Shown piece after piece: positions 1 through 64,000 of a DNA stretch of 64,000 nt. The stretch is from a virus. The notes beneath the pieces were generated by a model that saw only the letters and a program-made list of their open reading frames with translations, did no database searches and was not told the origin of the DNA. Positions within the stretch are counted from its first letter, which is position 1, and every line of letters begins with the position of its first letter. The DNA lies in IMG/VR virus record IMGVR_UViG_3300034107_000273, positions 43,957 through 107,956 of that record. One strand, 5' to 3'. The position numbers were made by a program, and so were the translations under genes.

Positions 1-1
1 A

Positions 2-67
2 AAAGTAAGATTAATGATAACTGAGTTTGAAATAATGGAGCAATTAATAGGAGAAGAAAATGAGTGA
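2..67 (+). CDS. 3' end of an unidentified gene (partial)
   Basis: An open frame enters from the left edge and stops with TGA at 65-67. Its last residues are IGEENE. It overlaps the ATG of the next gene by 8 bases, the tight coupling seen throughout this operon. Too little remains to assign a function. Confidence 0.5.
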   Translation, partial: KVRLMITEFEIMEQLIGEENE

Positions 68-362
68 ACAAACAACGATAGAGATGGTAGATGGATTATC
101 TGAAATAGCAGACTATATGAAAGATGAGGAGTTGACGGCAGCCTTAACATTTATTGCTAAGATCATTATCAAGCCTGACATTCCTCTTAATGTGGCAACT
201 ATAGAGATTGTTAGACTTCAGGCAATCGCAGCAAAAATGGCTTTCAAGGCAACTTGGATGGCCAATGTTGACAAAAATGACAGGGCAAAGAAGAATATTT
301 ATTATACGGCAGCAGAATCAATCAATAACTTGGTATCAGCACTCAAATACATTATGCGCTAA
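60..362 (+). CDS. Hypothetical protein, 100 aa, helical
   Basis: The ATG at 60 follows the purine-rich AGGAGAAGAAA, a good ribosome-binding site. The protein is acidic at the N-terminus and predominantly helical, with no Cys pairs, signal peptide or membrane segment. It lies first in the replication and packaging run (nuclease, resolvase, terminase), so a DNA-metabolism role is possible only by association. No family is recognised. Confidence 0.7.
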   Translation: MSEQTTIEMVDGLSEIADYMKDEELTAALTFIAKIIIKPDIPLNVATIEIVRLQAIAAKMAFKATWMANVDKNDRAKKNIYYTAAESINNLVSALKYIMR

Positions 363-394
363 CCTGGTATACTTATATAGACAAAGGAATAGTT

Positions 395-1180
395 ATGACA
401 AAAAACTTACTAAAGCAGATAATGATTAAAGAGGTTGATACTCCAGCACAGATAGATGCACAAGAGCTTGTGAAGGCTATTGAGGCAGGATATCTTGTTG
501 GGCGTGAACCTAAGCATACACAAAAGAAAACTTTTGGTCCATCTACTATTGCATATGGGCATGGAGAATGTCCACGTTATTGGTACCTTGCATTTGAGGG
601 AGCGGTATTTGAGGATAACTCTGACCCATACGCAGTAGCAAATATGACTAATGGAACTCTTGCTCATGGAAGAATTGAGACAGCGTTTAAGAACTCTGGT
701 ATTTCAATTGATTCAGAGTTTAAGATTTTTAATGATGATCCTCCAATTTTTGGTTATGTAGATAACTTTATTAATTGGAAGGGTGAAGAGGTTGTTGTTG
801 AAGTAAAGACAACCAATAACGAAGTGTTTGAGTATCGTAAACGTACAGGTAAGCCTAAGATGGGTCACGTTGTACAGATACTTATTTACATGAAGATTCT
901 TAAGAAGGCAAAGGGTGTTCTTATTTATGAAAATAAAAACAACCATGAACTTCTTGTAATTCCAGTTGAGGTAAATGATCATTACCGAAAGTGGATTGAT
1001 GAAGCTTTTGAATGGATGAGAGTTGTTCGTAAGTCTTGGGAAGTAAAAGAACTTCCAACAAAGAACTATAGATCAAACTCTAAGATTTGCAAGAATTGTC
1101 CAATTAAAAAAGCATGTGATGAAGCTGGAGCAGGTGTTGTGAAGATAGCATCTCTGGAGGAACTGAGTGAAACTTTGTAG
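395..1180 (+). CDS. Cas4/RecB-like PD-(D/E)XK nuclease with Fe-S cluster cysteines
   Basis: This 261-residue protein has the layout of the Cas4/AddB-like exonuclease family. Histidine 91 (LAHGRIE), aspartate 123 (GYVDNF) and the E136-x-K138 pair (VVEVK) form the nuclease core, and Q161/Y165 give the QhxxY-type motif. Four cysteines, C59 (ECPRYW), C232, C235 and C241, are placed as in 4Fe-4S Cas4 proteins. Members of this family process DNA ends in recombination. No cas1 or CRISPR array is nearby, so recombination or replication with the resolvase downstream is the likely role. The ATG at 395 has an AAAGGA site upstream. Confidence 0.85.
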   Translation: MTKNLLKQIMIKEVDTPAQIDAQELVKAIEAGYLVGREPKHTQKKTFGPSTIAYGHGECPRYWYLAFEGAVFEDNSDPYAVANMTNGTLAHGRIETAFKNSGISIDSEFKIFNDDPPIFGYVDNFINWKGEEVVVEVKTTNNEVFEYRKRTGKPKMGHVVQILIYMKILKKAKGVLIYENKNNHELLVIPVEVNDHYRKWIDEAFEWMRVVRKSWEVKELPTKNYRSNSKICKNCPIKKACDEAGAGVVKIASLEELSETL

Positions 1181-1457
1181 CAGATGTGACAACAGGTTTG
1201 ATCCAAAGGTCAGTTATCAAATTTACTGCAGCCTTGAATGTCGTGACCTTGCTACAAAAGATAAGATTAAAGAAAGATATCAAGTAACTCGTAGACAAAA
1301 GAGGAAGGGGAAGGATCGCAGATGTTTAGGCGGATGCAATACTTCTCTTTCCATCTACAACGATTCTGGATTTTGTGCAAACTGTAATGTAAGCAAAAAG
1401 TCTGTTGATAAAATGTTAAAAGATCTGAAAGGTTTTTTTGATTATGAGCAAGAATAA
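1167..1457 (+). CDS. Small double zinc-finger protein, 96 aa
   Basis: The start overlaps the end of the nuclease gene by 14 bases. The protein opens with CSRC and a YCSLEC pair, like a short treble-clef finger, and ends with a second knuckle (CLGGC and CANC) about residues 55-73. A basic stretch (TRRQKRKGKDRR) joins the two. This suggests a nucleic-acid-binding accessory protein. The exact family is unknown. Confidence 0.75.
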   Translation: MKLCSRCDNRFDPKVSYQIYCSLECRDLATKDKIKERYQVTRRQKRKGKDRRCLGGCNTSLSIYNDSGFCANCNVSKKSVDKMLKDLKGFFDYEQE

Positions 1458-2040
1458 GTGGGGTATGGAAGTTACCCCAAAAAGAATATGTGCTATTGAT
1501 GCTAGTACTAATAGTCTTGCTTTTGCTATTTTTGATACCTTCACAAAAGATCTTATAAGTGTTGGAAAGATTAACTTTGAAGGTAAAGACACCTATGAAA
1601 AAGTAATGGATGCTGGTAAAAAGGTAAAAGCTTTTCTAGATATATACGGTGGGTTTGAGGCAATTGTTATTGAGCACACTGTATTTATGAATAGTCCTAA
1701 GACTGCAGCAGATTTAGCCTTGGTTCAAGGAGCTATCCTTGGATCAGCTGGTCAGTCAGGAACTACAAAGATTGGAAAAGTATCACCAATAACTTGGCAA
1801 AATTTTATTGGAAACAAAAAGATTTCAAAGGACGAGCAACTTTTTATTCGTGCACAAAATCCTGGTAAATCAGTATCTTGGTATAAGACTTATGAAAGAA
1901 ACCTTAGAAAAGAAAGAACTATAAAGTTTATTAATATTAATTATGATAGAACCATAACAGATAATGATGTAGCAGATGCCTGTGGAATTGGTCACTGGGC
2001 ACTAAAGAACTGGGATAAGGCGGTTGGAAGTAATGAGTGA
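1444..2040 (+). CDS. RuvC-like Holliday junction resolvase
   Basis: The RNase H-like fold is indicated by the first-strand motif AIDASTNSLAFAIF with D19, the glutamate in VIEH, and the C-terminal DNDVADACGIGHWA with acidic residues before a helix. These are the RuvC catalytic carboxylates. Such enzymes resolve branched DNA before packaging, which fits the terminase downstream. I place the start at the ATG at 1444 rather than a TTG two codons earlier. It overlaps the previous stop by 14 bases. Confidence 0.8.
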   Translation: MSKNKWGMEVTPKRICAIDASTNSLAFAIFDTFTKDLISVGKINFEGKDTYEKVMDAGKKVKAFLDIYGGFEAIVIEHTVFMNSPKTAADLALVQGAILGSAGQSGTTKIGKVSPITWQNFIGNKKISKDEQLFIRAQNPGKSVSWYKTYERNLRKERTIKFININYDRTITDNDVADACGIGHWALKNWDKAVGSNE

Positions 2041-2209
2041 AAGAAAAGCCAAAACATTTAAGGAAGAAAATGCTGACGTTATACTAACAGTTAGAACTCT
2101 TGCCCCAACAAAATGGTTGCTCATGGATCGTGAAACTGGTCAAATGTATCAGGGTAATGCAAGTGGTTACTGGGATAAACTAAAAACAGTAGAAAGAGAT
2201 AATAAATAA
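2033..2209 (+). CDS. Hypothetical protein, 58 aa
   Basis: The ATG at 2033 overlaps the resolvase stop. The protein has a basic N-terminus followed by a short beta-rich part (WLLMDRETGQMYQG), resembling a small single-domain phage protein. It is translationally coupled to both neighbours. No known family is recognised. Confidence 0.65.
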   Translation: MSERKAKTFKEENADVILTVRTLAPTKWLLMDRETGQMYQGNASGYWDKLKTVERDNK

Positions 2210-2853
2210 TGCCAGAGTTAAATGCAAACATACCACCTATTGAATGCTATGTACGTGGTAATTTCTTAAGAGATCAATTAGATAGTCATGATAAGTATTT
2301 TCCATGTGTAATTTTTGGAGTGTCAAGCATTAAGGCTAGAAGCCCTTTGTTCCATTTTATGATGGAAGATGGTGGTATTTGGTGGCGTATGCCGATAAAT
2401 GCTTTTTGTGCTAAGCCAGGAGTTCCAGAAGAACCAATCCATAATCTTGTTTTATGGAATTCTTTTAGTTCACATATTTCTGTTACAAAGTTTCAAGCAT
2501 TAAGCAATATGAGAATGTCTTATCTTGATAGAAGCAAAAACACTATCCCTGGAACATATCTGTTTACTTTAGATTGGCATAGCCCAGAAACCAATATACT
2601 AGATGACGGGTATTCTGAAAACCCAGGGCAGCATAAGTGTGGTCACGTTATTCAAAGAGATGACGGAAATTTTGCGGTACAGCCAAATAATAGGGTAAGA
2701 ATTAAAGAGCCGTCATTTGTCACCAAGAAAGACCTAGTGATAAATAGATTAATTAACACAAATAAATGGGATGTTGAAAGTTACGATAAGTGGATACTTG
2801 AAGACTCCAATGCCTATAATTATGATGTTATTGATACCGAAGTTGACAAATAA
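2209..2853 (+). CDS. Hypothetical phage protein, 214 aa
   Basis: The ATG overlaps the last base of the preceding stop. The protein is soluble, rich in Trp and aromatic residues, with segments such as FHFMMEDGGIWWRMPINAF and TYLFTLDWHSPETN. It has no obvious catalytic motif. Its place between resolvase and terminase genes suggests a DNA-processing or packaging accessory, but this is only association. Confidence 0.7.
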   Translation: MPELNANIPPIECYVRGNFLRDQLDSHDKYFPCVIFGVSSIKARSPLFHFMMEDGGIWWRMPINAFCAKPGVPEEPIHNLVLWNSFSSHISVTKFQALSNMRMSYLDRSKNTIPGTYLFTLDWHSPETNILDDGYSENPGQHKCGHVIQRDDGNFAVQPNNRVRIKEPSFVTKKDLVINRLINTNKWDVESYDKWILEDSNAYNYDVIDTEVDK

Positions 2854-2857
2854 CGCT

Positions 2858-3013
2858 ATGGCTGGTAAACTATATACATCAGAAGTTTGGTTAAAGAAAA
2901 GATTTCTTATTGATAAGAAGTCACCAGAAGAGATTGCAAAAGAGTGTGGGGCAAGCGTAGAGACTGTCTATGTTTACCTTGCTAAATTCGGACTAAGGAA
3001 GTCAAGGCGATGA
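2858..3013 (+). CDS. Small helix-turn-helix protein, 51 aa
   Basis: The protein contains a compact HTH: SPEEIAKECGASVETVYVYLAKFGL is homeodomain- or resolvase-like in pattern, with a basic C-terminus. An open frame extends upstream, but the ATG at 2858 just after the previous stop is the natural start. It is probably a DNA-binding regulator or a small DNA-recognition subunit near the terminase. Confidence 0.65.
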   Translation: MAGKLYTSEVWLKKRFLIDKKSPEEIAKECGASVETVYVYLAKFGLRKSRR

Positions 3014-3144
3014 ATAAATTACAAAAAGTTATTATTGGTCTAGGAGTTGCTGGTGCAGTAGGATTAACCTATGTCATTACAGCTCTAAAGGGTATGCCAG
3101 AAGCATTCACGTGGGAAAATGATGAGGAAGAAGAGTATGAGTGA
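3010..3144 (+). CDS. Small single-span membrane protein, 44 aa
   Basis: The ATG at 3010 overlaps the previous stop (CGATGA arrangement). Residues 7-26 (VIIGLGVAGAVGLTYVITAL) form one hydrophobic segment. The tail is acidic (ENDEEEEYE). It also overlaps the next start. The tight packing on both sides supports it as real. Function unknown. Confidence 0.6.
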   Translation: MNKLQKVIIGLGVAGAVGLTYVITALKGMPEAFTWENDEEEEYE

Positions 3145-3379
3145 TAATCTAACTATTACGGTAGATCAGGTTAATCACCCACGACATTACACTACAGATC
3201 CTTCTGGCGTTGAGTGCATAGAGATTACACGTCATCGTAACTTTAATATTGGTAACGCATTTAAGTATCTATGGCGTGCAGGACTTAAAGATGAGTCAAA
3301 AACTATACAGGATCTTGAGAAAGCAATTTTTTATATTAAAGATGAAATTAATAGGTTAGAGGGCAAATATGTCAACTGA
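3137..3379 (+). CDS. DUF3310 protein
   Basis: The 80-residue protein has the hallmark DUF3310 pattern: VNHPRHY, GVECIEI, then FNIGNAFKYLWRAGLKD and a terminal helix with DLEKAIFYI. The family is very common in phages and has been annotated as a nucleotide-kinase-like protein, but its function is not established. I chose the ATG at 3137 because it overlaps the previous stop and places the family N-terminus correctly. Confidence 0.85.
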   Translation: MSDNLTITVDQVNHPRHYTTDPSGVECIEITRHRNFNIGNAFKYLWRAGLKDESKTIQDLEKAIFYIKDEINRLEGKYVN

Positions 3380-3911
3380 AGAAGAACTAGTAAAGCATCT
3401 TGATATAATGAATGATGTTGTAGGAGAATACCTCAAGGGTAGCGATCCAACAACAATTTCTAAAGAATTAACAATTCCACGTACTCGTGTTGTTGCATAC
3501 ATTGATGAATGGAAAGAAAAGACTTCTAACAACATAGCCATTCGTGCTCGTGCCAAAGATGCTTTAGCAGGAGCAGATGCACATTACAGCAAGCTTATAC
3601 TAAAGTCATACGAAGTTATTGATGAAGCATCAATGACCAATAATCTTAGTGCAAAGACTGCTGCTATTAAACTTGTTATGGACATTGAGTCTAAGCGTAT
3701 TGATATGTTGCAAAAAGCTGGACTCTTAGAAAATAAAGAGATTGCAGAAGAAATGGTTGAGATTGAGCGTCGTCAAGAAGTATTGGTTGGTATTCTTAGA
3801 GACATTGCATCAACACACCCAGAAGTTAGAGATATTATTCTTGAGAGACTATCAGCAATTGCAAAACAAGGAGAAGTATTAACAGTTATTTCTGTGAGTA
3901 CAAATGAATAA
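3369..3911 (+). CDS. Candidate terminase small subunit
   Basis: The protein is 180 residues long, mostly helical, with an N-terminal HTH-like segment (YLKGSDPTTISKELTIPRTRVVAYI) and long amphipathic helices after it. This arrangement fits small terminase subunits that bind the packaging site and oligomerise. It lies 0.5 kb before the large subunit, separated by one oxygenase gene. The assignment rests on position and shape, not on a recognised family signature. Confidence 0.55.
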   Translation: MSTEEELVKHLDIMNDVVGEYLKGSDPTTISKELTIPRTRVVAYIDEWKEKTSNNIAIRARAKDALAGADAHYSKLILKSYEVIDEASMTNNLSAKTAAIKLVMDIESKRIDMLQKAGLLENKEIAEEMVEIERRQEVLVGILRDIASTHPEVRDIILERLSAIAKQGEVLTVISVSTNE

Positions 3912-4437
3912 TTTACAAAAAATATCTATAATAAATATTGAAGGTATATCTTTAGATGATGTCTTATCTCACTGTGATAATAAAAATTGGACAGATGGAG
4001 AAGTTGCAAAATCTAGGTATTCTTCAGACACTGGATCAGGAACAAATAAAACAATCAGAGATGTTAATGTATCTGAAATGGATGCTGAGATTCATGTTGT
4101 TTTAAATAATTTAATTCAACCACACGTAGACAAGTATGCTAAAGATAATAACATTAAAATATACGCTAATACATTTTATACAATAGCAAAATATTCTAAG
4201 GGTCAGTTTTTTACTGAGCACACAGATTCAACACCAGAGTTTCCTAGAGCAATATCTGCAATATTATATTTAAATGATGACTATGAAGGTGGAACTTTAA
4301 CTTTTGGTAAAATTGGAAAAACCTTTAAGCCAAAAGCAAATACTCTTTTTATATTTCCATCTAGTGATGATTTTAGCCACTCAGCAGACCCAGTTATAGA
4401 TGGTGTAAAGTATGTAATAGTTGGGTTTTGGTCATGA
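3904..4437 (+). CDS. 2OG-Fe(II) oxygenase (prolyl 4-hydroxylase-like)
   Basis: The double-stranded beta-helix core is clear: H106-x-D108 (EHTD), the LYLNDDYEGGTLTF signature, distal H159 and the 2-oxoglutarate-binding K169 (GVKYVIVGFW). Family members hydroxylate prolines or other side chains using 2-oxoglutarate, Fe(II) and O2. The gene sits between the terminase genes, apart from the main oxygenase cluster at 49-56 kb, and its end overlaps the large terminase start. Confidence 0.9.
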   Translation: MNNLQKISIINIEGISLDDVLSHCDNKNWTDGEVAKSRYSSDTGSGTNKTIRDVNVSEMDAEIHVVLNNLIQPHVDKYAKDNNIKIYANTFYTIAKYSKGQFFTEHTDSTPEFPRAISAILYLNDDYEGGTLTFGKIGKTFKPKANTLFIFPSSDDFSHSADPVIDGVKYVIVGFWS

Positions 4438-6209
4438 TATTTGATGAATTTTTAGAGGTTTTAAAAGAAAATCATTTTATTGAGAGGCCTGTTGACGCAA
4501 AGACATTTGTTGAGTCTCCAGAGTATCTTGGTCAACCACCTTTATCTGAAATTCAGTATACAATTGTTGAAGCAATGAGCCAGATTTACCGCAAAGAAGA
4601 TGTGATAGATATTCTTGGTGATAAAGGTGAGGAATACTACAAAAAATATACAAAGAATGAACTCATTCTACAACTTGGCAAGGGATCTGGAAAAGACTTC
4701 GTATCAACAGTAGCATGTGCATATGTAGTATATAAGATGCTATGCCTTAAAGATCCTGCTGTTTATTATGGAAAGCCTGCAGGAGATGCTATTGATATTA
4801 TAAACGTTGCTGTTAACGCTCAGCAGGCTAAGAATGTTTTCTTTAAAGGTTTTAAATCAAAGATTGAAAGATCTCCTTGGTTTGCTGGAAAGTATAATCC
4901 AAAGGCAGACTCAATTGAGTTTGATAAATCAATTACTGTTTACTCTGGTCACTCAGAGCGTGAATCACATGAGGGTTTAAACCTATTCATGGCTGTACTT
5001 GATGAGATTTCTGGTTTTGCATCAGAGGTAGCAACAGGAAATGAACAAGGAAAAACTGCTGATAATATTTATAAAGCTTTCCGTGGTACTGTAGATTCTC
5101 GTTTTCCTGATCTTGGAAAGGTTGTGCTTCTTTCATTTCCCCGCTATCAAGGTGACTTTATTTCTCAACGGTATGACTCAGTAATTGCTGATAAAGAGGT
5201 AGTAGAAAAAACACACAAGTTCATCATTAATGAAGAGTTGCCACATGACAACCCAGACAATACGTTTGAAATATCCTGGGATGAAGATCATATACTTTCA
5301 TACAAAATACCTAAGATATTTGCACTGAAGCGTCCAACATGGGATGTTAATCCTACAAGAAAGATTGATGACTTTAAGATTGCATTCTTAACAGACTTAG
5401 GCGATGCTATGATGCGTTTTCTGTGCACACCAACATATTCATCAGATGCTTTCTTTAAGCAAAAAGATAAACTTATTAATTGCATGACCTTAACAAATCC
5501 TGTAGATAGTTTTAGAAGGTTCTCAGAAAACTTTAAACCAGATCCAGATAAGATTTATTATGTTCATGCTGACCTTGCACAAAAACACGATAAGTGTGCG
5601 GTTGCTATTGCTCACGTAGAAAAGTGGGTAAATATTCAGGTAATTAAAGATTATGAACAAGTAGCACCAATTGTAGTAGTAGATGCAGTAGCATGGTGGG
5701 AGCCAAGATCAGAAGGACCAGTTGATCTTTCTCAGGTTAAACAGTGGATTCAAAACCTAAGAAGACAAGGGTTTAACATAGGATTAGTATCATTTGACCG
5801 TTGGCAGTCATTTGATATACAGCAAGAACTTAAAGGTGTTGGTATAAGAACTGATACTGTTTCTGTTGCAAAAAAACACTACGAAGATTTAGCAATGATG
5901 ATCTATGAAGAGCGTGTTGCTATGCCCATGATCCCATTACTTCTGGAAGAAATGTCAGAATTAAAAATCATGAAGGGTAATCGTGTAGATCACCCTAGAA
6001 AAAAATCTAAAGACCTAGCAGATGCTGTTTGTGGGGCAGTATTTGGAGCTATATCCCATACTCCAAAAGAAATGAATGTTGAGATAGAGATTCATACTTG
6101 GGGTACCTCAGACAAACTTGCACGCAGGCAAGAGTCTATGGTAGAATTGGAAGACAGGCAAATGCCAGAAGATGTCAAGAGTTTTCTTGATAATCTAAAA
6201 CTAATATAA
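4434..6209 (+). CDS. Terminase large subunit
   Basis: This ATPase-nuclease drives DNA into the prohead. Walker A is GKGSGKD near residue 83, Walker B is FMAVLDE near residue 185, and the RNase H-like nuclease half has DLAQKHD (first-strand acid), SFDRW and a late DLADAV acid. The length of 591 residues is normal. The ATG at 4434 overlaps the previous stop in ATGA form, so I prefer it to a TTG two codons upstream. Confidence 0.93.
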   Translation: MIFDEFLEVLKENHFIERPVDAKTFVESPEYLGQPPLSEIQYTIVEAMSQIYRKEDVIDILGDKGEEYYKKYTKNELILQLGKGSGKDFVSTVACAYVVYKMLCLKDPAVYYGKPAGDAIDIINVAVNAQQAKNVFFKGFKSKIERSPWFAGKYNPKADSIEFDKSITVYSGHSERESHEGLNLFMAVLDEISGFASEVATGNEQGKTADNIYKAFRGTVDSRFPDLGKVVLLSFPRYQGDFISQRYDSVIADKEVVEKTHKFIINEELPHDNPDNTFEISWDEDHILSYKIPKIFALKRPTWDVNPTRKIDDFKIAFLTDLGDAMMRFLCTPTYSSDAFFKQKDKLINCMTLTNPVDSFRRFSENFKPDPDKIYYVHADLAQKHDKCAVAIAHVEKWVNIQVIKDYEQVAPIVVVDAVAWWEPRSEGPVDLSQVKQWIQNLRRQGFNIGLVSFDRWQSFDIQQELKGVGIRTDTVSVAKKHYEDLAMMIYEERVAMPMIPLLLEEMSELKIMKGNRVDHPRKKSKDLADAVCGAVFGAISHTPKEMNVEIEIHTWGTSDKLARRQESMVELEDRQMPEDVKSFLDNLKLI

Positions 6210-6224
6210 CAAGGAGAAAAAAGA

Positions 6225-7274
6225 ATGAATTCATTCAAGAAGATCGCTATTGTCGTTGCTGCAGCATTGACATTTGCAGGTATTTCAACAGTTGCACAGG
6301 CTGCACCGTTGGTAGTAACAGTTGCTTCAGCAACTAATGCTACAACAACAGCAAACCCTGTAACAGTTGCAGTTCCTTCAACAAACGTAATTGATGCAGG
6401 TCGCACAATTGCAATTGCAGCAACAGCAGACAATGGAACAGTTGTTTCTTTCGCAGCATCATCAACAGTTAAGTTGGTATCTGCACTTAATACATCAGAT
6501 GCTCCAAAGACAGTAGCATCAGGAGTTTCAGCACTTTCAGTAACTTCAGCAGGTACAGCAGTTACAGTATATGCATACACAACATCAACAACAGTTGGTT
6601 CAGTTACCGTTACAAATGGTGCATACTCAACAATTATTTACATTAAGGGTACAGCAGGACCTGCTTATAACCTAGCCGTTACAGTTCCTACAGCAGCAGC
6701 AGTTGGAACAGTTCCAGCAATTTCAGTTACAACAACTGACGTTTTTGGTAACGCATCTTCAGATACAGTAACAGCAACAATCGTTGGTTCAACATTTGCT
6801 GATGGCTCATCAGTCAAGTCAGTAACTCCAGATGTTGCATCATATTCACTTGCTACAGGTGTAGCAGGAGAAGTTACAGTTATTGTAACTGGTCTAACAT
6901 TGGTTACTCCAGTATCTGGATTCCCAGCACCAGTAAAGGCAGCAATTGCTAAGTTTACAGTGTCTGATCTTGCAGCAGTAATTAATGCACTAAAGGTGGA
7001 ACTTGCTGTAGCACAAGCAGAACTTGCTAAGGCAAAGTCAGATGCTTCATTGGCAGCAGCCAAGTCAGCTTCAGATGCAGCACTTGCTAAGGCAGCAGCA
7101 GATAAGGCTTTGGCAGATGCCAAGGCTGTATCAGATGCAGCAGCACTATCTGCAAAGGTAGCAGCAGATCTAGCAACTGCAACAGCAGCAGCAAAATACA
7201 AGGCAGAGTACAACGCTCTTGCTACAAAGTGGAACAAGAAGTTCCCTAAGCTAAAGGTAGCACTAAAGAAGTAA
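6225..7274 (+). CDS. Secreted Thr/Ala-rich surface protein with C-terminal coiled coil
   Basis: The ATG has a strong AAGGAG site. The first 26 residues are a Sec signal peptide (KK, a hydrophobic core, then AQAA). The mature part has two beta-rich Ig-like stretches rich in Ala, Thr and Val. Residues about 245-320 are an Ala/Lys/Asp coiled coil, and the end is basic (KWNKKFPKLKVALKK). It resembles host cell-surface proteins more than virion proteins. It may coat infected cells or block further adsorption, which is inference. Confidence 0.75.
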   Translation: MNSFKKIAIVVAAALTFAGISTVAQAAPLVVTVASATNATTTANPVTVAVPSTNVIDAGRTIAIAATADNGTVVSFAASSTVKLVSALNTSDAPKTVASGVSALSVTSAGTAVTVYAYTTSTTVGSVTVTNGAYSTIIYIKGTAGPAYNLAVTVPTAAAVGTVPAISVTTTDVFGNASSDTVTATIVGSTFADGSSVKSVTPDVASYSLATGVAGEVTVIVTGLTLVTPVSGFPAPVKAAIAKFTVSDLAAVINALKVELAVAQAELAKAKSDASLAAAKSASDAALAKAAADKALADAKAVSDAAALSAKVAADLATATAAAKYKAEYNALATKWNKKFPKLKVALKK

Positions 7275-7288
7275 TATTCTTTAAAGTT

Positions 7289-7325
7289 AGAGGACTAGTC
7301 AAGCGCTAGTCCTCTTTCTTTTTGC
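7289..7325 (+). terminator. Intrinsic terminator after the secreted protein gene
   Basis: A perfect 10-bp stem, AGAGGACTAG (7289-7298) with CTAGTCCTCT (7306-7315), encloses a 7-base loop and is followed by a T-rich run. It separates the terminase operon from the PA14 gene. Confidence 0.85.
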
Positions 7326-7335
7326 AATAAAATGA

Positions 7336-7341
7336 TATAAT
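7336..7341 (+). promoter_or_regulatory. -10 element (TATAAT) for the PA14 gene
   Basis: TATAAT lies just after the terminator and 44 bases before the proposed ATT start. No convincing -35 is visible, but TGA precedes the hexamer, as in an extended -10. Confidence 0.55.
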
Positions 7342-7385
7342 AGCTTTATTAGTCATATCACCACTAGGACTATAAGGAGAGATCT

Positions 7386-9467
7386 ATTAAGAAATTAACA
7401 AGGGTATTAATTGTTATATCTTTAATACTAACACCACTACTTTTAATCATAGACAAAGCTCATGCAGCAGAAGGCTTGACTGCTCAAGTCTATAATGTGC
7501 TGGGACAAAATGCTTCTCCTTACATACCCCAGGGAGCCTCTCCAGTAGTGACTACAAATGTACCCAATATTGACTTCCAGTGGGGTTCTGGCAGTGTCTT
7601 AGGTGGCCCTTCAGAGGATGTTATTGTACGATTTACTGGGTCAATTAGAAGCGATTCTACTCAAGACATATCATTTTTAGCAACAGCAGATGACGGAACA
7701 AAACTGTATGTTGATGGCATACTTGTAGCAAGTGACTGGGTAGACAAAGGTGGTGGAGGAACTACAACTGCCCCAATAGCCTTTACAGCAGGAGTCCCTA
7801 AAACAATAGAATTAATGTACTATGAAAATGGTGGTGGAGCAAACGTATTTTTAAACTGGGATCAATCTGGATCAATGCAGATTATTCCAGCATCAGCATT
7901 TACTTCACAAGCAGCACCAGTAGTAAAAACAATAGGACCTCCAAGAAATTTAACTATAGCCAGTAGCGATACATCAACAGTGTTATCTTGGGAAGCACCA
8001 GACACTGGTAACACTCAACCAGAAAGATATGCAATAAGTTTTAATTGTTCTGGATGCAATGGTTGGGGAATTGCAACTGGAAATGTTGGCGGACCAAATT
8101 CTTTAAACACAACAATAACAATTGATCATTCCTTGTTAGACGGCCTTCGTCCTGCAGGAACAGTATGGTCATTTCATATTAGATCAGATAACGACACATT
8201 TGCCCTTTACTCTGCAAATTCAAACGTTGTTACTGGGTCTACATATGTAGCACCAACACCAACACCTACGCCTACTCCTACACCAGAGCCAACGCCTACA
8301 CCAGAAACAACAACTGTTACAACACCAACCCCAGAACCAGGACCAGTTACAGTAGAGCCAACTGGACCAACTGAGGCAGAAATTGCAGCACAAGTAGCAG
8401 CCCAGCTAGCTGCACAACAAGCGGAAGCAGCAAGAATACAGGCAGAGACAGCAGCACTGATTGCAGCACAAGCAGCAGCAGCCCAAGCAGAAGCAAATAG
8501 AATTGCTGCAGAAGAAGCAGCCAGAGAAGCAGCAAGAATTCAAGCAGAAGCGGAACTAAAAGAAAAGGCTGACCGTGAAGCAGCAGAGATTGAAGCAGCA
8601 AGAATTAAAGCAGAAATAGAAGCCAAAGAAGAAGCAGATCGTATTGCAGCAGAAGTTAAAGCAGCAGAAGAAAAAGCAGAAGCAGAGGCTAAGGCAGAGG
8701 CTGATCGTATAGAAGCAGAGCGTATAGCGGAAGAAAAAAGAATTGCTGAAGAAGCAGAAGCAGAGGCAGAGCGTATAGCAGCAGAAGAAGAAGCCATTGC
8801 AGAAGCAGTTGCCAAGGCCGAAGCACTTGCAGAAGAAGAAAGAATTGCTGCAGAAGAAGAGGCTAGAGCGCAAGCCGAAGAAGATGCCAAAGCGGAGGCA
8901 GAAAAGGCTGAGGCTGATAAAATAGCAGCAGAAGAAGCTGCTAAAAAAGCAGAAGAAGAAAGATTAGCAAAAATTGCTAAAGATGCCCAGGATGGAAAAG
9001 AACTATCTAAAGAAGAAGTTGCACTAGTCGTAACAGCATTAGTTGCTAACTTAAGTCCAGGTGAATCAATCTCAGCAGCAGAAGTACAATCTTCTGGAGT
9101 TTCATATTCAGATCTTCCACCACAAACACCAATTGAAATTAGAACATCAGAGTCTGGTGAAGTTCTTGTTATTACCGCAGAAGTGGCAGCAAATGTTGAA
9201 TTAGTTCAAGATCCAGGCGCATTGCTAGAAGCAGTATTTACAGATCCAGGTGCAGCCATTGCTGCTCTTGGAAGTATTGGAGCAGATATGACTCCAGGAG
9301 AAAGAGAAGAAGCAACAGAGATGGTTGTTGCAACAGTTGTTGCTGCAGGTGCAGCAATTAATGCAGCAGCCGTTGCAGCAGGTGGAAGCACAGGAGGAGG
9401 AAATTCTGGTGGAGGTGGCGCATCAGGCTCCAATTCACCAGCTTCAAGAGGAGGTAGAAAATGGTAA
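7386..9467 (+). CDS. Secreted PA14 / fibronectin-like / coiled-coil protein with apparent ATT start
   Basis: The first in-frame TTG or ATG would remove the signal peptide. Reading from ATT at 7386, seven bases after AAGGAG, gives KKLTRVL plus a hydrophobic core ending in KAHA-A, a complete Sec signal. The mature protein has a PA14 domain (about residues 50-155; ATADDGTKLYVDG, ELMYYENGGGANVFLNW), one fibronectin-type domain (PPRNLTI..VLSWEAP), a Pro/Thr hinge, about 230 residues of Ala/Glu coiled coil, and a Gly-rich end. PA14 domains bind carbohydrate. It overlaps the next gene by 7 bases. Confidence 0.8.
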   Translation: MKKLTRVLIVISLILTPLLLIIDKAHAAEGLTAQVYNVLGQNASPYIPQGASPVVTTNVPNIDFQWGSGSVLGGPSEDVIVRFTGSIRSDSTQDISFLATADDGTKLYVDGILVASDWVDKGGGGTTTAPIAFTAGVPKTIELMYYENGGGANVFLNWDQSGSMQIIPASAFTSQAAPVVKTIGPPRNLTIASSDTSTVLSWEAPDTGNTQPERYAISFNCSGCNGWGIATGNVGGPNSLNTTITIDHSLLDGLRPAGTVWSFHIRSDNDTFALYSANSNVVTGSTYVAPTPTPTPTPTPEPTPTPETTTVTTPTPEPGPVTVEPTGPTEAEIAAQVAAQLAAQQAEAARIQAETAALIAAQAAAAQAEANRIAAEEAAREAARIQAEAELKEKADREAAEIEAARIKAEIEAKEEADRIAAEVKAAEEKAEAEAKAEADRIEAERIAEEKRIAEEAEAEAERIAAEEEAIAEAVAKAEALAEEERIAAEEEARAQAEEDAKAEAEKAEADKIAAEEAAKKAEEERLAKIAKDAQDGKELSKEEVALVVTALVANLSPGESISAAEVQSSGVSYSDLPPQTPIEIRTSESGEVLVITAEVAANVELVQDPGALLEAVFTDPGAAIAALGSIGADMTPGEREEATEMVVATVVAAGAAINAAAVAAGGSTGGGNSGGGGASGSNSPASRGGRKW

Positions 9468-9643
9468 GAATAGTAAAAAATATAATCAAAGACCTAATTG
9501 ATCAGGCATGGACCCTTCTTGGAATGTTTATAGCCTGGGTGGTTTTAGATGGAAGTGCAAAAACAGTAGTTGGATATGGAATTATAGCAACTACAACACT
9601 TTGGATTGTAACTAGTCCAATTAGAAATAGAGAGGAAGAATAA
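9461..9643 (+). CDS. Small holin-like membrane protein, 60 aa
   Basis: Two hydrophobic segments (AWTLLGMFIAWVVL and VVGYGIIATTTLWIV) with a short turn and a charged end (RNREEE) fit a small holin or antiholin. It is coupled to the PA14 gene and lies 2 bases before another membrane protein. Confidence 0.65.
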   Translation: MVRIVKNIIKDLIDQAWTLLGMFIAWVVLDGSAKTVVGYGIIATTTLWIVTSPIRNREEE

Positions 9644-9645
9644 AA

Positions 9646-9930
9646 ATGGCAACTAAAAAAATAGTGGAACCACCAAAGAAAGAGCACCCACAAAAAGCAA
9701 TAACAAATATCTTAATGAGAATTCTTGCGGTATTTGCAGCATCAGGACTATCAGTCCTAGGAGCAGGAGCAGTAGTAGGAATTGATACTATGCAGGCAGT
9801 ATTCTTAGCAGGACTATTAGGCGTAGCAACAGTCATAGAAAGACTGGCTAGGGCTTTTTTGGACGATGGAAAACTCACATTGGCAGAGATCAATGATGCG
9901 TTTAAGACGGTAGACAAAAAGGCTAATTAG
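9646..9930 (+). CDS. Membrane protein, possible holin, 94 aa
   Basis: A Lys/Pro-rich N-terminus precedes two hydrophobic segments (ILAVFAASGLSVLGAGAVVG and QAVFLAGLLGVATVI). The C-terminal tail is soluble (LTLAEINDAFKTVDKKAN). The shape fits actinophage holins. With its neighbour it could form a holin pair, although the endolysin is 3 kb away. Confidence 0.6.
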   Translation: MATKKIVEPPKKEHPQKAITNILMRILAVFAASGLSVLGAGAVVGIDTMQAVFLAGLLGVATVIERLARAFLDDGKLTLAEINDAFKTVDKKAN

Positions 9931-9946
9931 TCATTATTGACGGTAG

Positions 9947-9976
9947 TTGACAGCCCTCTCTGGGCAATGGTATACT
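9947..9976 (+). promoter_or_regulatory. Strong promoter TTGACA-18-TATACT
   Basis: The -35 is at 9947-9952 and the -10 at 9971-9976. A 9-bp inverted repeat brackets it: AGCCCTCTC at 9952-9960 pairs with GAGAGGGCT at 9994-10002, which contains the ribosome-binding site of the next gene. RNA starting at this promoter lacks the left arm. Confidence 0.85.
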
Positions 9977-10007
9977 TGAGTATAACCTATCTGGAGAGGG
10001 CTTTGTC

Positions 10008-10526
10008 ATGACCTGCATTGCTGGAATAATGAAAGAAGGCAAAGTATATCTTGCTGGAGAACGAGGAGCCTCTGAAGGCACCTACATAGTACCTATTGAC
10101 AAACCAAAAATATGGAAATCTGGTCCTTATGTCTTTGGATTTGCTGGAACCTTTGATGGTCAAATTATTCAATATAACTTTATTCCACCTGCCTTAGAGG
10201 GTAATGTTGATAAATTTATGCATGGTAAGTTTTTAAAATCACTTAAAGCATTTTATAGTGAATGGGATATTGGTGGTAAAGATAGCGAGTTATCATTATT
10301 AATTGGAGTAAAAGGAAAGCTCTATGAGCATGATGCAGATGGACTAACTCTGATGTCCTATGACAGAGATTATTGTGCAATAGGTTCAGGTGCAGATTTT
10401 GCTATGGGATCACTTTTTGCCACACAAACACATAAAGATCCAAAACGTCGCCTTACATTAGCATTAAATGCAGCAGTTGCCTTTAGCACTTCTTGTATTG
10501 GCCCAGTTGACATAATTCAAGGTTAG
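10008..10526 (+). CDS. Ntn-hydrolase (proteasome/HslV-like) protein
   Basis: The sequence begins MTCIAGI with a GKVYLAGERGAS segment. After Met removal Thr2 would be the N-terminal nucleophile, as in proteasome beta and HslV subunits. A later GSGADFAMGSLFA matches the family's glycine-rich motif. Related phage proteins are annotated as proteasome-like, and their substrates are unknown. It has its own strong promoter, and its ribosome-binding site can be masked in read-through transcripts. Confidence 0.75.
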   Translation: MTCIAGIMKEGKVYLAGERGASEGTYIVPIDKPKIWKSGPYVFGFAGTFDGQIIQYNFIPPALEGNVDKFMHGKFLKSLKAFYSEWDIGGKDSELSLLIGVKGKLYEHDADGLTLMSYDRDYCAIGSGADFAMGSLFATQTHKDPKRRLTLALNAAVAFSTSCIGPVDIIQG

Positions 10527-10535
10527 GGGTATACT
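10507..10535 (+). promoter_or_regulatory. Leaderless promoter TTGACA-17-TATACT
   Basis: The -35 (10507-10512) lies within the end of the upstream gene and the -10 is at 10530-10535. The ATG of the next gene starts after six bases, at the expected transcription start, so the mRNA should have no 5' leader. Confidence 0.85.
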
Positions 10536-10541
10536 TATATT

Positions 10542-10760
10542 ATGGATGAAGAATTTCAAGAAATATTAAAAAATATTCAAGATTCAGAATCAGACTATAA
10601 AGAGTTTGAAATATGGATTAAAAATGGGATTGAACGTGGATGGATAACAGAACCATTTTGTAATACACATGATGGAGATCCATACATGAGTGAAGAAGAG
10701 TTAGAAGAGTGGGACCAAGGTGGCGACCCATGTCAGGTAGTAATTAGAATAAAGCTATAG
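10542..10760 (+). CDS. Small acidic protein, actinophage type, 72 aa
   Basis: The protein has a central CNTHDGDPYMSEEELEEWD segment and a GGDPC..VIRIKL end. This pattern recurs in small actinobacteriophage proteins of unknown function. C, H and D residues could bind a metal. Translation should be leaderless. Confidence 0.7.
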   Translation: MDEEFQEILKNIQDSESDYKEFEIWIKNGIERGWITEPFCNTHDGDPYMSEEELEEWDQGGDPCQVVIRIKL

Positions 10761-10765
10761 TCTGA

Positions 10766-10796
10766 TATAATATATATGTACTGCCTGCGGGGGTAC
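10766..10796 (+). promoter_or_regulatory. hsp20 -10 element and 5' leader hairpin
   Basis: TATAAT at 10766-10771 starts a leader of about 50 bases. Bases 10778-10796 can fold as GTACT..GGTAC with a CC/GG inner pair and one G-G mismatch. A GAAAGGGG ribosome-binding site follows near 10813. A G-G mismatch is reminiscent of heat-sensing leaders, but the hairpin does not cover the ribosome-binding site. Confidence 0.4.
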
Positions 10797-10826
10797 ATTA
10801 ACTTATTCGCTTGAAAGGGGAATAAA

Positions 10827-11249
10827 ATGGTAAGTGTAATAAAACATCCAATGGATCTATTAAATGATCCTTTTTTTATTGGCTTCAACAGAGAGTTGAA
10901 TCGCCTAAATAGTGCACATAAAACAAACTCACAATCATATCCTCCATATGATCTTCTTAAACTAGATGAAGATACATATAAGATCTCATTGGCTATTGCT
11001 GGATTTTCTAGGGAAGATATTGATGTCTCCGTAGATAATAGAACTCTTATTATCAAGGGTGAGATTGTAGAAGTAATAGATGCAGAGGTAGTTCATAAAG
11101 GTATCGCAGGAAGAAAGTTCGTAAGATCTTTTGCTCTTGGAGAATATATGGAAGTAAGCTCTGCAGAACTAAGGGATGGCATGCTACATATTAACGTAGT
11201 CCGCACTGTCCCTGAAGAAAAGAAACCTAAGACAATTAAGATAAAGTAA
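10827..11249 (+). CDS. Small heat-shock protein Hsp20 / IbpA-like
   Basis: An alpha-crystallin domain spans about residues 40-130. It includes PPYDLLKLDEDTYKISLAIAGF, DVSVDNRTLIIKG and ELRDGMLHINVVRTVPEEKKP, ending in the IK-I/K type tail (KTIKIK). Such chaperones hold unfolding proteins and are also found in T4-like cyanophages, where they are thought to help late in infection. The length of 140 residues is normal. Confidence 0.92.
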   Translation: MVSVIKHPMDLLNDPFFIGFNRELNRLNSAHKTNSQSYPPYDLLKLDEDTYKISLAIAGFSREDIDVSVDNRTLIIKGEIVEVIDAEVVHKGIAGRKFVRSFALGEYMEVSSAELRDGMLHINVVRTVPEEKKPKTIKIK

Positions 11250-11257
11250 TTAAAACA

Positions 11258-11281
11258 CCTGAGCATGTGTATAAACTGCTC
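11258..11281 (+). repeat. 3' stem-loop repeat copy (GAGCA..TGCTC), after hsp20
   Basis: Stem arms GAGCA (11261-11265) and TGCTC (11277-11281), preceded by CCT, with TAAAC before the right arm. It matches the family found after minus-strand genes at 33-39 kb and here lies on the + strand, 9 bases after the hsp20 stop. Confidence 0.7.
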
Positions 11282-11344
11282 AATATTCACTTGGATTTAA
11301 TCATAAGTTTACCAATTATAACAAAAGTATATAGTTTTACACTA

Positions 11345-11350
11345 TATACT
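11345..11350 (+). promoter_or_regulatory. -10 element (TATACT) for pstS, leaderless geometry
   Basis: TATACT ends six bases before the ATG at 11357. There is no clear -35, so an activator (possibly host phosphate regulation) may be needed. This is inference. Confidence 0.6.
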
Positions 11351-11356
11351 ATAAGT

Positions 11357-12400
11357 ATGAAATTTAAATTCATTACTTTACCAGTAGCATTAGCCATTTT
11401 TGCTAATGCTTTTTTTATTACTACTTCACATGCTGATAACCTACAAGGTGCTGGATCCACATTTGCTGCTAACTTTATAGACAGATGTAGGGTTGAATTT
11501 ATTAAATCAACAGGAGATTCTGTTGTATATGGAGCATCTGGATCGGGTGCTGGTAAAAATATGTTTTCAAATGGTGTAACAGATTTTGCTATGTCAGATG
11601 TTCCTTATTCTGGATCAGAACTAAAACCATCAAAAGAATTTACATATGTTCCATTAGTCGCAGGACCAATTGGAATTATATACAATCTTGATGGATATAA
11701 AATTACTATTAAGATGAGTAAGGATACTCTTGCTAAAGTTTTTGCGGGACAAATAACAATGTGGAATGATCCACAGATATTAAAAGAAAATATGATAGGA
11801 ACAAGACTGCCAAAGATACCATCAACAAAGATCAGAGTTGTTTACCGTATTGATGGATCTGGAACTTCAGAAGTATTTACGTCATACCTTAACGCAATTG
11901 CTCCAAATATATGGACAAAGCCAGGTAATAAAAATTTTATATCTGCATTTCCTGGTGATATATCTAAGCAATATATGAATAGTGCTTCTGGTTCACATGG
12001 CATTGCAATGGTACAGAGTACTACAAATGGATCTATTGGATACAACGAGATATCTTATGCAAGAGGACTTAAAACTATTTCTGTTGAGAATGAATCTGGA
12101 AGGTTTATGCAACCAACAGTTAGTGCAGCATCTGTATTTCTTGGAGATTTTGTTCCAGATAAAAGTGGGGCAGTTAAAATAAATTATAAAAATCCTAATA
12201 AACTATCCTATAACATATCTACATTCACCTACGGTATAGCATACAAAGAAAAGAACTCAAAGAATGATTCTGTAAAGAAGTTCTTTAATTTTATGTTGGA
12301 TACATGCGGTAAAAAAGCAGAAGATCTTGGATACTCACCAATAAGAGGAGCTATGCTTAAGTTTGCAAAGTCAAAGGTAGCAGAAGTAAGTTCAAAGTAG
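11357..12400 (+). CDS. pstS: PstS-like phosphate-binding protein (auxiliary metabolic gene)
   Basis: The start MKFKF gives a signal peptide ending at SHA-D. The mature protein begins LQGAGSTFAANF, the PstS hallmark, and has the phosphate-contacting ASGSGAGKN-like loop, the SDVPYSG segment, RIDGSGTSEVFTSYL and GSHGIAMVQ. In hosts PstS captures phosphate outside the membrane for the Pst transporter. Phage copies, known from cyanophages, are thought to keep phosphate uptake going during infection. An open frame reaches upstream to 11267, but the -10 at 11345 fixes the start at 11357. Confidence 0.92.
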   Translation: MKFKFITLPVALAIFANAFFITTSHADNLQGAGSTFAANFIDRCRVEFIKSTGDSVVYGASGSGAGKNMFSNGVTDFAMSDVPYSGSELKPSKEFTYVPLVAGPIGIIYNLDGYKITIKMSKDTLAKVFAGQITMWNDPQILKENMIGTRLPKIPSTKIRVVYRIDGSGTSEVFTSYLNAIAPNIWTKPGNKNFISAFPGDISKQYMNSASGSHGIAMVQSTTNGSIGYNEISYARGLKTISVENESGRFMQPTVSAASVFLGDFVPDKSGAVKINYKNPNKLSYNISTFTYGIAYKEKNSKNDSVKKFFNFMLDTCGKKAEDLGYSPIRGAMLKFAKSKVAEVSSK

Positions 12401-12403
12401 TAG

Positions 12404-12505
12404 TACAATATAAATGTCCCCACACAGGACCTTAGTGATGGATTAGTTACCCATTGGATAGAGACCGTGGCGCAAGTCAGGTGAATTGCCTGTGTGGGGC
12501 TTTAA
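12404..12505 (+). ncRNA. Candidate structured small RNA closed by an 11-bp stem
   Basis: TACAAT at 12404-12409 predicts a start at about G12416. From there CCCCACACAGG (12418-12428) pairs perfectly with CCTGTGTGGGG (12489-12499). The 60 bases between contain at least one inner hairpin (GATGG with CCATT) and possibly GAC/GTC. A short T-rich run follows. No known riboswitch or small RNA family was recognised. It lies between pstS and an HNH gene that has its own -10. Confidence 0.6.
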
Positions 12506-12515
12506 TATTTGTTGA

Positions 12516-12521
12516 TATAAT
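12516..12521 (+). promoter_or_regulatory. -10 element (TATAAT) for the HNH gene
   Basis: TATAAT preceded by TTGA lies 8 bases before the ATG at 12530, so the message would be nearly leaderless. Confidence 0.55.
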
Positions 12522-12529
12522 TAAAGCCT

Positions 12530-12805
12530 ATGACTGACAAAGAGTTAGTGCATTATAATAAGCAGCAGTTTAAAAAAAGACTGTCAGAGATTAAAGAAGC
12601 GTCTGGCTGCACAGACTGTGGAGTTACCAATCCAATAGTATTAGACTTTGATCATCTCAAAGATAAAAAATATAATATCTCAAGAATGATTCATGATGGA
12701 TTTTCTTGGGCAGCTATTAAAAAAGAAATTGCAAAGTGTGAGGTAGTATGTGCAAACTGTCATAGAATAAGAACTCATTATCGTTTGACACACAAAGCCT
12801 CCTAA
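12530..12805 (+). CDS. HNH endonuclease-like protein, 91 aa
   Basis: The zinc and HNH elements are in order: CTDCG, VLDFDHL, then a helix and CEVVCANCHRIRTHYR. Two CxxC pairs bind zinc and the DH/CH residues form the beta-beta-alpha metal active site. Stand-alone phage HNH proteins can act as homing or packaging nucleases. The position beside a structured RNA is notable. Confidence 0.8.
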   Translation: MTDKELVHYNKQQFKKRLSEIKEASGCTDCGVTNPIVLDFDHLKDKKYNISRMIHDGFSWAAIKKEIAKCEVVCANCHRIRTHYRLTHKAS

Positions 12806-12814
12806 TGCTATAAT
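12785..12814 (+). promoter_or_regulatory. Endolysin promoter TTGACA-18-TATAAT
   Basis: The -35 is 12785-12790 and the -10 is 12809-12814, both consensus. An AGGAGGG ribosome-binding site lies at about 12829-12835, so this unit, unlike many here, has a normal leader. Confidence 0.88.
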
Positions 12815-12839
12815 AGATAGATACCTATAGGAGGGTAAT

Positions 12840-13484
12840 ATGTCAGTTAAAGGATCAGTAGAAGCAATCATTGAAATTGCTAAAAAAGAACTAGGAACTA
12901 TTGAAGGACCAAAAGATAATGAAACAAAGTACGGTGCATGGATTAAGGTTAATTTTCAACCATGGTGTCAATCATTTGTTTCGTGGTGTGCATTTACAGC
13001 GGGAGTTAAATCATTCCCAAAGTCTGCTTCAACAGTAGCAGCATCAGATCAGTTCAAGAAAGAAGGACGTTGGTCAGATGCACGTAATGATGACCCAATG
13101 CCAGGAGACTGGATCTATTTTGATTTTCCAGAAGATGGAGTAAATCGTATTTCACATGTTGGTATTTGTATTAAAAATAATGGTGATGGAACTATTCAAG
13201 TTATTGAAGGAAACACTTCAGGAACTGCAAAGGGAGATCAGAGAAACGGCGGAATGTGCGTTGAGAAGACTCGTGGATACGTCAAGAACAATAAGAAGAA
13301 GTTAGTAAATGCTGTTGTTGGTTGGGGTCGTCCAGTATATACTGGTGAAGAGAATGCTCCACTGCTAAATAAGTTGGCAGCAACACCAGTTACGTCTACA
13401 TCTCCAGATGCTGCTAAGAAAGATGCAAAGGCTGCTGCTAAGAAATCTTCTGGTGGCGGAGGAAAAGGTAAGGTAGCACTATAA
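12840..13484 (+). CDS. CHAP-domain endolysin
   Basis: The N-terminal 150 residues are a CHAP amidase/peptidase: the catalytic cysteine is in PWCQSFVSWC and the histidine in ISHVGICI, with PGDWIYF and VIEGNTSG around them. CHAP enzymes cut peptidoglycan peptides or amide bonds. The tail is rich in Ala, Lys and Gly (AAKKDAKAAAKKSSGGGG) and may bind the wall. No signal peptide is present, so a holin is expected to release it. Confidence 0.87.
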   Translation: MSVKGSVEAIIEIAKKELGTIEGPKDNETKYGAWIKVNFQPWCQSFVSWCAFTAGVKSFPKSASTVAASDQFKKEGRWSDARNDDPMPGDWIYFDFPEDGVNRISHVGICIKNNGDGTIQVIEGNTSGTAKGDQRNGGMCVEKTRGYVKNNKKKLVNAVVGWGRPVYTGEENAPLLNKLAATPVTSTSPDAAKKDAKAAAKKSSGGGGKGKVAL

Positions 13485-13702
13485 TGGATTCTAGAAGAAA
13501 GTCATTACTAAAAACCATAAGCTGGCCCTTTGTACATTTTACTTTTGTTGCTGGAATAATTTATTCTTTGCTTAAGCATTTTACTGGGGAAGCAGAATGG
13601 GAATATGTTGGTCTATACGGACTAATGTACCTTACATTAGAAATGACTTTCTTCTTTATTCATGAGCGAGTTTGGTCTAAATTTGGTAAAAAGGTAAAGT
13701 AA
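13484..13702 (+). CDS. DUF2061-like small membrane protein
   Basis: The 72 residues carry two membrane segments, the R-S-LLKTISWPFVHF entry motif and a FFFIHERVW motif near the end, as in DUF2061. It directly follows the endolysin (1-base overlap), so a holin role is possible. Confidence 0.7.
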   Translation: MDSRRKSLLKTISWPFVHFTFVAGIIYSLLKHFTGEAEWEYVGLYGLMYLTLEMTFFFIHERVWSKFGKKVK

Positions 13703-14283
13703 TGAAAGTTCTAGGGGATAAAATTTTTATTATAGAAAATTTTATATCTGTTGATACTGCAAACTTTTTAGTAGATTCATTTACTGAGAATATACAGCCA
13801 ACAGTTCACCCTGGAATATACAGCGGACCAGGCCAAGGAGACAATGAAGCCTATAAAATCAGTGGTCAACACAAGATCAAGCAATATGATTCAAAAAATA
13901 ACATTGCTATTGATATAATGACAAGTCTTTGTCCAAGTATGGAAAAGGTTATGTCTAATGTATTCAATAAAAACCTACAATTAAAGTCTATTTCTTATGT
14001 TCATATGAAATCAGGTGGAAAAAATGATCTTCACTATGATAACTATAGTGAAGAATACAAGGATGATTACTCAGGTATTTTATATTTAACAGATAAATAC
14101 TTAGGTGGCGCTTTAAATTTTCCTAACAATGACATAAAAATAGAGCCTAAAATAGGAGATTTTATATGTTTTGTTGGTGACAACGAACTAGAGCATGAGG
14201 TTCAAGAAGTAATTCAAGGAGATCGTGTTAATCTAGTATGTTTTTTTAATGAAAAAGGAAAAGATATATATGCCAATCTATGA
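13702..14283 (+). CDS. 2OG-Fe(II) oxygenase (prolyl hydroxylase-like)
   Basis: The iron ligands are H111-x-D113 (LHYD) and H165 (ELEHEV), with R175 as the 2-oxoglutarate ligand. The central strand is ILYLTDKYLGGALNF. It is coupled to the membrane protein upstream and overlaps the FmdB-like gene downstream. It is a lone member of the set, outside the 49-56 kb cluster. Confidence 0.85.
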   Translation: MKVLGDKIFIIENFISVDTANFLVDSFTENIQPTVHPGIYSGPGQGDNEAYKISGQHKIKQYDSKNNIAIDIMTSLCPSMEKVMSNVFNKNLQLKSISYVHMKSGGKNDLHYDNYSEEYKDDYSGILYLTDKYLGGALNFPNNDIKIEPKIGDFICFVGDNELEHEVQEVIQGDRVNLVCFFNEKGKDIYANL

Positions 14284-14455
14284 ATATAAATGTTTAAATG
14301 AATGTAATGGAATAGTAAACAAACAAAGATCTATAACTGAATCAGATCCAGGATATCTCTGTGAGACTTGCAATGTTCAACTAGAACGTGTATACTCTAA
14401 TATAGGAGCAGTATTCAACGGTAGTGGATTTTATTCCACTGATAATAGAAAGTAG
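14270..14455 (+). CDS. FmdB-like zinc-ribbon protein
   Basis: MPIYEYKC at the start and CETCNVQLERVYS later are the signature of FmdB-family regulatory zinc ribbons. An in-frame ATG seven codons upstream exists, but MPIYEY is the conserved start. The gene overlaps the oxygenase end. Confidence 0.8.
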   Translation: MPIYEYKCLNECNGIVNKQRSITESDPGYLCETCNVQLERVYSNIGAVFNGSGFYSTDNRK

Positions 14456-14458
14456 GAG

Positions 14459-14464
14459 TATACT
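14459..14464 (+). promoter_or_regulatory. -10 element (TATACT), short leader
   Basis: TATACT lies 9 bases before the ATG at 14474. The -35 is not clear. Confidence 0.45.
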
Positions 14465-14473
14465 ATTAACACA

Positions 14474-14722
14474 ATGATTACAGAACAAGAAGATAAAAAA
14501 GACTGGGTATTAAAGGCTACAGATCGTTGCGATTCTTGTGCAGCAGAAGCCCTTGTTCAGGTTACTGGAATTGAAGGTGTTTTAACATTTTGTGGGCATC
14601 ACTATAATAAAATTATGAACAATCCAGATGGATACAAGAAGATGATGTCTTTTGCAATAAGTATTATTGATGAAAGAGATAAGCTTATTCAGAACAAGTT
14701 AAAGGATGAAGATTATGTATGA
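14474..14722 (+). CDS. DUF7455-like zinc-binding protein
   Basis: The pattern LKATDRCDSCAAEALVQV followed by LTFCGHH is a small zinc fold (C-x2-C, C-x-H-H) that I know from a family conserved in Actinobacteria. It supports an actinobacterial host. The exact family name should be confirmed by a profile search. Confidence 0.7.
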   Translation: MITEQEDKKDWVLKATDRCDSCAAEALVQVTGIEGVLTFCGHHYNKIMNNPDGYKKMMSFAISIIDERDKLIQNKLKDEDYV

Positions 14723-15122
14723 GTACTATGTTCGTAAAGTAGAGAATGTCGTAGATGGAGATACCATTGATGTTCTTATTGATTTAGGGTTTGATATTTT
14801 ATTTCAATCACGTGTTAGATTAGCTGGCATTGATACCCCTGAGTCTCGCACAAAGGATCTTAAAGAGAAGGCTTTGGGGCTTGAGTCTAAAGAATATCTA
14901 AAGAAGCATTTAAAGGATGCTAAGTCTGTTGTCATTAAGACTGAAAAAATGGATTCCTCTGAAAAGTATGGTCGCATTCTTGGCTGGGTATATATTAATG
15001 GTGACACAGAATCTCTTAATGATAAGATGATTAATGATGGATATGCTTGGGGATATATGGGTGATACTAAAGTTAAAGACTTTGATGCTCTTGAAAAAGC
15101 AAGAAAGAAGTCTGGTAAATGA
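14715..15122 (+). CDS. Staphylococcal-nuclease-like thermonuclease
   Basis: The OB-fold nuclease core is visible: VVDGDTIDVLIDLGFD, SRVRLAGIDTPE and KYGRILGWVYI carry the Asp, Arg, Glu and Arg residues of the active site. There is no signal peptide, so it acts inside the cell, perhaps on host nucleic acid. I prefer the ATG at 14715 (MYEYYV, the usual family start) to one three codons earlier. Confidence 0.85.
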   Translation: MYEYYVRKVENVVDGDTIDVLIDLGFDILFQSRVRLAGIDTPESRTKDLKEKALGLESKEYLKKHLKDAKSVVIKTEKMDSSEKYGRILGWVYINGDTESLNDKMINDGYAWGYMGDTKVKDFDALEKARKKSGK

Positions 15123-15370
15123 CACACGTACTTTACTTCACCGCTGACTGGTGTAATCCTTGTCAACGCACTAGACCAATTACAGATGAGCTTAAGCGTG
15201 AAGGAATAATTGATTTTTTATATGTTGATGTAGATACAGAGATAGAGTTATCAGAAGAGTTTGGCATTAAATCTATACCAACCTACATATTAATTGAAGA
15301 TGGCATAGAGGTTAAAAGAATGAATGGTGCAAAAACTCGTCAAGAATTCTTGGACTTCATGGATGTTTGA
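15119..15370 (+). CDS. Thioredoxin-like protein
   Basis: The redox motif WCNPC follows ADW, and SIPTYI holds the cis-proline. The length of 83 residues fits the short phage thioredoxins and glutaredoxins that can supply electrons to ribonucleotide reductase. It overlaps the nuclease gene by 4 bases. Confidence 0.88.
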   Translation: MTHVLYFTADWCNPCQRTRPITDELKREGIIDFLYVDVDTEIELSEEFGIKSIPTYILIEDGIEVKRMNGAKTRQEFLDFMDV

Positions 15371-15707
15371 TGATGATGCCATAAGTCAGATAATAGATGA
15401 CTTAATTCTTGAGGGTGGATTAGAGGTTGCAGGTATTGATCCTGATAGTGGAGAAATGTTATATTCTTTTACTCCAAAGGTTAAAGAACTAATGCCTGAA
15501 CTATATGAAGATCACTTAAATTTTGTTAATGCTGAACTTATGGTCCTGTGGGAAAAAGGGTATGTTAATATAGACTTCTTTAAAGAAGACCCATTAATCT
15601 CACTAACAAATAAGGCTCATGATCCAGACGAGGTAGCCAAGCTTTCAAAGCAGGAGAAATGGTCTCTTCAGGAGCTAAAAAGAGTTGTAAAGTCTCAAGA
15701 ATTCTGA
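15363..15707 (+). CDS. Hypothetical acidic protein, 114 aa
   Basis: The ATG at 15363 overlaps the thioredoxin stop. The protein is acidic and helical, with SFTPKVKELMPELYEDHLNFVNAELMVLW in the middle, a pattern I associate with small phage morphogenesis proteins. Function not assigned. Confidence 0.65.
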   Translation: MFDDDAISQIIDDLILEGGLEVAGIDPDSGEMLYSFTPKVKELMPELYEDHLNFVNAELMVLWEKGYVNIDFFKEDPLISLTNKAHDPDEVAKLSKQEKWSLQELKRVVKSQEF

Positions 15708-15713
15708 TATAAT
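15685..15713 (+). promoter_or_regulatory. Leaderless promoter TTGTAA-17-TATAAT
   Basis: -35 at 15685-15690 and -10 at 15708-15713. Six bases separate the -10 from the ATG at 15720. Confidence 0.8.
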
Positions 15714-15719
15714 CATTGT

Positions 15720-16778
15720 ATGCCATATCGTGTAGGTGCTAAAGGAAGTTACGGTTGCTCAGGATACCCTGCGTTAAAAGAGGGTACCAATGAAGTAATG
15801 GGCTGTCATACCTCTAGATCAGAAGCAGCAGCACAAATATATGCAATTAATCGTAGCGAAGGAAACATAGGTAAGAGTATGCCAAATCTAAAAGAAGGCG
15901 ATTACGCCATGACAGCACACGGATCTGATGAAGAGGTCCACATTGGTCAAGTAATTCATGTTATGCGTGAAGGCATGCTTGGTGTTCCTGGAGGAGAGTA
16001 CTCATTAGAAGCATCCGCAGAAAACCCAGCGGTACTAATTCAGTTATTTGAACAAGATGAAAATGGTTTATGGGAAGCAACCAACCTATATACAGGATGC
16101 ATGATGTCGCTCATGGTTGCAATTGATCCACTACCACAAGAACCAACTGAAGAAGAAGTTGCAATGGGTATGTACGATGCATCAATTGGAAAATCAGAAT
16201 GTTGCCCAGAAGATATTTCTAAGCAAGCACCTTGTTGGGATGGTTATGTACAACGTGGAATGAAGCCAGGAAAAGATGGCAAGAAAGTTCCTAACTGTGT
16301 ACCTGCTGCAAAGGCAGATGATTTATTTGAAGATGATGACACAGTTGAATATGAGACTGATACAGTTTCTAAGGCTGAAGGCTACTCGCCACCAGCAGGA
16401 GCAAGATCTGCTGCTCGCAGAGCAATTAAGTTTAAAGAAGATGGTAAGGCAACTGGTGCAGGAACTGCAGTTGGTTGGACTCGTGCAGGCCAGTTAGCAA
16501 GAGGAGAAACTATTTCTCTCAGCACTGTTAAGAGAATGTACTCATACTTCTCACGCCATGAGGTAGACAAAAAGGGCAAGGACTGGGGTAACTCAGCAAA
16601 TCCTTCTAATGGATATATCATGTGGTTAGCATGGGGTGGAGATGCAGGATTCTCTTGGTCAAGAGGAATTGTTAATCGTGAAAAAGATAAGGCTTTGTTT
16701 GCTGACTTTGGTAAAGACTACACAACATCTCAGTCATTGACGCATATATTTAAGCCAAAAGAAAATGGTAATCAATAA
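15720..16778 (+). CDS. Multi-module phage structural-type protein, 352 aa
   Basis: Three modules recur in phage structural or prohead-protease-linked proteins: an N-terminal GCSGYPALKEG..GCHTS segment, a Cys module with PCWDGYVQRGMKPGKDGKK and NCVP, and a C-terminal domain from about residue 225 (SPPAGARSAARRAIKF, VKRMYSYFSRHEVDKKG, IMWLAWGGDAG). The modules are familiar from phage genomes, but their functions are not established. Expression is leaderless. Confidence 0.65.
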   Translation: MPYRVGAKGSYGCSGYPALKEGTNEVMGCHTSRSEAAAQIYAINRSEGNIGKSMPNLKEGDYAMTAHGSDEEVHIGQVIHVMREGMLGVPGGEYSLEASAENPAVLIQLFEQDENGLWEATNLYTGCMMSLMVAIDPLPQEPTEEEVAMGMYDASIGKSECCPEDISKQAPCWDGYVQRGMKPGKDGKKVPNCVPAAKADDLFEDDDTVEYETDTVSKAEGYSPPAGARSAARRAIKFKEDGKATGAGTAVGWTRAGQLARGETISLSTVKRMYSYFSRHEVDKKGKDWGNSANPSNGYIMWLAWGGDAGFSWSRGIVNREKDKALFADFGKDYTTSQSLTHIFKPKENGNQ

Positions 16779-16909
16779 TGCCAAAAAAGAAGGCTGGATC
16801 ATTTAATGCAACACAAATTAAAGATGGAAAGGTTGTTCGTTTAAATAAAAACGGTACAATTAAATCTATTATTAGTGACTATATTGTAAAACATCCTAAG
16901 AAAGATTAA
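16778..16909 (+). CDS. Small basic protein, 43 aa
   Basis: The ATG overlaps the previous stop by one base (TAATG). The protein starts MPKKKAGSF, contains DGKVVRLNKNGTIKSII and ends KHPKKD. It is basic and may bind nucleic acid. Unknown family. Confidence 0.55.
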   Translation: MPKKKAGSFNATQIKDGKVVRLNKNGTIKSIISDYIVKHPKKD

Positions 16910-16928
16910 TCTATTTAACGGGGAGAGC

Positions 16929-17348
16929 ATGACATATATATTAGCCATTGGCTTGACATTGCTGTCTATATCCTCTATAATTATAATAGCAGTAAAAAGA
17001 AGTAAAAAGTATTTTACTAAAGTTGTATATACACAAAGTGATATACATCAAATAGTAAAAAACTTTATTCCAAAAGATCTTTTTGAAATGCCAAAACCGC
17101 TTTCTCAAGCAAGAAAGCATATACGTAATAATACAGTAAAGGTTTTGATAATAGAAGATCAGGCATATTGGGTACATAACAATATGTTTTATGTGGCTGA
17201 TACAGTTGAAGGACTAGTAAGTCCAGAAACAGTCAGGCCAGTTGATACAAACAATATGTCAAAGCGAGATATTGATAAGATGCTATTCATTTTGGATAGC
17301 TTAAAGAATGGGAATTCTGATGATAGTAGCAGTACATGGAACAACTGA
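16929..17348 (+). CDS. Membrane-anchored hypothetical protein, 139 aa
   Basis: A GGGGAGAG site precedes the ATG. Residues 4-22 form one membrane span (ILAIGLTLLSISSIIIIAV) followed by a basic stretch. A soluble domain with TVKVLIIEDQAYWVHNNMFYVAD follows. Function unknown. Confidence 0.7.
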   Translation: MTYILAIGLTLLSISSIIIIAVKRSKKYFTKVVYTQSDIHQIVKNFIPKDLFEMPKPLSQARKHIRNNTVKVLIIEDQAYWVHNNMFYVADTVEGLVSPETVRPVDTNNMSKRDIDKMLFILDSLKNGNSDDSSSTWNN

Positions 17349-17670
17349 CTTTGATGATTATCAAGTCTTTCTTCGTGCTATGGGTGTTGCTCTTTCTGGA
17401 ATGCAAGACGGAGAAAAAGAGTTTATAGTTTATTCAGCAGGTCCAGCATCTGTTAATTCTTTCGTATCTGAATTCTGTAACCTTTCTGAAAGAGGAATGA
17501 AATCTCGTGGCCGTAAGATTAAATTTATGCAGGTACCTACATGGTACATTGAAGAAAACATTAATAGTGTAAATTATCTTGTATTTCTTAGCAAGCCTAA
17601 GCAGCCTGTATCAAAACTTGTTACAACTGCTGAACAAAATAACATTGAAGTTGGAATTTTCCGATACTAA
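17320..17670 (+). CDS. Small Rossmann-like protein, 116 aa
   Basis: The start MIVAVHGTTDFDDYQVFLRAMG and the strand EFIVYSAGPASVN resemble SLOG/LOG-type nucleotide-binding folds. The later strand IKFMQVPTWYIEE fits the same alternating pattern. The fold call is tentative. It overlaps the previous gene by 29 bases. Confidence 0.6.
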   Translation: MIVAVHGTTDFDDYQVFLRAMGVALSGMQDGEKEFIVYSAGPASVNSFVSEFCNLSERGMKSRGRKIKFMQVPTWYIEENINSVNYLVFLSKPKQPVSKLVTTAEQNNIEVGIFRY

Positions 17671-17680
17671 AGGGGTAAAA

Positions 17681-17890
17681 ATGATAGTAAATAATTTAGA
17701 AACAATGGAAAAGATTGTGTCAAAGAACTACAATCTTCATTGGGATGGTTGGACAGTAGTAGAAACAAAACAGTCTGATATGGCAAAGACTGCAATTAAT
17801 GGAATTTATCGTAAAGGTAAGTGGTTCTTAGCAAAGAATTTTGTACCTGATCGTAAAGGCTGGGATATTCCAAACAGATATAAGGTATAA
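17681..17890 (+). CDS. Hypothetical protein, 69 aa
   Basis: AGGGG precedes the ATG at 17681. The protein has HWDGWTVVETKQSD and GIYRKGKWFLAKNFVPDRKGW, a compact Trp-rich beta fold common in small phage proteins. It lies 2 bases before the WhiB gene. Function unknown. Confidence 0.65.
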   Translation: MIVNNLETMEKIVSKNYNLHWDGWTVVETKQSDMAKTAINGIYRKGKWFLAKNFVPDRKGWDIPNRYKV

Positions 17891-17892
17891 AT

Positions 17893-18180
17893 ATGAAGCA
17901 ACACTTATGGAAAGATGAAGGTGCTTGCTTTGATATGGACACAAATTTATTTTTTGATAAATATGAAGACGATGAATTGATTAGACCAATAATAGATAAT
18001 CTTTGTCAATCATGTCCAGTTCAAAGAATATGTTTTGCCAATGGTGTATCTGGTAAAGAGTGGGGAATTTGGGGCGGTATTTACCTAGAAAATGGTGAAA
18101 TATCTAGAGAGTTTAGTAAACATAGAACAAAAGAAAAGTGGGGTGAAGTATGGAAATCTCTAACAATGGAGAAGAATTAA
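17893..18180 (+). CDS. WhiB-like Fe-S transcriptional regulator
   Basis: Four cysteines (GAC near residue 12, then C-x2-C and a fourth in QSCPVQRICF) are followed by the GIWGG turn, exactly the WhiB layout. WhiB proteins bind a 4Fe-4S cluster and interact with the principal sigma factor. They are restricted to Actinobacteria and their phages, and phage copies can repress host whiB genes. This is the strongest host marker in the window. Confidence 0.92.
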   Translation: MKQHLWKDEGACFDMDTNLFFDKYEDDELIRPIIDNLCQSCPVQRICFANGVSGKEWGIWGGIYLENGEISREFSKHRTKEKWGEVWKSLTMEKN

Positions 18181-18452
18181 CAAGCTTTGAAGCAATGTCT
18201 TCTATACTTGGTGAGCTTTGGATGGACTATAAGTCTGACAAATACTTCAAAGACTTTATTGAGTATAATGATATTGGATTACCAATTGCATTTTTAGTTG
18301 ATAATGAACTTGTAGAACCAACACAATTAGCTAAGCAATATGTTTATGAAACTTGGAATATATTTTTAGCAGCATTAGAAATTACAGAAGATCTTGGCTG
18401 GGAATCTCTTGAAGAGATTTTTAATTTTGTAGAAAAGAAAAATCAAAAATAA
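18150..18452 (+). CDS. Hypothetical acidic protein, 100 aa
   Basis: It overlaps the WhiB gene by 31 bases. The protein is acidic and helical (ELWMDYKSDKYFKDFIEYNDIGLP, VETWNIF-like segments), typical of small actinophage proteins. Function unknown. Confidence 0.65.
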   Translation: MEISNNGEELTSFEAMSSILGELWMDYKSDKYFKDFIEYNDIGLPIAFLVDNELVEPTQLAKQYVYETWNIFLAALEITEDLGWESLEEIFNFVEKKNQK

Positions 18453-18682
18453 TGTATACAGATACTATGCGTAGAGCAGTTCGTTCTATTACTTCTCCTA
18501 AAAATTTTGGAGTAGAGATTATTGATAATGAACATTTTTTAACTATTAAATTAAACGAATATGACTTTATTACAATGAATCATGATGAAAAAATCCAAGC
18601 ATTACAGTATGTTGTACAACTTAAAAGTGCATTAGAGATGGAAGGTGCTATAGTGTTAGTTACAAGGGAGCCTATAAAATAA
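18452..18682 (+). CDS. Hypothetical protein, 76 aa
   Basis: It overlaps its neighbours by one base at each end. An N-terminal basic helix (MRRAVRSIT) is followed by EIIDNEHFLTIKLNEYDF. No family recognised. Confidence 0.65.
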   Translation: MYTDTMRRAVRSITSPKNFGVEIIDNEHFLTIKLNEYDFITMNHDEKIQALQYVVQLKSALEMEGAIVLVTREPIK

Positions 18683-19092
18683 TGACAACTGTAGAAATAA
18701 TCTTAAGTATACTATCTGTATTTTTGTTTATTGTATCTATTAGATTAACCTTCAGAGTATATAATCTAATAAATAGAATAAGTATATTGTCTGTGGCTTA
18801 TGCTAAAATTGAATCATTAACTTCTTTAAAAGACAATAATGATATGAATAATGATGTTCATAAAGAGAACTTTATTAAATTCTTATCAGATTCTCGTGAT
18901 TGGGCATATCAATATATCAAAGATGTTCAAGACAGTTTAGAAAAGTTTGTAAACGAAGTTGAGCCAGAGATTGCATATTTTGATGAGTACGGACTTGTTG
19001 GTGATGCATACCCACATTATCACTCAATGAAAAAAATATCATCAGAGTATAAAGAATTAAAGAAGTTGTTACCAAGTGAGGAAACAAAATGA
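18682..19092 (+). CDS. Membrane-anchored helical protein, 136 aa
   Basis: Residues 4-25 form one hydrophobic segment, and the rest is a helical, charged domain (NFIKFLSDSRDWAYQYIKDVQDSLEKFV). Similar proteins occur in actinophages with no known role. Confidence 0.65.
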   Translation: MTTVEIILSILSVFLFIVSIRLTFRVYNLINRISILSVAYAKIESLTSLKDNNDMNNDVHKENFIKFLSDSRDWAYQYIKDVQDSLEKFVNEVEPEIAYFDEYGLVGDAYPHYHSMKKISSEYKELKKLLPSEETK

Positions 19093-19247
19093 AAGATATT
19101 TTATTATCAACATTAACAGGTTTTGGATGTGGTGTCGTGTTTGCTGCATTCAAATTACCAGTCCCAGCTCCACCAGTTTTTGCGGGAGTCGCAGGAATTA
19201 TTGGACTATGGATTGGTTTTACAATACTAACACGAATTATATCCTAG
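19089..19247 (+). CDS. XapX-like small membrane protein, 52 aa
   Basis: The segment FKLPVPAPPVFAGVAGIIGLWIG is the XapX-domain signature (P-x-PAPP between two membrane helices). It overlaps the preceding stop by 4 bases. A role in lysis or membrane function is possible. Confidence 0.7.
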   Translation: MKDILLSTLTGFGCGVVFAAFKLPVPAPPVFAGVAGIIGLWIGFTILTRIIS

Positions 19248-19255
19248 GAGGAAAA

Positions 19256-19558
19256 ATGAATACAACACAACTAAAGGCACTACTTGCATCATATGGACGA
19301 TCAGTTCTTGCTTCAGGTCTTGCCCTATATATGGCAGGCGTTACAGATCCAAAGGATCTATGGACAGCACTAGTTGCTGCACTAGCACCAGTTGCAATTA
19401 GAGCAATCAACCCTAACGACAAGGCTTTTGGTATCTTGCCAGATGCTAGCGCCGTAGAAGAGGCTCTGAAGGCTGCTAAGGCACCTGCAAAGGCACCTGC
19501 AAAGAAGACTGCTAACCCAAAGGTTGCAACAAGAGCAGATAAGAAAGCTCCAAAGTAA
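19256..19558 (+). CDS. Holin-like membrane protein with Ala/Lys tail, 100 aa
   Basis: The ATG at 19256 follows AGGAGG. One or two hydrophobic segments (SVLASGLALYMAGV and TALVAALAPVAIRAI) precede a soluble Ala/Lys/Pro tail (KAAKAPAKAPAKKT). The shape fits a holin, similar to actinophage small membrane proteins. Start evidence is strong because the open frame upstream lacks a ribosome-binding site. Confidence 0.65.
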   Translation: MNTTQLKALLASYGRSVLASGLALYMAGVTDPKDLWTALVAALAPVAIRAINPNDKAFGILPDASAVEEALKAAKAPAKAPAKKTANPKVATRADKKAPK

Positions 19559-19573
19559 TTAATAAAAAATAGA

Positions 19574-19605
19574 GGGGCCAGTCTAGAAATAGGCTGGCCC
19601 TTTTA
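19574..19605 (+). terminator. Intrinsic terminator at the end of the left operon
   Basis: GGGCCAG (19575-19581) pairs with CTGGCCC (19594-19600), extended by a TCT/AGG pairing, and is followed by TTTTA. Confidence 0.88.
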
Positions 19606-19609
19606 CTGC

Positions 19610-19615
19610 TATAAT
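19610..19615 (+). promoter_or_regulatory. Extended -10 (TGCTATAAT) for the glycosyltransferase
   Basis: TATAAT with TGC before it lies 8 bases before the ATG at 19624. No -35 is evident. Confidence 0.6.
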
Positions 19616-19623
19616 TAAAACAT

Positions 19624-20310
19624 ATGTCAAAAACAGCTCTCATAATGTGTACTTATATAAGGTTTGAAAACCTTAAAATGACTTTAGGATGCCTACAAAG
19701 GCAAACTAATCAAGACTTTGATTTTTATATAGTTGATAATTCTAATAGACATGATAAACTATTAGGGTATATTAAAAAATTTGGCAACGGAATTGATGTA
19801 ACTGTACATAACTACCAGAATGACTTTAAACAATTTGCTAGGTTCTTGTTAGCAAGAGAACTGGCTGAACAAGGATATGAAAAGATAATCTTTATTGATG
19901 ATGATGAGATTATTCCAGATACTTTTATACAAGAGTGTCATGATCAGTATGAAGAAAATTCTGTTAAAACATTTTGGGCTCATTTTGTAGATAGTATATA
20001 CAATAAAAAAATAAAATTAGAACATAACGAAATAGGAAACTATGCAGGAACAGGTGGTTTGATATGTCACTCAAGTTTATTTCTTAATGATGATTTTTTT
20101 GATTGCCCAGAGGATTACTGGATCATTGATGATCTTTGGTTATCTTTTTACATATTAAAACATACAAACCTTAAGATTAAAGAGCTTAAAACAAACATAC
20201 ATTTTATAAAAGACAACAAAGCAACATTTATGACTCTTGGTAACTTAAAGCAAAAATTTTCTGAAGAATTTATTATTCCAGTATCTAAGTCTTTAGGGCT
20301 AAAGATTTAA
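19624..20310 (+). CDS. GT2-family glycosyltransferase
   Basis: The GT-A fold is indicated by IMCTYIRFENL at the start, DNSNR (nucleotide-sugar site), the metal-binding IFIDDDE near residue 95 and a later DDLWLSF. The acceptor is unknown. It is convergent with the minus-strand cassette, overlapping its last gene by 12 bases. Confidence 0.83.
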   Translation: MSKTALIMCTYIRFENLKMTLGCLQRQTNQDFDFYIVDNSNRHDKLLGYIKKFGNGIDVTVHNYQNDFKQFARFLLARELAEQGYEKIIFIDDDEIIPDTFIQECHDQYEENSVKTFWAHFVDSIYNKKIKLEHNEIGNYAGTGGLICHSSLFLNDDFFDCPEDYWIIDDLWLSFYILKHTNLKIKELKTNIHFIKDNKATFMTLGNLKQKFSEEFIIPVSKSLGLKI

Positions 20311-21333
20311 TAAGTCTTGATATTTTTGATATAAAACTTCATTAGAAAAATTATTAAATCCTATATCAAAAGCCTTAGATTTAGCGGTAGAGATATCACT
20401 ATCATAGTAATGATCAATTAAACTAGCAAGCATCTTAGCATCACCCTCATATACATCAAGCATTGTACGAGTCATTAGCCTATCAGTCTTTACAGAATCT
20501 ACAAGCCATTCTTTTGGAAGTATACTGTTGTTGGGAGATACATTGGTCATAAAAACGGGTAGAGAGGCCAATAGAGCTTCGTTCATAGGCAAACACAACC
20601 CTGCATATCTTCTAGGCAAGATCATAGCGTCATAGCCCTCATATAGGCTTTCTCGTGAGTCTGGACTAGAGGTATCAATAGTCAGTCTTGGATCATCGCA
20701 GGGTATGTCCAAAGGTGTCTGACTCTTAATAACAAGTTCATAATCAGCATTAGAATATTTAAGCATTTCAACTACTGTATTTGTACCATTTCTGTCCTTT
20801 ACCGCAGCCTTTCCACCAATATGTAGTATTTTTTTATGTGTCTTAGATGTGTTAATCTTATTTGCATTAGCAAACAATTCTACTCTTGTTGGAGGGGGAA
20901 GATGAACAACCATTGATCTATCGCTAAATTTTGTTACAACATCTTCAAAGTTCCAGAGACTAGGGGAAACTAAAATATCTGGTAGTTCAACATCTGGGTT
21001 TACTAAATAATCTAAAAACTCATAGTTATATTGAAGAATAGTTTTAACTTTTCTTTTCTTAGCCATATTGACAAAAGAGCTATGATAAAAGATTTCACAA
21101 CTAATTACTACATCTAAATCATCTAAGAATTCATATACTTCTTCTCTAGAAGCCATGCCACGCTTAGTAGTTGTAACATTATATCCTGAGTACCATTCTG
21201 GATGTTGTTTATTTCCATTGAAGTGTGATGAATCAATAAGAAGGATCTTACTAGGATTAAGCATCTTAACTAATTCCATAGTTTGATTACCTAAACCAGT
21301 GTTATCAGATCTTGCGATGATTCCTAATCTCAT
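20299..21333 (-). CDS. GT4/GT-B-like glycosyltransferase
   Basis: The N-terminus MRLGIIARSDNTGLGNQT and the C-terminal donor site PRRYAGLCLPMNEALLASLPV match GT-B glycosyltransferases, with KKILHIGG at the domain junction. The E of NEALL is the usual nucleotide-sugar contact. It is the last gene of the cassette and overlaps the nucleotidyltransferase by 4 bases. Confidence 0.85.
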   Translation of the reverse strand: MRLGIIARSDNTGLGNQTMELVKMLNPSKILLIDSSHFNGNKQHPEWYSGYNVTTTKRGMASREEVYEFLDDLDVVISCEIFYHSSFVNMAKKRKVKTILQYNYEFLDYLVNPDVELPDILVSPSLWNFEDVVTKFSDRSMVVHLPPPTRVELFANANKINTSKTHKKILHIGGKAAVKDRNGTNTVVEMLKYSNADYELVIKSQTPLDIPCDDPRLTIDTSSPDSRESLYEGYDAMILPRRYAGLCLPMNEALLASLPVFMTNVSPNNSILPKEWLVDSVKTDRLMTRTMLDVYEGDAKMLASLIDHYYDSDISTAKSKAFDIGFNNFSNEVLYQKYQDLLNL

Positions 21334-21995
21334 AAGTCCATCTCTCTATAAAGCTGTCTTAATCCTTTTAGTGTTCCAATATCCATATATTTACCTCCAG
21401 GCTTTACTGCCATTATATTTCTACCGTCTAATATCCAGTCCTTGATTTGTTTTCCAGGATGCTCTAGTGTTGGATCTAAATATCTAATCATGTTTTTTCT
21501 AAACATCATAGTGCCCCACATGTCTGGATAATCACAATCTTCTACTTTATCTTCAGAGCCAATTACTTTATCTCCAGAAACTAAAACCTGTCCAACACGA
21601 CCTTTTATATCATTACTGCACTCCCAAACACCTAGAACTAAATCAGCATTTGTTTCTTTCATCATTGCTTTATAAATATTTACTGGTGAATTCAAGATAT
21701 AAGTATCTGGCATACCAACAAGAACGGTATCATTTTGCTCACCAACCATAAACTTTACGGCATCTGACATTGTTGACGGTTCACGAACAATTAACTTAAC
21801 ATTCATATCCATGTTTTGTATAATAGGAACCCATTCAGCCCTAGTTGATATACGAACTTCATCACATACTTCTAACATTTGTTCTACATGCCATTGAAGC
21901 AAAGATCTTTCATCAGATATAGGCAAACAAAACTTTGGTATACCGCCAATTCTAGATGCTTTTCCAGATGCTGGTAAAATTCCTATTGTTTGCAT
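21330..21995 (-). CDS. Sugar-1-phosphate nucleotidyltransferase
   Basis: The start ILPASGKASRIGGIPKFCLPI is the G-x-G-x-R..PK loop of NTP transferases, and VGMPDTYIL holds the metal-binding Asp. The 221 residues cover the catalytic domain without a C-terminal beta-helix. It would make an activated sugar (NDP-sugar) for the neighbouring transferases. Confidence 0.87.
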   Translation of the reverse strand: MQTIGILPASGKASRIGGIPKFCLPISDERSLLQWHVEQMLEVCDEVRISTRAEWVPIIQNMDMNVKLIVREPSTMSDAVKFMVGEQNDTVLVGMPDTYILNSPVNIYKAMMKETNADLVLGVWECSNDIKGRVGQVLVSGDKVIGSEDKVEDCDYPDMWGTMMFRKNMIRYLDPTLEHPGKQIKDWILDGRNIMAVKPGGKYMDIGTLKGLRQLYREMDL

Positions 21996-22783
21996 TAGAT
22001 TAACCCATAGTTTTTCTTTAAAGTTTCTATACTATTTACTGGCCAATAATCTAAAGATTTTGTAGGATCATTGAATGGATACTTATATTCGCCCCATCCT
22101 TCTCTTGTTCTATCTCCGCCCCACTTAGACTTAAAGTAATCATGAAGAGGTTCAATATTAATTCTTAGTCCGTCTATTGTTGCACCGCCGTCTATTTGAC
22201 ATGTTACATCAACTTCTGCAGCAGGGGCGTTTATTCTCATTACATAACTTATAGGTGTGTTAGAATGTACAAACTGACTACGCCAAGAAACTTCAACATC
22301 CGAATTAGGATTGCTCATAACTTGTTCTTCAAGTATTCTGCACCTTTGATCCCAGTCACAATCATCAAAATTGTAAGGATAAAAGTTTTCATCAAAGTAT
22401 CCAATTGCTGCAACCAGCTTTTTATTTATTCCAGCTAAATGCCATCCATGCTGTGTCCTAAACATTAGACCATTAAATCCATCAAGCATATCAACTATAT
22501 GAGAAAAAGGTTTATTAAATAACATTGAAGACGAAACAAAAAAGGTCCAGTCATGGTTCTTTTTTAATCCTATGTTCCATGCTCTTGCCAAACCAATATT
22601 CTCTGATTGATACTCTACTTGAAAGCCATATTTTTTTTCAAATACTTCACACTCTCTATTACCGCTATTATCTATAAGTAAAACATTTTTATCTCGTATA
22701 GATTCCATGCAGTTGTATATTCTTTCTGTTACTCTATAAATAGGTATACAAATTAAGTAGTCAATCTTAGTATCTGTTTCCAT
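21995..22783 (-). CDS. GT2-like glycosyltransferase, 262 aa
   Basis: Features are LICIPIYRVTERIYNCMESI, LLIDNSG, ENIGLARAWNIGL and a later YNFDDCDWDQRCR. This is the compact GT-A layout also seen in the 26.6-27.3 kb gene, so the two are probably distant paralogues. It lies between the methyltransferase and the nucleotidyltransferase with overlapping ends. Confidence 0.82.
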   Translation of the reverse strand: METDTKIDYLICIPIYRVTERIYNCMESIRDKNVLLIDNSGNRECEVFEKKYGFQVEYQSENIGLARAWNIGLKKNHDWTFFVSSSMLFNKPFSHIVDMLDGFNGLMFRTQHGWHLAGINKKLVAAIGYFDENFYPYNFDDCDWDQRCRILEEQVMSNPNSDVEVSWRSQFVHSNTPISYVMRINAPAAEVDVTCQIDGGATIDGLRINIEPLHDYFKSKWGGDRTREGWGEYKYPFNDPTKSLDYWPVNSIETLKKNYGLI

Positions 22784-23465
22784 AAATATAACCTCCTCGT
22801 TCTGGGCTGCCTAAAATTTCTAATCCAAATTGCTTAGATAGCTTTTCAACCATAATTCCAAATCTGCCGTCAAAAGATTTATCAAACTCAAGCGTAATAT
22901 ATTTAATCTTTGCAAGTGTTTCAGGTGGCGTATTAATGATAAGATCAAACTCAGCACCTTCAATGTCTATTTTTACAACATCTATTTCATCAATACCATA
23001 TAGGTCAATAAAGTCTTGAATGGTTATTGCTAAAACTTCTACAGATTCATCATTTGTTTCATTAATAATGCTGCTATTTCCGCCTTTATTGGTAATAAGA
23101 ACAGTCTTTTGTTCATGCCAGATAGCATTATTTATAACTGTAATATTTTCTGTTGGATTGTTTTTAATATTTTCTTTTAGTAATAAAAGATTGTTAGGCT
23201 CTGGTTCAACAGAGTAAACCTTTATTTTGTTATATTCATCTCTAACTTTGTTAAAGTTATCTACATATAAGCTAACGGACCCAATATTTGCTCCAATATC
23301 AAGAAAAACTGCATTGTCTTTAAATTGATACTCATGTATTCTATAAACATTTTCATTCCATGTTTCATCAATTACCTTATAGTCTAAGTTATGATCATTG
23401 CTTGGATCATCAAGAAAACTTCTAATTTCAAATGAGTAGTTTTCATTTATTGTTTTATAATTCAT
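22767..23465 (-). CDS. FkbM-family methyltransferase
   Basis: The SAM-binding motif is FLDIGANIGSVSLY with VEPEP after strand 2, and VDVVKIDIEGAE-like (DVVKIDIEGAEFD) and YITLEFD near the end are characteristic of FkbM. Such enzymes O-methylate sugars. The ATG at 23465 (MNYKT) overlaps the upstream stop. A longer frame would run into that gene. Confidence 0.87.
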   Translation of the reverse strand: MNYKTINENYSFEIRSFLDDPSNDHNLDYKVIDETWNENVYRIHEYQFKDNAVFLDIGANIGSVSLYVDNFNKVRDEYNKIKVYSVEPEPNNLLLLKENIKNNPTENITVINNAIWHEQKTVLITNKGGNSSIINETNDESVEVLAITIQDFIDLYGIDEIDVVKIDIEGAEFDLIINTPPETLAKIKYITLEFDKSFDGRFGIMVEKLSKQFGLEILGSPERGGYIYGNRY

Positions 23466-24403
23466 ATTCCTAGATCCTCTAGTATTTTTTGCCATCTATG
23501 TTTATAAGTATAATTACTCTTAACCAAACTATGCCCTGCTAATCTAATCTTTTCACGTTCATCATCATTCTCAATGTAGTAATCAATTAATTGTTGAAGT
23601 TGTTCAAAATTATTATATTCATAAAAAACAACATGCTCTCTATCAGTAAATTCTTTTTCAAGTCCAGGTACGTATGGGTGTATTAAGAATCCTCCGCGAC
23701 CAAGAGTTTCATAAATTCTATCTGACCAATAGTCAGGGTAATTAAAATCAATACATAAAGTATCACCAACCACTACCTTGGTAGACCAATAAAGTTTATT
23801 TAGATCTAGCCCTCTTATTGATCTAACTCCACCATTTCCATAATGCTCAAATCTATTTCCATATGTTTTGTCTAGCCAATCAATTAATTTTGGACGGTAA
23901 GGCCATTCAGAATGATACTTTTTACTACCAACAAATAGAACATCATGCTTTTTGGTAACATCCCTAATAGTACATTCAGGACCAAATACACCAGCAGGCA
24001 AGTAGTGGCCTTTAACTTCAGTCTTTTCGTTAAACCAGTTTGCCATCTGACTATCAACAGTAAAGAAATGATCAATCATTTTGTATACAGGAAATGACTC
24101 AAGATCTTTTTGTCTTTGAAGCCCAAACCATAAATCAAGATGGTATGTCATGCTTGGAATAGATAAAGTTTTTAATGTTTGAAGAAGTTTTTCCATGCTG
24201 ATCTTGCCTTGTGTTTCCCAGCCATGTGTGTGTATCCAAATAAACAGATCGCTACTTACGCATGCAGCTAAAATATCTTCTGATCTAGCCTCAGACTCTT
24301 GCATTCTTATTACATTATGTCCAAGTTCCTCTAAAGATTTTGCATGGTGAGATTCGCTTGTGTAGTCAACACGAAAGTTACCTAAAAAAACTATATTTGA
24401 CAA
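23462..24403 (-). CDS. Glycosyltransferase with CgeB-like layout, 313 aa
   Basis: SNIVFLGNFRVDYTSESHHAKSLEELGH at the start and YWSDRIYETLGRGGFLIHPYVPGLEK at the end match GT-B enzymes of the CgeB-type. I choose the TTG at 24403 because GGGGGA lies just before it. An ATG at 24415 is too close to TATAAT, and anything longer reads into tRNA-Arg. It is the first gene of the glycosylation cassette. Confidence 0.75.
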   Translation of the reverse strand: MSNIVFLGNFRVDYTSESHHAKSLEELGHNVIRMQESEARSEDILAACVSSDLFIWIHTHGWETQGKISMEKLLQTLKTLSIPSMTYHLDLWFGLQRQKDLESFPVYKMIDHFFTVDSQMANWFNEKTEVKGHYLPAGVFGPECTIRDVTKKHDVLFVGSKKYHSEWPYRPKLIDWLDKTYGNRFEHYGNGGVRSIRGLDLNKLYWSTKVVVGDTLCIDFNYPDYWSDRIYETLGRGGFLIHPYVPGLEKEFTDREHVVFYEYNNFEQLQQLIDYYIENDDEREKIRLAGHSLVKSNYTYKHRWQKILEDLGI

Positions 24404-24445
24404 CGATTCCCCCATTTTATTATAAAACAATTGTATCATGCTTTG

Positions 24446-24518
24446 TACCCCTGGCAGGAATTGAACCTGCGACACCAGGCTTAGAAGTCCTGTGTTCTAT
24501 CCACTGAACTACAGAGGT
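24446..24518 (-). tRNA. tRNA-Arg (anticodon TCT)
   Basis: Acceptor ACCTCTG pairs with CAGGGGT, the T stem is GCAGG/CCTGC, and the anticodon loop is CTTCTAA. The anticodon stem has one A-G mismatch next to the loop. It would read AGA, a codon frequent in this AT-rich phage. Confidence 0.9.
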
Positions 24519-24522
24519 TTGG

Positions 24523-24595
24523 AGCGAAAGACGAGATTTGAACTCGCAACATCTACCTTGGCAAGGTAGTACTCTACCAATTGAGTTACTTCCGC
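24523..24595 (-). tRNA. tRNA-Gly (anticodon GCC)
   Basis: Acceptor GCGGAAG/CTTTCGC, anticodon arm CTACC-TTGCCAA-GGTAG and T arm with GTTCAAATC are all well formed. It lies 4 bases upstream of tRNA-Arg in transcription order. Confidence 0.92.
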
Positions 24596-24600
24596 ATTGC

Positions 24601-24671
24601 TGGTCTGACAGGCTACGATCCTGTGACATCCGAATTAACAGTTCGGCGCTCTACCAACTGAGCTACAGACC
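24601..24671 (-). tRNA. tRNA-Asn (anticodon GTT), odd T-loop
   Basis: The anticodon arm is CCGAA-CTGTTAA-TTCGG. Acceptor GGTCTGT/TCAGACC has a T-T mismatch at position 7, and the T loop reads ATCGTAG instead of the usual TTCRANN. It may be a decaying gene or a variant fold. Confidence 0.8.
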
Positions 24672-24676
24672 ACTAG

Positions 24677-24750
24677 TGCACCAGGTAGGACTTGAACCTA
24701 CGACGACCAAATTATGAGTTTGGGGCTCTAACCAACTGAGCTACTGGAGC
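24677..24750 (-). tRNA. tRNA-Met-type (anticodon CAT)
   Basis: The anticodon arm is CCAAA-CTCATAA-TTTGG and the T arm GTAGG-TTCAAGT-CCTAC. CAT could also be the lysidine-modified tRNA-Ile. Acceptor GCTCCAG/CTGGTGC has one T-T mismatch. It is the first of four tRNA genes in the transcript. Confidence 0.88.
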
Positions 24751-24759
24751 TAATACCAT

Positions 24760-24864
24760 TTATTCTTTATCTTGTTTAATACCAATAGTCATTACAAGAT
24801 ATGATAGTCCATACCCTGAAAAGAATGCTATTAATCCAAATACAAGTGCTTCTGCTGTATTCAT
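24760..24864 (-). CDS. Small membrane protein, 34 aa
   Basis: The ATG overlaps the upstream stop (ATGA). Two short hydrophobic stretches (ALVFGLIAFFSGYGLSYLVM) precede KQDKE. It lies just before the tRNA genes in the same transcript. Confidence 0.6.
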   Translation of the reverse strand: MNTAEALVFGLIAFFSGYGLSYLVMTIGIKQDKE

Positions 24865-25094
24865 TTGTTTTCCTTTTCTAATTCTATTTCATCTCTACGC
24901 CAATGTAAAAATGATTTAATATAAACTATGGCATAAGCAATTGCAGAAAAAATAAAACCATATTGTTTTGTAATTACTGCATAAGTTATCCAAAGAATTT
25001 CATTAAAGCAAAGTACAACCCATCCCCATATAGTCTTGCGACCTACAAAGTAAATTCCTGCTACGCCTATTACTGCTAATACCCAAGACCACAT
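24861..25094 (-). CDS. Small membrane protein, 77 aa
   Basis: Three hydrophobic segments (WVLAVIGVAGIYFVG, WVVLCFNEILWITYAVI and FIFSAIAYAIVYI) precede a charged tail. The Trp/Tyr pattern is reminiscent of short PnuC-like or SemiSWEET-sized proteins. The assignment is uncertain. Confidence 0.65.
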   Translation of the reverse strand: MWSWVLAVIGVAGIYFVGRKTIWGWVVLCFNEILWITYAVITKQYGFIFSAIAYAIVYIKSFLHWRRDEIELEKENK

Positions 25095-25223
25095 TTATGC
25101 ACCAATGGTTGGCATTATTTTATCACATGGGCACATGATAGATTCAGCTAAATCACCCTTAGCTTCAATAGTAATCTTTGTCCCGCACTCTGGATCTTCA
25201 CATACATATATACGCTTATTCAT
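25095..25223 (-). CDS. Small zinc-ribbon protein, 42 aa
   Basis: The protein has CEDPEC near the start and CPC near residue 33, a short zinc ribbon. The ATG at 25223 overlaps the upstream stop and the end abuts the next ATG. It is too small for most gene callers but well packed in the operon. Confidence 0.6.
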   Translation of the reverse strand: MNKRIYVCEDPECGTKITIEAKGDLAESIMCPCDKIMPTIGA

Positions 25224-25452
25224 TATTTTCCCTTACTTTTTCGTTTTGTCCTCTTGCAATTGCTGCACACACTTTAAATGCAGCCTTAGTTCTACGACTT
25301 TTCATAAAGCCTAAACCGTCCCATACTGGTACAGTAGCCTCAATATCAAGAGCAATCTGCTCTCTAATCTCTTTAACAGTTGTAATGATAAGATCCATTA
25401 CATAAGCTTTTTGTTCATCATCTAAGTCTTTAGTCCATCCATTTGTTTCCAT
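25216..25452 (-). CDS. Hypothetical protein, 78 aa, leaderless
   Basis: This is the first gene of the operon that ends with the glycosylation cassette. The protein is helical, with a basic C-terminal half (MKSRRTKAAFKVCAAIARGQ). The -10 is six bases before the ATG. Confidence 0.7.
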   Translation of the reverse strand: METNGWTKDLDDEQKAYVMDLIITTVKEIREQIALDIEATVPVWDGLGFMKSRRTKAAFKVCAAIARGQNEKVRENNE

Positions 25453-25458
25453 ATGTTA

Positions 25459-25499
25459 ATCATACCAGAAACTCAGCGGTATTGCAAGTGTGGTATGAT
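25459..25499. promoter_or_regulatory. Divergent leaderless promoters
   Basis: On the minus strand TTGCAA (25482-25487) and TATGAT (25459-25464) are 17 bases apart, and the ATG at 25452 follows after six bases. On the plus strand TATGAT (25494-25499) is six bases before the ATG at 25506. The two genes therefore share 53 bases with back-to-back promoters. Confidence 0.75.
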
Positions 25500-25505
25500 T
25501 ATATT

Positions 25506-25670
25506 ATGTATGAATGCGATCACTGGTTAATACCAATAGTATACGGATATATGTATGGGGAAATCATTGATAAGGTAGATAACAATGAGGTTGTTTATGG
25601 TGGTGCTAGAAAAATTGCAGGCTCACCTGAATGGTTTTGCAATAGATGCTTGGAAGATATTGATCTTTAA
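25506..25670 (+). CDS. Small zinc-binding protein, 54 aa, leaderless
   Basis: It starts MYECDHW and ends with EWFCNRCLEDIDL, so two Cys/His groups could bind zinc. It is the only plus-strand gene in this stretch of minus-strand operons, and its divergent position suggests regulation of its neighbour, which is inference. Confidence 0.65.
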   Translation: MYECDHWLIPIVYGYMYGEIIDKVDNNEVVYGGARKIAGSPEWFCNRCLEDIDL

Positions 25671-25781
25671 TTATTGTCTATGCCTTTTCTTATTTCCAAA
25701 TTTAGCTTTAACCTCAGCCTTAGCCTGATTTACAATTGCGTTCGTAATGTCTTCAACATTAAACTCTTTCTCATTATCCAT
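25671..25781 (-). CDS. Small basic protein, 36 aa
   Basis: The sequence starts MDNEKEFNVEDI and ends KAKFGNKKRHRQ. It overlaps the upstream stop codon by one base. It is the last gene of the 26.5 kb operon and abuts the convergent gene at 25670. Confidence 0.55.
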   Translation of the reverse strand: MDNEKEFNVEDITNAIVNQAKAEVKAKFGNKKRHRQ

Positions 25782-25879
25782 TAGTCAATCCTATCTAAAT
25801 CTTCAAAGCTATTAACACCATACAGATTAATTATTTCTTCAACAGTAAATTCTAGGTCAAATTGTTTTTCAGTATCCAT
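25781..25879 (-). CDS. Small acidic protein, 32 aa
   Basis: MDTEKQFDLEFTVEEI resembles the next gene's MDNEKEFNVEDI start, so the two small proteins may be related. It overlaps the upstream and downstream genes. Confidence 0.5.
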   Translation of the reverse strand: MDTEKQFDLEFTVEEIINLYGVNSFEDLDRID

Positions 25880-26075
25880 TTAGGCACTCATTTCTCGTGT
25901 GATACAGTCTAATCTTTGTCATAATTTTGCGGGATGGGGCAGAGATATCCTCTTTACAAGTTAAACATCTATAAGACCATTCACCAGTAAAGAAATCATG
26001 TATGTATCCTTTGGCATTGGCATACTTCTTGAATACAAAGGTTTGAAAAGGATCTGGGATTTCTAGGTTAATCAT
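25869..26075 (-). CDS. Hypothetical zinc-binding protein, 68 aa
   Basis: CLTC near residue 37 and H..NEC near the end give a possible zinc site. The rest is aromatic-rich. Operon member with overlaps at both ends. Confidence 0.6.
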   Translation of the reverse strand: MINLEIPDPFQTFVFKKYANAKGYIHDFFTGEWSYRCLTCKEDISAPSRKIMTKIRLYHTRNECLNGY

Positions 26076-26233
26076 AGTTTTCTTACAAGATCAGCAGCCA
26101 TTTTAAGACCTTTAACTACACCATCATGATAGTCTTGATTCTTAATTATTCTAGCCCTATCCCATACATCATAAGACTCTTGATCTAGTCTATCTGCTAT
26201 TTCTATTTTTAACATCATTTCATCTAAGCTCAT
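26072..26233 (-). CDS. Small helical protein, 53 aa
   Basis: I place the start at the ATG at 26233 (MSLDEMMLKIEIADRL), which overlaps the upstream stop. The longer frame through the upstream gene is a shadow. It contains a GVVKGLKMAADLVRKL helix, common in small phage proteins. Confidence 0.6.
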   Translation of the reverse strand: MSLDEMMLKIEIADRLDQESYDVWDRARIIKNQDYHDGVVKGLKMAADLVRKL

Positions 26234-26456
26234 CTTGATCCCATTTCTCTGTATTAATTGTATAGTATGTTCCCCACTTTTCATAGGGTTTATTAAGATA
26301 CTTCCACATTTTTGCATGGTACTTATAAGCCAAACCATTCTTGCCATCTTCATCATAATCAAAACATTTAACTAAATGATTACCAGCATATCCTCCAAGA
26401 AAGTTGCCAAGCCATCTAAGAGGAAGTATCTTTGTTCTGTTTATCTTCTGTGACAT
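26220..26456 (-). CDS. Hypothetical protein, 78 aa
   Basis: The start MSQKINRTKILPLRWLGNFLGG lies within the end of the upstream gene in another frame. It is aromatic-rich (YKYHAKMWKYLNKPYEKWGTYY). Function unknown. The choice of start is uncertain. Confidence 0.55.
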   Translation of the reverse strand: MSQKINRTKILPLRWLGNFLGGYAGNHLVKCFDYDEDGKNGLAYKYHAKMWKYLNKPYEKWGTYYTINTEKWDQDELR

Positions 26457-26547
26457 TCTGAGGAACCCATCTGAGTTTTCCATCTTTATACTCTCTTTCA
26501 TATCCTAAAGCTTTCCAGTCCATCTGCATAATACGTGGTTCTTTCAT
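26416..26547 (-). CDS. Small protein, 43 aa, leaderless
   Basis: The sequence is MKEPRIMQMDWKALGYEREY..GKLRWVPQN, basic then polar. A consensus promoter lies exactly upstream, which is the main support for this frame. Confidence 0.65.
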   Translation of the reverse strand: MKEPRIMQMDWKALGYEREYKDGKLRWVPQNVTEDKQNKDTSS

Positions 26548-26553
26548 ATATTA

Positions 26554-26582
26554 AGTATACTAAAACAATATAGATATGTCAA
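26554..26582 (-). promoter_or_regulatory. Leaderless promoter TTGACA-17-TATACT
   Basis: On the minus strand the -35 is 26582-26577 and the -10 is 26559-26554. Six bases separate it from the ATG at 26547. Both hexamers and the spacer are consensus. Confidence 0.87.
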
Positions 26583-26622
26583 GCCTGAAAATACATCTCT
26601 ATAGATGCTGGAAGTGCCCCAA

Positions 26623-27288
26623 CTACAGCCACTCTTGTTCTCTTCTTACATCTATATTCCATAAACCGTCTATAGCAAAGTCTTGTGATTTTTTAAGATC
26701 ATAATATTTTTTATTTTTATGAAAGGTTTCAGCATATCTATTAAGCAATTCTGAATCACTTTGAATGGTTTGTGATGGTCCAGATGGGGCAACAACTTCA
26801 ACTGCACGATTATGAAATGTTAATACTTGAGGGTTATCTTGTTTTGCTATGCGAAAAAATCTTTCTTGATAGTCATCATCTTCACCTGTATATGGGTAAA
26901 AATGCTCATCAAATAAGCCAACTTTTCTAACTATATTTTCTCCAATAGAAAAACAACTAAATCCTTCACTTGAACCTATTATATTTGATTCACCGCTAAC
27001 TTCATAAAACTTTTCTAAAGATCCTGGTAGCCAATGTGTATCCGCAGAAGAAAATAGCCAGTATTTTTCATGAGGATAAAGCTTAATAGTTAAGTTCCAC
27101 GATCCAGACATTCCTAAATTAGATGGAAGGTTAAGTACCCTAACATTTAAATCTTTTCTCTTAGGTTCGTAATCTTCTTTTCCATTATTGATAATCAATA
27201 TTTCTTTAATTGGAAAGTCTATTAGGTTTAAATTTTCATCTAATAGGTCATATCTGTTTAAAACTGGTATTGATAAAACTGGTATCAT
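26623..27288 (-). CDS. GT2-like glycosyltransferase, 221 aa
   Basis: The protein has LSIPVLNRYDLL, ILIINNGKED, LGMSGSWNLTIKLYP and LFSSADTHW, then YPYTGEDDDYQERFFR. This parallels the enzyme at 22.0-22.8 kb. The ATG at 27288 overlaps the stop of the small gene upstream (TAATG). Confidence 0.78.
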   Translation of the reverse strand: MIPVLSIPVLNRYDLLDENLNLIDFPIKEILIINNGKEDYEPKRKDLNVRVLNLPSNLGMSGSWNLTIKLYPHEKYWLFSSADTHWLPGSLEKFYEVSGESNIIGSSEGFSCFSIGENIVRKVGLFDEHFYPYTGEDDDYQERFFRIAKQDNPQVLTFHNRAVEVVAPSGPSQTIQSDSELLNRYAETFHKNKKYYDLKKSQDFAIDGLWNIDVRREQEWL

Positions 27289-27413
27289 TATGAGGATAAG
27301 CCCATTTTTAAATGATGGTCGCATACGTCTGCAATGATATACTCTTCGTTATCTAGTATTACATCAAAGTACTTGGCATCTTTCTCGCAGTACACGCATT
27401 TTCCTGATTTCAT
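27288..27413 (-). CDS. Small zinc-binding protein, 41 aa, leaderless
   Basis: CVYCEKDAKYFDVIL and DVCDHHL give a C-x2-C / C-x-H-H arrangement similar to the DUF7455-like protein at 14.5 kb. TATGAT at 27420-27425 lies six bases upstream of the ATG. Confidence 0.65.
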   Translation of the reverse strand: MKSGKCVYCEKDAKYFDVILDNEEYIIADVCDHHLKMGLSS

Positions 27414-27475
27414 ATATCTATCATATCATATCTGGTTTTAAGTTCGGCGACGATATAGAGGTATCAAACCTTACA

Positions 27476-27490
27476 TGCTCCAAAGGAGCA
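27476..27490. terminator. Short hairpin after the 27.5-28.1 kb operon
   Basis: TGCTCC (27476-27481) and GGAGCA (27485-27490) form a perfect 6-bp stem with a 3-base loop directly after a minus-strand stop codon. It has no T-run. Confidence 0.5.
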
Positions 27491-27583
27491 CTATTGGTTA
27501 GCATCCACATCTTTGTCCCATATTATTAAACACTTTGTACAGGTAATACCTGCATCCCTCATATACCAAGTATGCTTACACAT
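27491..27583 (-). CDS. Small zinc-ribbon protein, 30 aa
   Basis: MCKHTWYMRDAG and CTKC give a plausible four-ligand zinc site. It overlaps the upstream gene by 8 bases and stops right before a hairpin. Confidence 0.5.
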   Translation of the reverse strand: MCKHTWYMRDAGITCTKCLIIWDKDVDANQ

Positions 27584-27782
27584 TCCTGTATTTCCAATTT
27601 AGCAGGGTATATATGAATTCACCGTACCACTTATGAGAACAACGCTTAATCCCATTCATACCATAATGATCCATCATAAATAAAGTTAGCTTTGTTTTGC
27701 TTTTGGTTCTAATGAACTTACCACAATCAATACATGCCTGAAAAATGTGCATAGGAAGTGGCTTATCGTAATCTACTTTCAC
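27576..27782 (-). CDS. Hypothetical zinc-binding protein, 68 aa
   Basis: CIDCGKFIRTKSKT and RCSHKWYG suggest a zinc fold of two halves. It overlaps neighbours by a few bases at both ends. Confidence 0.6.
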   Translation of the reverse strand: MKVDYDKPLPMHIFQACIDCGKFIRTKSKTKLTLFMMDHYGMNGIKRCSHKWYGEFIYTLLNWKYRNV

Positions 27783-27997
27783 ATTAACTCCTTTTCAATA
27801 GCCCTAATAGTTGGACAAGGATATGACCATTCATCGCATTCCATACAATTTGTTCCCCATGAACCGTCAGGTAAAGTTATTTCCTGTGGCTTATGTAATT
27901 CTAGGACAGAACGTATAACTATATATGGATGGTTTAGGGTTCTACTATTCATATAGGTTTGGCTTTTTGTAGCCTCTAATAATTCATCATGTGTCAT
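27779..27997 (-). CDS. Hypothetical actinophage-type zinc protein, 72 aa
   Basis: The end CMECDEWSYPCPTIRAIEKEL matches a motif I know from small actinobacteriophage proteins, where a C-x2-C..W-x-YPC-x-T segment closes the protein. Function unknown. Confidence 0.65.
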   Translation of the reverse strand: MTHDELLEATKSQTYMNSRTLNHPYIVIRSVLELHKPQEITLPDGSWGTNCMECDEWSYPCPTIRAIEKELM

Positions 27998-28098
27998 TTA
28001 GTACACCAGATCCTTCCATCACTCATGGTTTGATGAGTCTCCCAAAATAGGGGATCTTTATGGCTCATCTCACATTTTTGACATTCGTTTTTCTTCAT
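27994..28098 (-). CDS. Small zinc-ribbon protein, 34 aa, leaderless
   Basis: MKKNECQKCEMSHKDPLFWETH followed by IWCTK. It is the first gene of the operon and has a strong leaderless promoter. Confidence 0.6.
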   Translation of the reverse strand: MKKNECQKCEMSHKDPLFWETHQTMSDGRIWCTK

Positions 28099-28104
28099 AA
28101 AACA

Positions 28105-28133
28105 AGCATACCCTATTTTGGAGGGGAAGTCAA
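28105..28133 (-). promoter_or_regulatory. Leaderless promoter TTGACT-17-TATGCT
   Basis: Minus-strand -35 at 28133-28128, -10 at 28110-28105, then six bases to the ATG at 28098. Confidence 0.82.
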
Positions 28134-28134
28134 A

Positions 28135-28365
28135 TTAAGGATATCCACCATTCCAGATGACATCCCAAGAGATTGTATTATAATATAGAGCATCTACTGG
28201 AGTGCCATTTGCGTCATAGAAACCACCATCAACATAGGTAAATGGCTCAATATATGTATTATCATATACTTGGATAGGAGCAATCTTAGCTTTCACAATG
28301 ACAACATGTGGATCAAAGTAAGATTCTATATTTGGTTTTTGTTGCTTAGATATTATTGTGAGCAT
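28135..28365 (-). CDS. Hypothetical protein, 76 aa, linked to the Ig-like surface protein
   Basis: The protein is beta-rich (HVVIVKAKIAPIQVYDNTYIEPFTYV) and ends WNGGYP. It overlaps the upstream 303-residue gene by one base, so the two are probably partners. Function unknown. Confidence 0.65.
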   Translation of the reverse strand: MLTIISKQQKPNIESYFDPHVVIVKAKIAPIQVYDNTYIEPFTYVDGGFYDANGTPVDALYYNTISWDVIWNGGYP

Positions 28366-29276
28366 TATACTGCTCCAGATACATCATCCGTTACGTTTAA
28401 CATTCCTGTTAGAACTGTATACACTTTATCTGGTGTTTCGCTTTGAGTTAAAAATATTGGAGTTCCACCTGTTGCTGGGTTTCTCCATGTAGAAAAAGTA
28501 TATCCTGATCTTGTAACTATAGGAGCTGTATGTAAAAGACCAATGTCCTTGGTTGTTGAAGTTCCTCCTGTGCCACCATTTGCATCCCAAGTAACCCTGT
28601 ATTGTCCAGCTGGGATAGGTGTTGGTGCATCTGCAGCAGCAACTGCTGAAGTAGCCGAAGAGGTAGCAGTAGCATTGTCTCCAACACCATTACTTGCTGT
28701 AATAACAACTGTAATAGCCTTAGTTAAATCTCCTGAGACAATGGTGTATGTAGGAGAGTTAGTTCCAACGTTACTTCCAGCAGCTTTCCATTGATAAGAT
28801 AGGGTTGGTGTTGGAGAACCAGTAAGTCCAGTTGTACCAGCTGTCAATACTTGTCCTACTTTAGCTGTTCCAGTAATTGTTGCTGTTGAGATTGCAGGAG
28901 CGATGTCAGGTAGAACATCAGCTGTTCCTCCTGTTGCTAGAGGTACAGCATTCCATTGAGCATAAAATGTTATATTCTTATCTGGAGTATAGGTGGTTCC
29001 AGAATCTATTATTTGAACATCATAAAAATAATTACCAGCTGATAAATTTCTTCCAATGTTAGATGGAATTTTGCAAGATATACTAGACAAACCTACCTTT
29101 TGAGCAGTTCCTGTATATTGGGTAGCACCTGCTCCTCTGAAGTTAGCAATCTTAAATGTGTAGGTTTCAAACCCAGAAAGATCAAAGTCACTTCCATCTT
29201 GGTTCTTTACATCAATGCTGAATTCAAATGTATCTCCACGGTAGTACTCAAGGTTGTGAGTTTTTGGGAATGCCAT
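28365..29276 (-). CDS. Surface or tail protein: BppU-like N-terminus, Ig-like domain and InlB-type repeat
   Basis: The N-terminal 105 residues (LEYYRGDTFEFSIDVKNQDG) resemble the N-terminal domain of baseplate upper proteins, also seen at 47.0 and 57.4 kb. An Ig-like domain follows (about 120-210, STATITGTAKVGQVLTA). The end holds an InlB B-repeat (VTWDANGGTGG..TAPIVTRSGYTFSTW). It is the only such protein on the minus strand and may extend the virion's receptor range. Confidence 0.72.
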   Translation of the reverse strand: MAFPKTHNLEYYRGDTFEFSIDVKNQDGSDFDLSGFETYTFKIANFRGAGATQYTGTAQKVGLSSISCKIPSNIGRNLSAGNYFYDVQIIDSGTTYTPDKNITFYAQWNAVPLATGGTADVLPDIAPAISTATITGTAKVGQVLTAGTTGLTGSPTPTLSYQWKAAGSNVGTNSPTYTIVSGDLTKAITVVITASNGVGDNATATSSATSAVAAADAPTPIPAGQYRVTWDANGGTGGTSTTKDIGLLHTAPIVTRSGYTFSTWRNPATGGTPIFLTQSETPDKVYTVLTGMLNVTDDVSGAV

Positions 29277-30033
29277 AGTATGTGCCTCTTTTCTTAATTT
29301 ATTATATCATGGTTTAAGTATTTGAAAATTTCGGGGAATATAAATTGATCCTCATAATCCCTATAGTAAATACACTATATCCCCATATGCCCAATAGCCA
29401 AAGAGACGTACCGTTTTTTATAGATCGTAGCCTTTTATATACTCACATTTGTCACATTTTGAGATAATAAAGCTACCCTTGATATAAAGGTTTATAGAGT
29501 GAGGTTTGTTATCTAAGCACATATATATATGATAGCATACTGGTTTTACTGGGCTATATATAGGGTTTGAAGGCTTATTTGATACTAGATATGGGGTTTG
29601 AAATGAGAAATAAATCTTACTGACATTTTTTAGATATGGTTTGGGTGGAGGAAAGTGGAGGATAGTGGGTTATTGGGCGCTTATACAGATGGCGTCGTAA
29701 TGTCCACGGCTTTAAAACCTCCTATCATAAAACCTTTCCTTTGTCAAACCTTCTCTTTCTGGCATGGAGTATATCATCCAAACCTCTATTTGTCAAACCT
29801 TTATAGCTTAAAAGCCCTATAAAAAACCTATACAAAACCAGCCGAAATGTCCAATAATATAATAGAAAGGTTTGATAATATTTAAAAAGATATCCAAAAC
29901 CAGGAGAAAAGGTTTGTTATTCTATAGGGAGTAAAAGGTATGTGGTTTGTCTTATATCCCCCGTCAAAAACGGGGACGCTAAAGCGTTGATCGTAATGTC
30001 TGATAGGATTATTAGCGCCTTCTGGCACGGGAC
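29277..30033. other. 757-bp gene-free region with GGTTTG/CAAACC and CGTAATGTC repeats
   Basis: No convincing gene is visible. The motif GGTTTG or its complement occurs about fifteen times. TCGTAATGTC occurs at 29695 and 29991, with a variant at 29843. Two adjacent hairpins lie at 29959-29975 (CCCCGT/ACGGGG) and 29976-29987 (ACGCT/AGCGT). It holds the extended -10 (TGATATAAT, 29301-29306) of the surface-protein gene. An origin or regulatory centre is possible. Confidence 0.6.
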
Positions 30034-30216
30034 TTAAAGAGATATAAGAACTATACCTATAGTAACCAATAGAGTAATAAACCCTGTAGCTATAAATATA
30101 AACAAATCATAGTCTGGTTTGATATCATGTGGATCTTCATGAGAGTGGGTATGCTGAGAAAAACCATCATTAATAAAATATGGTCCACCGTGTTTTGAAA
30201 AATGATTTCTACCCAT
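30034..30216 (-). CDS. His-rich membrane protein, 60 aa, leaderless
   Basis: The N-terminal half is rich in His (HFSKHGG, QHTHSHEDPHD) and could bind metal. Residues 39-58 form one membrane segment. TATAAT at 30223-30228 lies six bases before the ATG. Confidence 0.6.
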   Translation of the reverse strand: MGRNHFSKHGGPYFINDGFSQHTHSHEDPHDIKPDYDLFIFIATGFITLLVTIGIVLISL

Positions 30217-30268
30217 AAAACCATTATAACATGGTTTGACAAGGATGGTTTGATATGATATAAGCTAT

Positions 30269-30376
30269 GAATCTGGAAAAATATTTGAAGCTTCGTAATG
30301 TCCATGAATCTGGAAAAAATTTTGAATGCTCGTAATGTCTGAAAATGGGAAAAATTTGGACATATCGTAATAAGGT
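30269..30376. repeat. Three imperfect tandem repeats, about 36 bp each
   Basis: Units begin at 30269, 30306 and 30341. Each has GAATCTGGAAAAA or GAAAATGGGAAAAA, an AT stretch and then TCGTAAT(GTC). They lie upstream of the His-rich gene and share sequence with the gene-free region. Confidence 0.75.
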
Positions 30377-30446
30377 TTGAAGGTTTGGATCGGGACCCCT
30401 CGGGCACAACGGCAGGCTTTTGTCAAGCCCACCGCTGGCATCACTA

Positions 30447-30659
30447 TTAGAATAGTTTGTATTGGTTGTAGTTATTGTACCGCTCTTGCATTGTGTGTTC
30501 CGCTGAGTCTGCAATAGTAATTAAACGATTGTAGATTACATTTGGTGATGACTCTGCAAGATACTGCCCTATCAAATCAAGGTCTAACCTTAAGTCTGAT
30601 AGAACATTAGATAGTTGGATTGCTACCTTTTCTTCCTTTGTTACCAGTTTTCGTCTCAT
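30447..30659 (-). CDS. Hypothetical helical protein, 70 aa
   Basis: The protein is an amphipathic helical bundle (LSDLRLDLDLIGQYLAESS, RLITIADSAEHTMQERYNNYNQY), similar in shape to small phage proteins of unknown role. AAGGAG precedes the ATG and a strong promoter lies just upstream. Confidence 0.65.
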   Translation of the reverse strand: MRRKLVTKEEKVAIQLSNVLSDLRLDLDLIGQYLAESSPNVIYNRLITIADSAEHTMQERYNNYNQYKLF

Positions 30660-30675
30660 GGTTCTCCTTCATTTC

Positions 30676-30704
30676 ATTGTACCAAAAATAAGGGGGGAGC
30701 GCAA
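30676..30704 (-). promoter_or_regulatory. Promoter TTGCGC-17-TACAAT
   Basis: Minus strand: -35 at 30704-30699 and -10 at 30681-30676. The leader carries an AAGGAG site. Confidence 0.75.
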
Positions 30705-30741
30705 CCCACCACAAATCGCACTCCCCCGTTGCAGCGTTTGT

Positions 30742-31110
30742 TTATACCACTGCGTGCTCAGGCAAATATGCTTGGATAAACTTATCCCATTTGACAGGAA
30801 CATTATCAGTTACTGTCTTGTTAACAAAATCAATGACGACTGTCTGGTCTCCTAAATCATAGTTAGTACCATTAATCGCATAGATTCCAAATCCATGCTC
30901 ATCTAAAATATTATGCTGAATGAGATAACTAATTATCATACGTGTGCCATATGAAGCATCATTCCAACGTGGCTTGGCATGCTCTAGCGCTTGTGCAATA
31001 TCAGTCTCCCATCCAGTCTGGCCCCAGTGACTGTATAGAACAACAGATACGGAGGGCTCTCCTACTGCAGGATCTGAATCTTTAAAAACAAAGTTAATTC
31101 TTGCTCCCAT
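30742..31110 (-). CDS. Hypothetical protein, 122 aa
   Basis: The sequence has INFVFKDSDPAVGEPSVSVVLYSHWGQTGWETDIAQAL and VVIDFVNKTV, a mixed alpha/beta fold found in small phage proteins. Function unknown. It is the second gene of a two-gene operon. Confidence 0.65.
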   Translation of the reverse strand: MGARINFVFKDSDPAVGEPSVSVVLYSHWGQTGWETDIAQALEHAKPRWNDASYGTRMIISYLIQHNILDEHGFGIYAINGTNYDLGDQTVVIDFVNKTVTDNVPVKWDKFIQAYLPEHAVV

Positions 31111-31286
31111 TATTCTTGCTCCTCAATCTCTGTAACTTGTAGTGGAAACCAATCGTATGCATAATCTTCAACATCTTCAGTTAATTCAATACGATTAATC
31201 TCAGCAATTGCAGAGGCTTCATCTTCTGACTCAATCTCAAACTCATAGTAAGTTTCTCTAGTGGCAGTTATTTTGTATAGTGGCAT
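31110..31286 (-). CDS. Small beta-rich acidic protein, 58 aa
   Basis: MPLYKITATRETYYEFEIESEDEASAIAEI is a short beta-alpha unit typical of phage proteins with a DsrB-like fold. The stop overlaps the next ATG (TAATG). Similar short M-x2-(F/Y) proteins recur at 40.5 and 41.5 kb. Confidence 0.65.
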   Translation of the reverse strand: MPLYKITATRETYYEFEIESEDEASAIAEINRIELTEDVEDYAYDWFPLQVTEIEEQE

Positions 31287-31315
31287 TTTCTTCCTTTTCT
31301 GTAGTAGTTACTTCA

Positions 31316-31344
31316 ATTGTACCAAAATCTAGGGGCAGTGTCAA
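31316..31344 (-). promoter_or_regulatory. Promoter TTGACA-17-TACAAT
   Basis: Minus strand: -35 at 31344-31339, -10 at 31321-31316. It serves the 31.3-30.7 kb genes with a short leader containing AAGGAAG. Confidence 0.85.
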
Positions 31345-31355
31345 TTCTTCCCACA

Positions 31356-32045
31356 TTAATTGCTCCTGTCGTCATAGGCCTTTTGGTGTGCCTCACACAT
31401 GTCACTGCTCCAGCCACAGTGTGGGCATGGATAGTCTGAACAGTCATCACAGTCAATGATTTGGCTATCCTCATAGGTACCGTCACAATCATTGCATTGG
31501 TTGTCATACATTGACTCACTAATTATCTTACCACGCAAGAGTTCACACTCTCCACCCCAGCCAGTCTCTTCTTCGTATGACAAAGTAAATAATAAATCAG
31601 GGTACTGTTCAGAAAGATTAAGTAGAGCAGGCATTGGACGAGACCATGCTGTATTAAAGTTATAGTGAACAACGTGGTTCTCACCATTGACTGTATCTTC
31701 AACGGTAGTATCAGGGTATTCATTATCTGAAGATACCGCTACATCCCACTTAGTACCCCAGTTACGAACATTCCAGTTATACCAATCATCACCCTCAAAG
31801 GTAATTGGTAGTTCTGGTGTATGTACAGGCTGACTGTCATAGGTATCTAGATTAGTAGGCTTAACAATGTTCCAGAATGCAAAGACAGGGTTTGGATACG
31901 TTACCTGTTGTTTTTCCATTTGATGTGTCTCAGTGCTCCAGTTGTCATGAACACGAACGAATGGTTGATTAAGTTGGTCCATCATTTTCTTGACAGACTC
32001 TGGATTGCCTTCTACAGTTAATCCGTTAAATACCCAGTTTGGCAT
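31356..32045 (-). CDS. DUF1281/YubB-like protein with C-terminal zinc ribbon
   Basis: The start MPNWVFNGLTVEGNP and the central NWNVRNWGTKWD are hallmarks of the DUF1281 (YubB, Api92-like) family found in phages and plasmids. The last 45 residues add Cys pairs (CNDC, CDDC, CPHC) as a zinc ribbon. Function not established. Confidence 0.8.
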   Translation of the reverse strand: MPNWVFNGLTVEGNPESVKKMMDQLNQPFVRVHDNWSTETHQMEKQQVTYPNPVFAFWNIVKPTNLDTYDSQPVHTPELPITFEGDDWYNWNVRNWGTKWDVAVSSDNEYPDTTVEDTVNGENHVVHYNFNTAWSRPMPALLNLSEQYPDLLFTLSYEEETGWGGECELLRGKIISESMYDNQCNDCDGTYEDSQIIDCDDCSDYPCPHCGWSSDMCEAHQKAYDDRSN

Positions 32046-32277
32046 GGTGGTTCTCCTTTATTTGTTGGCGGTCTATACTTAAATTATACGTCAAGCAGTA
32101 TAGGTCTGTCAAGCAGTCTTTGTACCCCTCTGCCCACTGTTTATCTTCAAACTCTTTATCTTGCATTTCATTCATCATATTCTTTAACTCGCCGTGCAGG
32201 ATATCAATTAGAGGAATGCTAAGATCTTCCATAGCACGTTCTAAGTGCTTGGGTAGGAATGGATACTTATCACTCAT
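32026..32277 (-). CDS. Hypothetical protein, 83 aa
   Basis: The protein is helical (LERAMEDLSIPLIDILHGELKNMM) and ends with YNLSIDRQQ. The next gene's promoter lies inside its 3' end. It is coupled to the upstream gene by an 8-base overlap. Confidence 0.65.
   Translation of the reverse strand: MSDKYPFLPKHLERAMEDLSIPLIDILHGELKNMMNEMQDKEFEDKQWAEGYKDCLTDLYCLTYNLSIDRQQIKENHHAKLGI
32083..32112 (-). promoter_or_regulatory. Internal promoter TTGACA-18-TATAAT
   Basis: Minus strand: -35 at 32112-32107, -10 at 32088-32083, within the 3' end of the upstream gene. It drives the DUF1281-like gene. Confidence 0.82.
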
Positions 32278-32446
32278 TAATTAACTCCAATACATAGTCG
32301 TATGCGTCAAGGGCACCCATATAGAAATCATCTGACTCCCAATGGTATCCCTCTCCAGGGTCAGCACCTTCTTGTGCTTCTTCCATGTCTTGCTCAACGC
32401 TGATTCTGTGAATTTTTAAGTACTCTCTTAATGTGTTTATGTCCAT
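32270..32446 (-). CDS. Small acidic protein, 58 aa
   Basis: MDINTLREYLKIHRISVEQDMEEA then GYHWESDDFYMGALDAYDYVLELI. The long helix at the end is typical of small phage proteins. It overlaps its downstream neighbour by 8 bases. Confidence 0.6.
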   Translation of the reverse strand: MDINTLREYLKIHRISVEQDMEEAQEGADPGEGYHWESDDFYMGALDAYDYVLELINE

Positions 32447-32449
32447 ATA

Positions 32450-32665
32450 TTAATTATAAGGGTTGCTGTTGATTTTGACAAGTTTTGGTGGTGTGATGTT
32501 AGTCACAGGCTCCAGGGTAGGTCCCTTAGCATCTGACTCTTCTAATAGGATAACTATACCCTCACCGTCACAGATGCAGGAAGGCTCTCTAACAAGATCT
32601 GAACAGGCAGTGATTTCAATCAGGGCATCGCAATCAATGCATAGATAATCATACTTAGTCCACAT
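32450..32665 (-). CDS. Zinc-binding protein, 71 aa
   Basis: CIDCDALIEITACSD and CICDGEG give four cysteines for a zinc ribbon. The C-terminal part is Pro-rich. A perfect TGTGA-N6-TCACA lies inside the coding sequence at 32492-32507. Confidence 0.6.
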   Translation of the reverse strand: MWTKYDYLCIDCDALIEITACSDLVREPSCICDGEGIVILLEESDAKGPTLEPVTNITPPKLVKINSNPYN

Positions 32666-32667
32666 AA

Positions 32668-32760
32668 TCAGTCCTTACATATATCGCATAGGGATTCAAT
32701 ACAACAAATAGATTCAACTGAGCACCAATCGCACCAGTCTTTATTAAGATTACAATTCAT
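32668..32760 (-). CDS. Cys-rich micro-protein, 30 aa
   Basis: The protein has seven cysteines in 30 residues (NCN, WCDWCS, ICC, CDICK). It is probably a minimal zinc knuckle. It overlaps the upstream stop by one base. Confidence 0.5.
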   Translation of the reverse strand: MNCNLNKDWCDWCSVESICCIESLCDICKD

Positions 32761-32909
32761 TAGTCAAAGTACCCTTCTGCCCATAAGCCCTGGAGGAAAG
32801 AATAGGTTTTAGCCAAACCTTCTCGTAATTGTTCATTAGATGAACTATCATGAGCAAGCCCTACAAAATGGCTCATCTCATCTAAATCTGTTTTAGTATA
32901 ACCTAACAT
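32760..32909 (-). CDS. Small helical protein, 49 aa
   Basis: MLGYTKTDLDEMSHFVGLAHDS then QLREGLAKTYSFLQGLWAEGYFD, two amphipathic helices. Neighbouring genes overlap by one base on both sides. Confidence 0.55.
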   Translation of the reverse strand: MLGYTKTDLDEMSHFVGLAHDSSSNEQLREGLAKTYSFLQGLWAEGYFD

Positions 32910-32977
32910 TATTCCTCACATTCACATTTATAGTTTGGGTTTTGGACGGGTATTCTACAAAAAGGATGACATTTCAT
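32909..32977 (-). CDS. Cys-rich micro-protein, 22 aa
   Basis: MKCHPFCRIPV..YKCECEE has four Cys and one His. The exact overlap of start and stop codons with both neighbours is the main support. Confidence 0.4.
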   Translation of the reverse strand: MKCHPFCRIPVQNPNYKCECEE

Positions 32978-33186
32978 AGTAGGAAATCATCTCCCTCTAT
33001 GTATCCATAGTATTCGTTATACTGTTGTTTTAGTTCAGGTGAGGCATATTGCATAAACATATTTTCTGCATAGTCTTCCCCTTGTTCTAAGTTGTTATTA
33101 GACCATTGGTCAAACAACTCTTCTGCAATTTCCTGTATCATTGCTCCTGTGATGTGTTCTGCTAGTGTGTCTATGAATTGTTCCAT
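32974..33186 (-). CDS. Hypothetical acidic protein, 70 aa
   Basis: I start at the ATG at 33186, after AGGAGA. The protein is helical and acidic (IQEIAEELFDQWSNNNLEQGEDYAENMF). It is the first gene of the operon running down to 31.4 kb. Confidence 0.65.
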   Translation of the reverse strand: MEQFIDTLAEHITGAMIQEIAEELFDQWSNNNLEQGEDYAENMFMQYASPELKQQYNEYYGYIEGDDFLL

Positions 33187-33214
33187 TTTTTCTCCTATGG
33201 TAGTTATGATATTA

Positions 33215-33243
33215 ATTTTACAGGAAAACTGGGAAAAAAGCAA
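33215..33243 (-). promoter_or_regulatory. Promoter TTGCTT-17-TAAAAT
   Basis: Minus strand: -35 at 33243-33238 and -10 at 33220-33215. The spacer carries TTTTTTCCCA, the same stretch found upstream of promoters at 34.5, 37.7 and 40.3 kb. Confidence 0.7.
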
Positions 33244-33310
33244 CTCCTACGTAATAAAGTTTTTAATGAATGTTTATATTATGTAAAGTGCCCCCGAGCC
33301 GTTTTCCTGG

Positions 33311-33384
33311 CGATCCGTACGAGACTTGAACTCGTGACCTCTACCGTGACAGGGTAGCGCTCTAACCAACTGAGCTAACGGACC
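33311..33384 (-). tRNA. tRNA-Asp (anticodon GTC)
   Basis: Acceptor GGTCCGT/ACGGATC, anticodon arm CTACC-CTGTCAC-GGTAG and T arm with GTTCAAGTC are well formed. It lies between a stem-loop repeat and the next operon. Confidence 0.93.
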
Positions 33385-33391
33385 AATAAGG

Positions 33392-33416
33392 TGAGCAGTT
33401 TTAAATCTTGCTCAGG
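33392..33416 (-). repeat. 3' stem-loop repeat copy, after the DUF932 gene
   Basis: Minus-strand reading: CCTGAGCA..TTAAAACTGCTCA. Arms at 33409-33414 and 33392-33397 form a 6-bp stem 11 bases after the gene's stop codon. Confidence 0.75.
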
Positions 33417-33427
33417 ATTTTTTTTAG

Positions 33428-34444
33428 TTATGCAATCTGCATTACGTTTTGCACAACTTTTAGCAAACGATTTTTTTCTGCGTTAATTGCAGGGTCAAAA
33501 CCACTTGCACTAGCAAGAATACTTTCGTTATTCCCACCACGTGCAGAACGATACCAGTCAAGGCGTTCTGTTAGTGCATTGAAAGCACCCCATGCGTTAC
33601 CAGCAATCATGCCGTTAAACTCGCCTGTATAAATGTCGTTAATAACATCTACCTTGTTTTCCCATTTCTTGAAAGCACCCTTTGAGTCCTTTTCAGGCTT
33701 AGGGTATGCAGAAAGGATAATGTCATTGAAAGACTTAGCATTGACTTCTTTTTCAATCATTGCCTTAGCCATGATGTCAAATTCATCCATGTAAGCATTA
33801 GCAAGACCAAGAGTCTGTCGTGCAATAGCAACCTTACCGCTTGCTGTCTGTGTGTGACGTATCTTGAAAGATTGCTTGATACCATTCTTACGCTTTTTCT
33901 GATTAAGTGCAAGATTGAGAGTGTTAGCGCACACAACACGAACAGGTGTAATGCTTGCTTGAATAGCGATAGAGCCGTCATGTGATGTGTTGATAAGTAA
34001 ATAAGTCTTTACCTTATCTGCAACACCGCTAGGGTCTAGAACAGTTTCACGCTCTAGTGCTAGTGCGCCAAATACTACACGACCGCCCTTGATTGAGCCA
34101 GCAGTTTCCCAACGACCTCCGCCGTCTAGAATGTTATCACCAAATGAGAACAAGTCCTCATTCTGCATAACGTGGTAACGCTCACCAACGACACCAAGAA
34201 TGTCTGTCTGAGAGTTGTCAGTAGGATTGGTACGCAATACATACTGATAGTTTTTATCGCTTGTTAAGTGTGATGGAGTTTGCAAATCCTCTAGACGAAC
34301 ATTCCACCCATTGAGGTTAGCAAGAGCCAACATCTCTGATGTGTTTTTTTCCTCTGTAAAGACTGTACCCAATCCATGCCATGCAGGCTCTCTAAATGAA
34401 GCAAAAGAGGTCTTGCCGTTTTGTATTTCTAGGTCATGTGCCAT
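33428..34444 (-). CDS. DUF932 phage/plasmid-like protein (TIGR03299 type)
   Basis: The start MAHDLEIQNGKTSFASFREPAWHGLGTVF and VGERYHVMQNEDLFSFGD with VVCANTLNLAL are the signature of this family, often found in actinobacteriophages and plasmids. The length of 338 residues is typical. It may act in DNA metabolism or as an RNA/DNA-binding ring, but function is unproven. Confidence 0.88.
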   Translation of the reverse strand: MAHDLEIQNGKTSFASFREPAWHGLGTVFTEEKNTSEMLALANLNGWNVRLEDLQTPSHLTSDKNYQYVLRTNPTDNSQTDILGVVGERYHVMQNEDLFSFGDNILDGGGRWETAGSIKGGRVVFGALALERETVLDPSGVADKVKTYLLINTSHDGSIAIQASITPVRVVCANTLNLALNQKKRKNGIKQSFKIRHTQTASGKVAIARQTLGLANAYMDEFDIMAKAMIEKEVNAKSFNDIILSAYPKPEKDSKGAFKKWENKVDVINDIYTGEFNGMIAGNAWGAFNALTERLDWYRSARGGNNESILASASGFDPAINAEKNRLLKVVQNVMQIA

Positions 34445-34479
34445 GAGTTTATTTTCCTTTTCTTTTTGTAGTTATTTTA

Positions 34480-34583
34480 AGTATAGCAGGATAGGCTGAC
34501 AAATGCAAAGCGGGATAGTTAAAAATGGGAAAAAATGGGGATTATTTTAATGTGTCGTAAATCACAGTGTGAGCTTGATCACG
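34480..34583 (-). promoter_or_regulatory. Control module for the DUF932 gene: promoter plus two GlxR/CRP-type boxes
   Basis: Minus strand: -10 TATACT at 34485-34480, TGTCAG element at 34502-34496, -35 TTGCAT at 34508-34503. Boxes TGTGT-N6-TCACA (34551-34566) and TGTGA-N6-TCACG (34568-34583) lie 73.5 and 90.5 bp upstream of the -10. Confidence 0.75.
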
Positions 34584-34627
34584 CCCCCCGAGCCGCTTTT
34601 TTATGCAACGGCATAAATAAAAATAAG

Positions 34628-34651
34628 GAGCAGTTTTAAAACATGCTCAGG
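34628..34651 (-). repeat. 3' stem-loop repeat copy
   Basis: GAGCA (34628-34632) and TGCTC (34644-34648) with GTTTTAAAAC in the loop, just after the stop of the gene at 34670. On the minus strand a T-rich run follows. Confidence 0.75.
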
Positions 34652-34669
34652 TTTATTAGTAGCCCCCTA

Positions 34670-35101
34670 CTAAATACTTACTCTCTCAATGGAAGAGGAT
34701 AGGTATTGAACTGAGTCTGAACTATAATCAACAGTATCAAAATCAATTTCATGAATTAAGTTTTGTGCCTCTTCTTCATTACGTGCATTAACTGTAATTG
34801 AATACTGAACTTCAACTTCTAGTTCAAATTCTTTTGTTAATTCAAAACCGCAAATGTCTGCAATTTCTTGTGCTTCTGACTCATTAAGCGTACCTGCTTC
34901 AATGGCTTCAAAGGTCCATTCTTGCATTGCTTCTACCATACGATTATGCTCTGCTGCTAAGCCGTATGAACGTTGTGTTACTACGCTGATGTGCTTTTCT
35001 AGTTCATCTATGCGTGTTTTGTTTGATGCTAACTGTGACTCAAGGAATTCTCTTGTCAAGTACATTGGCTTTTCTGTTGTTTCTGTGATTGGTTGGTCCA
35101 T
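34670..35101 (-). CDS. Coiled-coil hypothetical protein, 143 aa
   Basis: Residues about 17-65 form a coiled coil (FLESQLASNKTRIDELEKHIS). A beta-rich C-terminal half (FELEVEVQYSITVNARNEEEAQNL) resembles the small beta-alpha modules elsewhere. Function unknown. Confidence 0.68.
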   Translation of the reverse strand: MDQPITETTEKPMYLTREFLESQLASNKTRIDELEKHISVVTQRSYGLAAEHNRMVEAMQEWTFEAIEAGTLNESEAQEIADICGFELTKEFELEVEVQYSITVNARNEEEAQNLIHEIDFDTVDYSSDSVQYLSSSIERVSI

Positions 35102-35135
35102 AAGGGCTACCTCTTTCTGTTAGTTGTTTAGTTTA

Positions 35136-35165
35136 ATTGTACTGCAGGGCACTGACAAATGTCAA
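35136..35165 (-). promoter_or_regulatory. TGTCAG-type promoter TTGACA-18-TACAAT
   Basis: Minus strand: -35 at 35165-35160, TGTCAG at 35157-35152, -10 at 35141-35136, with 11 bp between TTGTCA and the -10. No GlxR-type box is present because the next gene's coding sequence abuts. Confidence 0.75.
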
Positions 35166-35663
35166 TTACCAAGATGATGCATAAGAAAATGACAACTTAT
35201 CAATTTCTGGTAGGGCAAATAGGCGTTCTAATTGACGGATAGTATTCTTGATATCATTCCAATACCATTCATCAATATCTGTACCACCAAAGAAAAATCC
35301 TGCTTGTGGTGGAAATAGGCTAGGGTCTTTAGTTTCTAGCGCATGCTTACACAGTGCAAGCAATTCTATTAGTTTATCTTGTGAGACATAGTAGTCTCCA
35401 CAGTCATCAATACCATTCTGAACATTCTTGACAAACCAAGCATGTATCTGATTAGCCTTGCGCCAATAAGCACAGGTAACTTCTACACTTGCTCCATAGA
35501 TATCTGTTGCAACATCTGTGAGTTGTGTCAATGCCATTAGGTCATTGAACTTAGGATATACGGCTTCAGGTGATGAATAAGATAATTCATCATTTGCTTG
35601 GAGCGCTTTCCAATTAATTTTTTCTAAATGCTTCTTAGCACTAAGGTACATGTCTAATCCCAT
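35166..35663 (-). CDS. Conserved phage protein (MGLDMYL type), 165 aa
   Basis: The start MGLDMYLSAKKH, the middle CAYWRKANQIHAWFVKNVQNG and the end GFFFGGTDIDEWYWNDI match a widespread phage family without an assigned function. Confidence 0.78.
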   Translation of the reverse strand: MGLDMYLSAKKHLEKINWKALQANDELSYSSPEAVYPKFNDLMALTQLTDVATDIYGASVEVTCAYWRKANQIHAWFVKNVQNGIDDCGDYYVSQDKLIELLALCKHALETKDPSLFPPQAGFFFGGTDIDEWYWNDIKNTIRQLERLFALPEIDKLSFSYASSW

Positions 35664-35701
35664 GGGGGCTTCCTTCTTTCTGTTGTTCTGATATTAATAT
35701 A

Positions 35702-35786
35702 ATTCTAGCAGGTTGGACTGACAAATGCCAATCGTAAATCCTGGGATCTTAAATAGTGGTACGTAAAGGGTGTGATTAAATTCACA
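35702..35786 (-). promoter_or_regulatory. Control module: TGTCAG promoter plus perfect GlxR/CRP-type box
   Basis: Minus strand: -10 TAGAAT at 35707-35702, TTGTCA at 35724-35719, -35 TTGGCA at 35730-35725. The perfect box TGTGA-N6-TCACA at 35771-35786 is centred 71.5 bp upstream of the -10. Confidence 0.78.
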
Positions 35787-35805
35787 TGAGCTCGGGGGCA
35801 AAAAG

Positions 35806-35830
35806 TGAACAGTTTTAATTCATGTTCAGG
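35806..35830 (-). repeat. 3' stem-loop repeat copy with compensatory change
   Basis: Arms TGAACA (35806-35811) and TGTTCA (35823-35828): both arms changed relative to the GAGCA/TGCTC consensus, keeping the stem intact. A T-run follows on the minus strand. Confidence 0.72.
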
Positions 35831-35868
35831 AATGCACCGCCTCGCTATAGCACTGGCAGTAACTTTGT

Positions 35869-35893
35869 TGAGCAGTTTTGCAACCTACTCAGG
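35869..35893 (-). repeat. 3' stem-loop repeat copy after the 140-aa gene
   Basis: TGAGCA (35869-35874) with TACTCA (35886-35891). In minus-strand RNA this gives a U-G wobble, while plus-strand RNA would have a C-A mismatch. Confidence 0.68.
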
Positions 35894-35931
35894 TTGTTTG
35901 GGTTCAGGACTTTAATTGCCTCCCAAATTAT

Positions 35932-36354
35932 TTAGAGATAACGAGCAACCGCATTGTAAGTGCTTGTGCTAACTACTTCCTCATCTGTCATCTTTAGGAT
36001 ACGAATAGCATTAGAGATTTCCTCTTTCTGCTCACGATAGTTATAAACAGAGATTGACTCAAAATCCCTCTCAGGCTCTTTAGGTAAATCCTTGTCTGAT
36101 ACTGTTAGGTCGTAGTCAATGTTGAGAGTGTTGTTCCAGTTGCGATAGTTAGTGCGAAAGTTTTCAGCCTTCTTGATGTTAGCAACCGCATAGTCGCTAA
36201 TCTCTTTCTGCCAAGCCTTACGCAACTTTTCATACTTTGCTTCGTTTGCTTCTTGTGATGCGTAGTCTGCTTCTAGTTTAGCAAGTGCTACTTCTAGTGC
36301 CTTGATTACCTTTGGTGTTGCTATCTTTACTGAGATTGCTTTTTGACGTGCCAT
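35932..36354 (-). CDS. Hypothetical helical protein, 140 aa
   Basis: The protein is Lys/Glu-rich and helical (ALEVALAKLEADYASQEANEAKYEKLRKAW), with a C-terminal NAIRILKMTDEEVVSTSTYNAVARYL. Function unknown. Confidence 0.68.
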   Translation of the reverse strand: MARQKAISVKIATPKVIKALEVALAKLEADYASQEANEAKYEKLRKAWQKEISDYAVANIKKAENFRTNYRNWNNTLNIDYDLTVSDKDLPKEPERDFESISVYNYREQKEEISNAIRILKMTDEEVVSTSTYNAVARYL

Positions 36355-36387
36355 GTGTTTTTCTCTTTTCTTTGGTGGGTTATTTAT

Positions 36388-36410
36388 AGTATAGGGGTTG
36401 GGTGTGACAT
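36388..36410 (-). promoter_or_regulatory. TGTCA-type promoter for the 140-aa gene
   Basis: Minus strand: -10 TATACT at 36393-36388 and ATGTCA at 36410-36405, 11 bp apart. No GlxR-type box was found between it and the next gene. Confidence 0.62.
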
Positions 36411-36418
36411 TTTTAGTG

Positions 36419-36443
36419 TGAGCAGTTTTAATTCATACTCAGG
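36419..36443 (-). repeat. 3' stem-loop repeat copy
   Basis: TGAGCA (36419-36424) and TACTCA (36436-36441), again pairing through a U-G wobble only in minus-strand RNA. It follows the stop of the gene at 36461. Confidence 0.72.
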
Positions 36444-36460
36444 AATAAGCAATTAACTAG

Positions 36461-36628
36461 TTACGCTTGGGCTTTCCATGTTGTCCAGCGTGTGTTGCCA
36501 TTAACGTCTAACTTAACACGAACTGTATCCTTTGATGTTGGTGCGATTTCAAGGATTGTTCCTGTTACCTTTGACTTTTGTGATGTGTAGAGGTCGCCTA
36601 CCTTGTATGTGTTTGTTGCTACTGTCAT
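36461..36628 (-). CDS. Small beta-barrel-like actinophage protein, 55 aa
   Basis: MTVATNTYKVGDLYTSQKS then VTGTILEIAP, VRVKLDVNGNTRWTTW: a compact beta fold I recognise from actinobacteriophages. The ATG at 36628 has an AGGAGA site. Function unknown. Confidence 0.7.
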   Translation of the reverse strand: MTVATNTYKVGDLYTSQKSKVTGTILEIAPTSKDTVRVKLDVNGNTRWTTWKAQA

Positions 36629-36662
36629 TTTATTTCTCCTTTTTAGTTTGTTGTATGTATTA

Positions 36663-36749
36663 AGTATAACATTTCCCACTGACATTTTTCAACTCCATTT
36701 CTGTTATTTCTCACTATTTGAGACGCTTGCGGGTGTGATGTAGGTCACT
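36663..36749 (-). promoter_or_regulatory. Control module: TGTCAG promoter plus GlxR/CRP-type box
   Basis: Minus strand: -10 TATACT at 36668-36663, ATGTCA at 36685-36680, -35 TTGAAA further up. The box TGTGA-N6-TCACT (36734-36749) is centred 73.5 bp upstream of the -10. Confidence 0.75.
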
Positions 36750-36815
36750 ATTGGTAAATCAGGAACACTAATAGGGCTATTATGAATAGCGGAATTATGC
36801 TTTCCATTTATCTCC

Positions 36816-37538
36816 TTACTTTTTACTTGATGAGAATACAACGTCACTCTTTGAGTATACACAAAGTGAGCAAGAAACGCAAGCGGAGCCTTGTTGAGAG
36901 ATTAGGGGAATGGCTTTTTTATTCTCAGGACACTTTGCCCCTACCTTGCCAATCATCTCTTTCATGTCTGCTTGTCCTACTTGAAAGTTTTTTGCGAGGT
37001 ATGCAAGACGAATACCATGATCTGTTTTAAGACCAATACCTATAGCCTTGTTTTCGCTATCTGTAGAATAGTATAAAGATAGATTAGGAATATCTTTAAG
37101 CATTACCGCTGCACTCTTCACTCTTGTATAAACCCAGAATTGAATTTCAGGATTATTAAGGATGACATGCTTCCATGCGAATGTATAAGTATCATTAAAG
37201 AAGTCGCCGTCCCAATGAATACGGAATAGCATAGGGGCTTCACGCTTTACACAATCAGCCTTGAAGTCTGCAATCATCTCTTCAAGCAATGCTTCAATAG
37301 TATCATGATCAGCGTCTTTAACTAATTCCCAATTATGTAATAGGTTTTTCTTTACTGTTGGGAATACCTTTTCCAATTTGCCTGCATAGCAAACACTCTC
37401 GCAGACACTCGTTGCGCCAGGACATGAATAGTTTTTTCCTGCAGGTAGTCCAAAGGTGTTGGCGATACTTGCTTGTTTTCCATTAGGGGTGACGGCATTA
37501 GCGACCTTTCTGTCTTTGCTTCTGAGTAGTTTAGTCAT
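36816..37538 (-). CDS. Gp88-like actinophage protein
   Basis: IANTFGLPAGKNYSCPGATSVCESVCYAGK is the hallmark of the Gp88 family of mycobacteriophages, followed by LFRIHWDGDFFNDTY and FWVYTR. Late CSLCVYS adds Cys ligands. The cysteine pattern suggests an Fe-S or zinc site. Function not established. Confidence 0.85.
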   Translation of the reverse strand: MTKLLRSKDRKVANAVTPNGKQASIANTFGLPAGKNYSCPGATSVCESVCYAGKLEKVFPTVKKNLLHNWELVKDADHDTIEALLEEMIADFKADCVKREAPMLFRIHWDGDFFNDTYTFAWKHVILNNPEIQFWVYTRVKSAAVMLKDIPNLSLYYSTDSENKAIGIGLKTDHGIRLAYLAKNFQVGQADMKEMIGKVGAKCPENKKAIPLISQQGSACVSCSLCVYSKSDVVFSSSKK

Positions 37539-37544
37539 GGTGGG

Positions 37545-37685
37545 TTACTCGCTTTCTTTCTTTAATTTTAGCATTTGGGACTGACATTTTTTTCTATTGT
37601 ATTTCTTTTTATTTGGAACAGCTGAGGCTGCATTAGAACGGCGAAGTTCCATTAACCTTCTTAATTCCTCAGAATTTTTCTTCAT
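37545..37685 (-). CDS. Small basic protein, 46 aa, leaderless
   Basis: MKKNSEELRRLMELRRSNAASAVPNKKKYNRKK then a basic tail. Its 3' part spans the promoter of the Gp88-like gene. TAAGAT lies six bases before the ATG. It is supported mainly by its promoter. Confidence 0.5.
   Translation of the reverse strand: MKKNSEELRRLMELRRSNAASAVPNKKKYNRKKCQSQMLKLKKESE
37565..37587 (-). promoter_or_regulatory. TGTCAG-type promoter for the Gp88-like gene
   Basis: Minus strand: -10 TAAAAT at 37570-37565 and ATGTCAG from 37587, 11 bp between ATGTCA and the -10. The -35 is weak. Confidence 0.65.
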
Positions 37686-37691
37686 AACTTA

Positions 37692-37746
37692 ATCTTATCA
37701 GAAATGGGAAAAAATATCAAATCTCTTAAATGTGATCAATCTCACA
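37692..37746 (-). promoter_or_regulatory. Leaderless promoter with perfect GlxR/CRP-type box
   Basis: Minus strand: -10 TAAGAT at 37697-37692, then ATG six bases on. The perfect box TGTGA-N6-TCACA (37731-37746) is centred 41.5 bp upstream of the -10. TTTTTTCCCAT lies between. This promoter lacks the TGTCAG element. Confidence 0.62.
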
Positions 37747-37767
37747 GGGCCCCCTCGGGCCGTTTTT

Positions 37768-38001
37768 TCAATCTAAATAAACGTACCAATCAACTTCATC
37801 ATCAAATGCAAACTGAACAATTTCTGATTCACCAAAATCATTTGTTATTTGAATGTCATAGTTATCTCCTGTTGAATCACTTTCAATAAAAGTAATTTCA
37901 ACAATCTCATCACCATAACCAATTAGATCCCCAATCTGTAGTGCATCTACAGTTAGCGAATCTGCTTTGACTAGTTCCATGTCAATCATTGTAGCACTCA
38001 T
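37768..38001 (-). CDS. Hypothetical acidic protein, 77 aa
   Basis: DALQIGDLIGYGDEIVEITFIESDSTGDNYDIQIT is a small beta-barrel-like pattern, and the C-terminus is acidic. It is the last gene of the 39.1-37.8 kb operon. Confidence 0.65.
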   Translation of the reverse strand: MSATMIDMELVKADSLTVDALQIGDLIGYGDEIVEITFIESDSTGDNYDIQITNDFGESEIVQFAFDDEVDWYVYLD

Positions 38002-38142
38002 TTAGATAAACTCCGCTAAATCTCTATCCATTATTTCATTCATGTCCACTCCTTGAGTTTCTGCTATGGCTTCCCATAGGTCTGATTCTGTATAGTTTCC
38101 ATCAGGATACCATTCTGCTAAAAGTGAGTATAAGTCTGTCAT
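38002..38142 (-). CDS. Small acidic protein, 46 aa
   Basis: MTDLYSLLAEWYPDGNYTESDLWEAIAETQGVD, a helical acidic micro-protein between two genes with touching ends. Confidence 0.6.
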   Translation of the reverse strand: MTDLYSLLAEWYPDGNYTESDLWEAIAETQGVDMNEIMDRDLAEFI

Positions 38143-38466
38143 TTATTCTAATCCCAATCCTAATTCATAGCCTGCATCTTCTTCCCAATAGTCTGCCTCA
38201 TCTTGTGGCAACCATGGGTCTAAGTGGTGTTGTTCAATAATTGCAAACGCTGGAGCGTGGCTCATTCCCTTATAGAATACTCCGTCTGGCATCGCAATCT
38301 GGCGCATGGCATCATTTTCATGGTATGCGTCAATAGCATCTATGCAAGGCTGAACCATGCTTAGTGGTACTGGTGGATAGTGATTACCTTGTAAGTGATA
38401 ACCAATAGCCTGTTCAAGTGTTATGTCTAGGTTTTCTGCTAAGTCCATCGCTGTATTGTATCCCAT
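38143..38466 (-). CDS. Hypothetical protein, 107 aa
   Basis: LENLDITLEQAIGYHLQGNHYPPVP-like start, then VQPCIDAIDAYHENDAMRQIAMPDGVFYKGMSHAPAFAIIEQHHLDPWL. His residues are frequent. A phage family of this type exists but its function is unknown to me. Confidence 0.7.
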   Translation of the reverse strand: MGYNTAMDLAENLDITLEQAIGYHLQGNHYPPVPLSMVQPCIDAIDAYHENDAMRQIAMPDGVFYKGMSHAPAFAIIEQHHLDPWLPQDEADYWEEDAGYELGLGLE

Positions 38467-38684
38467 TATCGTGTTACCACCATTCCTGTTTTGTAGAAAG
38501 TTTTTGTGTGCATTTTGCCTGAAGGTTCAGACAAGTTAATTGTTGAGTATTCATTAGCAAGTCCATGGTCAATAAACTTTTGATAAACTTCAACGGCAGA
38601 TAGGCAATCGCTATAACGACCAACCCAAGTAGTAGTAGGGTCTGAGTCATAGGTACAAGTGACTGAGTATAGGTATTCGTTCAT
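38466..38684 (-). CDS. Hypothetical beta-rich protein, 72 aa
   Basis: YLYSVTCTYDSDPTTTWVGRYSDCLSAVEVYQKFIDHG is one beta-hairpin plus helix unit similar to other small proteins here. The ends overlap the neighbours by one base. Confidence 0.65.
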   Translation of the reverse strand: MNEYLYSVTCTYDSDPTTTWVGRYSDCLSAVEVYQKFIDHGLANEYSTINLSEPSGKMHTKTFYKTGMVVTR

Positions 38685-38875
38685 TAGTTATTCTCCTTAT
38701 AGTTTTCGTTCATTATACTTTCAGCATACCATGCACAGTATTCATTTTCAAGCGACACGCCCTTGTTGCAATCGCAAAATTCTGAGTCGTATTCCTCGCC
38801 ACCATTACCAAAAAAGAGGACACCCTCATCATGGCAATCAACGCAATCAACCAAAAAGTCTAGTAAGTTTCCCAT
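38684..38875 (-). CDS. Zinc-binding protein, 63 aa
   Basis: DCVDCHDEGVLFFGNGG and FCDCN give a DnaJ-like C-x2-C..C-x-C ribbon. Acidic end. Operon member. Confidence 0.62.
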   Translation of the reverse strand: MGNLLDFLVDCVDCHDEGVLFFGNGGEEYDSEFCDCNKGVSLENEYCAWYAESIMNENYKENN

Positions 38876-38879
38876 TTAT

Positions 38880-39089
38880 TTATTCTCCAATCTTTACGGC
38901 TACTGTAGCCCAAAAGTCTTTTATGCCACGTGTTGGCGATACCTGAATTGCATACGCCTCAAAGTCTGAGCCGTACCAAACTGAGTCACGCTTTTCAGCA
39001 TGAACAACAACACCCTCATCATGGCGAGAGTGTGAGCGATAGTATTTTCCTACTAGTAGGCTTTCTATTGTATAAGGTTTTGCTGACAT
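38880..39089 (-). CDS. Hypothetical protein, 69 aa
   Basis: MSAKPYTIESLLVGKYYRSHSRHDEGVVVHAEKR with a beta-rich end. The ATG at 39089 is chosen because the promoter lies just upstream. It is the first gene of a six-gene operon. Confidence 0.65.
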   Translation of the reverse strand: MSAKPYTIESLLVGKYYRSHSRHDEGVVVHAEKRDSVWYGSDFEAYAIQVSPTRGIKDFWATVAVKIGE

Positions 39090-39133
39090 TAGCAACCTGC
39101 TTTCTTTTTGTTTATTTAACTTATTACTCTGTA

Positions 39134-39255
39134 ATCCTATCATGCGAGGCAGACAAAAAACTAATTACTAGCGAGTAATCTTAAATAGTGAGACGCTCAG
39201 AAAATGTGAGAAAAATCACAACCACGTAAAGTTATCCACAAGAGCCTGTGGAAAA
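39134..39255 (-). promoter_or_regulatory. Control module: promoter, perfect GlxR/CRP-type box and DnaA-like boxes
   Basis: Minus strand: -10 TAGGAT at 39139-39134, TTGTCT at 39156-39151 (11 bp apart). The perfect box TGTGA-N6-TCACA (39205-39220) is centred 73.5 bp upstream of the -10. TTATCCACA (39232-39240) and TGTGGAAAA (39247-39255) lie beyond it, facing each other. Confidence 0.75.
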
Positions 39256-39284
39256 CCCCCCGAGCTTTTTTATTTGAAAAGATC

Positions 39285-39305
39285 AAGCAGTTTTAAAACT
39301 TGCTT
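39285..39305 (-). repeat. 3' stem-loop repeat copy with second compensatory change
   Basis: AAGCA (39285-39289) pairs with TGCTT (39301-39305): both arms differ from GAGCA/TGCTC and still pair. Loop GTTTTAAAAC. It follows the stop of the gene at 39318. Confidence 0.75.
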
Positions 39306-39317
39306 AGGTTTTTTATT

Positions 39318-39524
39318 TTATTTTAGTAAAGCGTGTAATTCTGGCAGTTGGCAAATTTCTTTTGTGCAAGCATCATAGAATTTATTTTCATCAAATCTAG
39401 GATTGTCTGCACTGAACCATTCACTGAATTCAAAAATTAAATCTTGAAAAGTTTTTAATTCAATTTCATTTGCAAACTGATTTAGAATTTTTGCAGTTTC
39501 AACGTAGTCTTTACGTGTCATCAT
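39318..39524 (-). CDS. Hypothetical helical protein, 68 aa
   Basis: MMTRKDYVETAKILNQFANEI and FSEWFSADNPRFDENKFYDACTKE resemble a small family common in actinophages. Function unknown. Confidence 0.68.
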   Translation of the reverse strand: MMTRKDYVETAKILNQFANEIELKTFQDLIFEFSEWFSADNPRFDENKFYDACTKEICQLPELHALLK

Positions 39525-39685
39525 TATAGGCTCACCAATTTTTCTACATAGTGTGAAATTTGATTGTATGCATTAGCGCATTGATAACAATAAGTCTCAG
39601 TAGGAATTCCACCAAGCATTAGCGCATCAATTCCTGAATAAACCAACTCTGTTGAGTTGCAATTAATTACTTGACACTCTTTCAT
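39524..39685 (-). CDS. Zinc-ribbon protein, 53 aa
   Basis: Cys at positions 4, 9, 33 and 36 (KECQVINCN; YCYQCANAY) form a ribbon. It overlaps both neighbours by one base. Confidence 0.6.
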   Translation of the reverse strand: MKECQVINCNSTELVYSGIDALMLGGIPTETYCYQCANAYNQISHYVEKLVSL

Positions 39686-39888
39686 TATTCTGCCACCTTT
39701 AGAATTGCGTATGAGCCATTTTTATTTATTTCATCAAGAATAGGTTGCAAGCGTGAGCCAACCAATTCCTTTAGCATTTCTTCAAGCATTTGGACTTGCT
39801 CTTGCTTAGGAAGTGCAGCCATTGCCAGTGTGATAGGGTGTCCTGATTTGAATTCTGTTACGAATTTTAGATTATGTTCAACGTTCAT
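39685..39888 (-). CDS. Hypothetical helical protein, 67 aa
   Basis: LAMAALPKQEQVQMLEEMLKELVGSRLQPILDEINKNG is a long helical segment. Function unknown. Confidence 0.62.
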   Translation of the reverse strand: MNVEHNLKFVTEFKSGHPITLAMAALPKQEQVQMLEEMLKELVGSRLQPILDEINKNGSYAILKVAE

Positions 39889-39907
39889 TTATTTTATTTC
39901 CTATTCT

Positions 39908-40105
39908 TTAGTTTGAGTTAGTAAGTGTGCGAGTGCCACGTAGTGTTCCTGTAACACCTAGGGCATCACAAGATAGTTTTACAGATACGCCAACAGGTAA
40001 TTGTGTTGGGTATTGTGAGATGAATTGAGCAACAGCACCTTGTGAGGCGAAGTTGATTTTTTTTGTTGAACCTGAAAAGGTTTCTAGTGTTACAGTGTAA
40101 GTCAT
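39908..40105 (-). CDS. Hypothetical protein, 65 aa
   Basis: MTYTVTLETFSGSTKKINFASQGAVAQFISQYP, a beta-beta-alpha unit. It is the first gene of this operon. Confidence 0.65.
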   Translation of the reverse strand: MTYTVTLETFSGSTKKINFASQGAVAQFISQYPTQLPVGVSVKLSCDALGVTGTLRGTRTLTNSN

Positions 40106-40138
40106 TAAGTGACTCCCTTTCGTTTGTTTGATAAGACT

Positions 40139-40359
40139 ATCTTACCATTTGGGGCTGACAAATTAGGGCATTTATTTGCTAGGCTCATTGTGATTTGCAT
40201 CACACTTATTTGCTAGGCTCACTGCCTTATTTATCTTTATTTAATTGTTATACCTACAAGGGTACCAGATAAGTTTCAGGAAGTCAAAACGACACGCCGT
40301 AAAATGGGAAAAAATTTGTGTGACCTTAAACACATAAGTTATACACAGCCTGTGGAAAA
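40139..40359 (-). promoter_or_regulatory. Control module with GlxR/CRP-type boxes, 16-bp direct repeats and DnaA-like boxes
   Basis: Minus strand: -10 TAAGAT at 40144-40139, TTGTCA at 40161-40156. The perfect box at 40189-40204 is centred 52.5 bp upstream of the -10 and is flanked by direct repeats TTATTTGCTAGGCTCA (40172-40187, 40206-40221). A second box TGTGA-N6-ACACA lies at 40319-40334. TTATACACA (40339-40347) and TGTGGAAAA (40351-40359) follow. Confidence 0.72.
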
Positions 40360-40395
40360 CGCCTCGGGCCGTTTTTTATGCATGGATCTGAATTT

Positions 40396-40458
40396 TTATA
40401 AATTAGATTTCCAATAAATAAAACCAAACACAATCATTGCAATCATTACAACCAACAT
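40396..40458 (-). CDS. 20-aa membrane micro-protein, paralogue A
   Basis: MLVVMIAMIVFGFIYWKSNL is one membrane span. The reason to believe it is real is a near copy at 41350-41412 in the same position, last in an equivalent operon. Confidence 0.6.
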   Translation of the reverse strand: MLVVMIAMIVFGFIYWKSNL

Positions 40459-40461
40459 TTT

Positions 40462-40599
40462 TTATTCTCTTTCTAATTCTGTGTAATCAACAACAACAAA
40501 ATCAAGTCGTTCCAATGGAATAACTTTTAACCAAGATAGTGCAGACTCAAAGTTATCATCCTCAATGGTGACGGATAAATCAAAATTAAAAACTGGCAT
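40462..40599 (-). CDS. Small beta-alpha protein, 45 aa, paralogue A
   Basis: MPVFNFDLSVTIEDDNFESALSWLK parallels the protein at 41500-41649 (MATFEFNTFINVEADSYDEAI). The pattern is a strand, a VE-x-D turn and a helix. Confidence 0.62.
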   Translation of the reverse strand: MPVFNFDLSVTIEDDNFESALSWLKVIPLERLDFVVVDYTELERE

Positions 40600-40763
40600 T
40601 ATTTATTCTCCTTATAAAGAAAGTCCCACGCCTTACGGCATAACACAATTGAATTGCAATTGTCACAACAGATAACACCATGCTCATTTAATTCTAAATC
40701 ATACATGTCAATCATGGCAGTTACTGCACCACATACAGATTTTACAGGCACATAGGTACTCAT
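40599..40763 (-). CDS. Zinc-binding protein, 54 aa
   Basis: VCGAVTAMIDMYDLELNEHGVICCDNCNSIVLCRK has a C-x2-C pair and further Cys. It overlaps both neighbours. Confidence 0.6.
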   Translation of the reverse strand: MSTYVPVKSVCGAVTAMIDMYDLELNEHGVICCDNCNSIVLCRKAWDFLYKENK

Positions 40764-40948
40764 TATTTCTCACACTCACATTCTAAAGCAGATAGGTCAA
40801 AGTCGCAATGCTTGCAACCTTGAAACAAAAAGTGTTCATTGCAATAAATTGCAGTTTGCATTTCCTCGCAACACAAGAATTGTTTTGTGCCACGCAAAAA
40901 GACATTTGTTAAAGACATAGGGAAAAGGACAAGTGTAGGGGTACTCAT
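40763..40948 (-). CDS. Cys-rich protein, 61 aa
   Basis: The second half is Cys-rich: FLCCEEMQTAIYCNEHFLFQGCKHCDF and ECECEK. This gives two zinc-site halves. An internal ATG (MSLTNVF) is an alternative start. Confidence 0.6.
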   Translation of the reverse strand: MSTPTLVLFPMSLTNVFLRGTKQFLCCEEMQTAIYCNEHFLFQGCKHCDFDLSALECECEK

Positions 40949-41121
40949 TAGTTACTCACATACCAATCTGTCCATGTAGGGAATTGTTCAGGGTCACTAT
41001 CATAGTAGTAACGCTCAATGTTATTTTCACAATCCATGCAGAAAGTAAATTGTTCATCTCCAATTTCAGAGATAGCGGAAAGCATAGGTTTATGCTCATG
41101 TGTTTTTGTTAATGTAGTCAT
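40948..41121 (-). CDS. Small zinc-binding protein, 57 aa
   Basis: MTTLTKTHEHKPMLSAISEIGDEQFTF then FCMDCENNIERYYY and PTWTDWYVSN. It is the first gene of the 41.1-40.4 kb operon. Confidence 0.62.
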   Translation of the reverse strand: MTTLTKTHEHKPMLSAISEIGDEQFTFCMDCENNIERYYYDSDPEQFPTWTDWYVSN

Positions 41122-41178
41122 TTTATGACCACCTTTCTTTAGCGGATTTCTTTACCACTTTTATTTTCTTATACTGCA

Positions 41179-41298
41179 AGTATAGCCTATAAGTCTGACA
41201 TTTATCAACCTACTAGCCAGTAATTCCAGATAGTGAGACGCTCAAGTAATGTGATAAAGGACACACTTACTTAAAGTTATCCACAGAAGTTATCCACA
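41179..41298 (-). promoter_or_regulatory. Control module: promoter, GlxR/CRP-type box and two DnaA-like boxes
   Basis: Minus strand: -10 TATACT at 41184-41179, ATGTCAG from 41201, -35 TTGATA upstream (18-bp spacer). The box TGTGA-N6-ACACA (41250-41265) is centred 73.5 bp upstream of the -10. TTATCCACA occurs twice, at 41277-41285 and 41290-41298. Confidence 0.75.
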
Positions 41299-41315
41299 GG
41301 CGCCCCGAGCAAAAA

Positions 41316-41349
41316 ATCGCAGCTTTTTATTTCTGCGATCTTTTTTTAT
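41316..41349. terminator. Bidirectional terminator
   Basis: ATCGCAG (41316-41322) pairs with CTGCGAT (41333-41339). A T-run follows on the plus strand and an A-run precedes, so both strands get a U-tract. It replaces the GAGCA stem-loop found at this position in other modules. Confidence 0.82.
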
Positions 41350-41412
41350 TTATAAATTACTTTGCGAATAAATAAAACCAAAAACAATAAATGCAATCAT
41401 CACAACTAACAA
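41350..41412 (-). CDS. 20-aa membrane micro-protein, paralogue B, TTG start
   Basis: The start is TTG at 41412, six bases after GAGGAG. The product reads (M)LVVMIAFIVFGFIYSQSNL and differs from paralogue A at three positions plus start codon usage. Confidence 0.6.
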   Translation of the reverse strand: MLVVMIAFIVFGFIYSQSNL

Positions 41413-41413
41413 T

Positions 41414-41503
41414 TTATTTCTCCTCAATTTCATCTAGTAGATCCCATAGTGCAGTTTCTAATTCTTTAGAAACTAAATCTAATTTTTCTTGTAGTGTTTT
41501 CAT
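41414..41503 (-). CDS. Small helical protein, 29 aa
   Basis: MKTLQEKLDLVSKELETALWDLLDEIEEK is one long amphipathic helix. It contains the ribosome-binding site of paralogue B at its end and overlaps the upstream stop. Confidence 0.5.
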   Translation of the reverse strand: MKTLQEKLDLVSKELETALWDLLDEIEEK

Positions 41504-41649
41504 TCTGCATTCTCCAATTCATTTATGTCTGCGACATAGACATTGTTTTTATTTATTCCATAGTTTAATTGGAATTCAAATACAGTGATAGCCTCATCAT
41601 AGGAATCAGCCTCAACGTTTATGAAAGTATTAAATTCAAATGTAGCCAT
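41500..41649 (-). CDS. Small beta-alpha protein, 49 aa, paralogue B
   Basis: MATFEFNTFINVEADSYDEAITVFEF matches the 45-residue protein at 40462-40599 in pattern and operon position. Confidence 0.62.
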   Translation of the reverse strand: MATFEFNTFINVEADSYDEAITVFEFQLNYGINKNNVYVADINELENAE

Positions 41650-41663
41650 TCTTTATTCTCCCT

Positions 41664-41771
41664 TTATAGTGTTTTTCCGCAGTGGTTACAAGGTTTTCCT
41701 TGGTGGTCTATGCTAAGGGCATCATAGTTTGTGCCCTTCCAACAATGGTGGCATACGATTACAAAGTCCAT
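41664..41771 (-). CDS. Zinc-ribbon protein, 35 aa
   Basis: CHHCWKGTNYDALSIDHQGKPCNHCGK is a minimal two-knuckle ribbon with Cys at 7, 10, 28 and 31. Confidence 0.62.
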   Translation of the reverse strand: MDFVIVCHHCWKGTNYDALSIDHQGKPCNHCGKTL

Positions 41772-41941
41772 TATTCTGTTACCGCCTTATCTGTTATCAT
41801 TTTAAGAATTAACTGTAACTGTTCTGTAGTTAGTAGTGCTTGAGCGCAACCCCAAGCAAATGAAAGCGCAAGCGCACTATCTCCATAGTGCTCATTAGCA
41901 AGAGTGTTTATCTCTTGCGTTATCTCAAAATTAGTTTTCAT
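41771..41941 (-). CDS. Hypothetical helical protein, 56 aa
   Basis: MKTNFEITQEINTLANEHYGDSALALSFAWGCAQALL and QLQLILKMI. Coupled at both ends by one-base overlaps. Confidence 0.6.
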   Translation of the reverse strand: MKTNFEITQEINTLANEHYGDSALALSFAWGCAQALLTTEQLQLILKMITDKAVTE

Positions 41942-42036
41942 TATTTATTTTCTTCTTTCTTTAGTAGTGATAGGGCAAGGGCAAGACTTTGCTTGCGCTG
42001 GGCTTCTACGTGAGCCTTGTATTCTTCAAGTGTCAT
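41941..42036 (-). CDS. 31-aa micro-protein, paralogue A
   Basis: MTLEEYKAHVEAQRKQSLAL.. is a basic amphipathic helix. Its near twin lies at 42625-42720 with many synonymous differences, which argues for selection on the protein. Confidence 0.68.
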   Translation of the reverse strand: MTLEEYKAHVEAQRKQSLALALSLLKKEENK

Positions 42037-42067
42037 TTATCTGACCTTTCTTTTTCTTTATACTGTA

Positions 42068-42144
42068 ATTGTAGCATGGGGGTCTGACAAATTGGGGGAT
42101 ATCCATGGGCGTGTCGTAGAATTATTTTTGTGATGTTGGTCACA
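42068..42144 (-). promoter_or_regulatory. Control module: TGTCAG promoter plus perfect GlxR/CRP-type box
   Basis: Minus strand: -10 TACAAT at 42073-42068, TTGTCAG from 42090. The perfect box TGTGA-N6-TCACA (42129-42144) is centred 63.5 bp upstream of the -10. Confidence 0.76.
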
Positions 42145-42159
42145 AACGGCCCGAGCAAA

Positions 42160-42190
42160 ATTTGCAGCTGTTACACTGCAAATCTTTTTT
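42160..42190. terminator. Terminator hairpin
   Basis: ATTTGCAG (42160-42167) pairs with CTGCAAAT (42176-42183), then a T-run on the plus strand and a shorter one on the minus strand. It directly follows the minus-strand stop at 42190. Confidence 0.78.
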
Positions 42191-42288
42191 TACTTATTGC
42201 CAAACATGTTAAATATTTCATCAACCTGTTCATCAGTTAAGTGATCTAACTGAATTGCTTTTTCAAATTCAAAGAAATCTTTTTCCAT
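42190..42288 (-). CDS. Small acidic protein, 32 aa
   Basis: MEKDFFEFEKAIQLDHLTDEQVDEIFNMF is a helical, EF-like acidic segment without a full calcium loop. Last gene of its operon. Confidence 0.55.
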   Translation of the reverse strand: MEKDFFEFEKAIQLDHLTDEQVDEIFNMFGNK

Positions 42289-42482
42289 TATTCTGTTTCC
42301 TCGTTTTCTTCTAGTGCATCTTGAAAGTCATAGAGTGCCTCATTGTATGCGATTGGGTCGCACTCTTTTAGTATTTGCGAAGGGTAAAAAGTTAATTGTC
42401 CTATAGTTACAACAGGATAAGAATCATCTAGCATTTCATCAAATAATTCTTTACTAGCGAAAGCCATTTCAAAATCTAACAT
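42288..42482 (-). CDS. Hypothetical acidic protein, 64 aa
   Basis: MLDFEMAFASKELFDEMLDD then FYPSQILKECDPIAYNEALYDF. A similar pattern is common in actinophage small genes. Function unknown. Confidence 0.65.
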   Translation of the reverse strand: MLDFEMAFASKELFDEMLDDSYPVVTIGQLTFYPSQILKECDPIAYNEALYDFQDALEENEETE

Positions 42483-42628
42483 TAGTTTTCTTCTTTCTGT
42501 AGTAGGTAAGTATTAGTTAGGGAACGATTATTATTTGAGAACATAGACTCTATAACCGCTTTATCTTTTAGTGATTGAGCAATTCTTTTATCTTGTTGCT
42601 CTTTTAGAATTCTATCAAATGTGCTCAT
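42482..42628 (-). CDS. 48-aa protein, paralogue A
   Basis: MSTFDRILKEQQDKRIAQSLKDKAVIESMF.. is a near match to the plus-strand protein at 43458-43604. It is basic and helical. Confidence 0.68.
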   Translation of the reverse strand: MSTFDRILKEQQDKRIAQSLKDKAVIESMFSNNNRSLTNTYLLQKEEN

Positions 42629-42720
42629 TTGTCTGAGCCTTTCTTTAGTAGGGACATGGCTTGCAAGGTGCTTGCCTTGCGTTGCGCCTCAACGTGCGCC
42701 TTGTATTCTTCTAGTGTCAT
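42625..42720 (-). CDS. 31-aa micro-protein, paralogue B
   Basis: MTLEEYKAHVEAQRKASTLQ.. ending SLLKKGSDK. First gene of its operon, as is its twin at 41941-42036. Confidence 0.68.
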   Translation of the reverse strand: MTLEEYKAHVEAQRKASTLQAMSLLKKGSDK

Positions 42721-42755
42721 TTATTTAACGACCTTTCTTGTTGTTTATACTAGCA

Positions 42756-42822
42756 ATTCTAGCATGGGGGTCTGACAAATTAGCCTATTTGTTAGGGTGT
42801 GTCGTGTGTGACCTTAGTCACG
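42756..42822 (-). promoter_or_regulatory. Control module: TGTCAG promoter plus GlxR/CRP-type box
   Basis: Minus strand: -10 TAGAAT at 42761-42756 with TGC before it, TTGTCAG from 42778. The box TGTGA-N6-TCACG (42807-42822) is centred 53.5 bp upstream of the -10 and overlaps the stop codon of the next gene. Confidence 0.72.
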
Positions 42823-42987
42823 CCACAGGAATGGATTACCTGTAGCCTCATAGCCGTCACGCCATGAACAGCGAGGATAGACAGTGTGACTAGAAACATA
42901 GCCACACTCTGGGCAGATAACGTTTGCTAGTCGTGAGCGCATGGTTTCATAGCCCTCTGCATTTCTATTTTCAAACAGTGAGTTCAT
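42814..42987 (-). CDS. Zinc-binding protein, 57 aa
   Basis: NVICPECGYVSSHTVYPRCSW carries three of four zinc ligands. The start MNSLFENRNAEGYE follows GGAG. It is the only gene of its unit. Confidence 0.65.
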   Translation of the reverse strand: MNSLFENRNAEGYETMRSRLANVICPECGYVSSHTVYPRCSWRDGYEATGNPFLWRD

Positions 42988-43021
42988 TTGGAACTCCTTT
43001 CTTTATTTTCTTTATACTAGT

Positions 43022-43177
43022 ATTCTAGCACCTACCACTGACAAATTTGGAGATTTTTTGGGCGTGTCGTAGAACTATTTTTGTGATCCTCATCACATGG
43101 CCCCCGAGGCGTGTGAGCGACATCACATGCGACACGCCGTGTTTAGATTTGCTTTTGTCAGTCCTAACTGTTATACT
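43022..43177. promoter_or_regulatory. Divergent control module with two perfect GlxR/CRP-type boxes
   Basis: Minus promoter: -10 TAGAAT at 43027-43022, TTGTCAG from 43044. Plus promoter: TTGTCAG from 43155, -10 TATACT at 43172-43177, -35 TTGCTT. The boxes at 43082-43097 and 43112-43127 are 30 bp apart, and lie 62.5 and 92.5 bp from the minus -10 and 82.5 and 52.5 bp from the plus -10. Confidence 0.78.
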
Positions 43178-43226
43178 TGCAGTATTAGATAGTTAAAGTA
43201 TAACTACTAAACGAAAGGTCACTAAC

Positions 43227-43343
43227 ATGAACCCATTTACAGCACTACAAGATTTCCTAGATGAGAATGTCGCTTACGGACTAATTGGAGCCTTCATAGG
43301 CGTAGCAGTAGCCGTTATCCTATGCCTTACGCTTGGAGCGTGA
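43227..43343 (+). CDS. Small membrane protein, 38 aa
   Basis: MNPFTALQDFLDENVAYG then a single span (LIGAFIGVAVAVILCLTL). A GAAAGGT site precedes it. It is the first plus-strand gene after the divergent module. Confidence 0.62.
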   Translation: MNPFTALQDFLDENVAYGLIGAFIGVAVAVILCLTLGA

Positions 43344-43457
43344 CACACATCACACAACGCCAACGGCGTGTCGCCTTGACTTTTCAGGGTATGTATGATA
43401 CCCTTACAGGTATAACAATTAAATAAGATTAACTAACTAACAAGAAAGGTGTTCAGA

Positions 43458-43604
43458 ATGAATACACTAGAAAGAATACAGAAAGAGCAAGCAGAAAAGC
43501 GTGCTATACAATCTATCAAGGACAAGGCTATTGTTGCCTCAATGTTTTCTAATACAAATCGTCCATTAAACAATCAGTACCTACTAGGTAAAGAGGAAAA
43601 CTAA
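43458..43604 (+). CDS. 48-aa protein, paralogue B
   Basis: MNTLERIQKEQAEKRAIQSIKDKAIVASMF.. matches the minus-strand protein at 42482-42628 at about two thirds of positions. A GAAAGGTG site precedes it. Confidence 0.7.
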   Translation: MNTLERIQKEQAEKRAIQSIKDKAIVASMFSNTNRPLNNQYLLGKEEN

Positions 43605-43712
43605 GTGTTTATTATTGACATGATTACAAATTTTATTGAAGAGTACGCTATGGTTATAGTTATCTCATCAGTATGCATTATCCCTACTATTATCTACTAC
43701 ATCAACAATTAA
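43605..43712 (+). CDS. Small membrane protein, 35 aa, GTG start
   Basis: GTG follows directly after the preceding TAA. The product has one span (AMVIVISSVCIIPTIIYYI). AAGAGGAAAA in the upstream gene is a good ribosome-binding site. Confidence 0.55.
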   Translation: MFIIDMITNFIEEYAMVIVISSVCIIPTIIYYINN

Positions 43713-43721
43713 GGAAAACTA

Positions 43722-43916
43722 ATGTCACTATCACTAATAAACAAAATCAATGTTGGAAAACTGTTTATCTCCAACGACCATATGTATCTTGTTAAAGAGG
43801 TATTAGAGGTAAATGATGAACACGAATCAGTAACTGCAACACTTACTAACTATAAAGGTGAGGAAGTGTTTTTTTGTGGTGGGTTTTCTCAATGGTTTGA
43901 AGGGTTGGTTAAATAA
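43722..43916 (+). CDS. Hypothetical beta-rich protein, 64 aa
   Basis: VGKLFISNDHMYLVKEVLEVNDEHESVTATLTNYKG looks like a small SH3-like barrel. AAGGAAAA precedes the ATG. Confidence 0.65.
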   Translation: MSLSLINKINVGKLFISNDHMYLVKEVLEVNDEHESVTATLTNYKGEEVFFCGGFSQWFEGLVK

Positions 43917-44015
43917 ATGAGTGCCATGTACGCACACACATGCGAGGCGTGTGGGGATACAGGTATTATTATTTTTGATGAGGGCACCACACGCATAGAC
44001 CCTTGCAAGTGCTAA
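43917..44015 (+). CDS. DnaJ-type zinc-ribbon micro-protein, 32 aa
   Basis: CEACGDTG and PCKC make a half DnaJ zinc-finger repeat. The ATG directly follows the previous stop. Confidence 0.6.
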   Translation: MSAMYAHTCEACGDTGIIIFDEGTTRIDPCKC

Positions 44016-44063
44016 AAGGGTACTAGTACTAATTAAAAAGCTGGTACTAGATGGATCTAAGTG

Positions 44064-44098
44064 GTGGGCATACATATGGTGTGCTCACTATTTTTTTC
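44064..44098 (+). terminator. Terminator of the plus-strand small-gene operon
   Basis: GTGGGCA (44064-44070) pairs with TGCTCAC (44082-44088) with one G-U, followed by TATTTTTTTC. Confidence 0.78.
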
Positions 44099-44190
44099 TA
44101 TTTATTTTTTCATATACATGTATCATACACAAATAGAAAATATTCAGATTTTCTCAAAACCAAAATTATTCAGATTTTCAGAAAATGCGG

Positions 44191-44196
44191 TATACT
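44191..44196 (+). promoter_or_regulatory. Leaderless -10 (TATACT)
   Basis: TATACT is six bases before the ATG at 44203. Direct repeats ATTCAGATTTTC lie upstream at about 44143 and 44168. Confidence 0.62.
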
Positions 44197-44202
44197 AAAT
44201 AC

Positions 44203-44379
44203 ATGGCCATACTAGATAACGTAGATAACGATACATATCCACTATTTGAAACAGAACCGTCTTCCCTGAGTGTAAAGATATTTTCAGAAACGGTTTGTAA
44301 AGATTGTGAACATTCACCTATGTCAAATACTGACAATATGGGTAGAGAAAAATTTTGGGAATATTCACAAACCCCTTAA
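44203..44379 (+). CDS. Small zinc-binding protein, 58 aa, leaderless
   Basis: MAILDNVDNDTYPLFETEP then VCKDCEHSPMSN. One C-x2-C plus His and Glu ligands are possible. The -10 fixes the start at 44203, six codons into the open frame. It overlaps the convergent gene by 4 bases. Confidence 0.6.
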   Translation: MAILDNVDNDTYPLFETEPSSLSVKIFSETVCKDCEHSPMSNTDNMGREKFWEYSQTP

Positions 44380-44561
44380 GCGATAAAACCTTCTTCTTTC
44401 ATTCTATCGTAAAGGTTTGACATCAATAAGCCAAGGCTTGGCTGACTCATTTGAATAGAAGACTCTGCATCTTCCTTAGACATTCCTGAACGCTCACATA
44501 GTTCACGATTATCGTTATTAACGCTATTGATCATAAATGCTATTACTTCTTGTTGATTCAT
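44376..44561 (-). CDS. Hypothetical helical protein, 61 aa
   Basis: MNQQEVIAFMINSVNNDNRELCERSGMSKEDAESSI, helical throughout. Last gene of a three-gene operon. Confidence 0.65.
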   Translation of the reverse strand: MNQQEVIAFMINSVNNDNRELCERSGMSKEDAESSIQMSQPSLGLLMSNLYDRMKEEGFIA

Positions 44562-44565
44562 TTTT

Positions 44566-44763
44566 TCACCATTTCTCTATAGGACATTTTGCTTTTTCTA
44601 ATTTAGTTTTTAGCTTCATAAAGCAACCACACTTCTTGCAAGTCTGATTTCCTTTACGAAAGAATTCACATGTTCTGCATATTGCCAAACGGTATTCTTC
44701 AAGTTCTTCTGGACTTCTAGGAGATCCATTAATAAGATCCCAAGGCTTTACATCATCACTCAC
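44566..44763 (-). CDS. DUF6171-like zinc-ribbon protein, 65 aa
   Basis: CRTCEFFRKGNQTCKKCGCFMKLKTKL..CPIEKW is a family pattern common in phages (C-x2-C, C-x2-CGC-F-M, CP-x3-W). Family name to be confirmed by profile search. Confidence 0.75.
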   Translation of the reverse strand: MSDDVKPWDLINGSPRSPEELEEYRLAICRTCEFFRKGNQTCKKCGCFMKLKTKLEKAKCPIEKW

Positions 44764-45365
44764 AATATCTCCAATTTGGACGGTATATCAATGATATCAC
44801 AAGAGACTGTAGTCCATAACTGATGAGACATAGTAGGACGTATAGTAGCAGACATACCTGGTATCTCCATTACATATTTGTAGCCTTTTCCATGCTTAGA
44901 TTCTTTTCTTGACCAATGCTCAAAACCATAATCTAATTTGGATGCTTCAAATACAAATAGATAATACGTCTTAGTCTCAATTTTGGACGGTATATGAGAC
45001 CAATCCTGGTCTGCTTTGGCTAAACACACATACCAATCAGCATGTGTAGATGAAACACTCTCAACCATTTTCTCTAATGTTTCGTGTTTGCCTAGCCTAG
45101 ATCCAGATATAACCAATGTAGCCTTCTCTGGGTCATATCTTCCTGACTTGACGGATATACTCTCTCCTGACTCCAAAGTCATGTCTATACTGACGCTATG
45201 GCTTCTATCAGGCTTCCAGTCATTTGGCATACCGTTTTCATTTAGGGTATCTGAGACTAGCTCTTCTAAATACTCACTTGTACAAGGTAATCTATATACC
45301 GAATGATGGATTGCCAGCTTTTCTAGCAAACCACCAATTAGAATATTTTTGAGTTTATCACGCAT
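44760..45365 (-). CDS. Possible restriction-endonuclease-like protein, 201 aa
   Basis: The core SIDMTLESGESISVKSGRY, LVISGSRLGKHETLEKMV and ADWYVCLAKAD alternates strands and helices as in PD-(D/E)XK enzymes, but an acidic residue before the VK is missing, so the nuclease call is tentative. I place the start at 45365 because a promoter (TTGACA-18-TACAAT) covers the upstream ATG. Confidence 0.5.
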   Translation of the reverse strand: MRDKLKNILIGGLLEKLAIHHSVYRLPCTSEYLEELVSDTLNENGMPNDWKPDRSHSVSIDMTLESGESISVKSGRYDPEKATLVISGSRLGKHETLEKMVESVSSTHADWYVCLAKADQDWSHIPSKIETKTYYLFVFEASKLDYGFEHWSRKESKHGKGYKYVMEIPGMSATIRPTMSHQLWTTVSCDIIDIPSKLEIL

Positions 45366-45375
45366 AATAGAATCC

Positions 45376-45405
45376 ATTGTATCAGACATGCTTGGATGGT
45401 GTCAA
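45376..45405 (-). promoter_or_regulatory. Promoter TTGACA-18-TACAAT
   Basis: Minus strand: -35 at 45405-45400, -10 at 45381-45376, 10 bases before the ATG at 45365. Confidence 0.75.
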
Positions 45406-45503
45406 TCCATATGTGTCTAAGGGATGGTTTGTATAACCTCTATTTCGGCGACGATTTAAGTGCCCCGCCCGAACTTAAAAGATAATTTAGTTTAGAATAA
45501 TGG

Positions 45504-45509
45504 TATAAT
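45504..45509 (+). promoter_or_regulatory. Extended leaderless -10 (TGGTATAAT) of the fibre region
   Basis: TATAAT lies six bases before the ATG at 45516. The same TGGTATAAT recurs before genes at 47003, 52344 and 57426. Confidence 0.75.
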
Positions 45510-45515
45510 CTTTGC

Positions 45516-45797
45516 ATGACATTACATTCCCTAACCACACTAAGCAGCTCAACTGCTACACTTCTAACTCCAAACGGAACTCACAGCGGATTGGACATTA
45601 CTGTTCAAAATGTTGATGCATCAGCATATGTATATGTTGGTGGAGAAGGTGTTACTTCAACTAATTATGGATATCGCTTAGCACCAGCTGCAGCACTTTC
45701 TATTGAGCTGCCAGGAAAAGATGCACTCTATGCAATAACAAGTGTTAATGGTTCCAAGATTGCAGTACTTAAGACAAACCTAGAGTCAGGTAATTAA
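45516..45797 (+). CDS. Small beta-sandwich structural protein, 93 aa
   Basis: GLDITVQNVDASAYVYVGGEGVTSTNYGYRLAPAAALSIEL looks like a small virion decoration or fibre-base protein. It lies 2 bases before a collagen-like gene. The structural role is inferred from pattern and position. Confidence 0.65.
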   Translation: MTLHSLTTLSSSTATLLTPNGTHSGLDITVQNVDASAYVYVGGEGVTSTNYGYRLAPAAALSIELPGKDALYAITSVNGSKIAVLKTNLESGN

Positions 45798-45799
45798 TA

Positions 45800-46384
45800 A
45801 TGGCACGTTTTACACAGATCGGCGAGCCTGGACCACAGGGGCCAGAGGGTCCTTCAGGTGCTGGATTTAGCACATACTTAGTTCGCAATAATACTGGATC
45901 AACAATTTTAAAAGGAACTTTAGTTTCTGCTGTAGATGCAGAGCCAAGCGGTAGAATTGATGTTGAACCATTTGCTGCTGTCGGAGGTTTAGATTCAGAG
46001 TTACGTGTAATGGGTATAGTTATGGATAACCTTTCAACAGGAATTAACGGAACTGTCATGAGTCTGGGAACACTAACTGGATTAGATACTAGAGGAACAT
46101 CTGCTAGCGGATTGTCAGTAGGAGATGAAACCTGGGCAGAAGGAGATATACTTTTTGCACATCCTGCAGTTGCAGGAAAACTTACTAAGGTAAGACCACA
46201 ACATGATTTGCCAGTTGCTTTTATTACAATTCGCCATGCATCTTCAGGACAAATTGCAATTAGAATTGTTCCAGGAAATCATCATTTAGAGTGGCTACAT
46301 GATGTTCAAATAACAAATCCTCAAAATGGTGATGTTTTAAAATTTAATAGTTCTTTGGGACTTTGGACTAATGTTGCAGAATAA
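45800..46384 (+). CDS. Fibre protein with short collagen-like segment, 194 aa
   Basis: Residues 8-22 contain five G-x-y triplets (GEPGPQGPEGPSGAG), followed by a beta-rich domain (TILKGTLVSAVDAEPSG, GDVLKFNSS at the end). GEP places proline in the y position, the usual target of prolyl hydroxylases. Confidence 0.75.
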   Translation: MARFTQIGEPGPQGPEGPSGAGFSTYLVRNNTGSTILKGTLVSAVDAEPSGRIDVEPFAAVGGLDSELRVMGIVMDNLSTGINGTVMSLGTLTGLDTRGTSASGLSVGDETWAEGDILFAHPAVAGKLTKVRPQHDLPVAFITIRHASSGQIAIRIVPGNHHLEWLHDVQITNPQNGDVLKFNSSLGLWTNVAE

Positions 46385-46406
46385 ATTAATTAGTCTTAAA
46401 TAATGA

Positions 46407-46412
46407 TATAAT
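46407..46412 (+). promoter_or_regulatory. -10 element (TATAAT), very short leader
   Basis: TATAAT with TGA before it lies 9 bases before the ATG at 46422. Confidence 0.55.
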
Positions 46413-46421
46413 AATCTTATT

Positions 46422-46688
46422 ATGACAATTCAAGACTGGGCTTCGTTAATTGTAGCAATTCTTACAATTGTCTCATCATTTGGTTTAGCTGTTAGATGGC
46501 TTGTAAAACATTACCTAAGCGAACTTAAACCAAATTCTGGATCAAGCTTAAGAGACCAGGTTAATAGACTTGAACATTCTTTAGACGAACAAAGAATTGA
46601 CTCTATTGAATCTAGAAATCGTCAAGAGTCAAAGCTTGATGAGATGTATAAAATATTAATTGAGCATATTGCTAAAACTGACAAGTAA
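46422..46688 (+). CDS. Membrane-anchored coiled-coil protein, 88 aa
   Basis: One membrane span (SLIVAILTIVSSFGLAVRWLV) then a coiled coil (LRDQVNRLEHSLDEQRIDSIESRN). The same layout is familiar from actinophages. It could be a spanin-like or holin-associated protein. Function not established. Confidence 0.7.
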   Translation: MTIQDWASLIVAILTIVSSFGLAVRWLVKHYLSELKPNSGSSLRDQVNRLEHSLDEQRIDSIESRNRQESKLDEMYKILIEHIAKTDK

Positions 46689-46917
46689 CCTAATTTTCCT
46701 ATTTTCCTTATATATAATATATTAACTATCTTTTAAAAACCTATATTAGATATACTTCTTTTCTTTATATATTTTAAGTATACACTACCGTTTTGAGTTA
46801 TTCAACTTGAAGTTCAAAAAAAGTTTATAACAATTCTGTAACAATTCCAAATACCCTGGCCTTATAACTTTTTGTTATACTATATGTCCACTTTGTCTAT
46901 ATTTATATAAACAATGT

Positions 46918-46985
46918 TATAATTTAAGTCTGCTAGTACTCAGGTTCTAACCCACCCCACTGCGCCTGAGTACTAGCTTTATTTT
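46918..46985 (+). ncRNA. Candidate small RNA with C-rich loop, or terminator
   Basis: TATAAT at 46918-46923 (with TGT before it) predicts a start near 46931. GCTAGTACTCAGG (46932-46944) then pairs perfectly over 13 bp with CCTGAGTACTAGC (46965-46977), followed by TTTATTTTAT. The 20-base loop contains CCCACCCCAC. It may be a terminator, but the promoter makes a C-loop small RNA plausible. Confidence 0.55.
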
Positions 46986-46989
46986 ATGG

Positions 46990-46995
46990 TATAAT
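46990..46995 (+). promoter_or_regulatory. Extended -10 (TGGTATAAT)
   Basis: Seven bases separate it from the ATG at 47003. Confidence 0.65.
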
Positions 46996-47002
46996 CAATG
47001 AT

Positions 47003-47419
47003 ATGTGTACACCAACAATGGAAAAATTTGGAGCAACCCCAGCAAATATTCAGTGGGCCGTTGTCCGTGGAGATTATGCTTCTTTTACTGTTTCTTTTCT
47101 TGAAAATGATGAAGTTACAGAGTTTGATACAGACGGATGGCAATTTTCTGCTACCGCATATGATCCAACAACAGATGTACTTGACGAACTAGATGTTTTA
47201 GTTGATGGTTCAGTAATTACTGTAAGCGCTCCAGCACTTATAACTGAAAATTGGGGAATAAAGTACAGGTCGGTAGTAGCAGAATTGCTATTTGACCTAC
47301 AGGCATTAATACCAGATGGCAATTCTACAATTACTTGGACTCCAGTAATAGGCACAATTTGTGTACTTGGAGATGTTTCTCCAGGCACTGCAAGAAGTAC
47401 TATTGGTGGTTTATCTTAA
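47003..47419 (+). CDS. BppU-like baseplate/fibre protein, 138 aa
   Basis: NIQWAVVRGDYASFTVSFLENDE..DTDGWQFSATAYDP parallels the protein at 57426-57836 and the N-terminus of the 28.4-29.3 kb protein. In other phages this domain sits at the fibre base. Confidence 0.72.
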   Translation: MCTPTMEKFGATPANIQWAVVRGDYASFTVSFLENDEVTEFDTDGWQFSATAYDPTTDVLDELDVLVDGSVITVSAPALITENWGIKYRSVVAELLFDLQALIPDGNSTITWTPVIGTICVLGDVSPGTARSTIGGLS

Positions 47420-47503
47420 ATGATAATTAAAATTAAGGACACCAATCCAAAACTTCCACCATTGATAAAAGTTAATGGGACTGTTTTCAAAGTAAAGAAA
47501 TAA
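47420..47503 (+). CDS. Small protein, 27 aa
   Basis: MIIKIKDTNPKLPPLIKVNGTVFKVKK. The ATG directly follows the previous stop. It occupies the same place relative to the BppU-like gene as the 73-residue protein at 57836. Confidence 0.5.
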   Translation: MIIKIKDTNPKLPPLIKVNGTVFKVKK

Positions 47504-47506
47504 CCA

Positions 47507-48244
47507 ATGGCCATATCAAAAAATATGGATGCTCCAAAAACCAGATATTCTGAAGCAGTAAAATCAACCAAAAGCATAGAGGCTAACAATACTGAGTATA
47601 TAGCCGTGCCAGGAATACAGGGAGAAAAAGGTGAGGTAGGCCCCGCAGGACCACAAGGACCTCAAGGCCCAAGAGGAGAGCGTGGTATTCCTGGAAAAGA
47701 TGGTAAAGAAGGACCAAAAGGCCCTAAAGGTGATCCTGGTAAGGGCGGTGGAGAGGGTTACGAAAGTTCATCAGGTCAATATCCAGGATGGGCATATTAT
47801 CAAAACAAAAATAAAAAACCATTATTTTTAGGCCCTGATAGAGGTCATGATGGTTGGGTAAATATTTTTATGGATGATGATGCAGATAATAATATTTTAA
47901 GATTTCTTCCAAAAGGCTCAGTTTCACTTTGGAATTCAGTGACACAAAGAATCAACCTAAAGGGTTTAAAAGCAGGATCTATTATAACAATTCGTTATGA
48001 TATTACTTTAAGCACATTTAACAATAATACAGAGGTTTGGTTTAGGACAGTTACCCCAGACCTTTCATATGGGCCTACGACTTTGGTTGGCAACTTAAAA
48101 TATCAGTTTGAATACGACCTATCCCTAGAACATACATTTTTTGTAGAAAATGAAAAAATGAAAAACCTAGGTGCATACTCACAGGTCCTTACTGATAATG
48201 AGTCTTCAATGATCGTTAAGTCTATGTATATAAATATTCTTTAA
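47507..48244 (+). CDS. Collagen-like tail fibre protein, 245 aa
   Basis: Residues 36-80 are fifteen uninterrupted G-x-y triplets, including GIP and GDP (proline in y) and GEK and GPK (lysine in y), the classical hydroxylation sites. A globular C-terminal domain follows ([27 protein letters not shown]), probably the trimerisation or receptor-binding head. Confidence 0.88.
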
Positions 48245-48301
48245 AATAAAAATGTAAAATTAATATAATTGTCTGTATGTTTAAAATGTGTTATTTTGTG
48301 G

Positions 48302-48307
48302 TATACT
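48302..48307 (+). promoter_or_regulatory. Near-leaderless -10 (TATACT)
   Basis: TATACT with TGG before it lies seven bases before the ATG at 48315. Confidence 0.65.
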
Positions 48308-48314
48308 TATGAAC

Positions 48315-49394
48315 ATGAGCGCCCAGAAACCTAATTCCATTGATTCTTCAACAAAGTCAGCGCCACTTGCACCTACAATAGGAACAGCAACAAATGTTGG
48401 AACTGGTCGTGCCTATAATAATGGTTCTGCAACAATTACATTTACTGCACCTACATTTGATGGAAAACTACCAATCACTTCTTATACTGTAACATCTAGC
48501 ACTGGTGGATTTACAGCATCTGGTGCTTCATCTCCATTAACTGTAACAGGTCTTGCTTCTGGTACAGCATATACATTTACAGTAACTGCTACTAATGCAG
48601 TTGGCACAAGTCCTGCTTCTGCAGCATCCAATAGCATTACTGCAACTACTGTTCCACAGGCTCCAACTATTGGAACTCCAACAGTTGCTACTGGTCAGGC
48701 TTATAGTGGATCTGCTTCTGTATCTGTTCCATTTACCACTAACGCAACTGGTGGTTCTACTATTACTAGTTATACAGTTACATCTTCATCAGGAAATACT
48801 GCTTCTGGTTCATCTTCTCCTATTTTAGTATCTGATACTGTAGGAACTGCTCGTACTTATACAGTTACCGCCACAAATGCAAATGGAACATCTACTGCCT
48901 CTTCTGCTAGTTCTTCTGTTACACCTTCTTCTGTTCCACAGGCTCCTACAATTGGTACCGCTACTGGTGGCGCAAGTGGTGTTGTGTCAGTACCTTTTAC
49001 AGCTAACGCAACTGGTGGTTCTTCAGTTACTGGATTTACTGCGACATCTTCTTCTGGACGTACTGCTTCAGGAGCTTCTTCTCCAATTCCGTTTACAGAA
49101 ATTTCTGCTGGAACTTATACTTATACAGTTAGAGCAACAAATGCAAATGGTAACTCTGCAGCATCTGCTGCAAGTAATTCTGTAGTGTCAACATTTGGTC
49201 CGTTCTTCCCACCGTTCTTCCCATTCTTCCCACCATTCTTTCCACCTTTCTTTCCATTTTTCCCATTCTTCCCACCGTTCTTCCCACCGTTCTTCCCAAC
49301 ATTTGGTCCATTCTTCCCACCTACATTTGGTCCATTCTTCCCACCGTTCTTCCCATTCTTCCCTCCAAGATTTGGTGGCGGTGGAGCAGTCTAA
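48315..49394 (+). CDS. Fibronectin-repeat protein with Phe/Pro tandem C-terminus
   Basis: Three fibronectin type III-like repeats (each with SYTVTSS..GTA-YT-TVTATNA) fill residues about 15-290. Residues about 293-352 consist almost wholly of FFPP and FFPF units punctuated by TFGP, ending RFGGGGAV. I start at 48315 to fit the -10. The repeat is not a standard domain, and each unit offers prolines to the oxygenases downstream. Confidence 0.78.
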   Translation: MSAQKPNSIDSSTKSAPLAPTIGTATNVGTGRAYNNGSATITFTAPTFDGKLPITSYTVTSSTGGFTASGASSPLTVTGLASGTAYTFTVTATNAVGTSPASAASNSITATTVPQAPTIGTPTVATGQAYSGSASVSVPFTTNATGGSTITSYTVTSSSGNTASGSSSPILVSDTVGTARTYTVTATNANGTSTASSASSSVTPSSVPQAPTIGTATGGASGVVSVPFTANATGGSSVTGFTATSSSGRTASGASSPIPFTEISAGTYTYTVRATNANGNSAASAASNSVVSTFGPFFPPFFPFFPPFFPPFFPFFPFFPPFFPPFFPTFGPFFPPTFGPFFPPFFPFFPPRFGGGGAV

Positions 49395-49459
49395 ACGGTA
49401 TCCTGAATAATACAAATATATTCCATATGATATACTTGTTTTAAACAGGGGGTAACAAA

Positions 49460-50173
49460 ATGAACTCTTATGACGAAAATTCAAACGAGTGGTTTACAAA
49501 AGATCGTTCAGAGACATCATCCAATAGATCTAGTATCAGAGAGATAAACTACAATATCTCAGTAGAAAATCCAGCTCTTGGATTAAATATTTATAAAAAT
49601 ACATTCTCTGCTACAGATGCAAATAGGTATATAGACATTCTTGAGTCTAACCTATCAGGAGATAAAAAATATAAATGGTCAGAAGCACAAGTTACCAACT
49701 CTACAGTTCCGATTAAAAAAGCACGAGACTGTGTAGACTTTAAATATAAACAAGAAAACCTGGGTGCGAGAGATGAAAACAATTCTGAACTCTTAGATCT
49801 TCATCAAGAAATATATGAAAAGCTAAAGTTTTGTATAGACGATTATGCAAGGTACTGGGGAATTAATGTTGTATATTACGAAGCCTTTAACTTTGTAAAG
49901 TATGAAGGAGAAGGAACCCACTTTAATATTCATGCAGACCACGGACCAGCATATAACTGTACAGTGTCTGCTGTTATCTATATTAACGATGATTACGAGG
50001 GTGGCGAGATTAAGTTCCCAAGACTTGACAACTATGTTCATAAACCAAGAGTAGGAGATATAGCGGTTTTCCCATCTAACTATATATATGAGCATGCATC
50101 ACTTCCTATGAAGTCTGGAACAAAGTATTGTGTTGTTGTTATGACAGATATCAATGAATTGGGACACAAGTAA
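49460..50173 (+). CDS. 2OG-Fe(II) oxygenase, cluster member 1
   Basis: Ligands are H158-x-D160 (IHAD), H212 (YEHAS) and K222 (GTKYCVVV). The core signature IYINDDYEGGEIKFPR is intact. A 2-oxoglutarate/Fe(II) hydroxylase of the prolyl hydroxylase type. A strong GGGGG site precedes it. First gene of the oxygenase run. Confidence 0.9.
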   Translation: MNSYDENSNEWFTKDRSETSSNRSSIREINYNISVENPALGLNIYKNTFSATDANRYIDILESNLSGDKKYKWSEAQVTNSTVPIKKARDCVDFKYKQENLGARDENNSELLDLHQEIYEKLKFCIDDYARYWGINVVYYEAFNFVKYEGEGTHFNIHADHGPAYNCTVSAVIYINDDYEGGEIKFPRLDNYVHKPRVGDIAVFPSNYIYEHASLPMKSGTKYCVVVMTDINELGHK

Positions 50174-50943
50174 TGTCTTTAGTTGCTATATTTAGATCCT
50201 TTAGGCCATGGATTAACAAAGATAGCAAGTCTACTCCTACATCAACTCAAAATGAAATACCTCAATGGTATAAGGATGCTGATAGATTTGCAAAAAATGA
50301 ATTAACTGGTGAGTACTATAAAGCACCAAAAGAGGTTTGCCCATTTCCAAAAGAAGGAACACAGGATGACTATGGAAAGATTCCAACATGGAAAGCGTGT
50401 CCAGCAATCATGGATGCATTTTTAACTGGATATGTATTAAAGACTCCTTGTGATCTTATATTTTTTAAAAATGAAAATGGATCAATAGATGTTAGAATTG
50501 ATGATGAAAAACATTTAGATTTTTGTAGCAAAAGATTTGCAATGCCACAATTTGAACATCCAAAAGGTTTTTATAAAGATCACTTTGCATGGTATCCAGA
50601 CTGGGGATTAGAGTTGCCAGAAGGATATAGCGCAATCTATATGACTCCAATGAATAGATTTGATTTACCATTTATGAATACAACTGGAATTATTGATAAT
50701 GATAGTGTTCATCTTTTAGGGACAATACCCTTTTTTATTCCAGAGGGATGGGAAGGAACTATTCCAGCAGGAACTCCTTATGTACAAATAATTCCATTTA
50801 AGAGAGAAAACTGGTATCATGAACTAGAATATTTAAATCATAAAGATATGTATGATAGAATGATATCAAATGCAAGTTTTTACCGTCAGCCTGATGGCGG
50901 TGTATATAAGAATAAGGTTTGGACTAGAAGAGAATATAAATAG
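50173..50943 (+). CDS. DUF6065-like companion protein 1, 256 aa
   Basis: IPQWYKDADRF opens the domain, then ACPAIMDAFLTGYVLKTPCDL, GYSAIYMTPMNRFDLPF and PEGWEGTIPAGTPYVQIIPFKRENW. It shares this layout with the protein at 51608-52324, and such proteins occur beside oxygenases in other phages. A role as an adaptor or cupin-like enzyme is inference. Confidence 0.65.
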   Translation: MSLVAIFRSFRPWINKDSKSTPTSTQNEIPQWYKDADRFAKNELTGEYYKAPKEVCPFPKEGTQDDYGKIPTWKACPAIMDAFLTGYVLKTPCDLIFFKNENGSIDVRIDDEKHLDFCSKRFAMPQFEHPKGFYKDHFAWYPDWGLELPEGYSAIYMTPMNRFDLPFMNTTGIIDNDSVHLLGTIPFFIPEGWEGTIPAGTPYVQIIPFKRENWYHELEYLNHKDMYDRMISNASFYRQPDGGVYKNKVWTRREYK

Positions 50944-50951
50944 GGGGAAAT

Positions 50952-51608
50952 ATGAATACTTGGACAGAGAAGGTAAATTTTGGTAATGGAATTGTTTGTT
51001 ATCGTAATGTAATTAATTCTGATATCAAAGTTATAGAAAGACTTGAGGCTAACTTAAAGCCAGAAGGAGACAAAACGGGCTACAGCTGGTTGCCAGCGTA
51101 TGTAGGCTATGGTGATTTAATGCCAGAATACAGAGATTGCAATGACTTTAAGTTTAAAAAAACAGACCTTCAATATGATAAAAGTGAAACATCTGTAAAT
51201 CTTCAAAGCCTATGGCAAGATGTTTATGATGTTCAGTTCCCAGCAGTTGAAGACTATAGAAGAGACTATAACATTATGGATCTTAGATACTGGGAGGCTT
51301 TTAACTTTATCAAGTATGGCCCAGGACAACATTTTCAAGAACATCATGATCACGGGTTCTCATACAACTGTACTGTGTCACTTGTAGCATATCCAAATGA
51401 TGACTATGAGGGTGGAGAACTATACTTTAGATTACAAGATTTAAAGATTAAGCCACAAGCTGGAGACCTATACATATTTCCATCTAATTTTATGTATCCT
51501 CATAAAGCTATGCCAGTTTTATCTGGAACAAAGTATTCAATAGTTACAATGCTTGATTACAACAAAAAGTTCCATACTCCAGAAATGTATGAGCCAGACA
51601 AAGAATAA
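50952..51608 (+). CDS. 2OG-Fe(II) oxygenase, cluster member 2
   Basis: H131-x-D133 (EHHDHG), H184 and K194 are the metal and 2-oxoglutarate ligands. It is the closest relative of member 1 (YWEAFNFIKYGPGQHF). It overlaps the second companion gene by one base. Confidence 0.9.
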   Translation: MNTWTEKVNFGNGIVCYRNVINSDIKVIERLEANLKPEGDKTGYSWLPAYVGYGDLMPEYRDCNDFKFKKTDLQYDKSETSVNLQSLWQDVYDVQFPAVEDYRRDYNIMDLRYWEAFNFIKYGPGQHFQEHHDHGFSYNCTVSLVAYPNDDYEGGELYFRLQDLKIKPQAGDLYIFPSNFMYPHKAMPVLSGTKYSIVTMLDYNKKFHTPEMYEPDKE

Positions 51609-52324
51609 TGATAAACATAATTGCTGAAAAAGTAAAAGGATCTCATATAAACGTTACACCAATGTCTATAAAAAGAGATTGGATGGATGAAACTCCAGAA
51701 AAGCACGCATATAGGTGTTTTCCAGTAACACAAGCAAATATGATAGGTTGGACGCTATCTTGTGATATTGACATTAAGTTTATTTGGAATGGAGTAAATG
51801 ATACATCCTCAGAAAATGTAAAAATTTTAGAAGGTGGTGACATTGTTTACACTGGTAGAGGTCAGTCTAGTGTAAGCTTTACAACTGGTCTGGTTTTTAA
51901 ATCACCAGAAAACATAAGCCTTCTTGCTATTAATCCATCCAACTACTTTAATAAAGACTTTGAAACCATATCTTCTCTAATCAGTACTTCTTGGTATGAT
52001 AATGATTTTCCATTAGCAATAAAAGCACTCACTCCAAATAAAGAGATCACAATAAAATCTGGGGAGCCTTTAGCAACTATAATTCCTGTATCCTTAACGA
52101 ATATGGACAAAAGTTGTATAGAGATCGTTGATTATTTAGACAATGATAACTCTAGATCTAATGCTCGTAAAACATATGGAGAGGCAGCACAAAAGCTAAA
52201 CACTGCGGGGGCATGGACAGATTGGTATAGAGATGCAGTAAATGAAAAAGGTGAGAGTGTTGGCTCTCATGAAATAAAAGCTTTACGTCTTAATGTTCAA
52301 GATAACACACAAGGCAAATCATAG
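51608..52324 (+). CDS. DUF6065-like companion protein 2, 238 aa
   Basis: RDWMDETPEKHAYRCFPVTQANMIGWTLS, GQSSVSFTTGLVFKSPENISLLAINPSNYF and ISLISTSWYDNDFP-like segments form a family pattern. It is a distant relative of companion 1, alternating with oxygenases. Confidence 0.65.
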   Translation: MINIIAEKVKGSHINVTPMSIKRDWMDETPEKHAYRCFPVTQANMIGWTLSCDIDIKFIWNGVNDTSSENVKILEGGDIVYTGRGQSSVSFTTGLVFKSPENISLLAINPSNYFNKDFETISSLISTSWYDNDFPLAIKALTPNKEITIKSGEPLATIIPVSLTNMDKSCIEIVDYLDNDNSRSNARKTYGEAAQKLNTAGAWTDWYRDAVNEKGESVGSHEIKALRLNVQDNTQGKS

Positions 52325-52331
52325 GAAATGG

Positions 52332-52337
52332 TATAAT
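52332..52337 (+). promoter_or_regulatory. Extended leaderless -10 (TGGTATAAT) inside the oxygenase run
   Basis: Six bases separate it from the ATG at 52344. It should start transcription of the second half of the cluster. Confidence 0.7.
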
Positions 52338-52343
52338 CTAATT

Positions 52344-53018
52344 ATGGATAATATAGAAGCTTCTGTTGTAATAAGAAAACCATCAATGACACCTTCTGGC
52401 TGGTTTGGCAATGGCAAAGAGATGATTGTTGAATTAGAAAATTTTATGACAGCCCAAGAGATAGAGTTTTTAGAGAAGGCTGCAAAGTCATTAACAATCT
52501 GGGATGTTACAGAAAGCCATGTAAATGAAAATGGAACAGTTGTTTATGATTCAGACTACTGGAAAGATAGGGTAGCAACAAGTCCAACACTTAATAAAAA
52601 TGATCCAACAATTGCCCCAGTGATTGCAGGATTGTTTGAAAGACTTAAGCCAATCGTTGAAGAGTTCTATAAGGTAAAGGTTACACCTACTGGTACAACT
52701 ATCGTTAGATGGCTTCCAGGGCAGTTTCAGAAGCCTCACGCAGACAAGGAACTACATGAAGGACCAGACGCTGGACTTCCAAATGATTTTCCAAACTATG
52801 ACCTATCAAGCTTATTTTACTTAAACGACGACTATGAAGGTGGGGAACTGTACTTCCCACTACAGGGTGTACAGTTTAAACCAAAAAAGGGTGCTGCTTA
52901 TTTTTTCCCAGGGGACATGAACTATGTACACGGAGTAACAGAAATCAAGAGCGGTATTAGATATACCTGCCCATTCTTCTGGGAAATTACAGAACATACT
53001 GGAGACAGGAAGCCATAA
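52344..53018 (+). CDS. 2OG-Fe(II) oxygenase, cluster member 3
   Basis: H132-x-D134 (PHAD), H196 (YVHGV) and R206 (GIRYTCPFFW) with LFYLNDDYEGGELYFP. Start at 52344 set by the -10. Confidence 0.9.
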   Translation: MDNIEASVVIRKPSMTPSGWFGNGKEMIVELENFMTAQEIEFLEKAAKSLTIWDVTESHVNENGTVVYDSDYWKDRVATSPTLNKNDPTIAPVIAGLFERLKPIVEEFYKVKVTPTGTTIVRWLPGQFQKPHADKELHEGPDAGLPNDFPNYDLSSLFYLNDDYEGGELYFPLQGVQFKPKKGAAYFFPGDMNYVHGVTEIKSGIRYTCPFFWEITEHTGDRKP

Positions 53019-53891
53019 ATGACAACATCAAACCTTGAAGCAGTAGAAATATATCCAAACATTCTTGTTTACAAAAACATGTTTAAAGATATTTCAAAAT
53101 CTTACAAGGTTTTAACAGATTCTTTAGTAGAGTCAGAAGACAGACTTTTTAGTCCTTGGACACAGTGGTCTATTTTTGGCGACTATTTAAACCCTATAGT
53201 TCCTAATTTTTCTATGTCAGATAGACATGGTAATTTAAAAAATATAGAGACTTCAACAGAGATTCAAGAAAGTCAAAAAAACTTTGTTATAGAGATGCTG
53301 GAAAATTTTCACTTGGTCACAGAGGACTATATTAAAAGACATGATATTGATGTAGATTTAAACGATACATCTGTAGATGAGCTTGGTAATACCGTACCTA
53401 CCTGGAGATGGACTGGAGGAACAGTGGGAAGGTATCACATAAGCACTGATTCAGAGCCTGTAGGGATGAGGTATCATTCAGATTATATGAGAGAGCAAGG
53501 AAGTTCTCCAGGCTATAAGTTTGTAATAACTTGTACAATTTATTTTAACGATGACTATGAAGGCGGAGAAGTAGACTTTGTGATGGGAGACAAACTTGTA
53601 AAGTACAAGCCAGAGGCTGGAGATCTTTTAGTCTTCCCATCGGGTCATCCAGACTACTTGACAGAAGAAGGTAAGCCGTACCTTCACGGGGTTATGCCAT
53701 CATACAATAATAATAAGTTTTTAGCAAGAATGTATTGGCAAAAATATCAAAAAGGGACAGATGAGTGGTATGAAAAAGAAGCAGAGTTTGGAAAAAAAGT
53801 CTGGGCAAAAATGCAGCCAGAACTAGAAGAACAGTTTAGACTAAAGCATCCACAAAGAGCAGTAATAGAAAATGGAGTGAGATTAAAATGA
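53019..53891 (+). CDS. 2OG-Fe(II) oxygenase, cluster member 4, 290 aa
   Basis: H153-x-D155 (YHSD) and H223 (YLHGV), with FNDDYEGGEVDF. The longest of the set: it carries an extra N-terminal region and a helical C-terminal tail (TDEWYEKEAEFGKKVW). It starts directly after member 3. Confidence 0.87.
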   Translation: MTTSNLEAVEIYPNILVYKNMFKDISKSYKVLTDSLVESEDRLFSPWTQWSIFGDYLNPIVPNFSMSDRHGNLKNIETSTEIQESQKNFVIEMLENFHLVTEDYIKRHDIDVDLNDTSVDELGNTVPTWRWTGGTVGRYHISTDSEPVGMRYHSDYMREQGSSPGYKFVITCTIYFNDDYEGGEVDFVMGDKLVKYKPEAGDLLVFPSGHPDYLTEEGKPYLHGVMPSYNNNKFLARMYWQKYQKGTDEWYEKEAEFGKKVWAKMQPELEEQFRLKHPQRAVIENGVRLK

Positions 53892-54643
53892 ACTTAAACA
53901 ATAAAGTTAGATTGACAAAAGATATTGTTCTTTATGAAAACTTTTTAACTAAAGAAGAGTCTGAAAAGATTATTCAAGTTTTAGATAAACAGTCTGAAAA
54001 TGGTGGTATTTCTTGGATGCCTATATCATTTTATGAATCATACTCTTCAGTTTTGCCACAAGACAACGATCAAGAAGTTATTGATGCTGGATTAAACCCA
54101 ACCATATTTTCAGACATTGAAAATGCAATGCCAGAAGCAATTGCATCAGTACATGGACTTGACCCAAAAACAATTTCAAAAATTGGATACCATACGCAAA
54201 AATGGGAGCCAGGAGCATATGCAAGAGTTCACTCAGATAATACTGACGAGCATGGTAACTCTGGAGCATTTACAAGAAGTAGATACGCTGGATTCTTATA
54301 CCTGAACGATGACTTTCAAGGTGGTCTTCTTAGATTCCCAGATCAAGACATAGAGATTAAACCACAGGTAGGAATGCTTGCTGTTTTTGATGGGGGATTT
54401 AACAACATGCACGAAGTATCTCTAATAGAAAGTGGAGTAAGATACACCATTGGGTCTTTCTGGGATGATAGAGAAGAGTCAGATTACCCACAAGAACTAC
54501 GAGATGCATGGGCTGCAGAAATGAAAGCTACTAGAGCAGAACAAGAAATTGAAAGAGCAGAATGGCAGGAGTTGCTTAAGCAGGGTTGGAAACTAGATAA
54601 AGATGGAAAAAAATACAAGTTAGAAGACATTGTAAATGATTGA
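53888..54643 (+). CDS. 2OG-Fe(II) oxygenase, cluster member 5
   Basis: H115-x-D117 (VHSD), H175 (NMHEV) and R185 (GVRYTIGSFW), core YLNDDFQGGLLRFP. A charged C-terminal extension follows. It overlaps both neighbours by 4 and 8 bases. Confidence 0.9.
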   Translation: MNLNNKVRLTKDIVLYENFLTKEESEKIIQVLDKQSENGGISWMPISFYESYSSVLPQDNDQEVIDAGLNPTIFSDIENAMPEAIASVHGLDPKTISKIGYHTQKWEPGAYARVHSDNTDEHGNSGAFTRSRYAGFLYLNDDFQGGLLRFPDQDIEIKPQVGMLAVFDGGFNNMHEVSLIESGVRYTIGSFWDDREESDYPQELRDAWAAEMKATRAEQEIERAEWQELLKQGWKLDKDGKKYKLEDIVND

Positions 54644-55295
54644 TACTTTTAAAAAACACTTAATAGATAGTGGGTATGAAGTTAAAGATATTACTCCAGA
54701 ACTATTCTCTGTTGAAAACTTTTTATCAGAAGATCAGATAAACACATTTTGGGATATTATTAATAGTACATCTCAAGAAGACTGGGAAGTAGAGTATCAC
54801 GCAAACCTAAAAAACTTTTGTATGCAAAAATTTGGTAGAGATGATGTAGACAATTTAGTTGCTGAAGGTAAGTTTGAAATTACTCAAAATTGGAAAGATA
54901 AAAACTTTAATATATCAAGTCATGAAATATACAGGCCATTATATGAGGGCATAAACTCAATGGTAGTAGAGTCTGATCCAGAGTTGGTTTTGAGTGGTTT
55001 TGCAACAATTCAAAGAATGCAAGCAGGAGTAGAGTTAAAAGCGCATACTGACCAAAGAACAGACCCATCTATAAAATACGCTACGATTGTGTATATTAAT
55101 GATAACTACGCAGATGGTGAACTGTTTTTTCCAAATCTTGATATCCAGTTAAAGCCTAAGCCAGGAACTATGTTATTTTTTCCAGGTAATGAGCAATATG
55201 AGCATGGAGTTAAGCACGTAGGAGAGGGTCCAATAAGATATGTTCTTGTTGGGTTTATTAAAGAAAAAAACTTTTATGAAAAAAATAAGTACTAG
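54636..55295 (+). CDS. 2OG-Fe(II) oxygenase, cluster member 6
   Basis: H137-x-D139 (AHTD), H190 (YEHGV) and R201 (IRYVLVGF), core YINDNYADGELFFP. Confidence 0.9.
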   Translation: MIDTFKKHLIDSGYEVKDITPELFSVENFLSEDQINTFWDIINSTSQEDWEVEYHANLKNFCMQKFGRDDVDNLVAEGKFEITQNWKDKNFNISSHEIYRPLYEGINSMVVESDPELVLSGFATIQRMQAGVELKAHTDQRTDPSIKYATIVYINDNYADGELFFPNLDIQLKPKPGTMLFFPGNEQYEHGVKHVGEGPIRYVLVGFIKEKNFYEKNKY

Positions 55296-55304
55296 GAGAA
55301 TCAA

Positions 55305-56039
55305 ATGAATAAAGAAATACTAGATCCAAAAGCATACTACTATACGGATGCTATTGAAGACTTTGATACCTTTAAAAAGGTTTGGAAAGAGTTAGACGAC
55401 CTTGAGCAATATACAGAGTCAGGTGTAAATGTTTGGAACCCTTGGACCGCCTCTAATGATAAAAATTTTATTTACGGAGAAACAAAAACATTTGATATTA
55501 ATGCGATAAATAGGCTTAGTGGAGAAGTAGCGGAAAAAAGTAAATATATTTACGATGCTATTATGACTACGATGTATAACGTTTGCAAAGACTACGCCTC
55601 TTCTTTAGGTGATTTTGACGAGCCAAGACTTTTCCCAACCTTTAATATAAAAAAGTACAATACTGGAGTTGGCATGGGCGCACATTTTGACCAGCTAGAT
55701 GGGGATAAGACATTAAGATACTCATTGGTTATGTACTTAAATGATGACTGTGAAGGCGGAGAAATTTCTTTTCAGTTAAAAGACTATGATGGCGGATGGA
55801 CAAGTGCAGATGGTTTCTCTAAAGGATCAGCACCAGCTGTAGATTTAGATTATGATATATCTGTTGCTAATGGTGCAATTGATTTTGGATTAAAACCAAA
55901 AGCAAATAGTGTAATTATATTTCCAGCATTTCCTCCATATTTTCACACGGCACATGTAGTAAAGTCTGGATTTAAGTATATGATTCCTGGTCACTGGATA
56001 CATAATGAAATGAATCTTAATCGCAACGAAAGCATGTAA
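55305..56039 (+). CDS. 2OG-Fe(II) oxygenase, cluster member 7 with insertion
   Basis: H127-x-D129 (AHFD), H214 or H217 as the distal ligand and K224. Between MYLNDDCEGGEISF and the distal His there is an insertion of about 35 residues (GGWTSADGFSKGS..), absent in the others, which may shape substrate choice. AGGAG precedes the ATG. Confidence 0.87.
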   Translation: MNKEILDPKAYYYTDAIEDFDTFKKVWKELDDLEQYTESGVNVWNPWTASNDKNFIYGETKTFDINAINRLSGEVAEKSKYIYDAIMTTMYNVCKDYASSLGDFDEPRLFPTFNIKKYNTGVGMGAHFDQLDGDKTLRYSLVMYLNDDCEGGEISFQLKDYDGGWTSADGFSKGSAPAVDLDYDISVANGAIDFGLKPKANSVIIFPAFPPYFHTAHVVKSGFKYMIPGHWIHNEMNLNRNESM

Positions 56040-56708
56040 ATGAAAACGGCAATCGTTACTGGATCTAGCAAGGGTGTTGGGTATGCAACAGTAAAACTGC
56101 TATCTGAAAGTGGATATAGGGTCATAGCAGTCTCTAGAGACTTATCAAGGGTATCTCAGATAGACTCTGATAATGTTGAAACATATCAACTAGATATAAC
56201 TGATTCAAAACAAATAGAAGAATTCTTTGAAAAATATAAAGACATAACCCTAGATCTTTTAGTTAATAATGCTGGTGGTGGATCTAGCCCAACAATGCTT
56301 ATCAATGAAACAATGGAAAATTTTAGAATTGCCTACGATATAAATGTTTCTGGACCAATGTATCTTTCTCAGCTTTTTGTTCCATGTATGCAAAGGTCTG
56401 ACTCACCAACCATTATATTTGTTAGTTCGTTAGGTGGAAAAGTTCCATATCGTAGTGGAGGAAACTATACAAACGCTAAAAGAGGCATGATGGCCCTAGT
56501 TGATACTATGCGATTAGAGTTTCCTGCATACGGTATTAAGGTTACTGAGATATGCCCTGGAACTATTGATACACTAATAGAAAAGCGTGAAATAGCACTA
56601 ACTGCTGAAGATCTTGCAGAGTCTATTAGATGGGTATCAGAGTTGCCAAGTCATTTTAATATTAATCATATTGAAATGAACCATATAAGCAGCAGTAAGT
56701 TTGCCTAG
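56040..56708 (+). CDS. Short-chain dehydrogenase/reductase
   Basis: The NAD(P)-binding TGSSKGVG, NNAGGG, catalytic Ser in VSSLGG and Y-x3-K in NYTNAKRG are all present. The length of 222 residues is normal. It follows the last oxygenase immediately, so it may oxidise or reduce a product of the modification pathway, or act on sugars. Confidence 0.88.
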   Translation: MKTAIVTGSSKGVGYATVKLLSESGYRVIAVSRDLSRVSQIDSDNVETYQLDITDSKQIEEFFEKYKDITLDLLVNNAGGGSSPTMLINETMENFRIAYDINVSGPMYLSQLFVPCMQRSDSPTIIFVSSLGGKVPYRSGGNYTNAKRGMMALVDTMRLEFPAYGIKVTEICPGTIDTLIEKREIALTAEDLAESIRWVSELPSHFNINHIEMNHISSSKFA

Positions 56709-56710
56709 AA

Positions 56711-57283
56711 CTAGGAAGGAAACCTAGTCATCCAAACCTTAGTCTTTGGCGTAATTCCATGCCAAGCAGACCAGTTTTTTCCACCGTTACTCATATGATA
56801 GGCAACCTGTGCATTAATAACAGGATTTAACAATTCACTGTTAAAGTTAATGCCAAACTTTGCCTTGCGATCATCCTTTAGCATTCCAATCATATTTATC
56901 TGGAATATACCGTAAGAATTGTCGCCAGTTTTTTCATTGCCATTAAAAGCCATTGGACGGCCATTAGACTCTTTTTTAGCTACCGCCCAAGCCTTCACAA
57001 GTCCATCACCACGAAAACCAACCGCATGTAGTAATTCTTTTAACTGACGATCTGTAAGGCTAACAGCATCTTGATATTTATGTAGAACGTTTAGGTCCTT
57101 TTTTACTGCTACCAGACTTCTAGGCTTAGAAACCAAAAAAACCGCCTTGGCGGTTGAAGGTTCAGACAGCGCTGGTTTACTTAGATTATTTTCAGTACTT
57201 AAAGCATTAGCTGCATTACTTAATGGTGCAATAAGCCCCAGTGCAGCAAGGATTCCAATCCAAATCTTTTTATCTCTTCTCAT
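56711..57283 (-). CDS. Secreted lysozyme-like protein (transglycosylase type)
   Basis: A signal peptide (KKIWIGILAALGLIAPLSNAANA) precedes a linker and a lysozyme-like domain from about residue 85: AVAKKESNGRPMAFNGNEKTGDNSYGIFQINM contains the catalytic Glu. It would act outside the membrane, unlike the CHAP endolysin. It is convergent with the SDR gene. Confidence 0.82.
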   Translation of the reverse strand: MRRDKKIWIGILAALGLIAPLSNAANALSTENNLSKPALSEPSTAKAVFLVSKPRSLVAVKKDLNVLHKYQDAVSLTDRQLKELLHAVGFRGDGLVKAWAVAKKESNGRPMAFNGNEKTGDNSYGIFQINMIGMLKDDRKAKFGINFNSELLNPVINAQVAYHMSNGGKNWSAWHGITPKTKVWMTRFPS

Positions 57284-57308
57284 AATAATAACCTCCTAGA
57301 GACTAAAG

Positions 57309-57343
57309 ATGCTACCCGTTGGTAGCACTATCTAAGTATAGCA
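57309..57343 (-). promoter_or_regulatory. Promoter and leader hairpin of the lysozyme-like gene
   Basis: Minus strand: TATACT near 57338 with TTGCTT 18 bp upstream. The leader forms TGCTACC-AAC-GGGTAGCA at about 57309-57330, then an AGGAGG site. The hairpin may be a control element. Confidence 0.6.
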
Positions 57344-57413
57344 TCAAAATTTCCCCAAAAGCAAGTTTTGGTGATATTTATTTAAATTATTTTAAATTGC
57401 TATTTGATCGTGG

Positions 57414-57419
57414 TATAAT
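57414..57419 (+). promoter_or_regulatory. Extended leaderless -10 (TGGTATAAT)
   Basis: Six bases before the ATG at 57426. Confidence 0.72.
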
Positions 57420-57425
57420 ATAAAA

Positions 57426-57836
57426 ATGGCTACATACAGAGGACAATCATCTACCTATGACATTGGTGAAAAACCACCATTTGTTAATTGGACAATCGTA
57501 AAAGGAGATACAGCATCTTTTAAGGTTTACCTAACAGATGATGCAAAAGAACCTTTAACTATTGATGACTGGGACATTGAAGTAGAGTTTAAAAGACCTA
57601 CCACTCCAGTTGATCCTCAAATAATTACAGATACCGCAAGCTTAATTTTTACAATTACACCAGAACAAGACCTAGATGATGCTGATGGTGAGTTTAAGGT
57701 TAATATAACTGCAGCACAATCCGCACAGCTAAGAACAAATGATATTTTTGATATTGAATTACGTCTTCCACAGAACACACTTGTTTGGACAGTTGCTCAA
57801 GGGAAGATTATTCTCCTTGAGGATGTTACAAACTAA
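57426..57836 (+). CDS. BppU-like baseplate/fibre protein, 136 aa
   Basis: FVNWTIVKGDTASFKVYLTDDAKEPLTIDDWDIEVEFKRP is the same domain as at 47.0 kb. First gene of the second fibre locus, overlapping the next by one base. Confidence 0.72.
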   Translation: MATYRGQSSTYDIGEKPPFVNWTIVKGDTASFKVYLTDDAKEPLTIDDWDIEVEFKRPTTPVDPQIITDTASLIFTITPEQDLDDADGEFKVNITAAQSAQLRTNDIFDIELRLPQNTLVWTVAQGKIILLEDVTN

Positions 57837-58057
57837 TGGCAACAGTTGTTATAAATAATAATACACCAGTTTTTACAACAGACATTAAAAGAGTTTATGC
57901 TCCAAATGTAGAAATTACCCAACCAATTCGTGGGGTAAGTATAAACTCAGTCCTACCATTTAGAATAAGACTTACAGCAATACAGATACCAACATCTATT
58001 GGCAATGTACCAGCGATTCCTTTGCAGATTATTGGTTTCTCTAACTATATACTTTAA
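57836..58057 (+). CDS. Small fibre-locus protein, 73 aa
   Basis: MATVVINNNTPVFTTDIKRVYAPNVEITQPIRG, beta-rich. Probably a fibre-base component by position. Confidence 0.6.
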   Translation: MATVVINNNTPVFTTDIKRVYAPNVEITQPIRGVSINSVLPFRIRLTAIQIPTSIGNVPAIPLQIIGFSNYIL

Positions 58058-58067
58058 TATCTTATGA

Positions 58068-58073
58068 TATAAT
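58068..58073 (+). promoter_or_regulatory. Leaderless -10 (TATAAT)
   Basis: TATAAT with TGA before it lies six bases before the ATG at 58080. Confidence 0.7.
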
Positions 58074-58079
58074 TCACAT

Positions 58080-58526
58080 ATGGCTAAATTATCAATTTCA
58101 AGCATCAAGGGTCTTTTTCAAACTGGAGATCGTCCAAGTCAAACAAATTATGAAGATTTGATTGACAGCACCTCTGCAAGATCAACAGACCTTGGTTCAG
58201 ACGGAAATAATGAGACTACAATCAACGGTATTGAGAACTCAACAATTTTTGATAACTTTTTAGCAAGTGAGTGGAGATCGGTGAAATATTTGATCTCAAT
58301 TAAAAAAGTTTCTGGTGGCGATAATAAATATTACGCTACAGAATTAACTATAGTCCCTGATGCTACAGATGTAAGCGTTAGTGAATATGGAACAGTAGAC
58401 AATGATGGGAATATTGGCACCATCTCCGTGTCTAGAGCAGGAAATACAGTTTCACTAACTGTAATTCCAGTGGGTGGATTGACCCCTATAACCTTGCGCT
58501 ATTTGCGTATTGGTTTGAAGGCTTAA
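58080..58526 (+). CDS. Fibre-associated protein, 148 aa
   Basis: The N-terminal part (ISSIKGLFQTGDRPSQTNYEDLIDS) is a motif common in phage fibre genes. The C-terminal 90 residues (FLASEWRSVKYLISIKKVSGGDNKYYATEL) match the end of the next, 791-residue protein, so the same head domain is used twice. Confidence 0.75.
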   Translation: MAKLSISSIKGLFQTGDRPSQTNYEDLIDSTSARSTDLGSDGNNETTINGIENSTIFDNFLASEWRSVKYLISIKKVSGGDNKYYATELTIVPDATDVSVSEYGTVDNDGNIGTISVSRAGNTVSLTVIPVGGLTPITLRYLRIGLKA

Positions 58527-58542
58527 CCTAAAGGAGATAAAA

Positions 58543-60918
58543 ATGGCAACAGTAACAAAAGATTTTAGAGTAAAAGCAGGACTGGTGGTTGAGGGATCAA
58601 CCGCGACTGTTAATGGAAAGAATATTATCACAGCAGGTGTCGTTGACGCTAAAGGTGATTTGATTGTTGGTAGTGCAGACGATGCAGTAGCACGTTTAGG
58701 CATTGGTACAAACGGTCAAGTACTTACAGCAAACTCAGGTGCAACATACGGAGTTGAGTGGGCAGCACCAGCAGCTGTTGGTGTTTTTGGTTCTTCAATT
58801 ACATTTGAAGGCACAACAGCAGATGATTACGAAACAACAATTGAAGTAGCTGATCCAACAGCTGACCGTACAATTACATTCCCAAATGCAACTGGTACAG
58901 TAGCACTTACTTCAGATATTACATCAGCAGTCAATGGAATTTCAACAACTGATATTGAAGAAGGAACTAACCTTTACTTCACAGATGAAAGAGCACAAGA
59001 TGCTGTAGGTAATGCAGTTGGAACTGGTCTTACTTATACAGACTCAACAGGTGCAATCTCTGTAACAGCAAATACTTATGATGCATACGGTTCAGCATCA
59101 GCAGTTGCTGGAGATCTTTCAACACACACAGGATCAACAGCAGCACACGGTGTAACAGGTGCGGTAGTTGGAACAGAAAATACACAAACTCTTACAAATA
59201 AGACACTTACAAGCCCAGTAGTTTCAGGACTTGCACTTTCAGATTCAAGCATTGTTTTTGAAGGTTCATCAGCAGATGCTAACGAAACAACACTTACAGT
59301 AGCAAATCCTACAGCAGATCGTACCATCACTCTTCCAGACGTAACTGGTACTGTTGTTACAACTGGTGATACAGGCTCTGTAACAAATACAATGCTTGCT
59401 GGATCAATCGCAAATGAAAAGCTTTCAAACTCAGCAATTACAATTAATGGTACATCAACATCTCTTGGTGGTTCACGCACACTAGGATCTGATGATATTG
59501 CAGAAGGTTCAACCAACAAATACTTTACAGATGAAAGAGCACAGGATGCTATTGGAACTGTAGTTGGAAGTGGTCTTGACTATGATGATACTACAGGAGC
59601 AATTTCTGTAGACCCTTCAGAATTCACACTAAACTCTGTAGGTGTTCCAAATGGTGCAGTATCTTTAAACAGCCAAAAAATCACAAACCTCGCAACACCA
59701 ACTGATGGAACAGATGCTGTAACAAAGGCTTATGTAGATGCAGCAACAGAAGGTCTTCATGTTCATGAATCAGCTCGTGCAGCAACAACAGTAAACGTTA
59801 ACCTAGCAAACGCTCTTGAAAATGGAGACACTCTTGATGGAGTTACTCTTGCAACTGGAGATCGTATTCTTGTTAAGAATCAGACAACACAATCTGAAAA
59901 CGGTATTTACGTAGTAGCAGCATCTGGTCAACCAGCTCGTGCTACAGACTTTGATACAGCATCAGAAGTTGACTCTGGTGACTTTGTATTTGTTTATTCT
60001 GGTACAGAAAATGGTGGAACTGGTTGGGTCCAAACAAATCGTCCAGCAACAATTGGAACAGATGCAATTGCATTTACACAGTTCTCAGGTGCTGGTACAT
60101 ATTTAGCAGGTAATGGTTTAACACTAACTGGTAATTCATTTAGTATTAATACAACTATTACAGCAGATTTAAGTACAGCGCAAACACTAACAAACAAGTC
60201 AATTAGTGGTTCAGCAAATACACTTACAAACATTCCAAATAATGCTTTGTCAAATTCTGCAATCACAATTAACGGAACATCAGTATCACTTGGTGGAACT
60301 CGCACTCTTGGATCAGATGACATTTCAGAAGGTTCTACAAACAAGTACTTTACTGATGAACGTGCACAGGATGCTATTGGAAATGTCGTAGGAACAGGCC
60401 TTTCATATAACGATACAACTGGTGCAATTTCTAACTCAGGTGTAACAGGACTTACTGGAACTACAAATCAGGTATCAGTATCTGCTGCAACTGGATCAGT
60501 TACACTATCTACTCCACAAGACATTCACTCTGCAGCATCTCCAACATTTGCAGCACTGTCTGTAGGATCAGGAGCACTAACTGCTGGTTCTGTAGTACTT
60601 CCAGATGCTCTTGTTGGTTCTGCTCTAGCAACTGCTGGAACTTCAGCAACAACAATTGATACATTCTCAGCATCAACATATACTGCTGCTAAGTATGTAA
60701 TTCAAATGAAAAAGGGTACTGACATTGAAGTAATTGAAATGTTGGTAGCAATAGACGGATCAAACAATGTTTATGTAACAGAGTACGCTAATGTACAAAG
60801 TAATGGTGAACTAGGAACAACAAACGCTGTTTATGACGGTGGAAATGTTCTTCTTCAAGTTACTGCAGCAGCATCAGATACAGCTGTTAAGGTAAGCAAG
60901 ACCTATATTGAAGCATAA
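58543..60918 (+). CDS. Large tail fibre protein, 791 aa
   Basis: Repeats of the type DRTITLPD-x-TGTV, YFTDERAQDAIG and TLTNKTL occur two or three times, typical of trimeric beta-helix fibres. A central KNQTTQSENGIYVV segment is common in phage fibres. The last 85 residues are the domain shared with the 148-residue protein. The start has a GGAGATAAAA site. Confidence 0.88.
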   Translation: MATVTKDFRVKAGLVVEGSTATVNGKNIITAGVVDAKGDLIVGSADDAVARLGIGTNGQVLTANSGATYGVEWAAPAAVGVFGSSITFEGTTADDYETTIEVADPTADRTITFPNATGTVALTSDITSAVNGISTTDIEEGTNLYFTDERAQDAVGNAVGTGLTYTDSTGAISVTANTYDAYGSASAVAGDLSTHTGSTAAHGVTGAVVGTENTQTLTNKTLTSPVVSGLALSDSSIVFEGSSADANETTLTVANPTADRTITLPDVTGTVVTTGDTGSVTNTMLAGSIANEKLSNSAITINGTSTSLGGSRTLGSDDIAEGSTNKYFTDERAQDAIGTVVGSGLDYDDTTGAISVDPSEFTLNSVGVPNGAVSLNSQKITNLATPTDGTDAVTKAYVDAATEGLHVHESARAATTVNVNLANALENGDTLDGVTLATGDRILVKNQTTQSENGIYVVAASGQPARATDFDTASEVDSGDFVFVYSGTENGGTGWVQTNRPATIGTDAIAFTQFSGAGTYLAGNGLTLTGNSFSINTTITADLSTAQTLTNKSISGSANTLTNIPNNALSNSAITINGTSVSLGGTRTLGSDDISEGSTNKYFTDERAQDAIGNVVGTGLSYNDTTGAISNSGVTGLTGTTNQVSVSAATGSVTLSTPQDIHSAASPTFAALSVGSGALTAGSVVLPDALVGSALATAGTSATTIDTFSASTYTAAKYVIQMKKGTDIEVIEMLVAIDGSNNVYVTEYANVQSNGELGTTNAVYDGGNVLLQVTAAASDTAVKVSKTYIEA

Positions 60919-60937
60919 TTAAGAAAAGAGGATAGAA

Positions 60938-61399
60938 GTGGCAACTGTAAATAAAGATTTTAAAGTAAAGCATGGTTTAGATGTAAACCAAGGCGGTACT
61001 TTTGGAGGAACTGTTACAGTTGCTACTCCTACCGAAAACACACATGCAACAACAAAACTTTATGTAGACACAAGAGCACCTGTTGCAACCCCAGCATCAA
61101 CAGCCCCAGCAACACCAGTAAATGGACAGTTATGGTTTGATACAGTATCACGTCATATCTCTGTATATTCTACTGATGCTGCTGACTGGATTATGATTGC
61201 AACATTTTCAGATACCGCTGATCTAAGACAACATATTCACGATACTGCAATTGACGGAACTGGACTTATTGTTTCAATATTTCAAGATGCAGGTTTCTAC
61301 GATTCAATATTTACATCAACTGAAATTGCAGGATTCTATGATTCAGACTACTGGAATAACAGCTACGACGGCGGAAGCCCATTAGATAATTTTAGTTAA
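60938..61399 (+). CDS. Small fibre-locus protein, 153 aa, GTG start
   Basis: The N-terminus MATVNKDFKVKHGL parallels the 791-residue protein's start (MATVTKDFRVKAGL), so they probably attach to the same site. NGQLWFDTVSRHISVYSTDAADWIMIA follows. Repeated GFYDS units near the end. Confidence 0.75.
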   Translation: MATVNKDFKVKHGLDVNQGGTFGGTVTVATPTENTHATTKLYVDTRAPVATPASTAPATPVNGQLWFDTVSRHISVYSTDAADWIMIATFSDTADLRQHIHDTAIDGTGLIVSIFQDAGFYDSIFTSTEIAGFYDSDYWNNSYDGGSPLDNFS

Positions 61400-61443
61400 T
61401 TATCTGATATAATACTATAAGACACCTAAAGAGGAGACTATAA

Positions 61444-63984
61444 ATGGCAACAAGAATGCAACAGCGCAGAGGTACTGCTGCACAATGGGTTTCAACAAAT
61501 TCTGGCAATGGCCCAATCCTCAACGCAGGTGAAATCGGATATGAGACCGATACAAATAAATTTAAAATTGGTGATGGAACAAATCACTGGATAAACCTTG
61601 ATTACTTCATTGATGCTAGTTCAACAGTAAATCCTGCTTTTGGTTCAAGCATTACATTTGAGGGTGCAACTGCAAATGACTTTGAGACTACCGTTGCAAT
61701 AACAGACCCAACTGCTGACCGCACAATTACTCTTCCAGATGCAACAGGAACAGTAGTATTAGCCGACGGTAGCGGAAATGTTACAGTTTCAGGAAACTTA
61801 ACTGTAAGTGGTACAACTACTACTATTAACAGTACAACAATTAATGCTACAACAGGAATGGTGTTTGAGGGTGCAACTGCAAATGACTTTGAGACTATTC
61901 TTACAGTAACTGACCCAACAGCAGATAGAACACTAACTCTTCCAGATTCAACAGGAACAATTGCTACACAGGAACACGTAACCAATGAAATAGGGTCACA
62001 TAGCTCAGACACAACTTCTGTTCATGGTATTGCAAACACAGCAGACCTTGCTACAAAGACCTACGCTGATACAGCAGTTTCTACTCACTCTTCAGACACA
62101 ACTGATGTTCATGGAATTACAGACACTTCAGCACTGGCTACAAAAACGTATGCAGATACAGCGGTTTCTAATCACTCTTCAGATACTACAGATGTTCATG
62201 GAATAGCAGATACTTCAGCACTTGCTACAAAGACTTATGCTGATACTGCAGCCTCTACAGCAGCATCTACATCGCTTTCTTCTCATGCTTCAGATACAAC
62301 AGATATTCATGGAATTGCAGATACCAGTATTCTTGTAACAACAACTGGAACTCAAACTCTTACAAACAAGACAATTACCACTCCATCTGGTCTAGTTAAA
62401 TCAGATGTAGGCCTAGGCAATGTAGATAACACCTCAGATGCTAATAAGCCAGTATCAACAGCCCAACAGACTGCTCTTGATTTAAAAGCCAGTCTTTCAG
62501 GTGCTACATTTACAGGAACAGTTAGCGGAATTACAAAGTCTATGGTTGGTTTAGCAAACGTTGATAACACAGCAGATGCATCAAAGCCAGTTTCAACTGC
62601 TCAACAAACTGCTCTTGATCTAAAGGCAAACCTGGCTGGTCCTACATTTACAGGAACAGTTGTACTTCCTTCAACAACATCAGTTGGAGATGTCTCAGCA
62701 ACTGAACTTGGCTATGTAAATGGAGTAACCTCAGCTATTCAGACTCAGTTAGACGATAAGCTGTCTAAAACTGGTGGAACAATGACTGGGGCACTTACTC
62801 TATCAGCTGACCCATCCGCCTCACTACATGCAGCAACAAAGCAGTATGTTGACAACACAGCATCAGGAGTTGTTGCAAAGCCACAAGTTCTTGGAGCAAC
62901 TACAGCAAACATTGATGCTACATACAGCAATGGTACAGCTGGAGTAGGCGCAACTCTTACACACAATACAAACGGAGTATTTCCTGCAGAAGCAGGTGGA
63001 GCATCAGGTTGGGCAGTTGGAAAAGGTATTCTTGTAAAGAATCAAACTAATAAGGCTCAAAATGGTAGATACTATATCTCAAATATGGGGTCTGTATCAA
63101 CACCTTACGTTCTTACTCGTTGTATATATTGTGATGAAGCATCAGAGATTCCAGGCGCATACATATTCGTACAAGATGGAACAAACGCTGGGACAGGGTG
63201 GATTCAGGTAGTTGCAGACCCTGCAACATTTGTTGTTGGAACAGATAACATTGATGTATTCCAGTTCTCAGGTTCAGGAACAATCACAGCAGGAACTGGA
63301 ATAACTGTATCAGGTAACGAAGTTTCTATTTCAACTGGGGCAATAACTTCATCGCTGATACTTGATGGAACAATTGTTGACGGAGATATTAACGCTTCAG
63401 CAGCAATCGCTCAGTCTAAGATTTCAGGGCTTACAACAGATCTTGCTGCTAAAGCACCACTTGCTTCTCCAACATTTACTGGAACTGTAACAATCCCAAA
63501 TGGTGCAGCATTAGGAACTCCAGCATCTGCAACATTAACAAATGCAACGGGATTGCCAGTCGCAACTGGAATTGCAAACCTTGGAACAGGCGTGGCAACA
63601 TTCCTTACAACTCCATCATCTGCAAATCTTGCATCAATGGTTACTGATGAAATTGGAACTGGTAACTTAATACTTTCTGATATTGCAACTAATGCACAGT
63701 CAGCATCTTATACTTTAGCTCTTGCAGATAAAGGAAAGCTTGTTGAAATCAGTAATGCATCTGCAAATACTTTAACAGTTCCACCAAGCTCATCAGTTGA
63801 TTTTCCAGTAGGATCACAAATTACAGTTCTACAAACTGGAGCAGGTCAAACAACAATTACTGCTGGATTAGGTGTTACTATAAATGGAACACCTGGATTA
63901 AAGTTACGTGCCCAGTGGTCATCAGTAACATTAATTAAGCGTCTTACAGATACATGGGTTGTAGTCGGAGACTTAACAGCATAG
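61444..63984 (+). CDS. Large tail fibre protein, 846 aa, with tandem repeats
   Basis: QQRRGTAAQWVSTN..LNAGEIGYETDTNKFKIGDG is a well-known fibre N-terminal domain. Residues about 180-300 are four tandem units of about 34 residues (SSDTTDVHGI-DTSALATKTYADTA), and DRTITLPDATGTVV repeats occur before them. The KNQTNKAQNGRYY segment and the C-terminal NASANTLTVPPSSS are also shared with other phage fibres. AGGAG precedes the ATG. Confidence 0.9.
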   Translation: MATRMQQRRGTAAQWVSTNSGNGPILNAGEIGYETDTNKFKIGDGTNHWINLDYFIDASSTVNPAFGSSITFEGATANDFETTVAITDPTADRTITLPDATGTVVLADGSGNVTVSGNLTVSGTTTTINSTTINATTGMVFEGATANDFETILTVTDPTADRTLTLPDSTGTIATQEHVTNEIGSHSSDTTSVHGIANTADLATKTYADTAVSTHSSDTTDVHGITDTSALATKTYADTAVSNHSSDTTDVHGIADTSALATKTYADTAASTAASTSLSSHASDTTDIHGIADTSILVTTTGTQTLTNKTITTPSGLVKSDVGLGNVDNTSDANKPVSTAQQTALDLKASLSGATFTGTVSGITKSMVGLANVDNTADASKPVSTAQQTALDLKANLAGPTFTGTVVLPSTTSVGDVSATELGYVNGVTSAIQTQLDDKLSKTGGTMTGALTLSADPSASLHAATKQYVDNTASGVVAKPQVLGATTANIDATYSNGTAGVGATLTHNTNGVFPAEAGGASGWAVGKGILVKNQTNKAQNGRYYISNMGSVSTPYVLTRCIYCDEASEIPGAYIFVQDGTNAGTGWIQVVADPATFVVGTDNIDVFQFSGSGTITAGTGITVSGNEVSISTGAITSSLILDGTIVDGDINASAAIAQSKISGLTTDLAAKAPLASPTFTGTVTIPNGAALGTPASATLTNATGLPVATGIANLGTGVATFLTTPSSANLASMVTDEIGTGNLILSDIATNAQSASYTLALADKGKLVEISNASANTLTVPPSSSVDFPVGSQITVLQTGAGQTTITAGLGVTINGTPGLKLRAQWSSVTLIKRLTDTWVVVGDLTA
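61996..62330 (+). repeat. Tandem coding repeats in the 846-aa fibre
   Basis: Four imperfect copies of about 100 bp encode SSDTTDVHGI-type units. Copies differ at many third codon positions, so they are not recent duplicates. Confidence 0.75.
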
Positions 63985-64000
63985 TACTTATAAAATAATA

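Follow-up and report, generated by a model that had tools for sequence, protein, structure and literature searches.

Described promoter systems and the operon block

At RecA-NDp promoters, PafBC brings about opening through sigma adaptation, acting on the housekeeping RNA polymerase. In T4 middle promoters, a MotA box at -30 is combined with an extended -10, and box centres at E. coli class I CRP promoters lie at about -61.5, -71.5, -82.5, and -92.5 from the start. Cases in which a phage borrows one host regulator are known. The RecA-NDp consensus has been published as tTGTCRgtg-8nt-TAnnnT (PMC5656591), and single-stranded DNA activates PafBC (PMC11804915). For GlxR, the published consensus is TGTGANNTANNTCACA (PMC4254451). 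Our literature search found no account of PafBC use at phage promoters, nor of GlxR and PafBC combined in a phage regulon.

In this study, we analysed a stretch of 64,000 nucleotides, hereafter the window, from the 108-kb record of a putative freshwater actinophage. It contains a block of small leftward operons and one divergent gene, with normal composition and a GC content of about 38%. A DUF932-family gene (phrog_1221; 33428..34444, minus strand) is the first in the operon driven from 34502 and served as the marker for finding relatives, and a GP88-family gene (phrog_1392; 36816..37538, minus strand) is driven from 37587. Genes without assigned function are abundant in the record, which also encodes a WhiB protein. 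A nucleotide search of cultured phages with the block gave zero matches.

As in the RecA-NDp/PafBC promoters of actinobacteria (recA P1), a TTGTCAG -26 element stands 11 bp from TAnnnT in the phage promoters. The phage set differs in being viral, in comprising about 11 promoters in one block, and in having no LexA box. Phased GlxR sites accompany the phage promoters, whereas none were seen at the candidate-host recA promoters examined. The TGTGANNTANNTCACA operator upstream of promoters is shared with the GlxR/CRP regulon of Corynebacterium, Mycobacterium, and their relatives, but the phage sites are near-perfect, clustered in one block, and paired with a PafBC-type core. Boxes at helical-turn steps before the -10 are also found at E. 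coli class I CRP promoters; here, however, a -26 element mostly replaces the regular -35, and the inferred positions are shifted by about 3 bp. Like the phage promoters, T4 middle promoters combine an extended -10 with an element between about -30 and -24, which would mean that sigma region 4 takes on another task. The phage element, however, has the sequence of the host's own PafBC element, and no phage activator was identified.

Boxes and core promoters

The original prediction had listed seven perfect TGTGA-N6-TCACA palindromes and several one-mismatch copies, with a chance expectation of about 0.06 for the perfect ones. All seven were found at the predicted positions, and an eighth was found just beyond the range covered. 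The eight perfect boxes all lie at 32.5-43.2 kb of the window, compared with a mean of 0.10 and a maximum of 1 in dinucleotide shuffles of the window. When up to one mismatch was allowed, 17 sites were counted in the window against 3.2 expected. The boxes were confined to the block, with no perfect copy in the remaining 44 kb of the 108-kb record. The profile of 461 boxes reads TGTGA-NN-TA-NN-TCACA, in which the central T and A are conserved like the arms. By profile comparison its core, TGTGANNTANNTCACA, equals the published GlxR consensus (PMC4254451), in agreement with the GlxR/CRP consensus of Actinobacteria named beforehand. These results support a putative operator of GlxR/CRP type.

The core promoter beside the boxes was tTTGTCAG-N7-TGnTAnnnT, with a gap of strictly 11 bp. 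It agrees with the published RecA-NDp consensus in sequence, in the gap of 11 bp, and in the G that comes next, and the 'tg' after TTGTCRg is often replaced by CC in the phages. Judged by sequence, the core next to the boxes is of the actinobacterial RecA-NDp/PafBC "-26" promoter type, so that another host regulator, and with it an input from DNA damage, would come into play. The original prediction was incomplete here, as it had treated the core as an ordinary -10. The idea that every operon has an ordinary sigma-70 promoter was rejected because consensus matches did not exceed the shuffle level and the 17-bp spacing was a minority signal. Tight RecA-NDp-like matches numbered 13 in the record versus 1.05 in shuffles, and 11 of them were intergenic. 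The matches at window positions 39089 and 53214 are probably due to chance, since the former overlaps a start codon and the latter is within coding sequence, well away from the block.

Distances were taken to the -10 motifs rather than to transcription starts, from the box centre to the first base of the -10. The values given earlier (41.5 to 92.5 bp) were reproduced exactly. Each core from TTGTCAGTCCTAACTGTTATACT to TTGTCAGCCTATCCTGCTATACT is a RecA-NDp/PafBC-type match. The divergent core TTGTCAGTCCTAACTGTTATACT (43155..43177, plus strand) and the core TTGTCAGTGGTAGGTGCTAGAAT (43022..43044, minus strand) have two perfect boxes in common. The box at 43112..43127 lies 52.5 bp from the plus-strand -10 and 92.5 bp from the minus-strand -10, and that at 43082..43097 lies 82.5 and 62.5 bp from them, respectively. 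The other cores are all on the minus strand. Perfect boxes were found at 42129..42144 for TTGTCAGACCCCCATGCTACAAT (42068..42090; 63.5 bp), at 40189..40204 for TTGTCAGCCCCAAATGGTAAGAT (40139..40161; 52.5 bp), and at 35771..35786 for TTGTCAGTCCAACCTGCTAGAAT (35702..35724; 71.5 bp). One-mismatch boxes stand at 42807..42822 for TTGTCAGACCCCCATGCTAGAAT (42756..42778; 53.5 bp), at 41250..41265 for ATGTCAGACTTATAGGCTATACT (41179..41201; 73.5 bp), and at 36734..36749 for ATGTCAGTGGGAAATGTTATACT (36663..36685; 73.5 bp). The core TTGTCAGCCTATCCTGCTATACT of the DUF932 gene (34480..34502) has two of them, at 34551..34566 (73.5 bp) and 34568..34583 (90.5 bp). No box lies within 130 bp of ATGTCAGTCCCAAATGCTAAAAT of the GP88-family gene (37565..37587), of TTGTCAGTGCCCTGCAGTACAAT, which has TTGACA at -35 (35136..35158), or of the weak RecA-NDp-like promoter ATGTCAC-N10-TATACT (36388..36410, minus strand).

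The remaining distances were counted by hand. The perfect box at 39205..39220 is 73.5 bp from the -10 of a degenerate RecA-NDp-type promoter, TTGTCTG-N10-TAGGAT (39134..39156, minus strand; core TTGTCT), and relatives carry TTGTCAG at the same place. The perfect box at 37731..37746 and the eighth one (32492..32507) both have a distance of 41.5 bp, and the promoters they face are ordinary TTGnnn-N17-TAnnnT ones, TTGATA-N17-TAAGAT for the former and of TTGTCA-N17-TATAAT type for the latter. For a one-mismatch box at 40319..40334, the distance to the -10 of TTGACT-N17-TACCCT is about 62.5 bp. Another, at the block edge (43339..43354), has no assigned promoter. Two copies of a DnaA-box-like sequence, TTATCCACA, were located directly upstream of the box at 41250..41265.

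The scan was extended, as had been proposed, to the full record and related phages. In about 80 related freshwater viral contigs or loci, we counted 358 perfect boxes, compared with 0-6 for changed spacers and 0-11 for other palindromes. The gap between TTGTCA and TAnnnT was 11 bp in 385 cases, exceeding every other spacer. When the boxes were used as the sole anchor, the top flanking 7-mers in the relatives were ATTTGTC, TTTGTCA, and TTGTCAG. A core lay within 100 bp of 140 of the 291 boxes, versus 0-2 with control spacers of 9-14, and about half of the boxes had no such core inside 100 bp. Of 530 phage promoters, 188 had a TTG where a normal -35 would stand (spacing of 17/18 bp), so some promoters may fire without PafBC.

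Helical phase, LexA, and the candidate host

In the relatives, the boxes were phased to the -10 at 10.5 bp (R=0.62, p ~3e-21; 122 gene-by-distance cases), and about 102 of the 122 cases were in phase. The distance from box to start codon, taken as a control, showed no phasing (R=0.13). In orthologous promoters differing by indels, box distances changed in steps of about 10 bp and the phase was kept. A minor class at 57.5/58.5 bp (15 of 122 cases) was half a turn out of phase. Assuming a start 7 nt past the -10, the inferred box centres lie at about -54.5, -64.5, -74.5, and -85.5, and with starts so inferred they differ by about 3 bp from those at E. coli class I promoters. Of the class I-like helical steps predicted originally, the periodicity was upheld, and the term 'class I' is valid for the periodicity only. 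No phased class placed a box over the core promoter, the nearest centres being 41.5-42.5 bp before the -10.

The SOS box GAAC-N4-GTTC occurred in 6 of 1111 phage promoters and in none of this record, compared with 5 of 5 candidate-host recA promoters. LexA co-regulation of the phage promoters was therefore rejected.

We infer that the host belongs to a small-genome freshwater actinobacterial order, based on a 34% identical PstS-like protein, WhiB, the GC content, and the recA promoter match. The search with the PstS-like protein gave identities of 30-34% only, which yields host candidates and not proof. Among 297 genomes of the phylum, only 4 had a relative of the DUF932 gene (27-39% identity), so the host was not found by that route. 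The candidate host order encodes one GlxR, present in 58 of the 61 genomes searched, and its recognition helix RETVNKALADFA is that of M. tuberculosis CRP. WYL matches were found in 41 of 41 candidate-host genomes. Most of them are encoded side by side as two proteins matching PafB and PafC (PDB 6sj9, 7p5x, 9fnd), and the pafB-pafC locus adjoins tatC. The candidate-host recA promoter has the same form as the phage core and matches it at conserved positions. Perfect boxes were not enriched in the order, where 11 of 81 genomes had matches. Five candidate-host genomes have in common a perfect GlxR box next to a ctaG-like gene.

In the phage record, domain searches found neither a cNMP-binding domain nor a WYL domain, and no cyclase family was among the Pfam matches listed for phage genes. 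The predicted lack of a CRP-family gene thus extends to the whole record, and a phage-encoded CRP or WYL regulator was rejected.

Proposed activation, alternatives, and distribution

From the sequence data, we propose with a probability of roughly 0.7 that host GlxR, in phase with a host RNA polymerase adapted by PafBC, activates the operon block. Each operon would have a modular promoter borrowed from host regulation, with a core made of an extended -10 (TGnTAnnnT) and the -26 element TTTGTCAG. Host PafBC, having bound single-stranded DNA, would open the phage core by sigma adaptation. Host GlxR would bind the near-perfect site about 41.5, 52.5, 62.5, 73, or 83 bp upstream on one helix face and, from that face, dock the C-terminal domain of the RNA polymerase alpha subunit, so that the PafBC-type core fires more. 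Through GlxR docking and the PafBC core, the block would answer both the host cAMP state and the single-stranded DNA made by infection. The LexA operator that accompanies the core at host recA is omitted in the phage. As the operons stand behind copies of two host-like switches, these results suggest that the phage may read the energy and DNA-damage state of the cell.

GlxR could also activate the block independently of PafBC, if TTTGTCAG were read by a MotA-like phage activator or as an offset -35 and the likeness to RecA-NDp were convergent. The geometry of a MotA box with an extended -10 fits too, and TTG at -35 spacing in the 188 promoters, the many phage genes without assigned function, and the WhiB protein of the record would suit such a mechanism. 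However, we consider it rather unlikely, as the RecA-NDp consensus is matched in sequence, in gap length (11 bp), and in the G after the element, the candidate host recA promoter agrees at conserved positions, and the likely hosts carry PafBC. Another view is that the boxes are not activator sites, and that GlxR is either titrated off the host regulon or represses the block until cAMP falls. The phage sites are nearer to the consensus than most host sites, with eight in one record, as this view would favour. Titration has no need of helical phasing to the -10, yet the phasing is strong and kept through indels, and the lack of a phased class with its box over the core speaks against simple repression; we regard both as improbable.

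Binding of the palindromes by another DNA-binding protein, phage-encoded or some other host factor, appears highly improbable. GlxR binding is itself a prediction, and further position-fixed motifs with no assigned binder lie nearby, but the boxes keep the TA at the centre of the GlxR consensus as well as they keep the arms, the record has no cNMP-binding domain, and the candidate host GlxR shares its recognition helix with M. tuberculosis CRP. The chance that base composition or fortuitous repeats produced the pattern is negligible, given eight boxes against 0.10 in shuffles, shifted-spacer controls near zero, conservation in many contigs, the phasing (R=0.62), and the normal composition at about 38% GC.

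If activation by GlxR and PafBC is true, viral gene expression in abundant freshwater bacteria, about whose phages little is known, would be tied to host cAMP and to single-stranded DNA as a signal of damage. It would also provide many natural promoters for studying an upstream activator together with sigma adaptation, and the box plus core would be a sequence signature to recognise such phages in metagenomes. We give even odds to the broader proposal that a widespread freshwater actinophage clade has an early/middle block on a two-input switch of host regulators only (cAMP-GlxR and ssDNA-PafBC) with the LexA brake removed, so that single-stranded DNA of the phage's own infection would serve as the trigger. 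The clearest carriers of box and core had several proteins in common with this phage, and 28 of 35 loci with at most one protein in common had no box phased to a core. Cultured actinophages with the DUF932 marker were rejected as carriers, since twelve such records together gave 2 boxes and 1 RecA-NDp match. Seven freshwater records had 5-13 RecA-NDp matches and 3-9 boxes each.

GlxR-type boxes and their helical phasing

The virus record is 107,956 bases long, and the window covers its bases 43957-107956. All seven TGTGA-N6-TCACA palindromes claimed in the original prediction were real, and one more was found at 32492 of the window, against 0.10 expected in the window from shuffled sequence. 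No perfect palindrome occurred in the record outside the window. Related phages were collected by an IMG/VR scan with the DUF932-family gene (phrog_1221; window 33428-34444, - strand) beside the block of small operons, at a minimum of 90% protein identity, which gave 80 loci. These loci held 358 perfect palindromes. When the spacer between these arms was changed to 4, 5, 7 or 8, the counts were 6, 1, 0 and 0, respectively, and other palindromes gave 0-11 copies. In a profile of 461 distinct boxes, the arms and the central T and A were conserved, and the other inner and outer bases were variable. This profile matches the GlxR consensus TGTGANNTANNTCACA (PMC4254451), in agreement with the predicted identity of the box.

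The previously listed box-to-10 distances were reproduced exactly. Promoters sharing a downstream gene formed one group, and a given distance entered the count a single time for each group, which limits repeated counting of related phages (n=122). The distances peaked at 52.5, 62.5 and 72.5-73.5 bp, with lesser peaks at 42.5 and 83.5 bp, and the phase at 10.5 bp was R = 0.62, a value reached in 0 of 20,000 trials with half-turn jitter. The distance from box to start codon, used as a control, showed no phase (R=0.13). Between orthologous promoters, the box distance shifted by steps of about one turn; at DUF932 gene promoters among the relatives, the box lay at 61.5-62.5, 71.5-73.5, 82.5-83.5 or 89.5-91.5 bp. 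Both boxes between the divergent window promoters 43044 (-) and 43155 (+) were in phase with each. A minor class at 57.5/58.5 bp was half a turn out of phase, and AATGTCCG or a close variant nearly always came right after the box among the cases listed.

The core promoter beside the boxes

The motif aTTTGTCAG-(C-rich)-TGnTAnnnT was found 3' of the boxes, with a gap of exactly 11 bp from TTGTCA to TAnnnT. This core differs from an ordinary -35/-10 pair. When the boxes were the sole anchor, the commonest flanking 7-mers were ATTTGTC, TTTGTCA and TTGTCAG, so the core motif is not a product of the search pattern. Judged by its sequence, the core is the RecA-NDp (recA P1) consensus, tTGTCRgtg-8nt-TAnnnT (quoted in PMC5656591). 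Promoters of this type are opened by PafBC, in which PafB touches the -26 motif and PafC touches sigmaA domain 4, and the activating ligand is ssDNA (PMC11804915). A search of open-access papers returned nothing on PafBC-type phage promoters.

One third of the cores (188/530) also carried TTG at -35 spacing, and such promoters may show basal activity independent of PafBC. For half of the perfect boxes, no RecA-NDp-type core lay within 100 bp; in the window, boxes 37731 and 32492 are of this kind, and each stands 41.5 bp ahead of an ordinary promoter and keeps the common phase. Twelve cultured DUF932-carrying actinophages of Streptomyces, Gordonia/Rhodococcus, Microbacterium, Mycobacterium and Arthrobacter contained 1 RecA-NDp match and 2 boxes in total; each of seven freshwater phage records had 5-13 matches and 3-9 boxes.

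Candidate host and its regulators

Among the products encoded in the window are a terminase, portal-type proteins, DNA replication proteins, 2OG-Fe(II) oxygenases and a WhiB protein, and this gene content points to an actinobacterial host. The WhiB-like protein (95 aa; window 17893-18180, +), a marker of actinophages, could contact sigmaA region 4. The PstS-like phosphate-binding protein (window 11267-12400, +; PBP_like_2, E 3.5e-42), likely the product of an auxiliary metabolic gene, matched freshwater actinobacterial genomes when used as query. The order of the best-matching genome (~1.3-Mb genomes) is probably Nanopelagicales, and we infer that it hosts the phage.

GlxR was found in 58 of 61 genomes of this order. 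Its helix GASRETVNKALADFA equals that of M. tuberculosis CRP, and the protein matches C. glutamicum GlxR structures. Each of the 41 genomes searched encoded WYL proteins, in most cases as neighbouring pairs; the pair examined adjoins tatC, and its members match structures of PafB and PafC. In agreement with the original prediction, which saw no CRP-family gene, the whole phage record lacks a cNMP-binding domain; it also lacks a WYL domain. Strict TTGTCA-N8-TGnTAnnnT occurred in 23/61 genomes. Five of eight strict-motif stretches examined were recA promoters (e.g., TTGTCAGTGGCTCCTGCTACCTT, followed by a LexA box), and one further stretch lay upstream of a carD-like gene. Perfect GlxR boxes were otherwise rare in the order, but five genomes (L402-L406) shared one next to a ctaG-like gene, in the intergenic region between divergent genes.

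SOS boxes were present at 6 of 1111 phage promoters versus 5/5 host recA promoters. From these sequence comparisons, the block appears to be built from two host parts, with the LexA brake omitted. GlxR would stimulate RNA polymerase from one fixed helix face, and ssDNA would activate PafBC, which makes infection-borne ssDNA a plausible trigger.

Further motifs and genes

DnaA-box-like TTATCCACA (three exact, +) and TTTTCCACA or variants were located at window 39232-39255, 40339-40359 and 41277-41298, directly upstream of three GlxR boxes, and recurred upstream of the same promoters in relatives. These sites may mark an origin of replication, or DnaA may act as a regulator there. In 33 phage gene groups, CGACAC[AG]C preceded the -10 by 38.5 bp (in the window at 42090-43070, -), and at host recA (loci L374-L376, L378 and L380) by 26.5-30.5 bp, about one helical turn apart. 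In relatives (e.g., loci L048, L219 and L223), two more motifs held fixed positions before the -10: ATGTCCG, repeated at 37 and 46 bp, and GCGTCTCA, at 53.5 bp.

Nine proteins from the window ORFs and loci L081-L083 matched the 2OG-Fe(II) oxygenase family, an expansion unusual for one phage. Five tRNA genes (window 24445-24750 and 33308-33384, -) were also present, with Arg, Gly, Asn and Met clustered and Asp apart.

Follow-up and report, generated by a model that had tools for sequence, protein, structure and literature searches.

Candidate host DnaA sites beside CRP-type boxes in promoter modules of an environmental phage family

Three promoter modules in a 64,000-nucleotide stretch of phage DNA (the whole of which is called the window here) carry pairs of consensus DnaA boxes next to CRP/GlxR-type boxes, and the same combination recurs throughout a large family of related phages. 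We consider it reasonably probable (roughly 60%) that these composite promoters are under the joint control of host DnaA, bound at the boxes, and a host Crp/GlxR protein.

DnaA boxes and promoter modules in the window

The sequence-only reading had named six DnaA-box-like motifs in three control modules, and a sequence search found all six exactly where it had placed them (Table 1). It had put them 4–12 bp beyond GlxR-type boxes, and the gaps measure 11, 4, and 11 bp in modules 1, 2, and 3, respectively, the CRP-type boxes of modules 2 and 3 being imperfect. All six sites fit TTWTNCACA, the E. coli DnaA box consensus, of which TTATCCACA is the best binder (PMC5835720). Taken alone, three exact copies of TTATCCACA in 64 kb are only mildly above chance (0.82 expected; three or more in 4 of 100 shuffles), and boxes with one mismatch occur in the window at chance level (25 versus 24). 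All three exact copies fall inside 2.1 kb (p ∼0.003, calculated by hand as 3 × (2067/64000)^2); a fourth in the 107,956-bp record (G000:C1:2217) lies within a 677-aa open reading frame. Chance was nevertheless rejected as an explanation: the count in the window is weak on its own, but the enrichment across the family is overwhelming, and the decisive support for the motifs as DnaA boxes comes from conservation in relatives, not from the window count.

Table 1. Coordinates of the boxes, promoter elements, genes, and origin-like element in the window
Feature	Position	Strand	Comment
Conserved core of origin-like element (AAATCTTACTGAC ... GTGGAGGAAAGTGGAGGATAGTGG)	29606..29703	+	Syntenic with the element of relatives
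Iteron-like CAAACC/GGTTTG-type repeat cluster	29500..29999		16 per 500 bp versus a mean of 0.95
69-aa gene	38880..39089	-	Downstream of module 1; ATG at 39089; longest ORF begins at 39143
-10-like hexamer TAGGAT	39134..39139	-	Module 1 promoter; position kept 64/65 bp past the CRP box in relatives
Conserved element TGAGCGTCTCA	39189..39199	-	Module 1, downstream of CRP box
CRP/GlxR-type box TGTGAGAAAAATCACA	39205..39220		Module 1
DnaA box TTATCCACA	39232..39240	+	Module 1, exact
DnaA box TTTTCCACA (mioC/R5 type; reads TGTGGAAAA)	39247..39255	-	Module 1, inverted relative to the box at 39232
65-aa ORF	39908..40105	-	Downstream of module 2; read from the sequence
Perfect CRP-type box TGTGATTTGCATCACA	40189..40204		Second in the module 2 intergenic region
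Imperfect CRP-type box TGTGACCTTAAACACA	40319..40334		Module 2
DnaA box TTATACACA (R2 type)	40339..40347	+	Module 2
DnaA box TTTTCCACA (reads TGTGGAAAA)	40351..40359	-	Module 2
57-aa gene	40951..41121	-	Downstream of module 3; 80 or more relatives
Promoter-like TTGATA-18-TATACT	41179..41208	-	Module 3
Element TGAGCGTCTCA	41234..41244	-	Module 3
Imperfect CRP-type box TGTGATAAAGGACACA	41250..41265		Module 3
DnaA box TTATCCACA	41277..41285	+	Module 3; forms a direct pair, at 13 bp, with the box at 41290
DnaA box TTATCCACA	41290..41298	+	Module 3; direct-pair partner of the box at 41277
Terminator-like hairpin ATCGCAG..CTGCGAT between A/T runs	41317..41339		Just outside the module 3 DnaA boxes

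Because the module genes lie on the minus strand, all six DnaA boxes are upstream of the promoters. Along that strand, modules 1 and 3 run from the DnaA boxes through the CRP-type box, TGAGCGTCTCA, a palindrome-like and partly degenerate ATTACTnGCTAGTAAT, and a TGTCAG-like sequence to the -10 and the start codon; in module 2, the CRP-type box beside the DnaA boxes is imperfect, and another one, which is perfect, lies closer to the gene. The genes are all short (57–69 aa); a scan of the module 1 and module 3 genes gave no Pfam match. Since promoter sites of the TTGATA-18-TATACT type are no more frequent in the region than in shuffles, the one listed for module 3 rests on the conservation of its position.

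As in CRP/GlxR operators, the boxes are TGTGAN6TCACA palindromes, imperfect beside the DnaA sites of modules 2 and 3, and their spacing from the promoter is constant in most relatives where it could be placed. The window has eight perfect ones, at 32492–43127, all among the minus-strand genes; DnaA boxes are missing beside most of them. This distribution suggests that a host Crp-type regulator controls the genes at 32492–43127 broadly. Another motif, GGCGTGTCG/CGACACGCC, is present at 40287–40297 and in many modules of relatives, ahead of CRP boxes and of -35 hexamers with the sequence TTGAC, and is frequent where DnaA boxes are missing; it contains GACAC, which we take to be the WhiA core.

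Recurrence and arrangement of the boxes in relatives

Relatives were collected through the module 1 gene (20), the module 3 gene (at least 80), and a pattern of CRP box plus GAGCGTCT (120 stretches), and were collapsed to 107 distinct, non-redundant modules. The sequence-only reading had proposed looking for the same boxes in relatives, and they do recur: exact TTATCCACA lies at most 150 bp upstream of the CRP box in 59 of the 107 modules, versus 0.2 on average, and never more than 3, in shuffles, and the downstream side, which served as a control, has none. Perfect CRP boxes throughout the family show the same association, in that 238 of 665 distinct ones lie within 60 bp of an exact DnaA box, whereas none lies that close to the reversed motif. 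Exact boxes are also found in all 23 long records of relatives (2–9 each), where the reversed motif is only scattered. Upstream of orthologs of the 57-aa gene, 24 of 42 distinct regions contain an exact box, and if a CRP box is near the start, the DnaA boxes usually lie immediately upstream of it.

The extended consensus of the boxes in these modules is (A/G)(A/G)GTTATCCACAG. Among the 59 box-bearing modules, 27 have a single box, 19 have boxes in the same direction, and 13 have inverted boxes; most direct pairs have a spacing of exactly 21 bp, which is seen in both orientations (11 and 8 cases). Because TTATCCACA pairs at 21 bp are also found in many other viral contigs, mostly without a CRP box, the pairs alone are not specific to the family. 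Two unusual arrangements were seen: fused sites, TGTGAnnnnnnTCATGTGGATAAC, where a CRP-type box overlaps at its 3' end with a DnaA box, occur as two copies 42 bp apart (L264:14492 and 14534; L289:2533 and 2575), and L263:3270–3405 (G005) holds seven DnaA boxes, six of them exact, with a near-perfect 21-bp period in an AT-rich stretch.

Other parts of the module are rigidly spaced. The distance from the CRP box to GAGCGTCT is 6 bp in 104 of 107 modules, and wherever a -10 could be placed, it mostly lies 64 or 65 bp from the CRP box, which would put the CRP box ∼85 bp upstream of the start. The element TGAGCGTCTCA, whose GAGCGTCT is at a fixed distance, and the palindrome ATTACTnGCTAGTAAT that follows it are candidate sites of further regulators. 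The gaps between DnaA and CRP boxes are variable (9–12 bp or mostly 23–60 bp; overall 9–87 bp), as is box orientation; one orientation is strongly phased at a gap of 11–12 bp, a subset that may reflect common descent. When modules were compared pairwise, boxes were fully kept in 48% of pairs versus 25% for random 9-mers of the flanks. On average, boxes of related modules are no more identical than their flanks are, whole boxes tending to be either retained or missing. Since 48 of the 107 modules have no box, DnaA would be a dispensable, optional part of this module type.

From these arrangements we infer how the promoters might work and what purpose they might serve. Following the direction of transcription, a full module would consist of the end of the upstream operon with its terminator-like hairpin, one to three DnaA boxes, the CRP/GlxR box, TGAGCGTCTCA, ATTACTnGCTAGTAAT, TGTCAG, and the -10. 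Host DnaA would bind the box pair cooperatively, host Crp/GlxR would sit beside it at its position ∼85 bp upstream of the start, and the two would jointly set promoter output, so that small accessory phage genes would be coupled to the Crp signal and to the replication state of the host (the level of DnaA or perhaps of DnaA-ATP). As to the direction of the effect, activation by DnaA seems slightly favored, given that the boxes are placed ahead of the promoter without overlapping it; their variable orientation and gap (9–87 bp) are unlike a tightly phased class I activator.

That same variability would suit a sink. In such a case the boxes, like datA, would titrate host DnaA on replicating phage genomes and halt further initiation of host replication, and their proximity to promoters would reflect the free intergenic DNA there. 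The 2–9 exact boxes of each long record would be multiplied by phage copy number, and plasmids carrying DnaA boxes do disturb initiation in E. coli (PMC5835720). However, the boxes are concentrated next to CRP boxes (in stretches chosen around boxes, 54 have a CRP box nearby, 26 belong to the origin-like element described below, and 33 lie elsewhere), and the phage of the window has only a handful of them, so we regard a decoy function as unlikely.

Replication origin and the identity of the regulators

The sequence-only reading had offered two interpretations of the region. Regulation by host DnaA, tying the operons to replication state, appears the best supported, given that the boxes are conserved true boxes, lie upstream of promoters, and are not accompanied by a detectable phage DnaA gene, whereas the alternative that the region at 39–41 kb is a replication origin found no support, since a conserved core and iterons lie ∼10 kb away at 29.5–30.0 kb. 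The combination of dense boxes, AT-rich unwinding region, iterons, and core that characterizes a DnaA/iteron origin was not found at the modules, and the local GC-skew profile, which the sequence-only reading had proposed checking, has no clear switch at 39–41 kb.

The window at 29500–30000 is noncoding and contains a AAATCTTACTGAY core, three GTGGAG repeats at a 10-bp period, and dense CAAACC/GGTTTG iterons. Many of the 23 long records of relatives have one tight cluster of DnaA boxes adjoining AAATCTTACTGAT and three GTGGAG repeats. Scanning for the GTGGAG core yielded 97 distinct elements, 80 with an exact DnaA box and 59 with at least three; typically there are three, spaced 33/34 and 11/12 bp. 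The phage of the window has the core at 29606–29703 and the iterons at 29500–29999 but no DnaA boxes there; it has apparently lost the boxes of this element while keeping those of its promoter modules. One relative (G001) likewise has no boxes at the element (L397), but the separate region that contains its module genes has kept an exact box pair. Judging from these two phages, promoter boxes seem to be kept independently of origin boxes. The element at 29.5–30.0 kb is a better candidate for the replication origin than are the modules at 39–41 kb, and the DnaA boxes at the element of the family suggest that these phages probably use DnaA for replication. A broader interpretation, which we advance tentatively, is that a family-wide program integrates DnaA and Crp/GlxR signals at composite promoters and has the same boxes at the origin, with expression and replication both gated by the host cell cycle and the origin boxes lost in single lineages.

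Could the modules be secondary replication starts, at which bound DnaA, aided by transcription, opens the DNA and loads helicase? The family does have an origin-like element at which most copies carry DnaA boxes, and in lambda, DnaA, transcription, and origin activation are coupled (PMC8203912), but with the core and iteron cluster ∼10 kb off and no skew switch at the modules, we find this improbable.

If the modules are instead promoters bound by DnaA and Crp/GlxR, both regulators would be supplied by the host, because neither a DnaA C-terminal domain (DnaA_C, PF08299) nor a Crp-type helix-turn-helix (HTH_Crp_2, PF13545) was detected in the 107,956-bp record, which is possibly incomplete; phage-encoded DnaA and Crp were rejected on these grounds. 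The terminase is 53–54% identical over its full length to those of Streptomyces BE-type phages, and a GP88-family protein is closest to those of mycobacteriophages; these similarities point to an actinobacterial host. We compared the boxes with the dnaA/oriC loci of 12 small-genome actinobacteria, which may not include the host of this phage. In the loci, TTATCCACA is the commonest form and TTTTCCACA ranks among the next. Counts of TTATCCACA and TTTTCCACA were 36 and 8 in the loci and 71 and 19 in the phage modules, and spacings of 10–12 and 20–21 bp in the loci are close to the preferences of the modules; the phage boxes thus share the spectrum and spacing of actinobacterial origins, albeit in genomes that may not be the host's. 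Searching genome contigs for the module of CRP box plus GAGCGTCT gave 37 chance-like matches across unrelated phyla, which indicate no host. The window also encodes a PstS-like phosphate-binding auxiliary protein (11267–12400), and a PstS search of 394 genomes of one actinobacterial class gave a best identity of ∼40% and no clear host. No DNA similarity to catalogued phages was found; the Nanopelagicales phages that have been isolated are of a different, 39-kb kind (PMC10202952).

The same comparison bears on whether the 9-mers are bound by some other phage or host protein with a taste for GTTATCCACAG. Our main reading is built on sequence evidence throughout, and 48 of the 107 modules carry other motifs (e.g., GGCGTGTCG) at the same place, both of which leave room for such a protein. 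However, the tolerated variants TTTTCCACA and TTATACACA, the flank preference, and the pair spacings match actinobacterial dnaA/oriC boxes, and the variants also fit the E. coli consensus (PMC5835720), making a different protein a doubtful candidate. Least probable by far is that the boxes are arms of RNA hairpins or terminators and no protein site, an outcome that would have overturned the sequence-only reading: module 1 folds clearly better than shuffles (z = -3.2) and 13 of the 59 box-bearing modules have inverted pairs, but module 2 does not fold comparably (z = -1.0), module 3 folds worse than shuffles (z = +1.5) and has a direct pair, the boxes all point the same way in 19 modules of relatives and stand singly in 27, and the probable terminator of module 3 lies in a hairpin of its own beside the DnaA boxes. 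With box pairs that are both direct and inverted, a hairpin cannot be the general explanation.

Significance and relation to known systems

For the open question of whether lytic phages sense the cell cycle of their host, direct handles are few. In the case described here, a large family of environmental phages has consensus sites for the host initiator in defined promoters beside CRP-type sites, and a candidate replication origin of the family is indicated as well. Natural variants, with or without module boxes and with or without origin boxes, permit direct tests. If our reading is true, the virus may read the replication state of its host when switching on the module genes.

Several known systems resemble parts of this arrangement. 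The Stanwilliamsviridae (Streptomyces BE-type phages, e.g., Yaboi and Karimac) are related through the terminase (53–54% identity), but nucleotides 1–69,000 of Yaboi contain neither a perfect CRP box nor clustered DnaA boxes. Mini-P1 and pSC101 exemplify DnaA/iteron origins, and the element of the family, typically with three DnaA boxes, an AT-rich flank, GTGGAG triplets at a 10-bp period, and CAAACC iterons, is similar to these and to oriC; it lies, however, at 29.5–30.0 kb and not at the modules, and in this phage its boxes appear to be lost. The titration locus datA is likewise a group of consensus DnaA boxes in noncoding DNA, whereas the boxes here are dispersed over promoter modules and form no dense cluster in this phage.

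The lambda promoter that is stimulated by DnaA is pR. DnaA stimulates lambda transcription and the activation of ori-lambda (PMC8203912), and our phage, as predicted from its sequence, would similarly exploit host DnaA for its own transcription; lambda has one replication-linked unit, whereas here there are several promoters of small accessory genes, with box pairs and CRP-type boxes, across a large family. In bacteria, DnaA is also a transcription factor that regulates the dnaA, mioC, and uvrB promoters (PMC5835720, PMC8203912, PMC6015884), which similarly have consensus boxes, often clustered, upstream; the promoters here differ in that they belong to a phage and that a CRP-type box and two more conserved elements separate the boxes from the -10. 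Since we found no description of composite DnaA and CRP phage promoters in the open-access literature that we searched, the repeated architecture appears to be new, whereas DnaA-stimulated phage transcription as such is already known from lambda.
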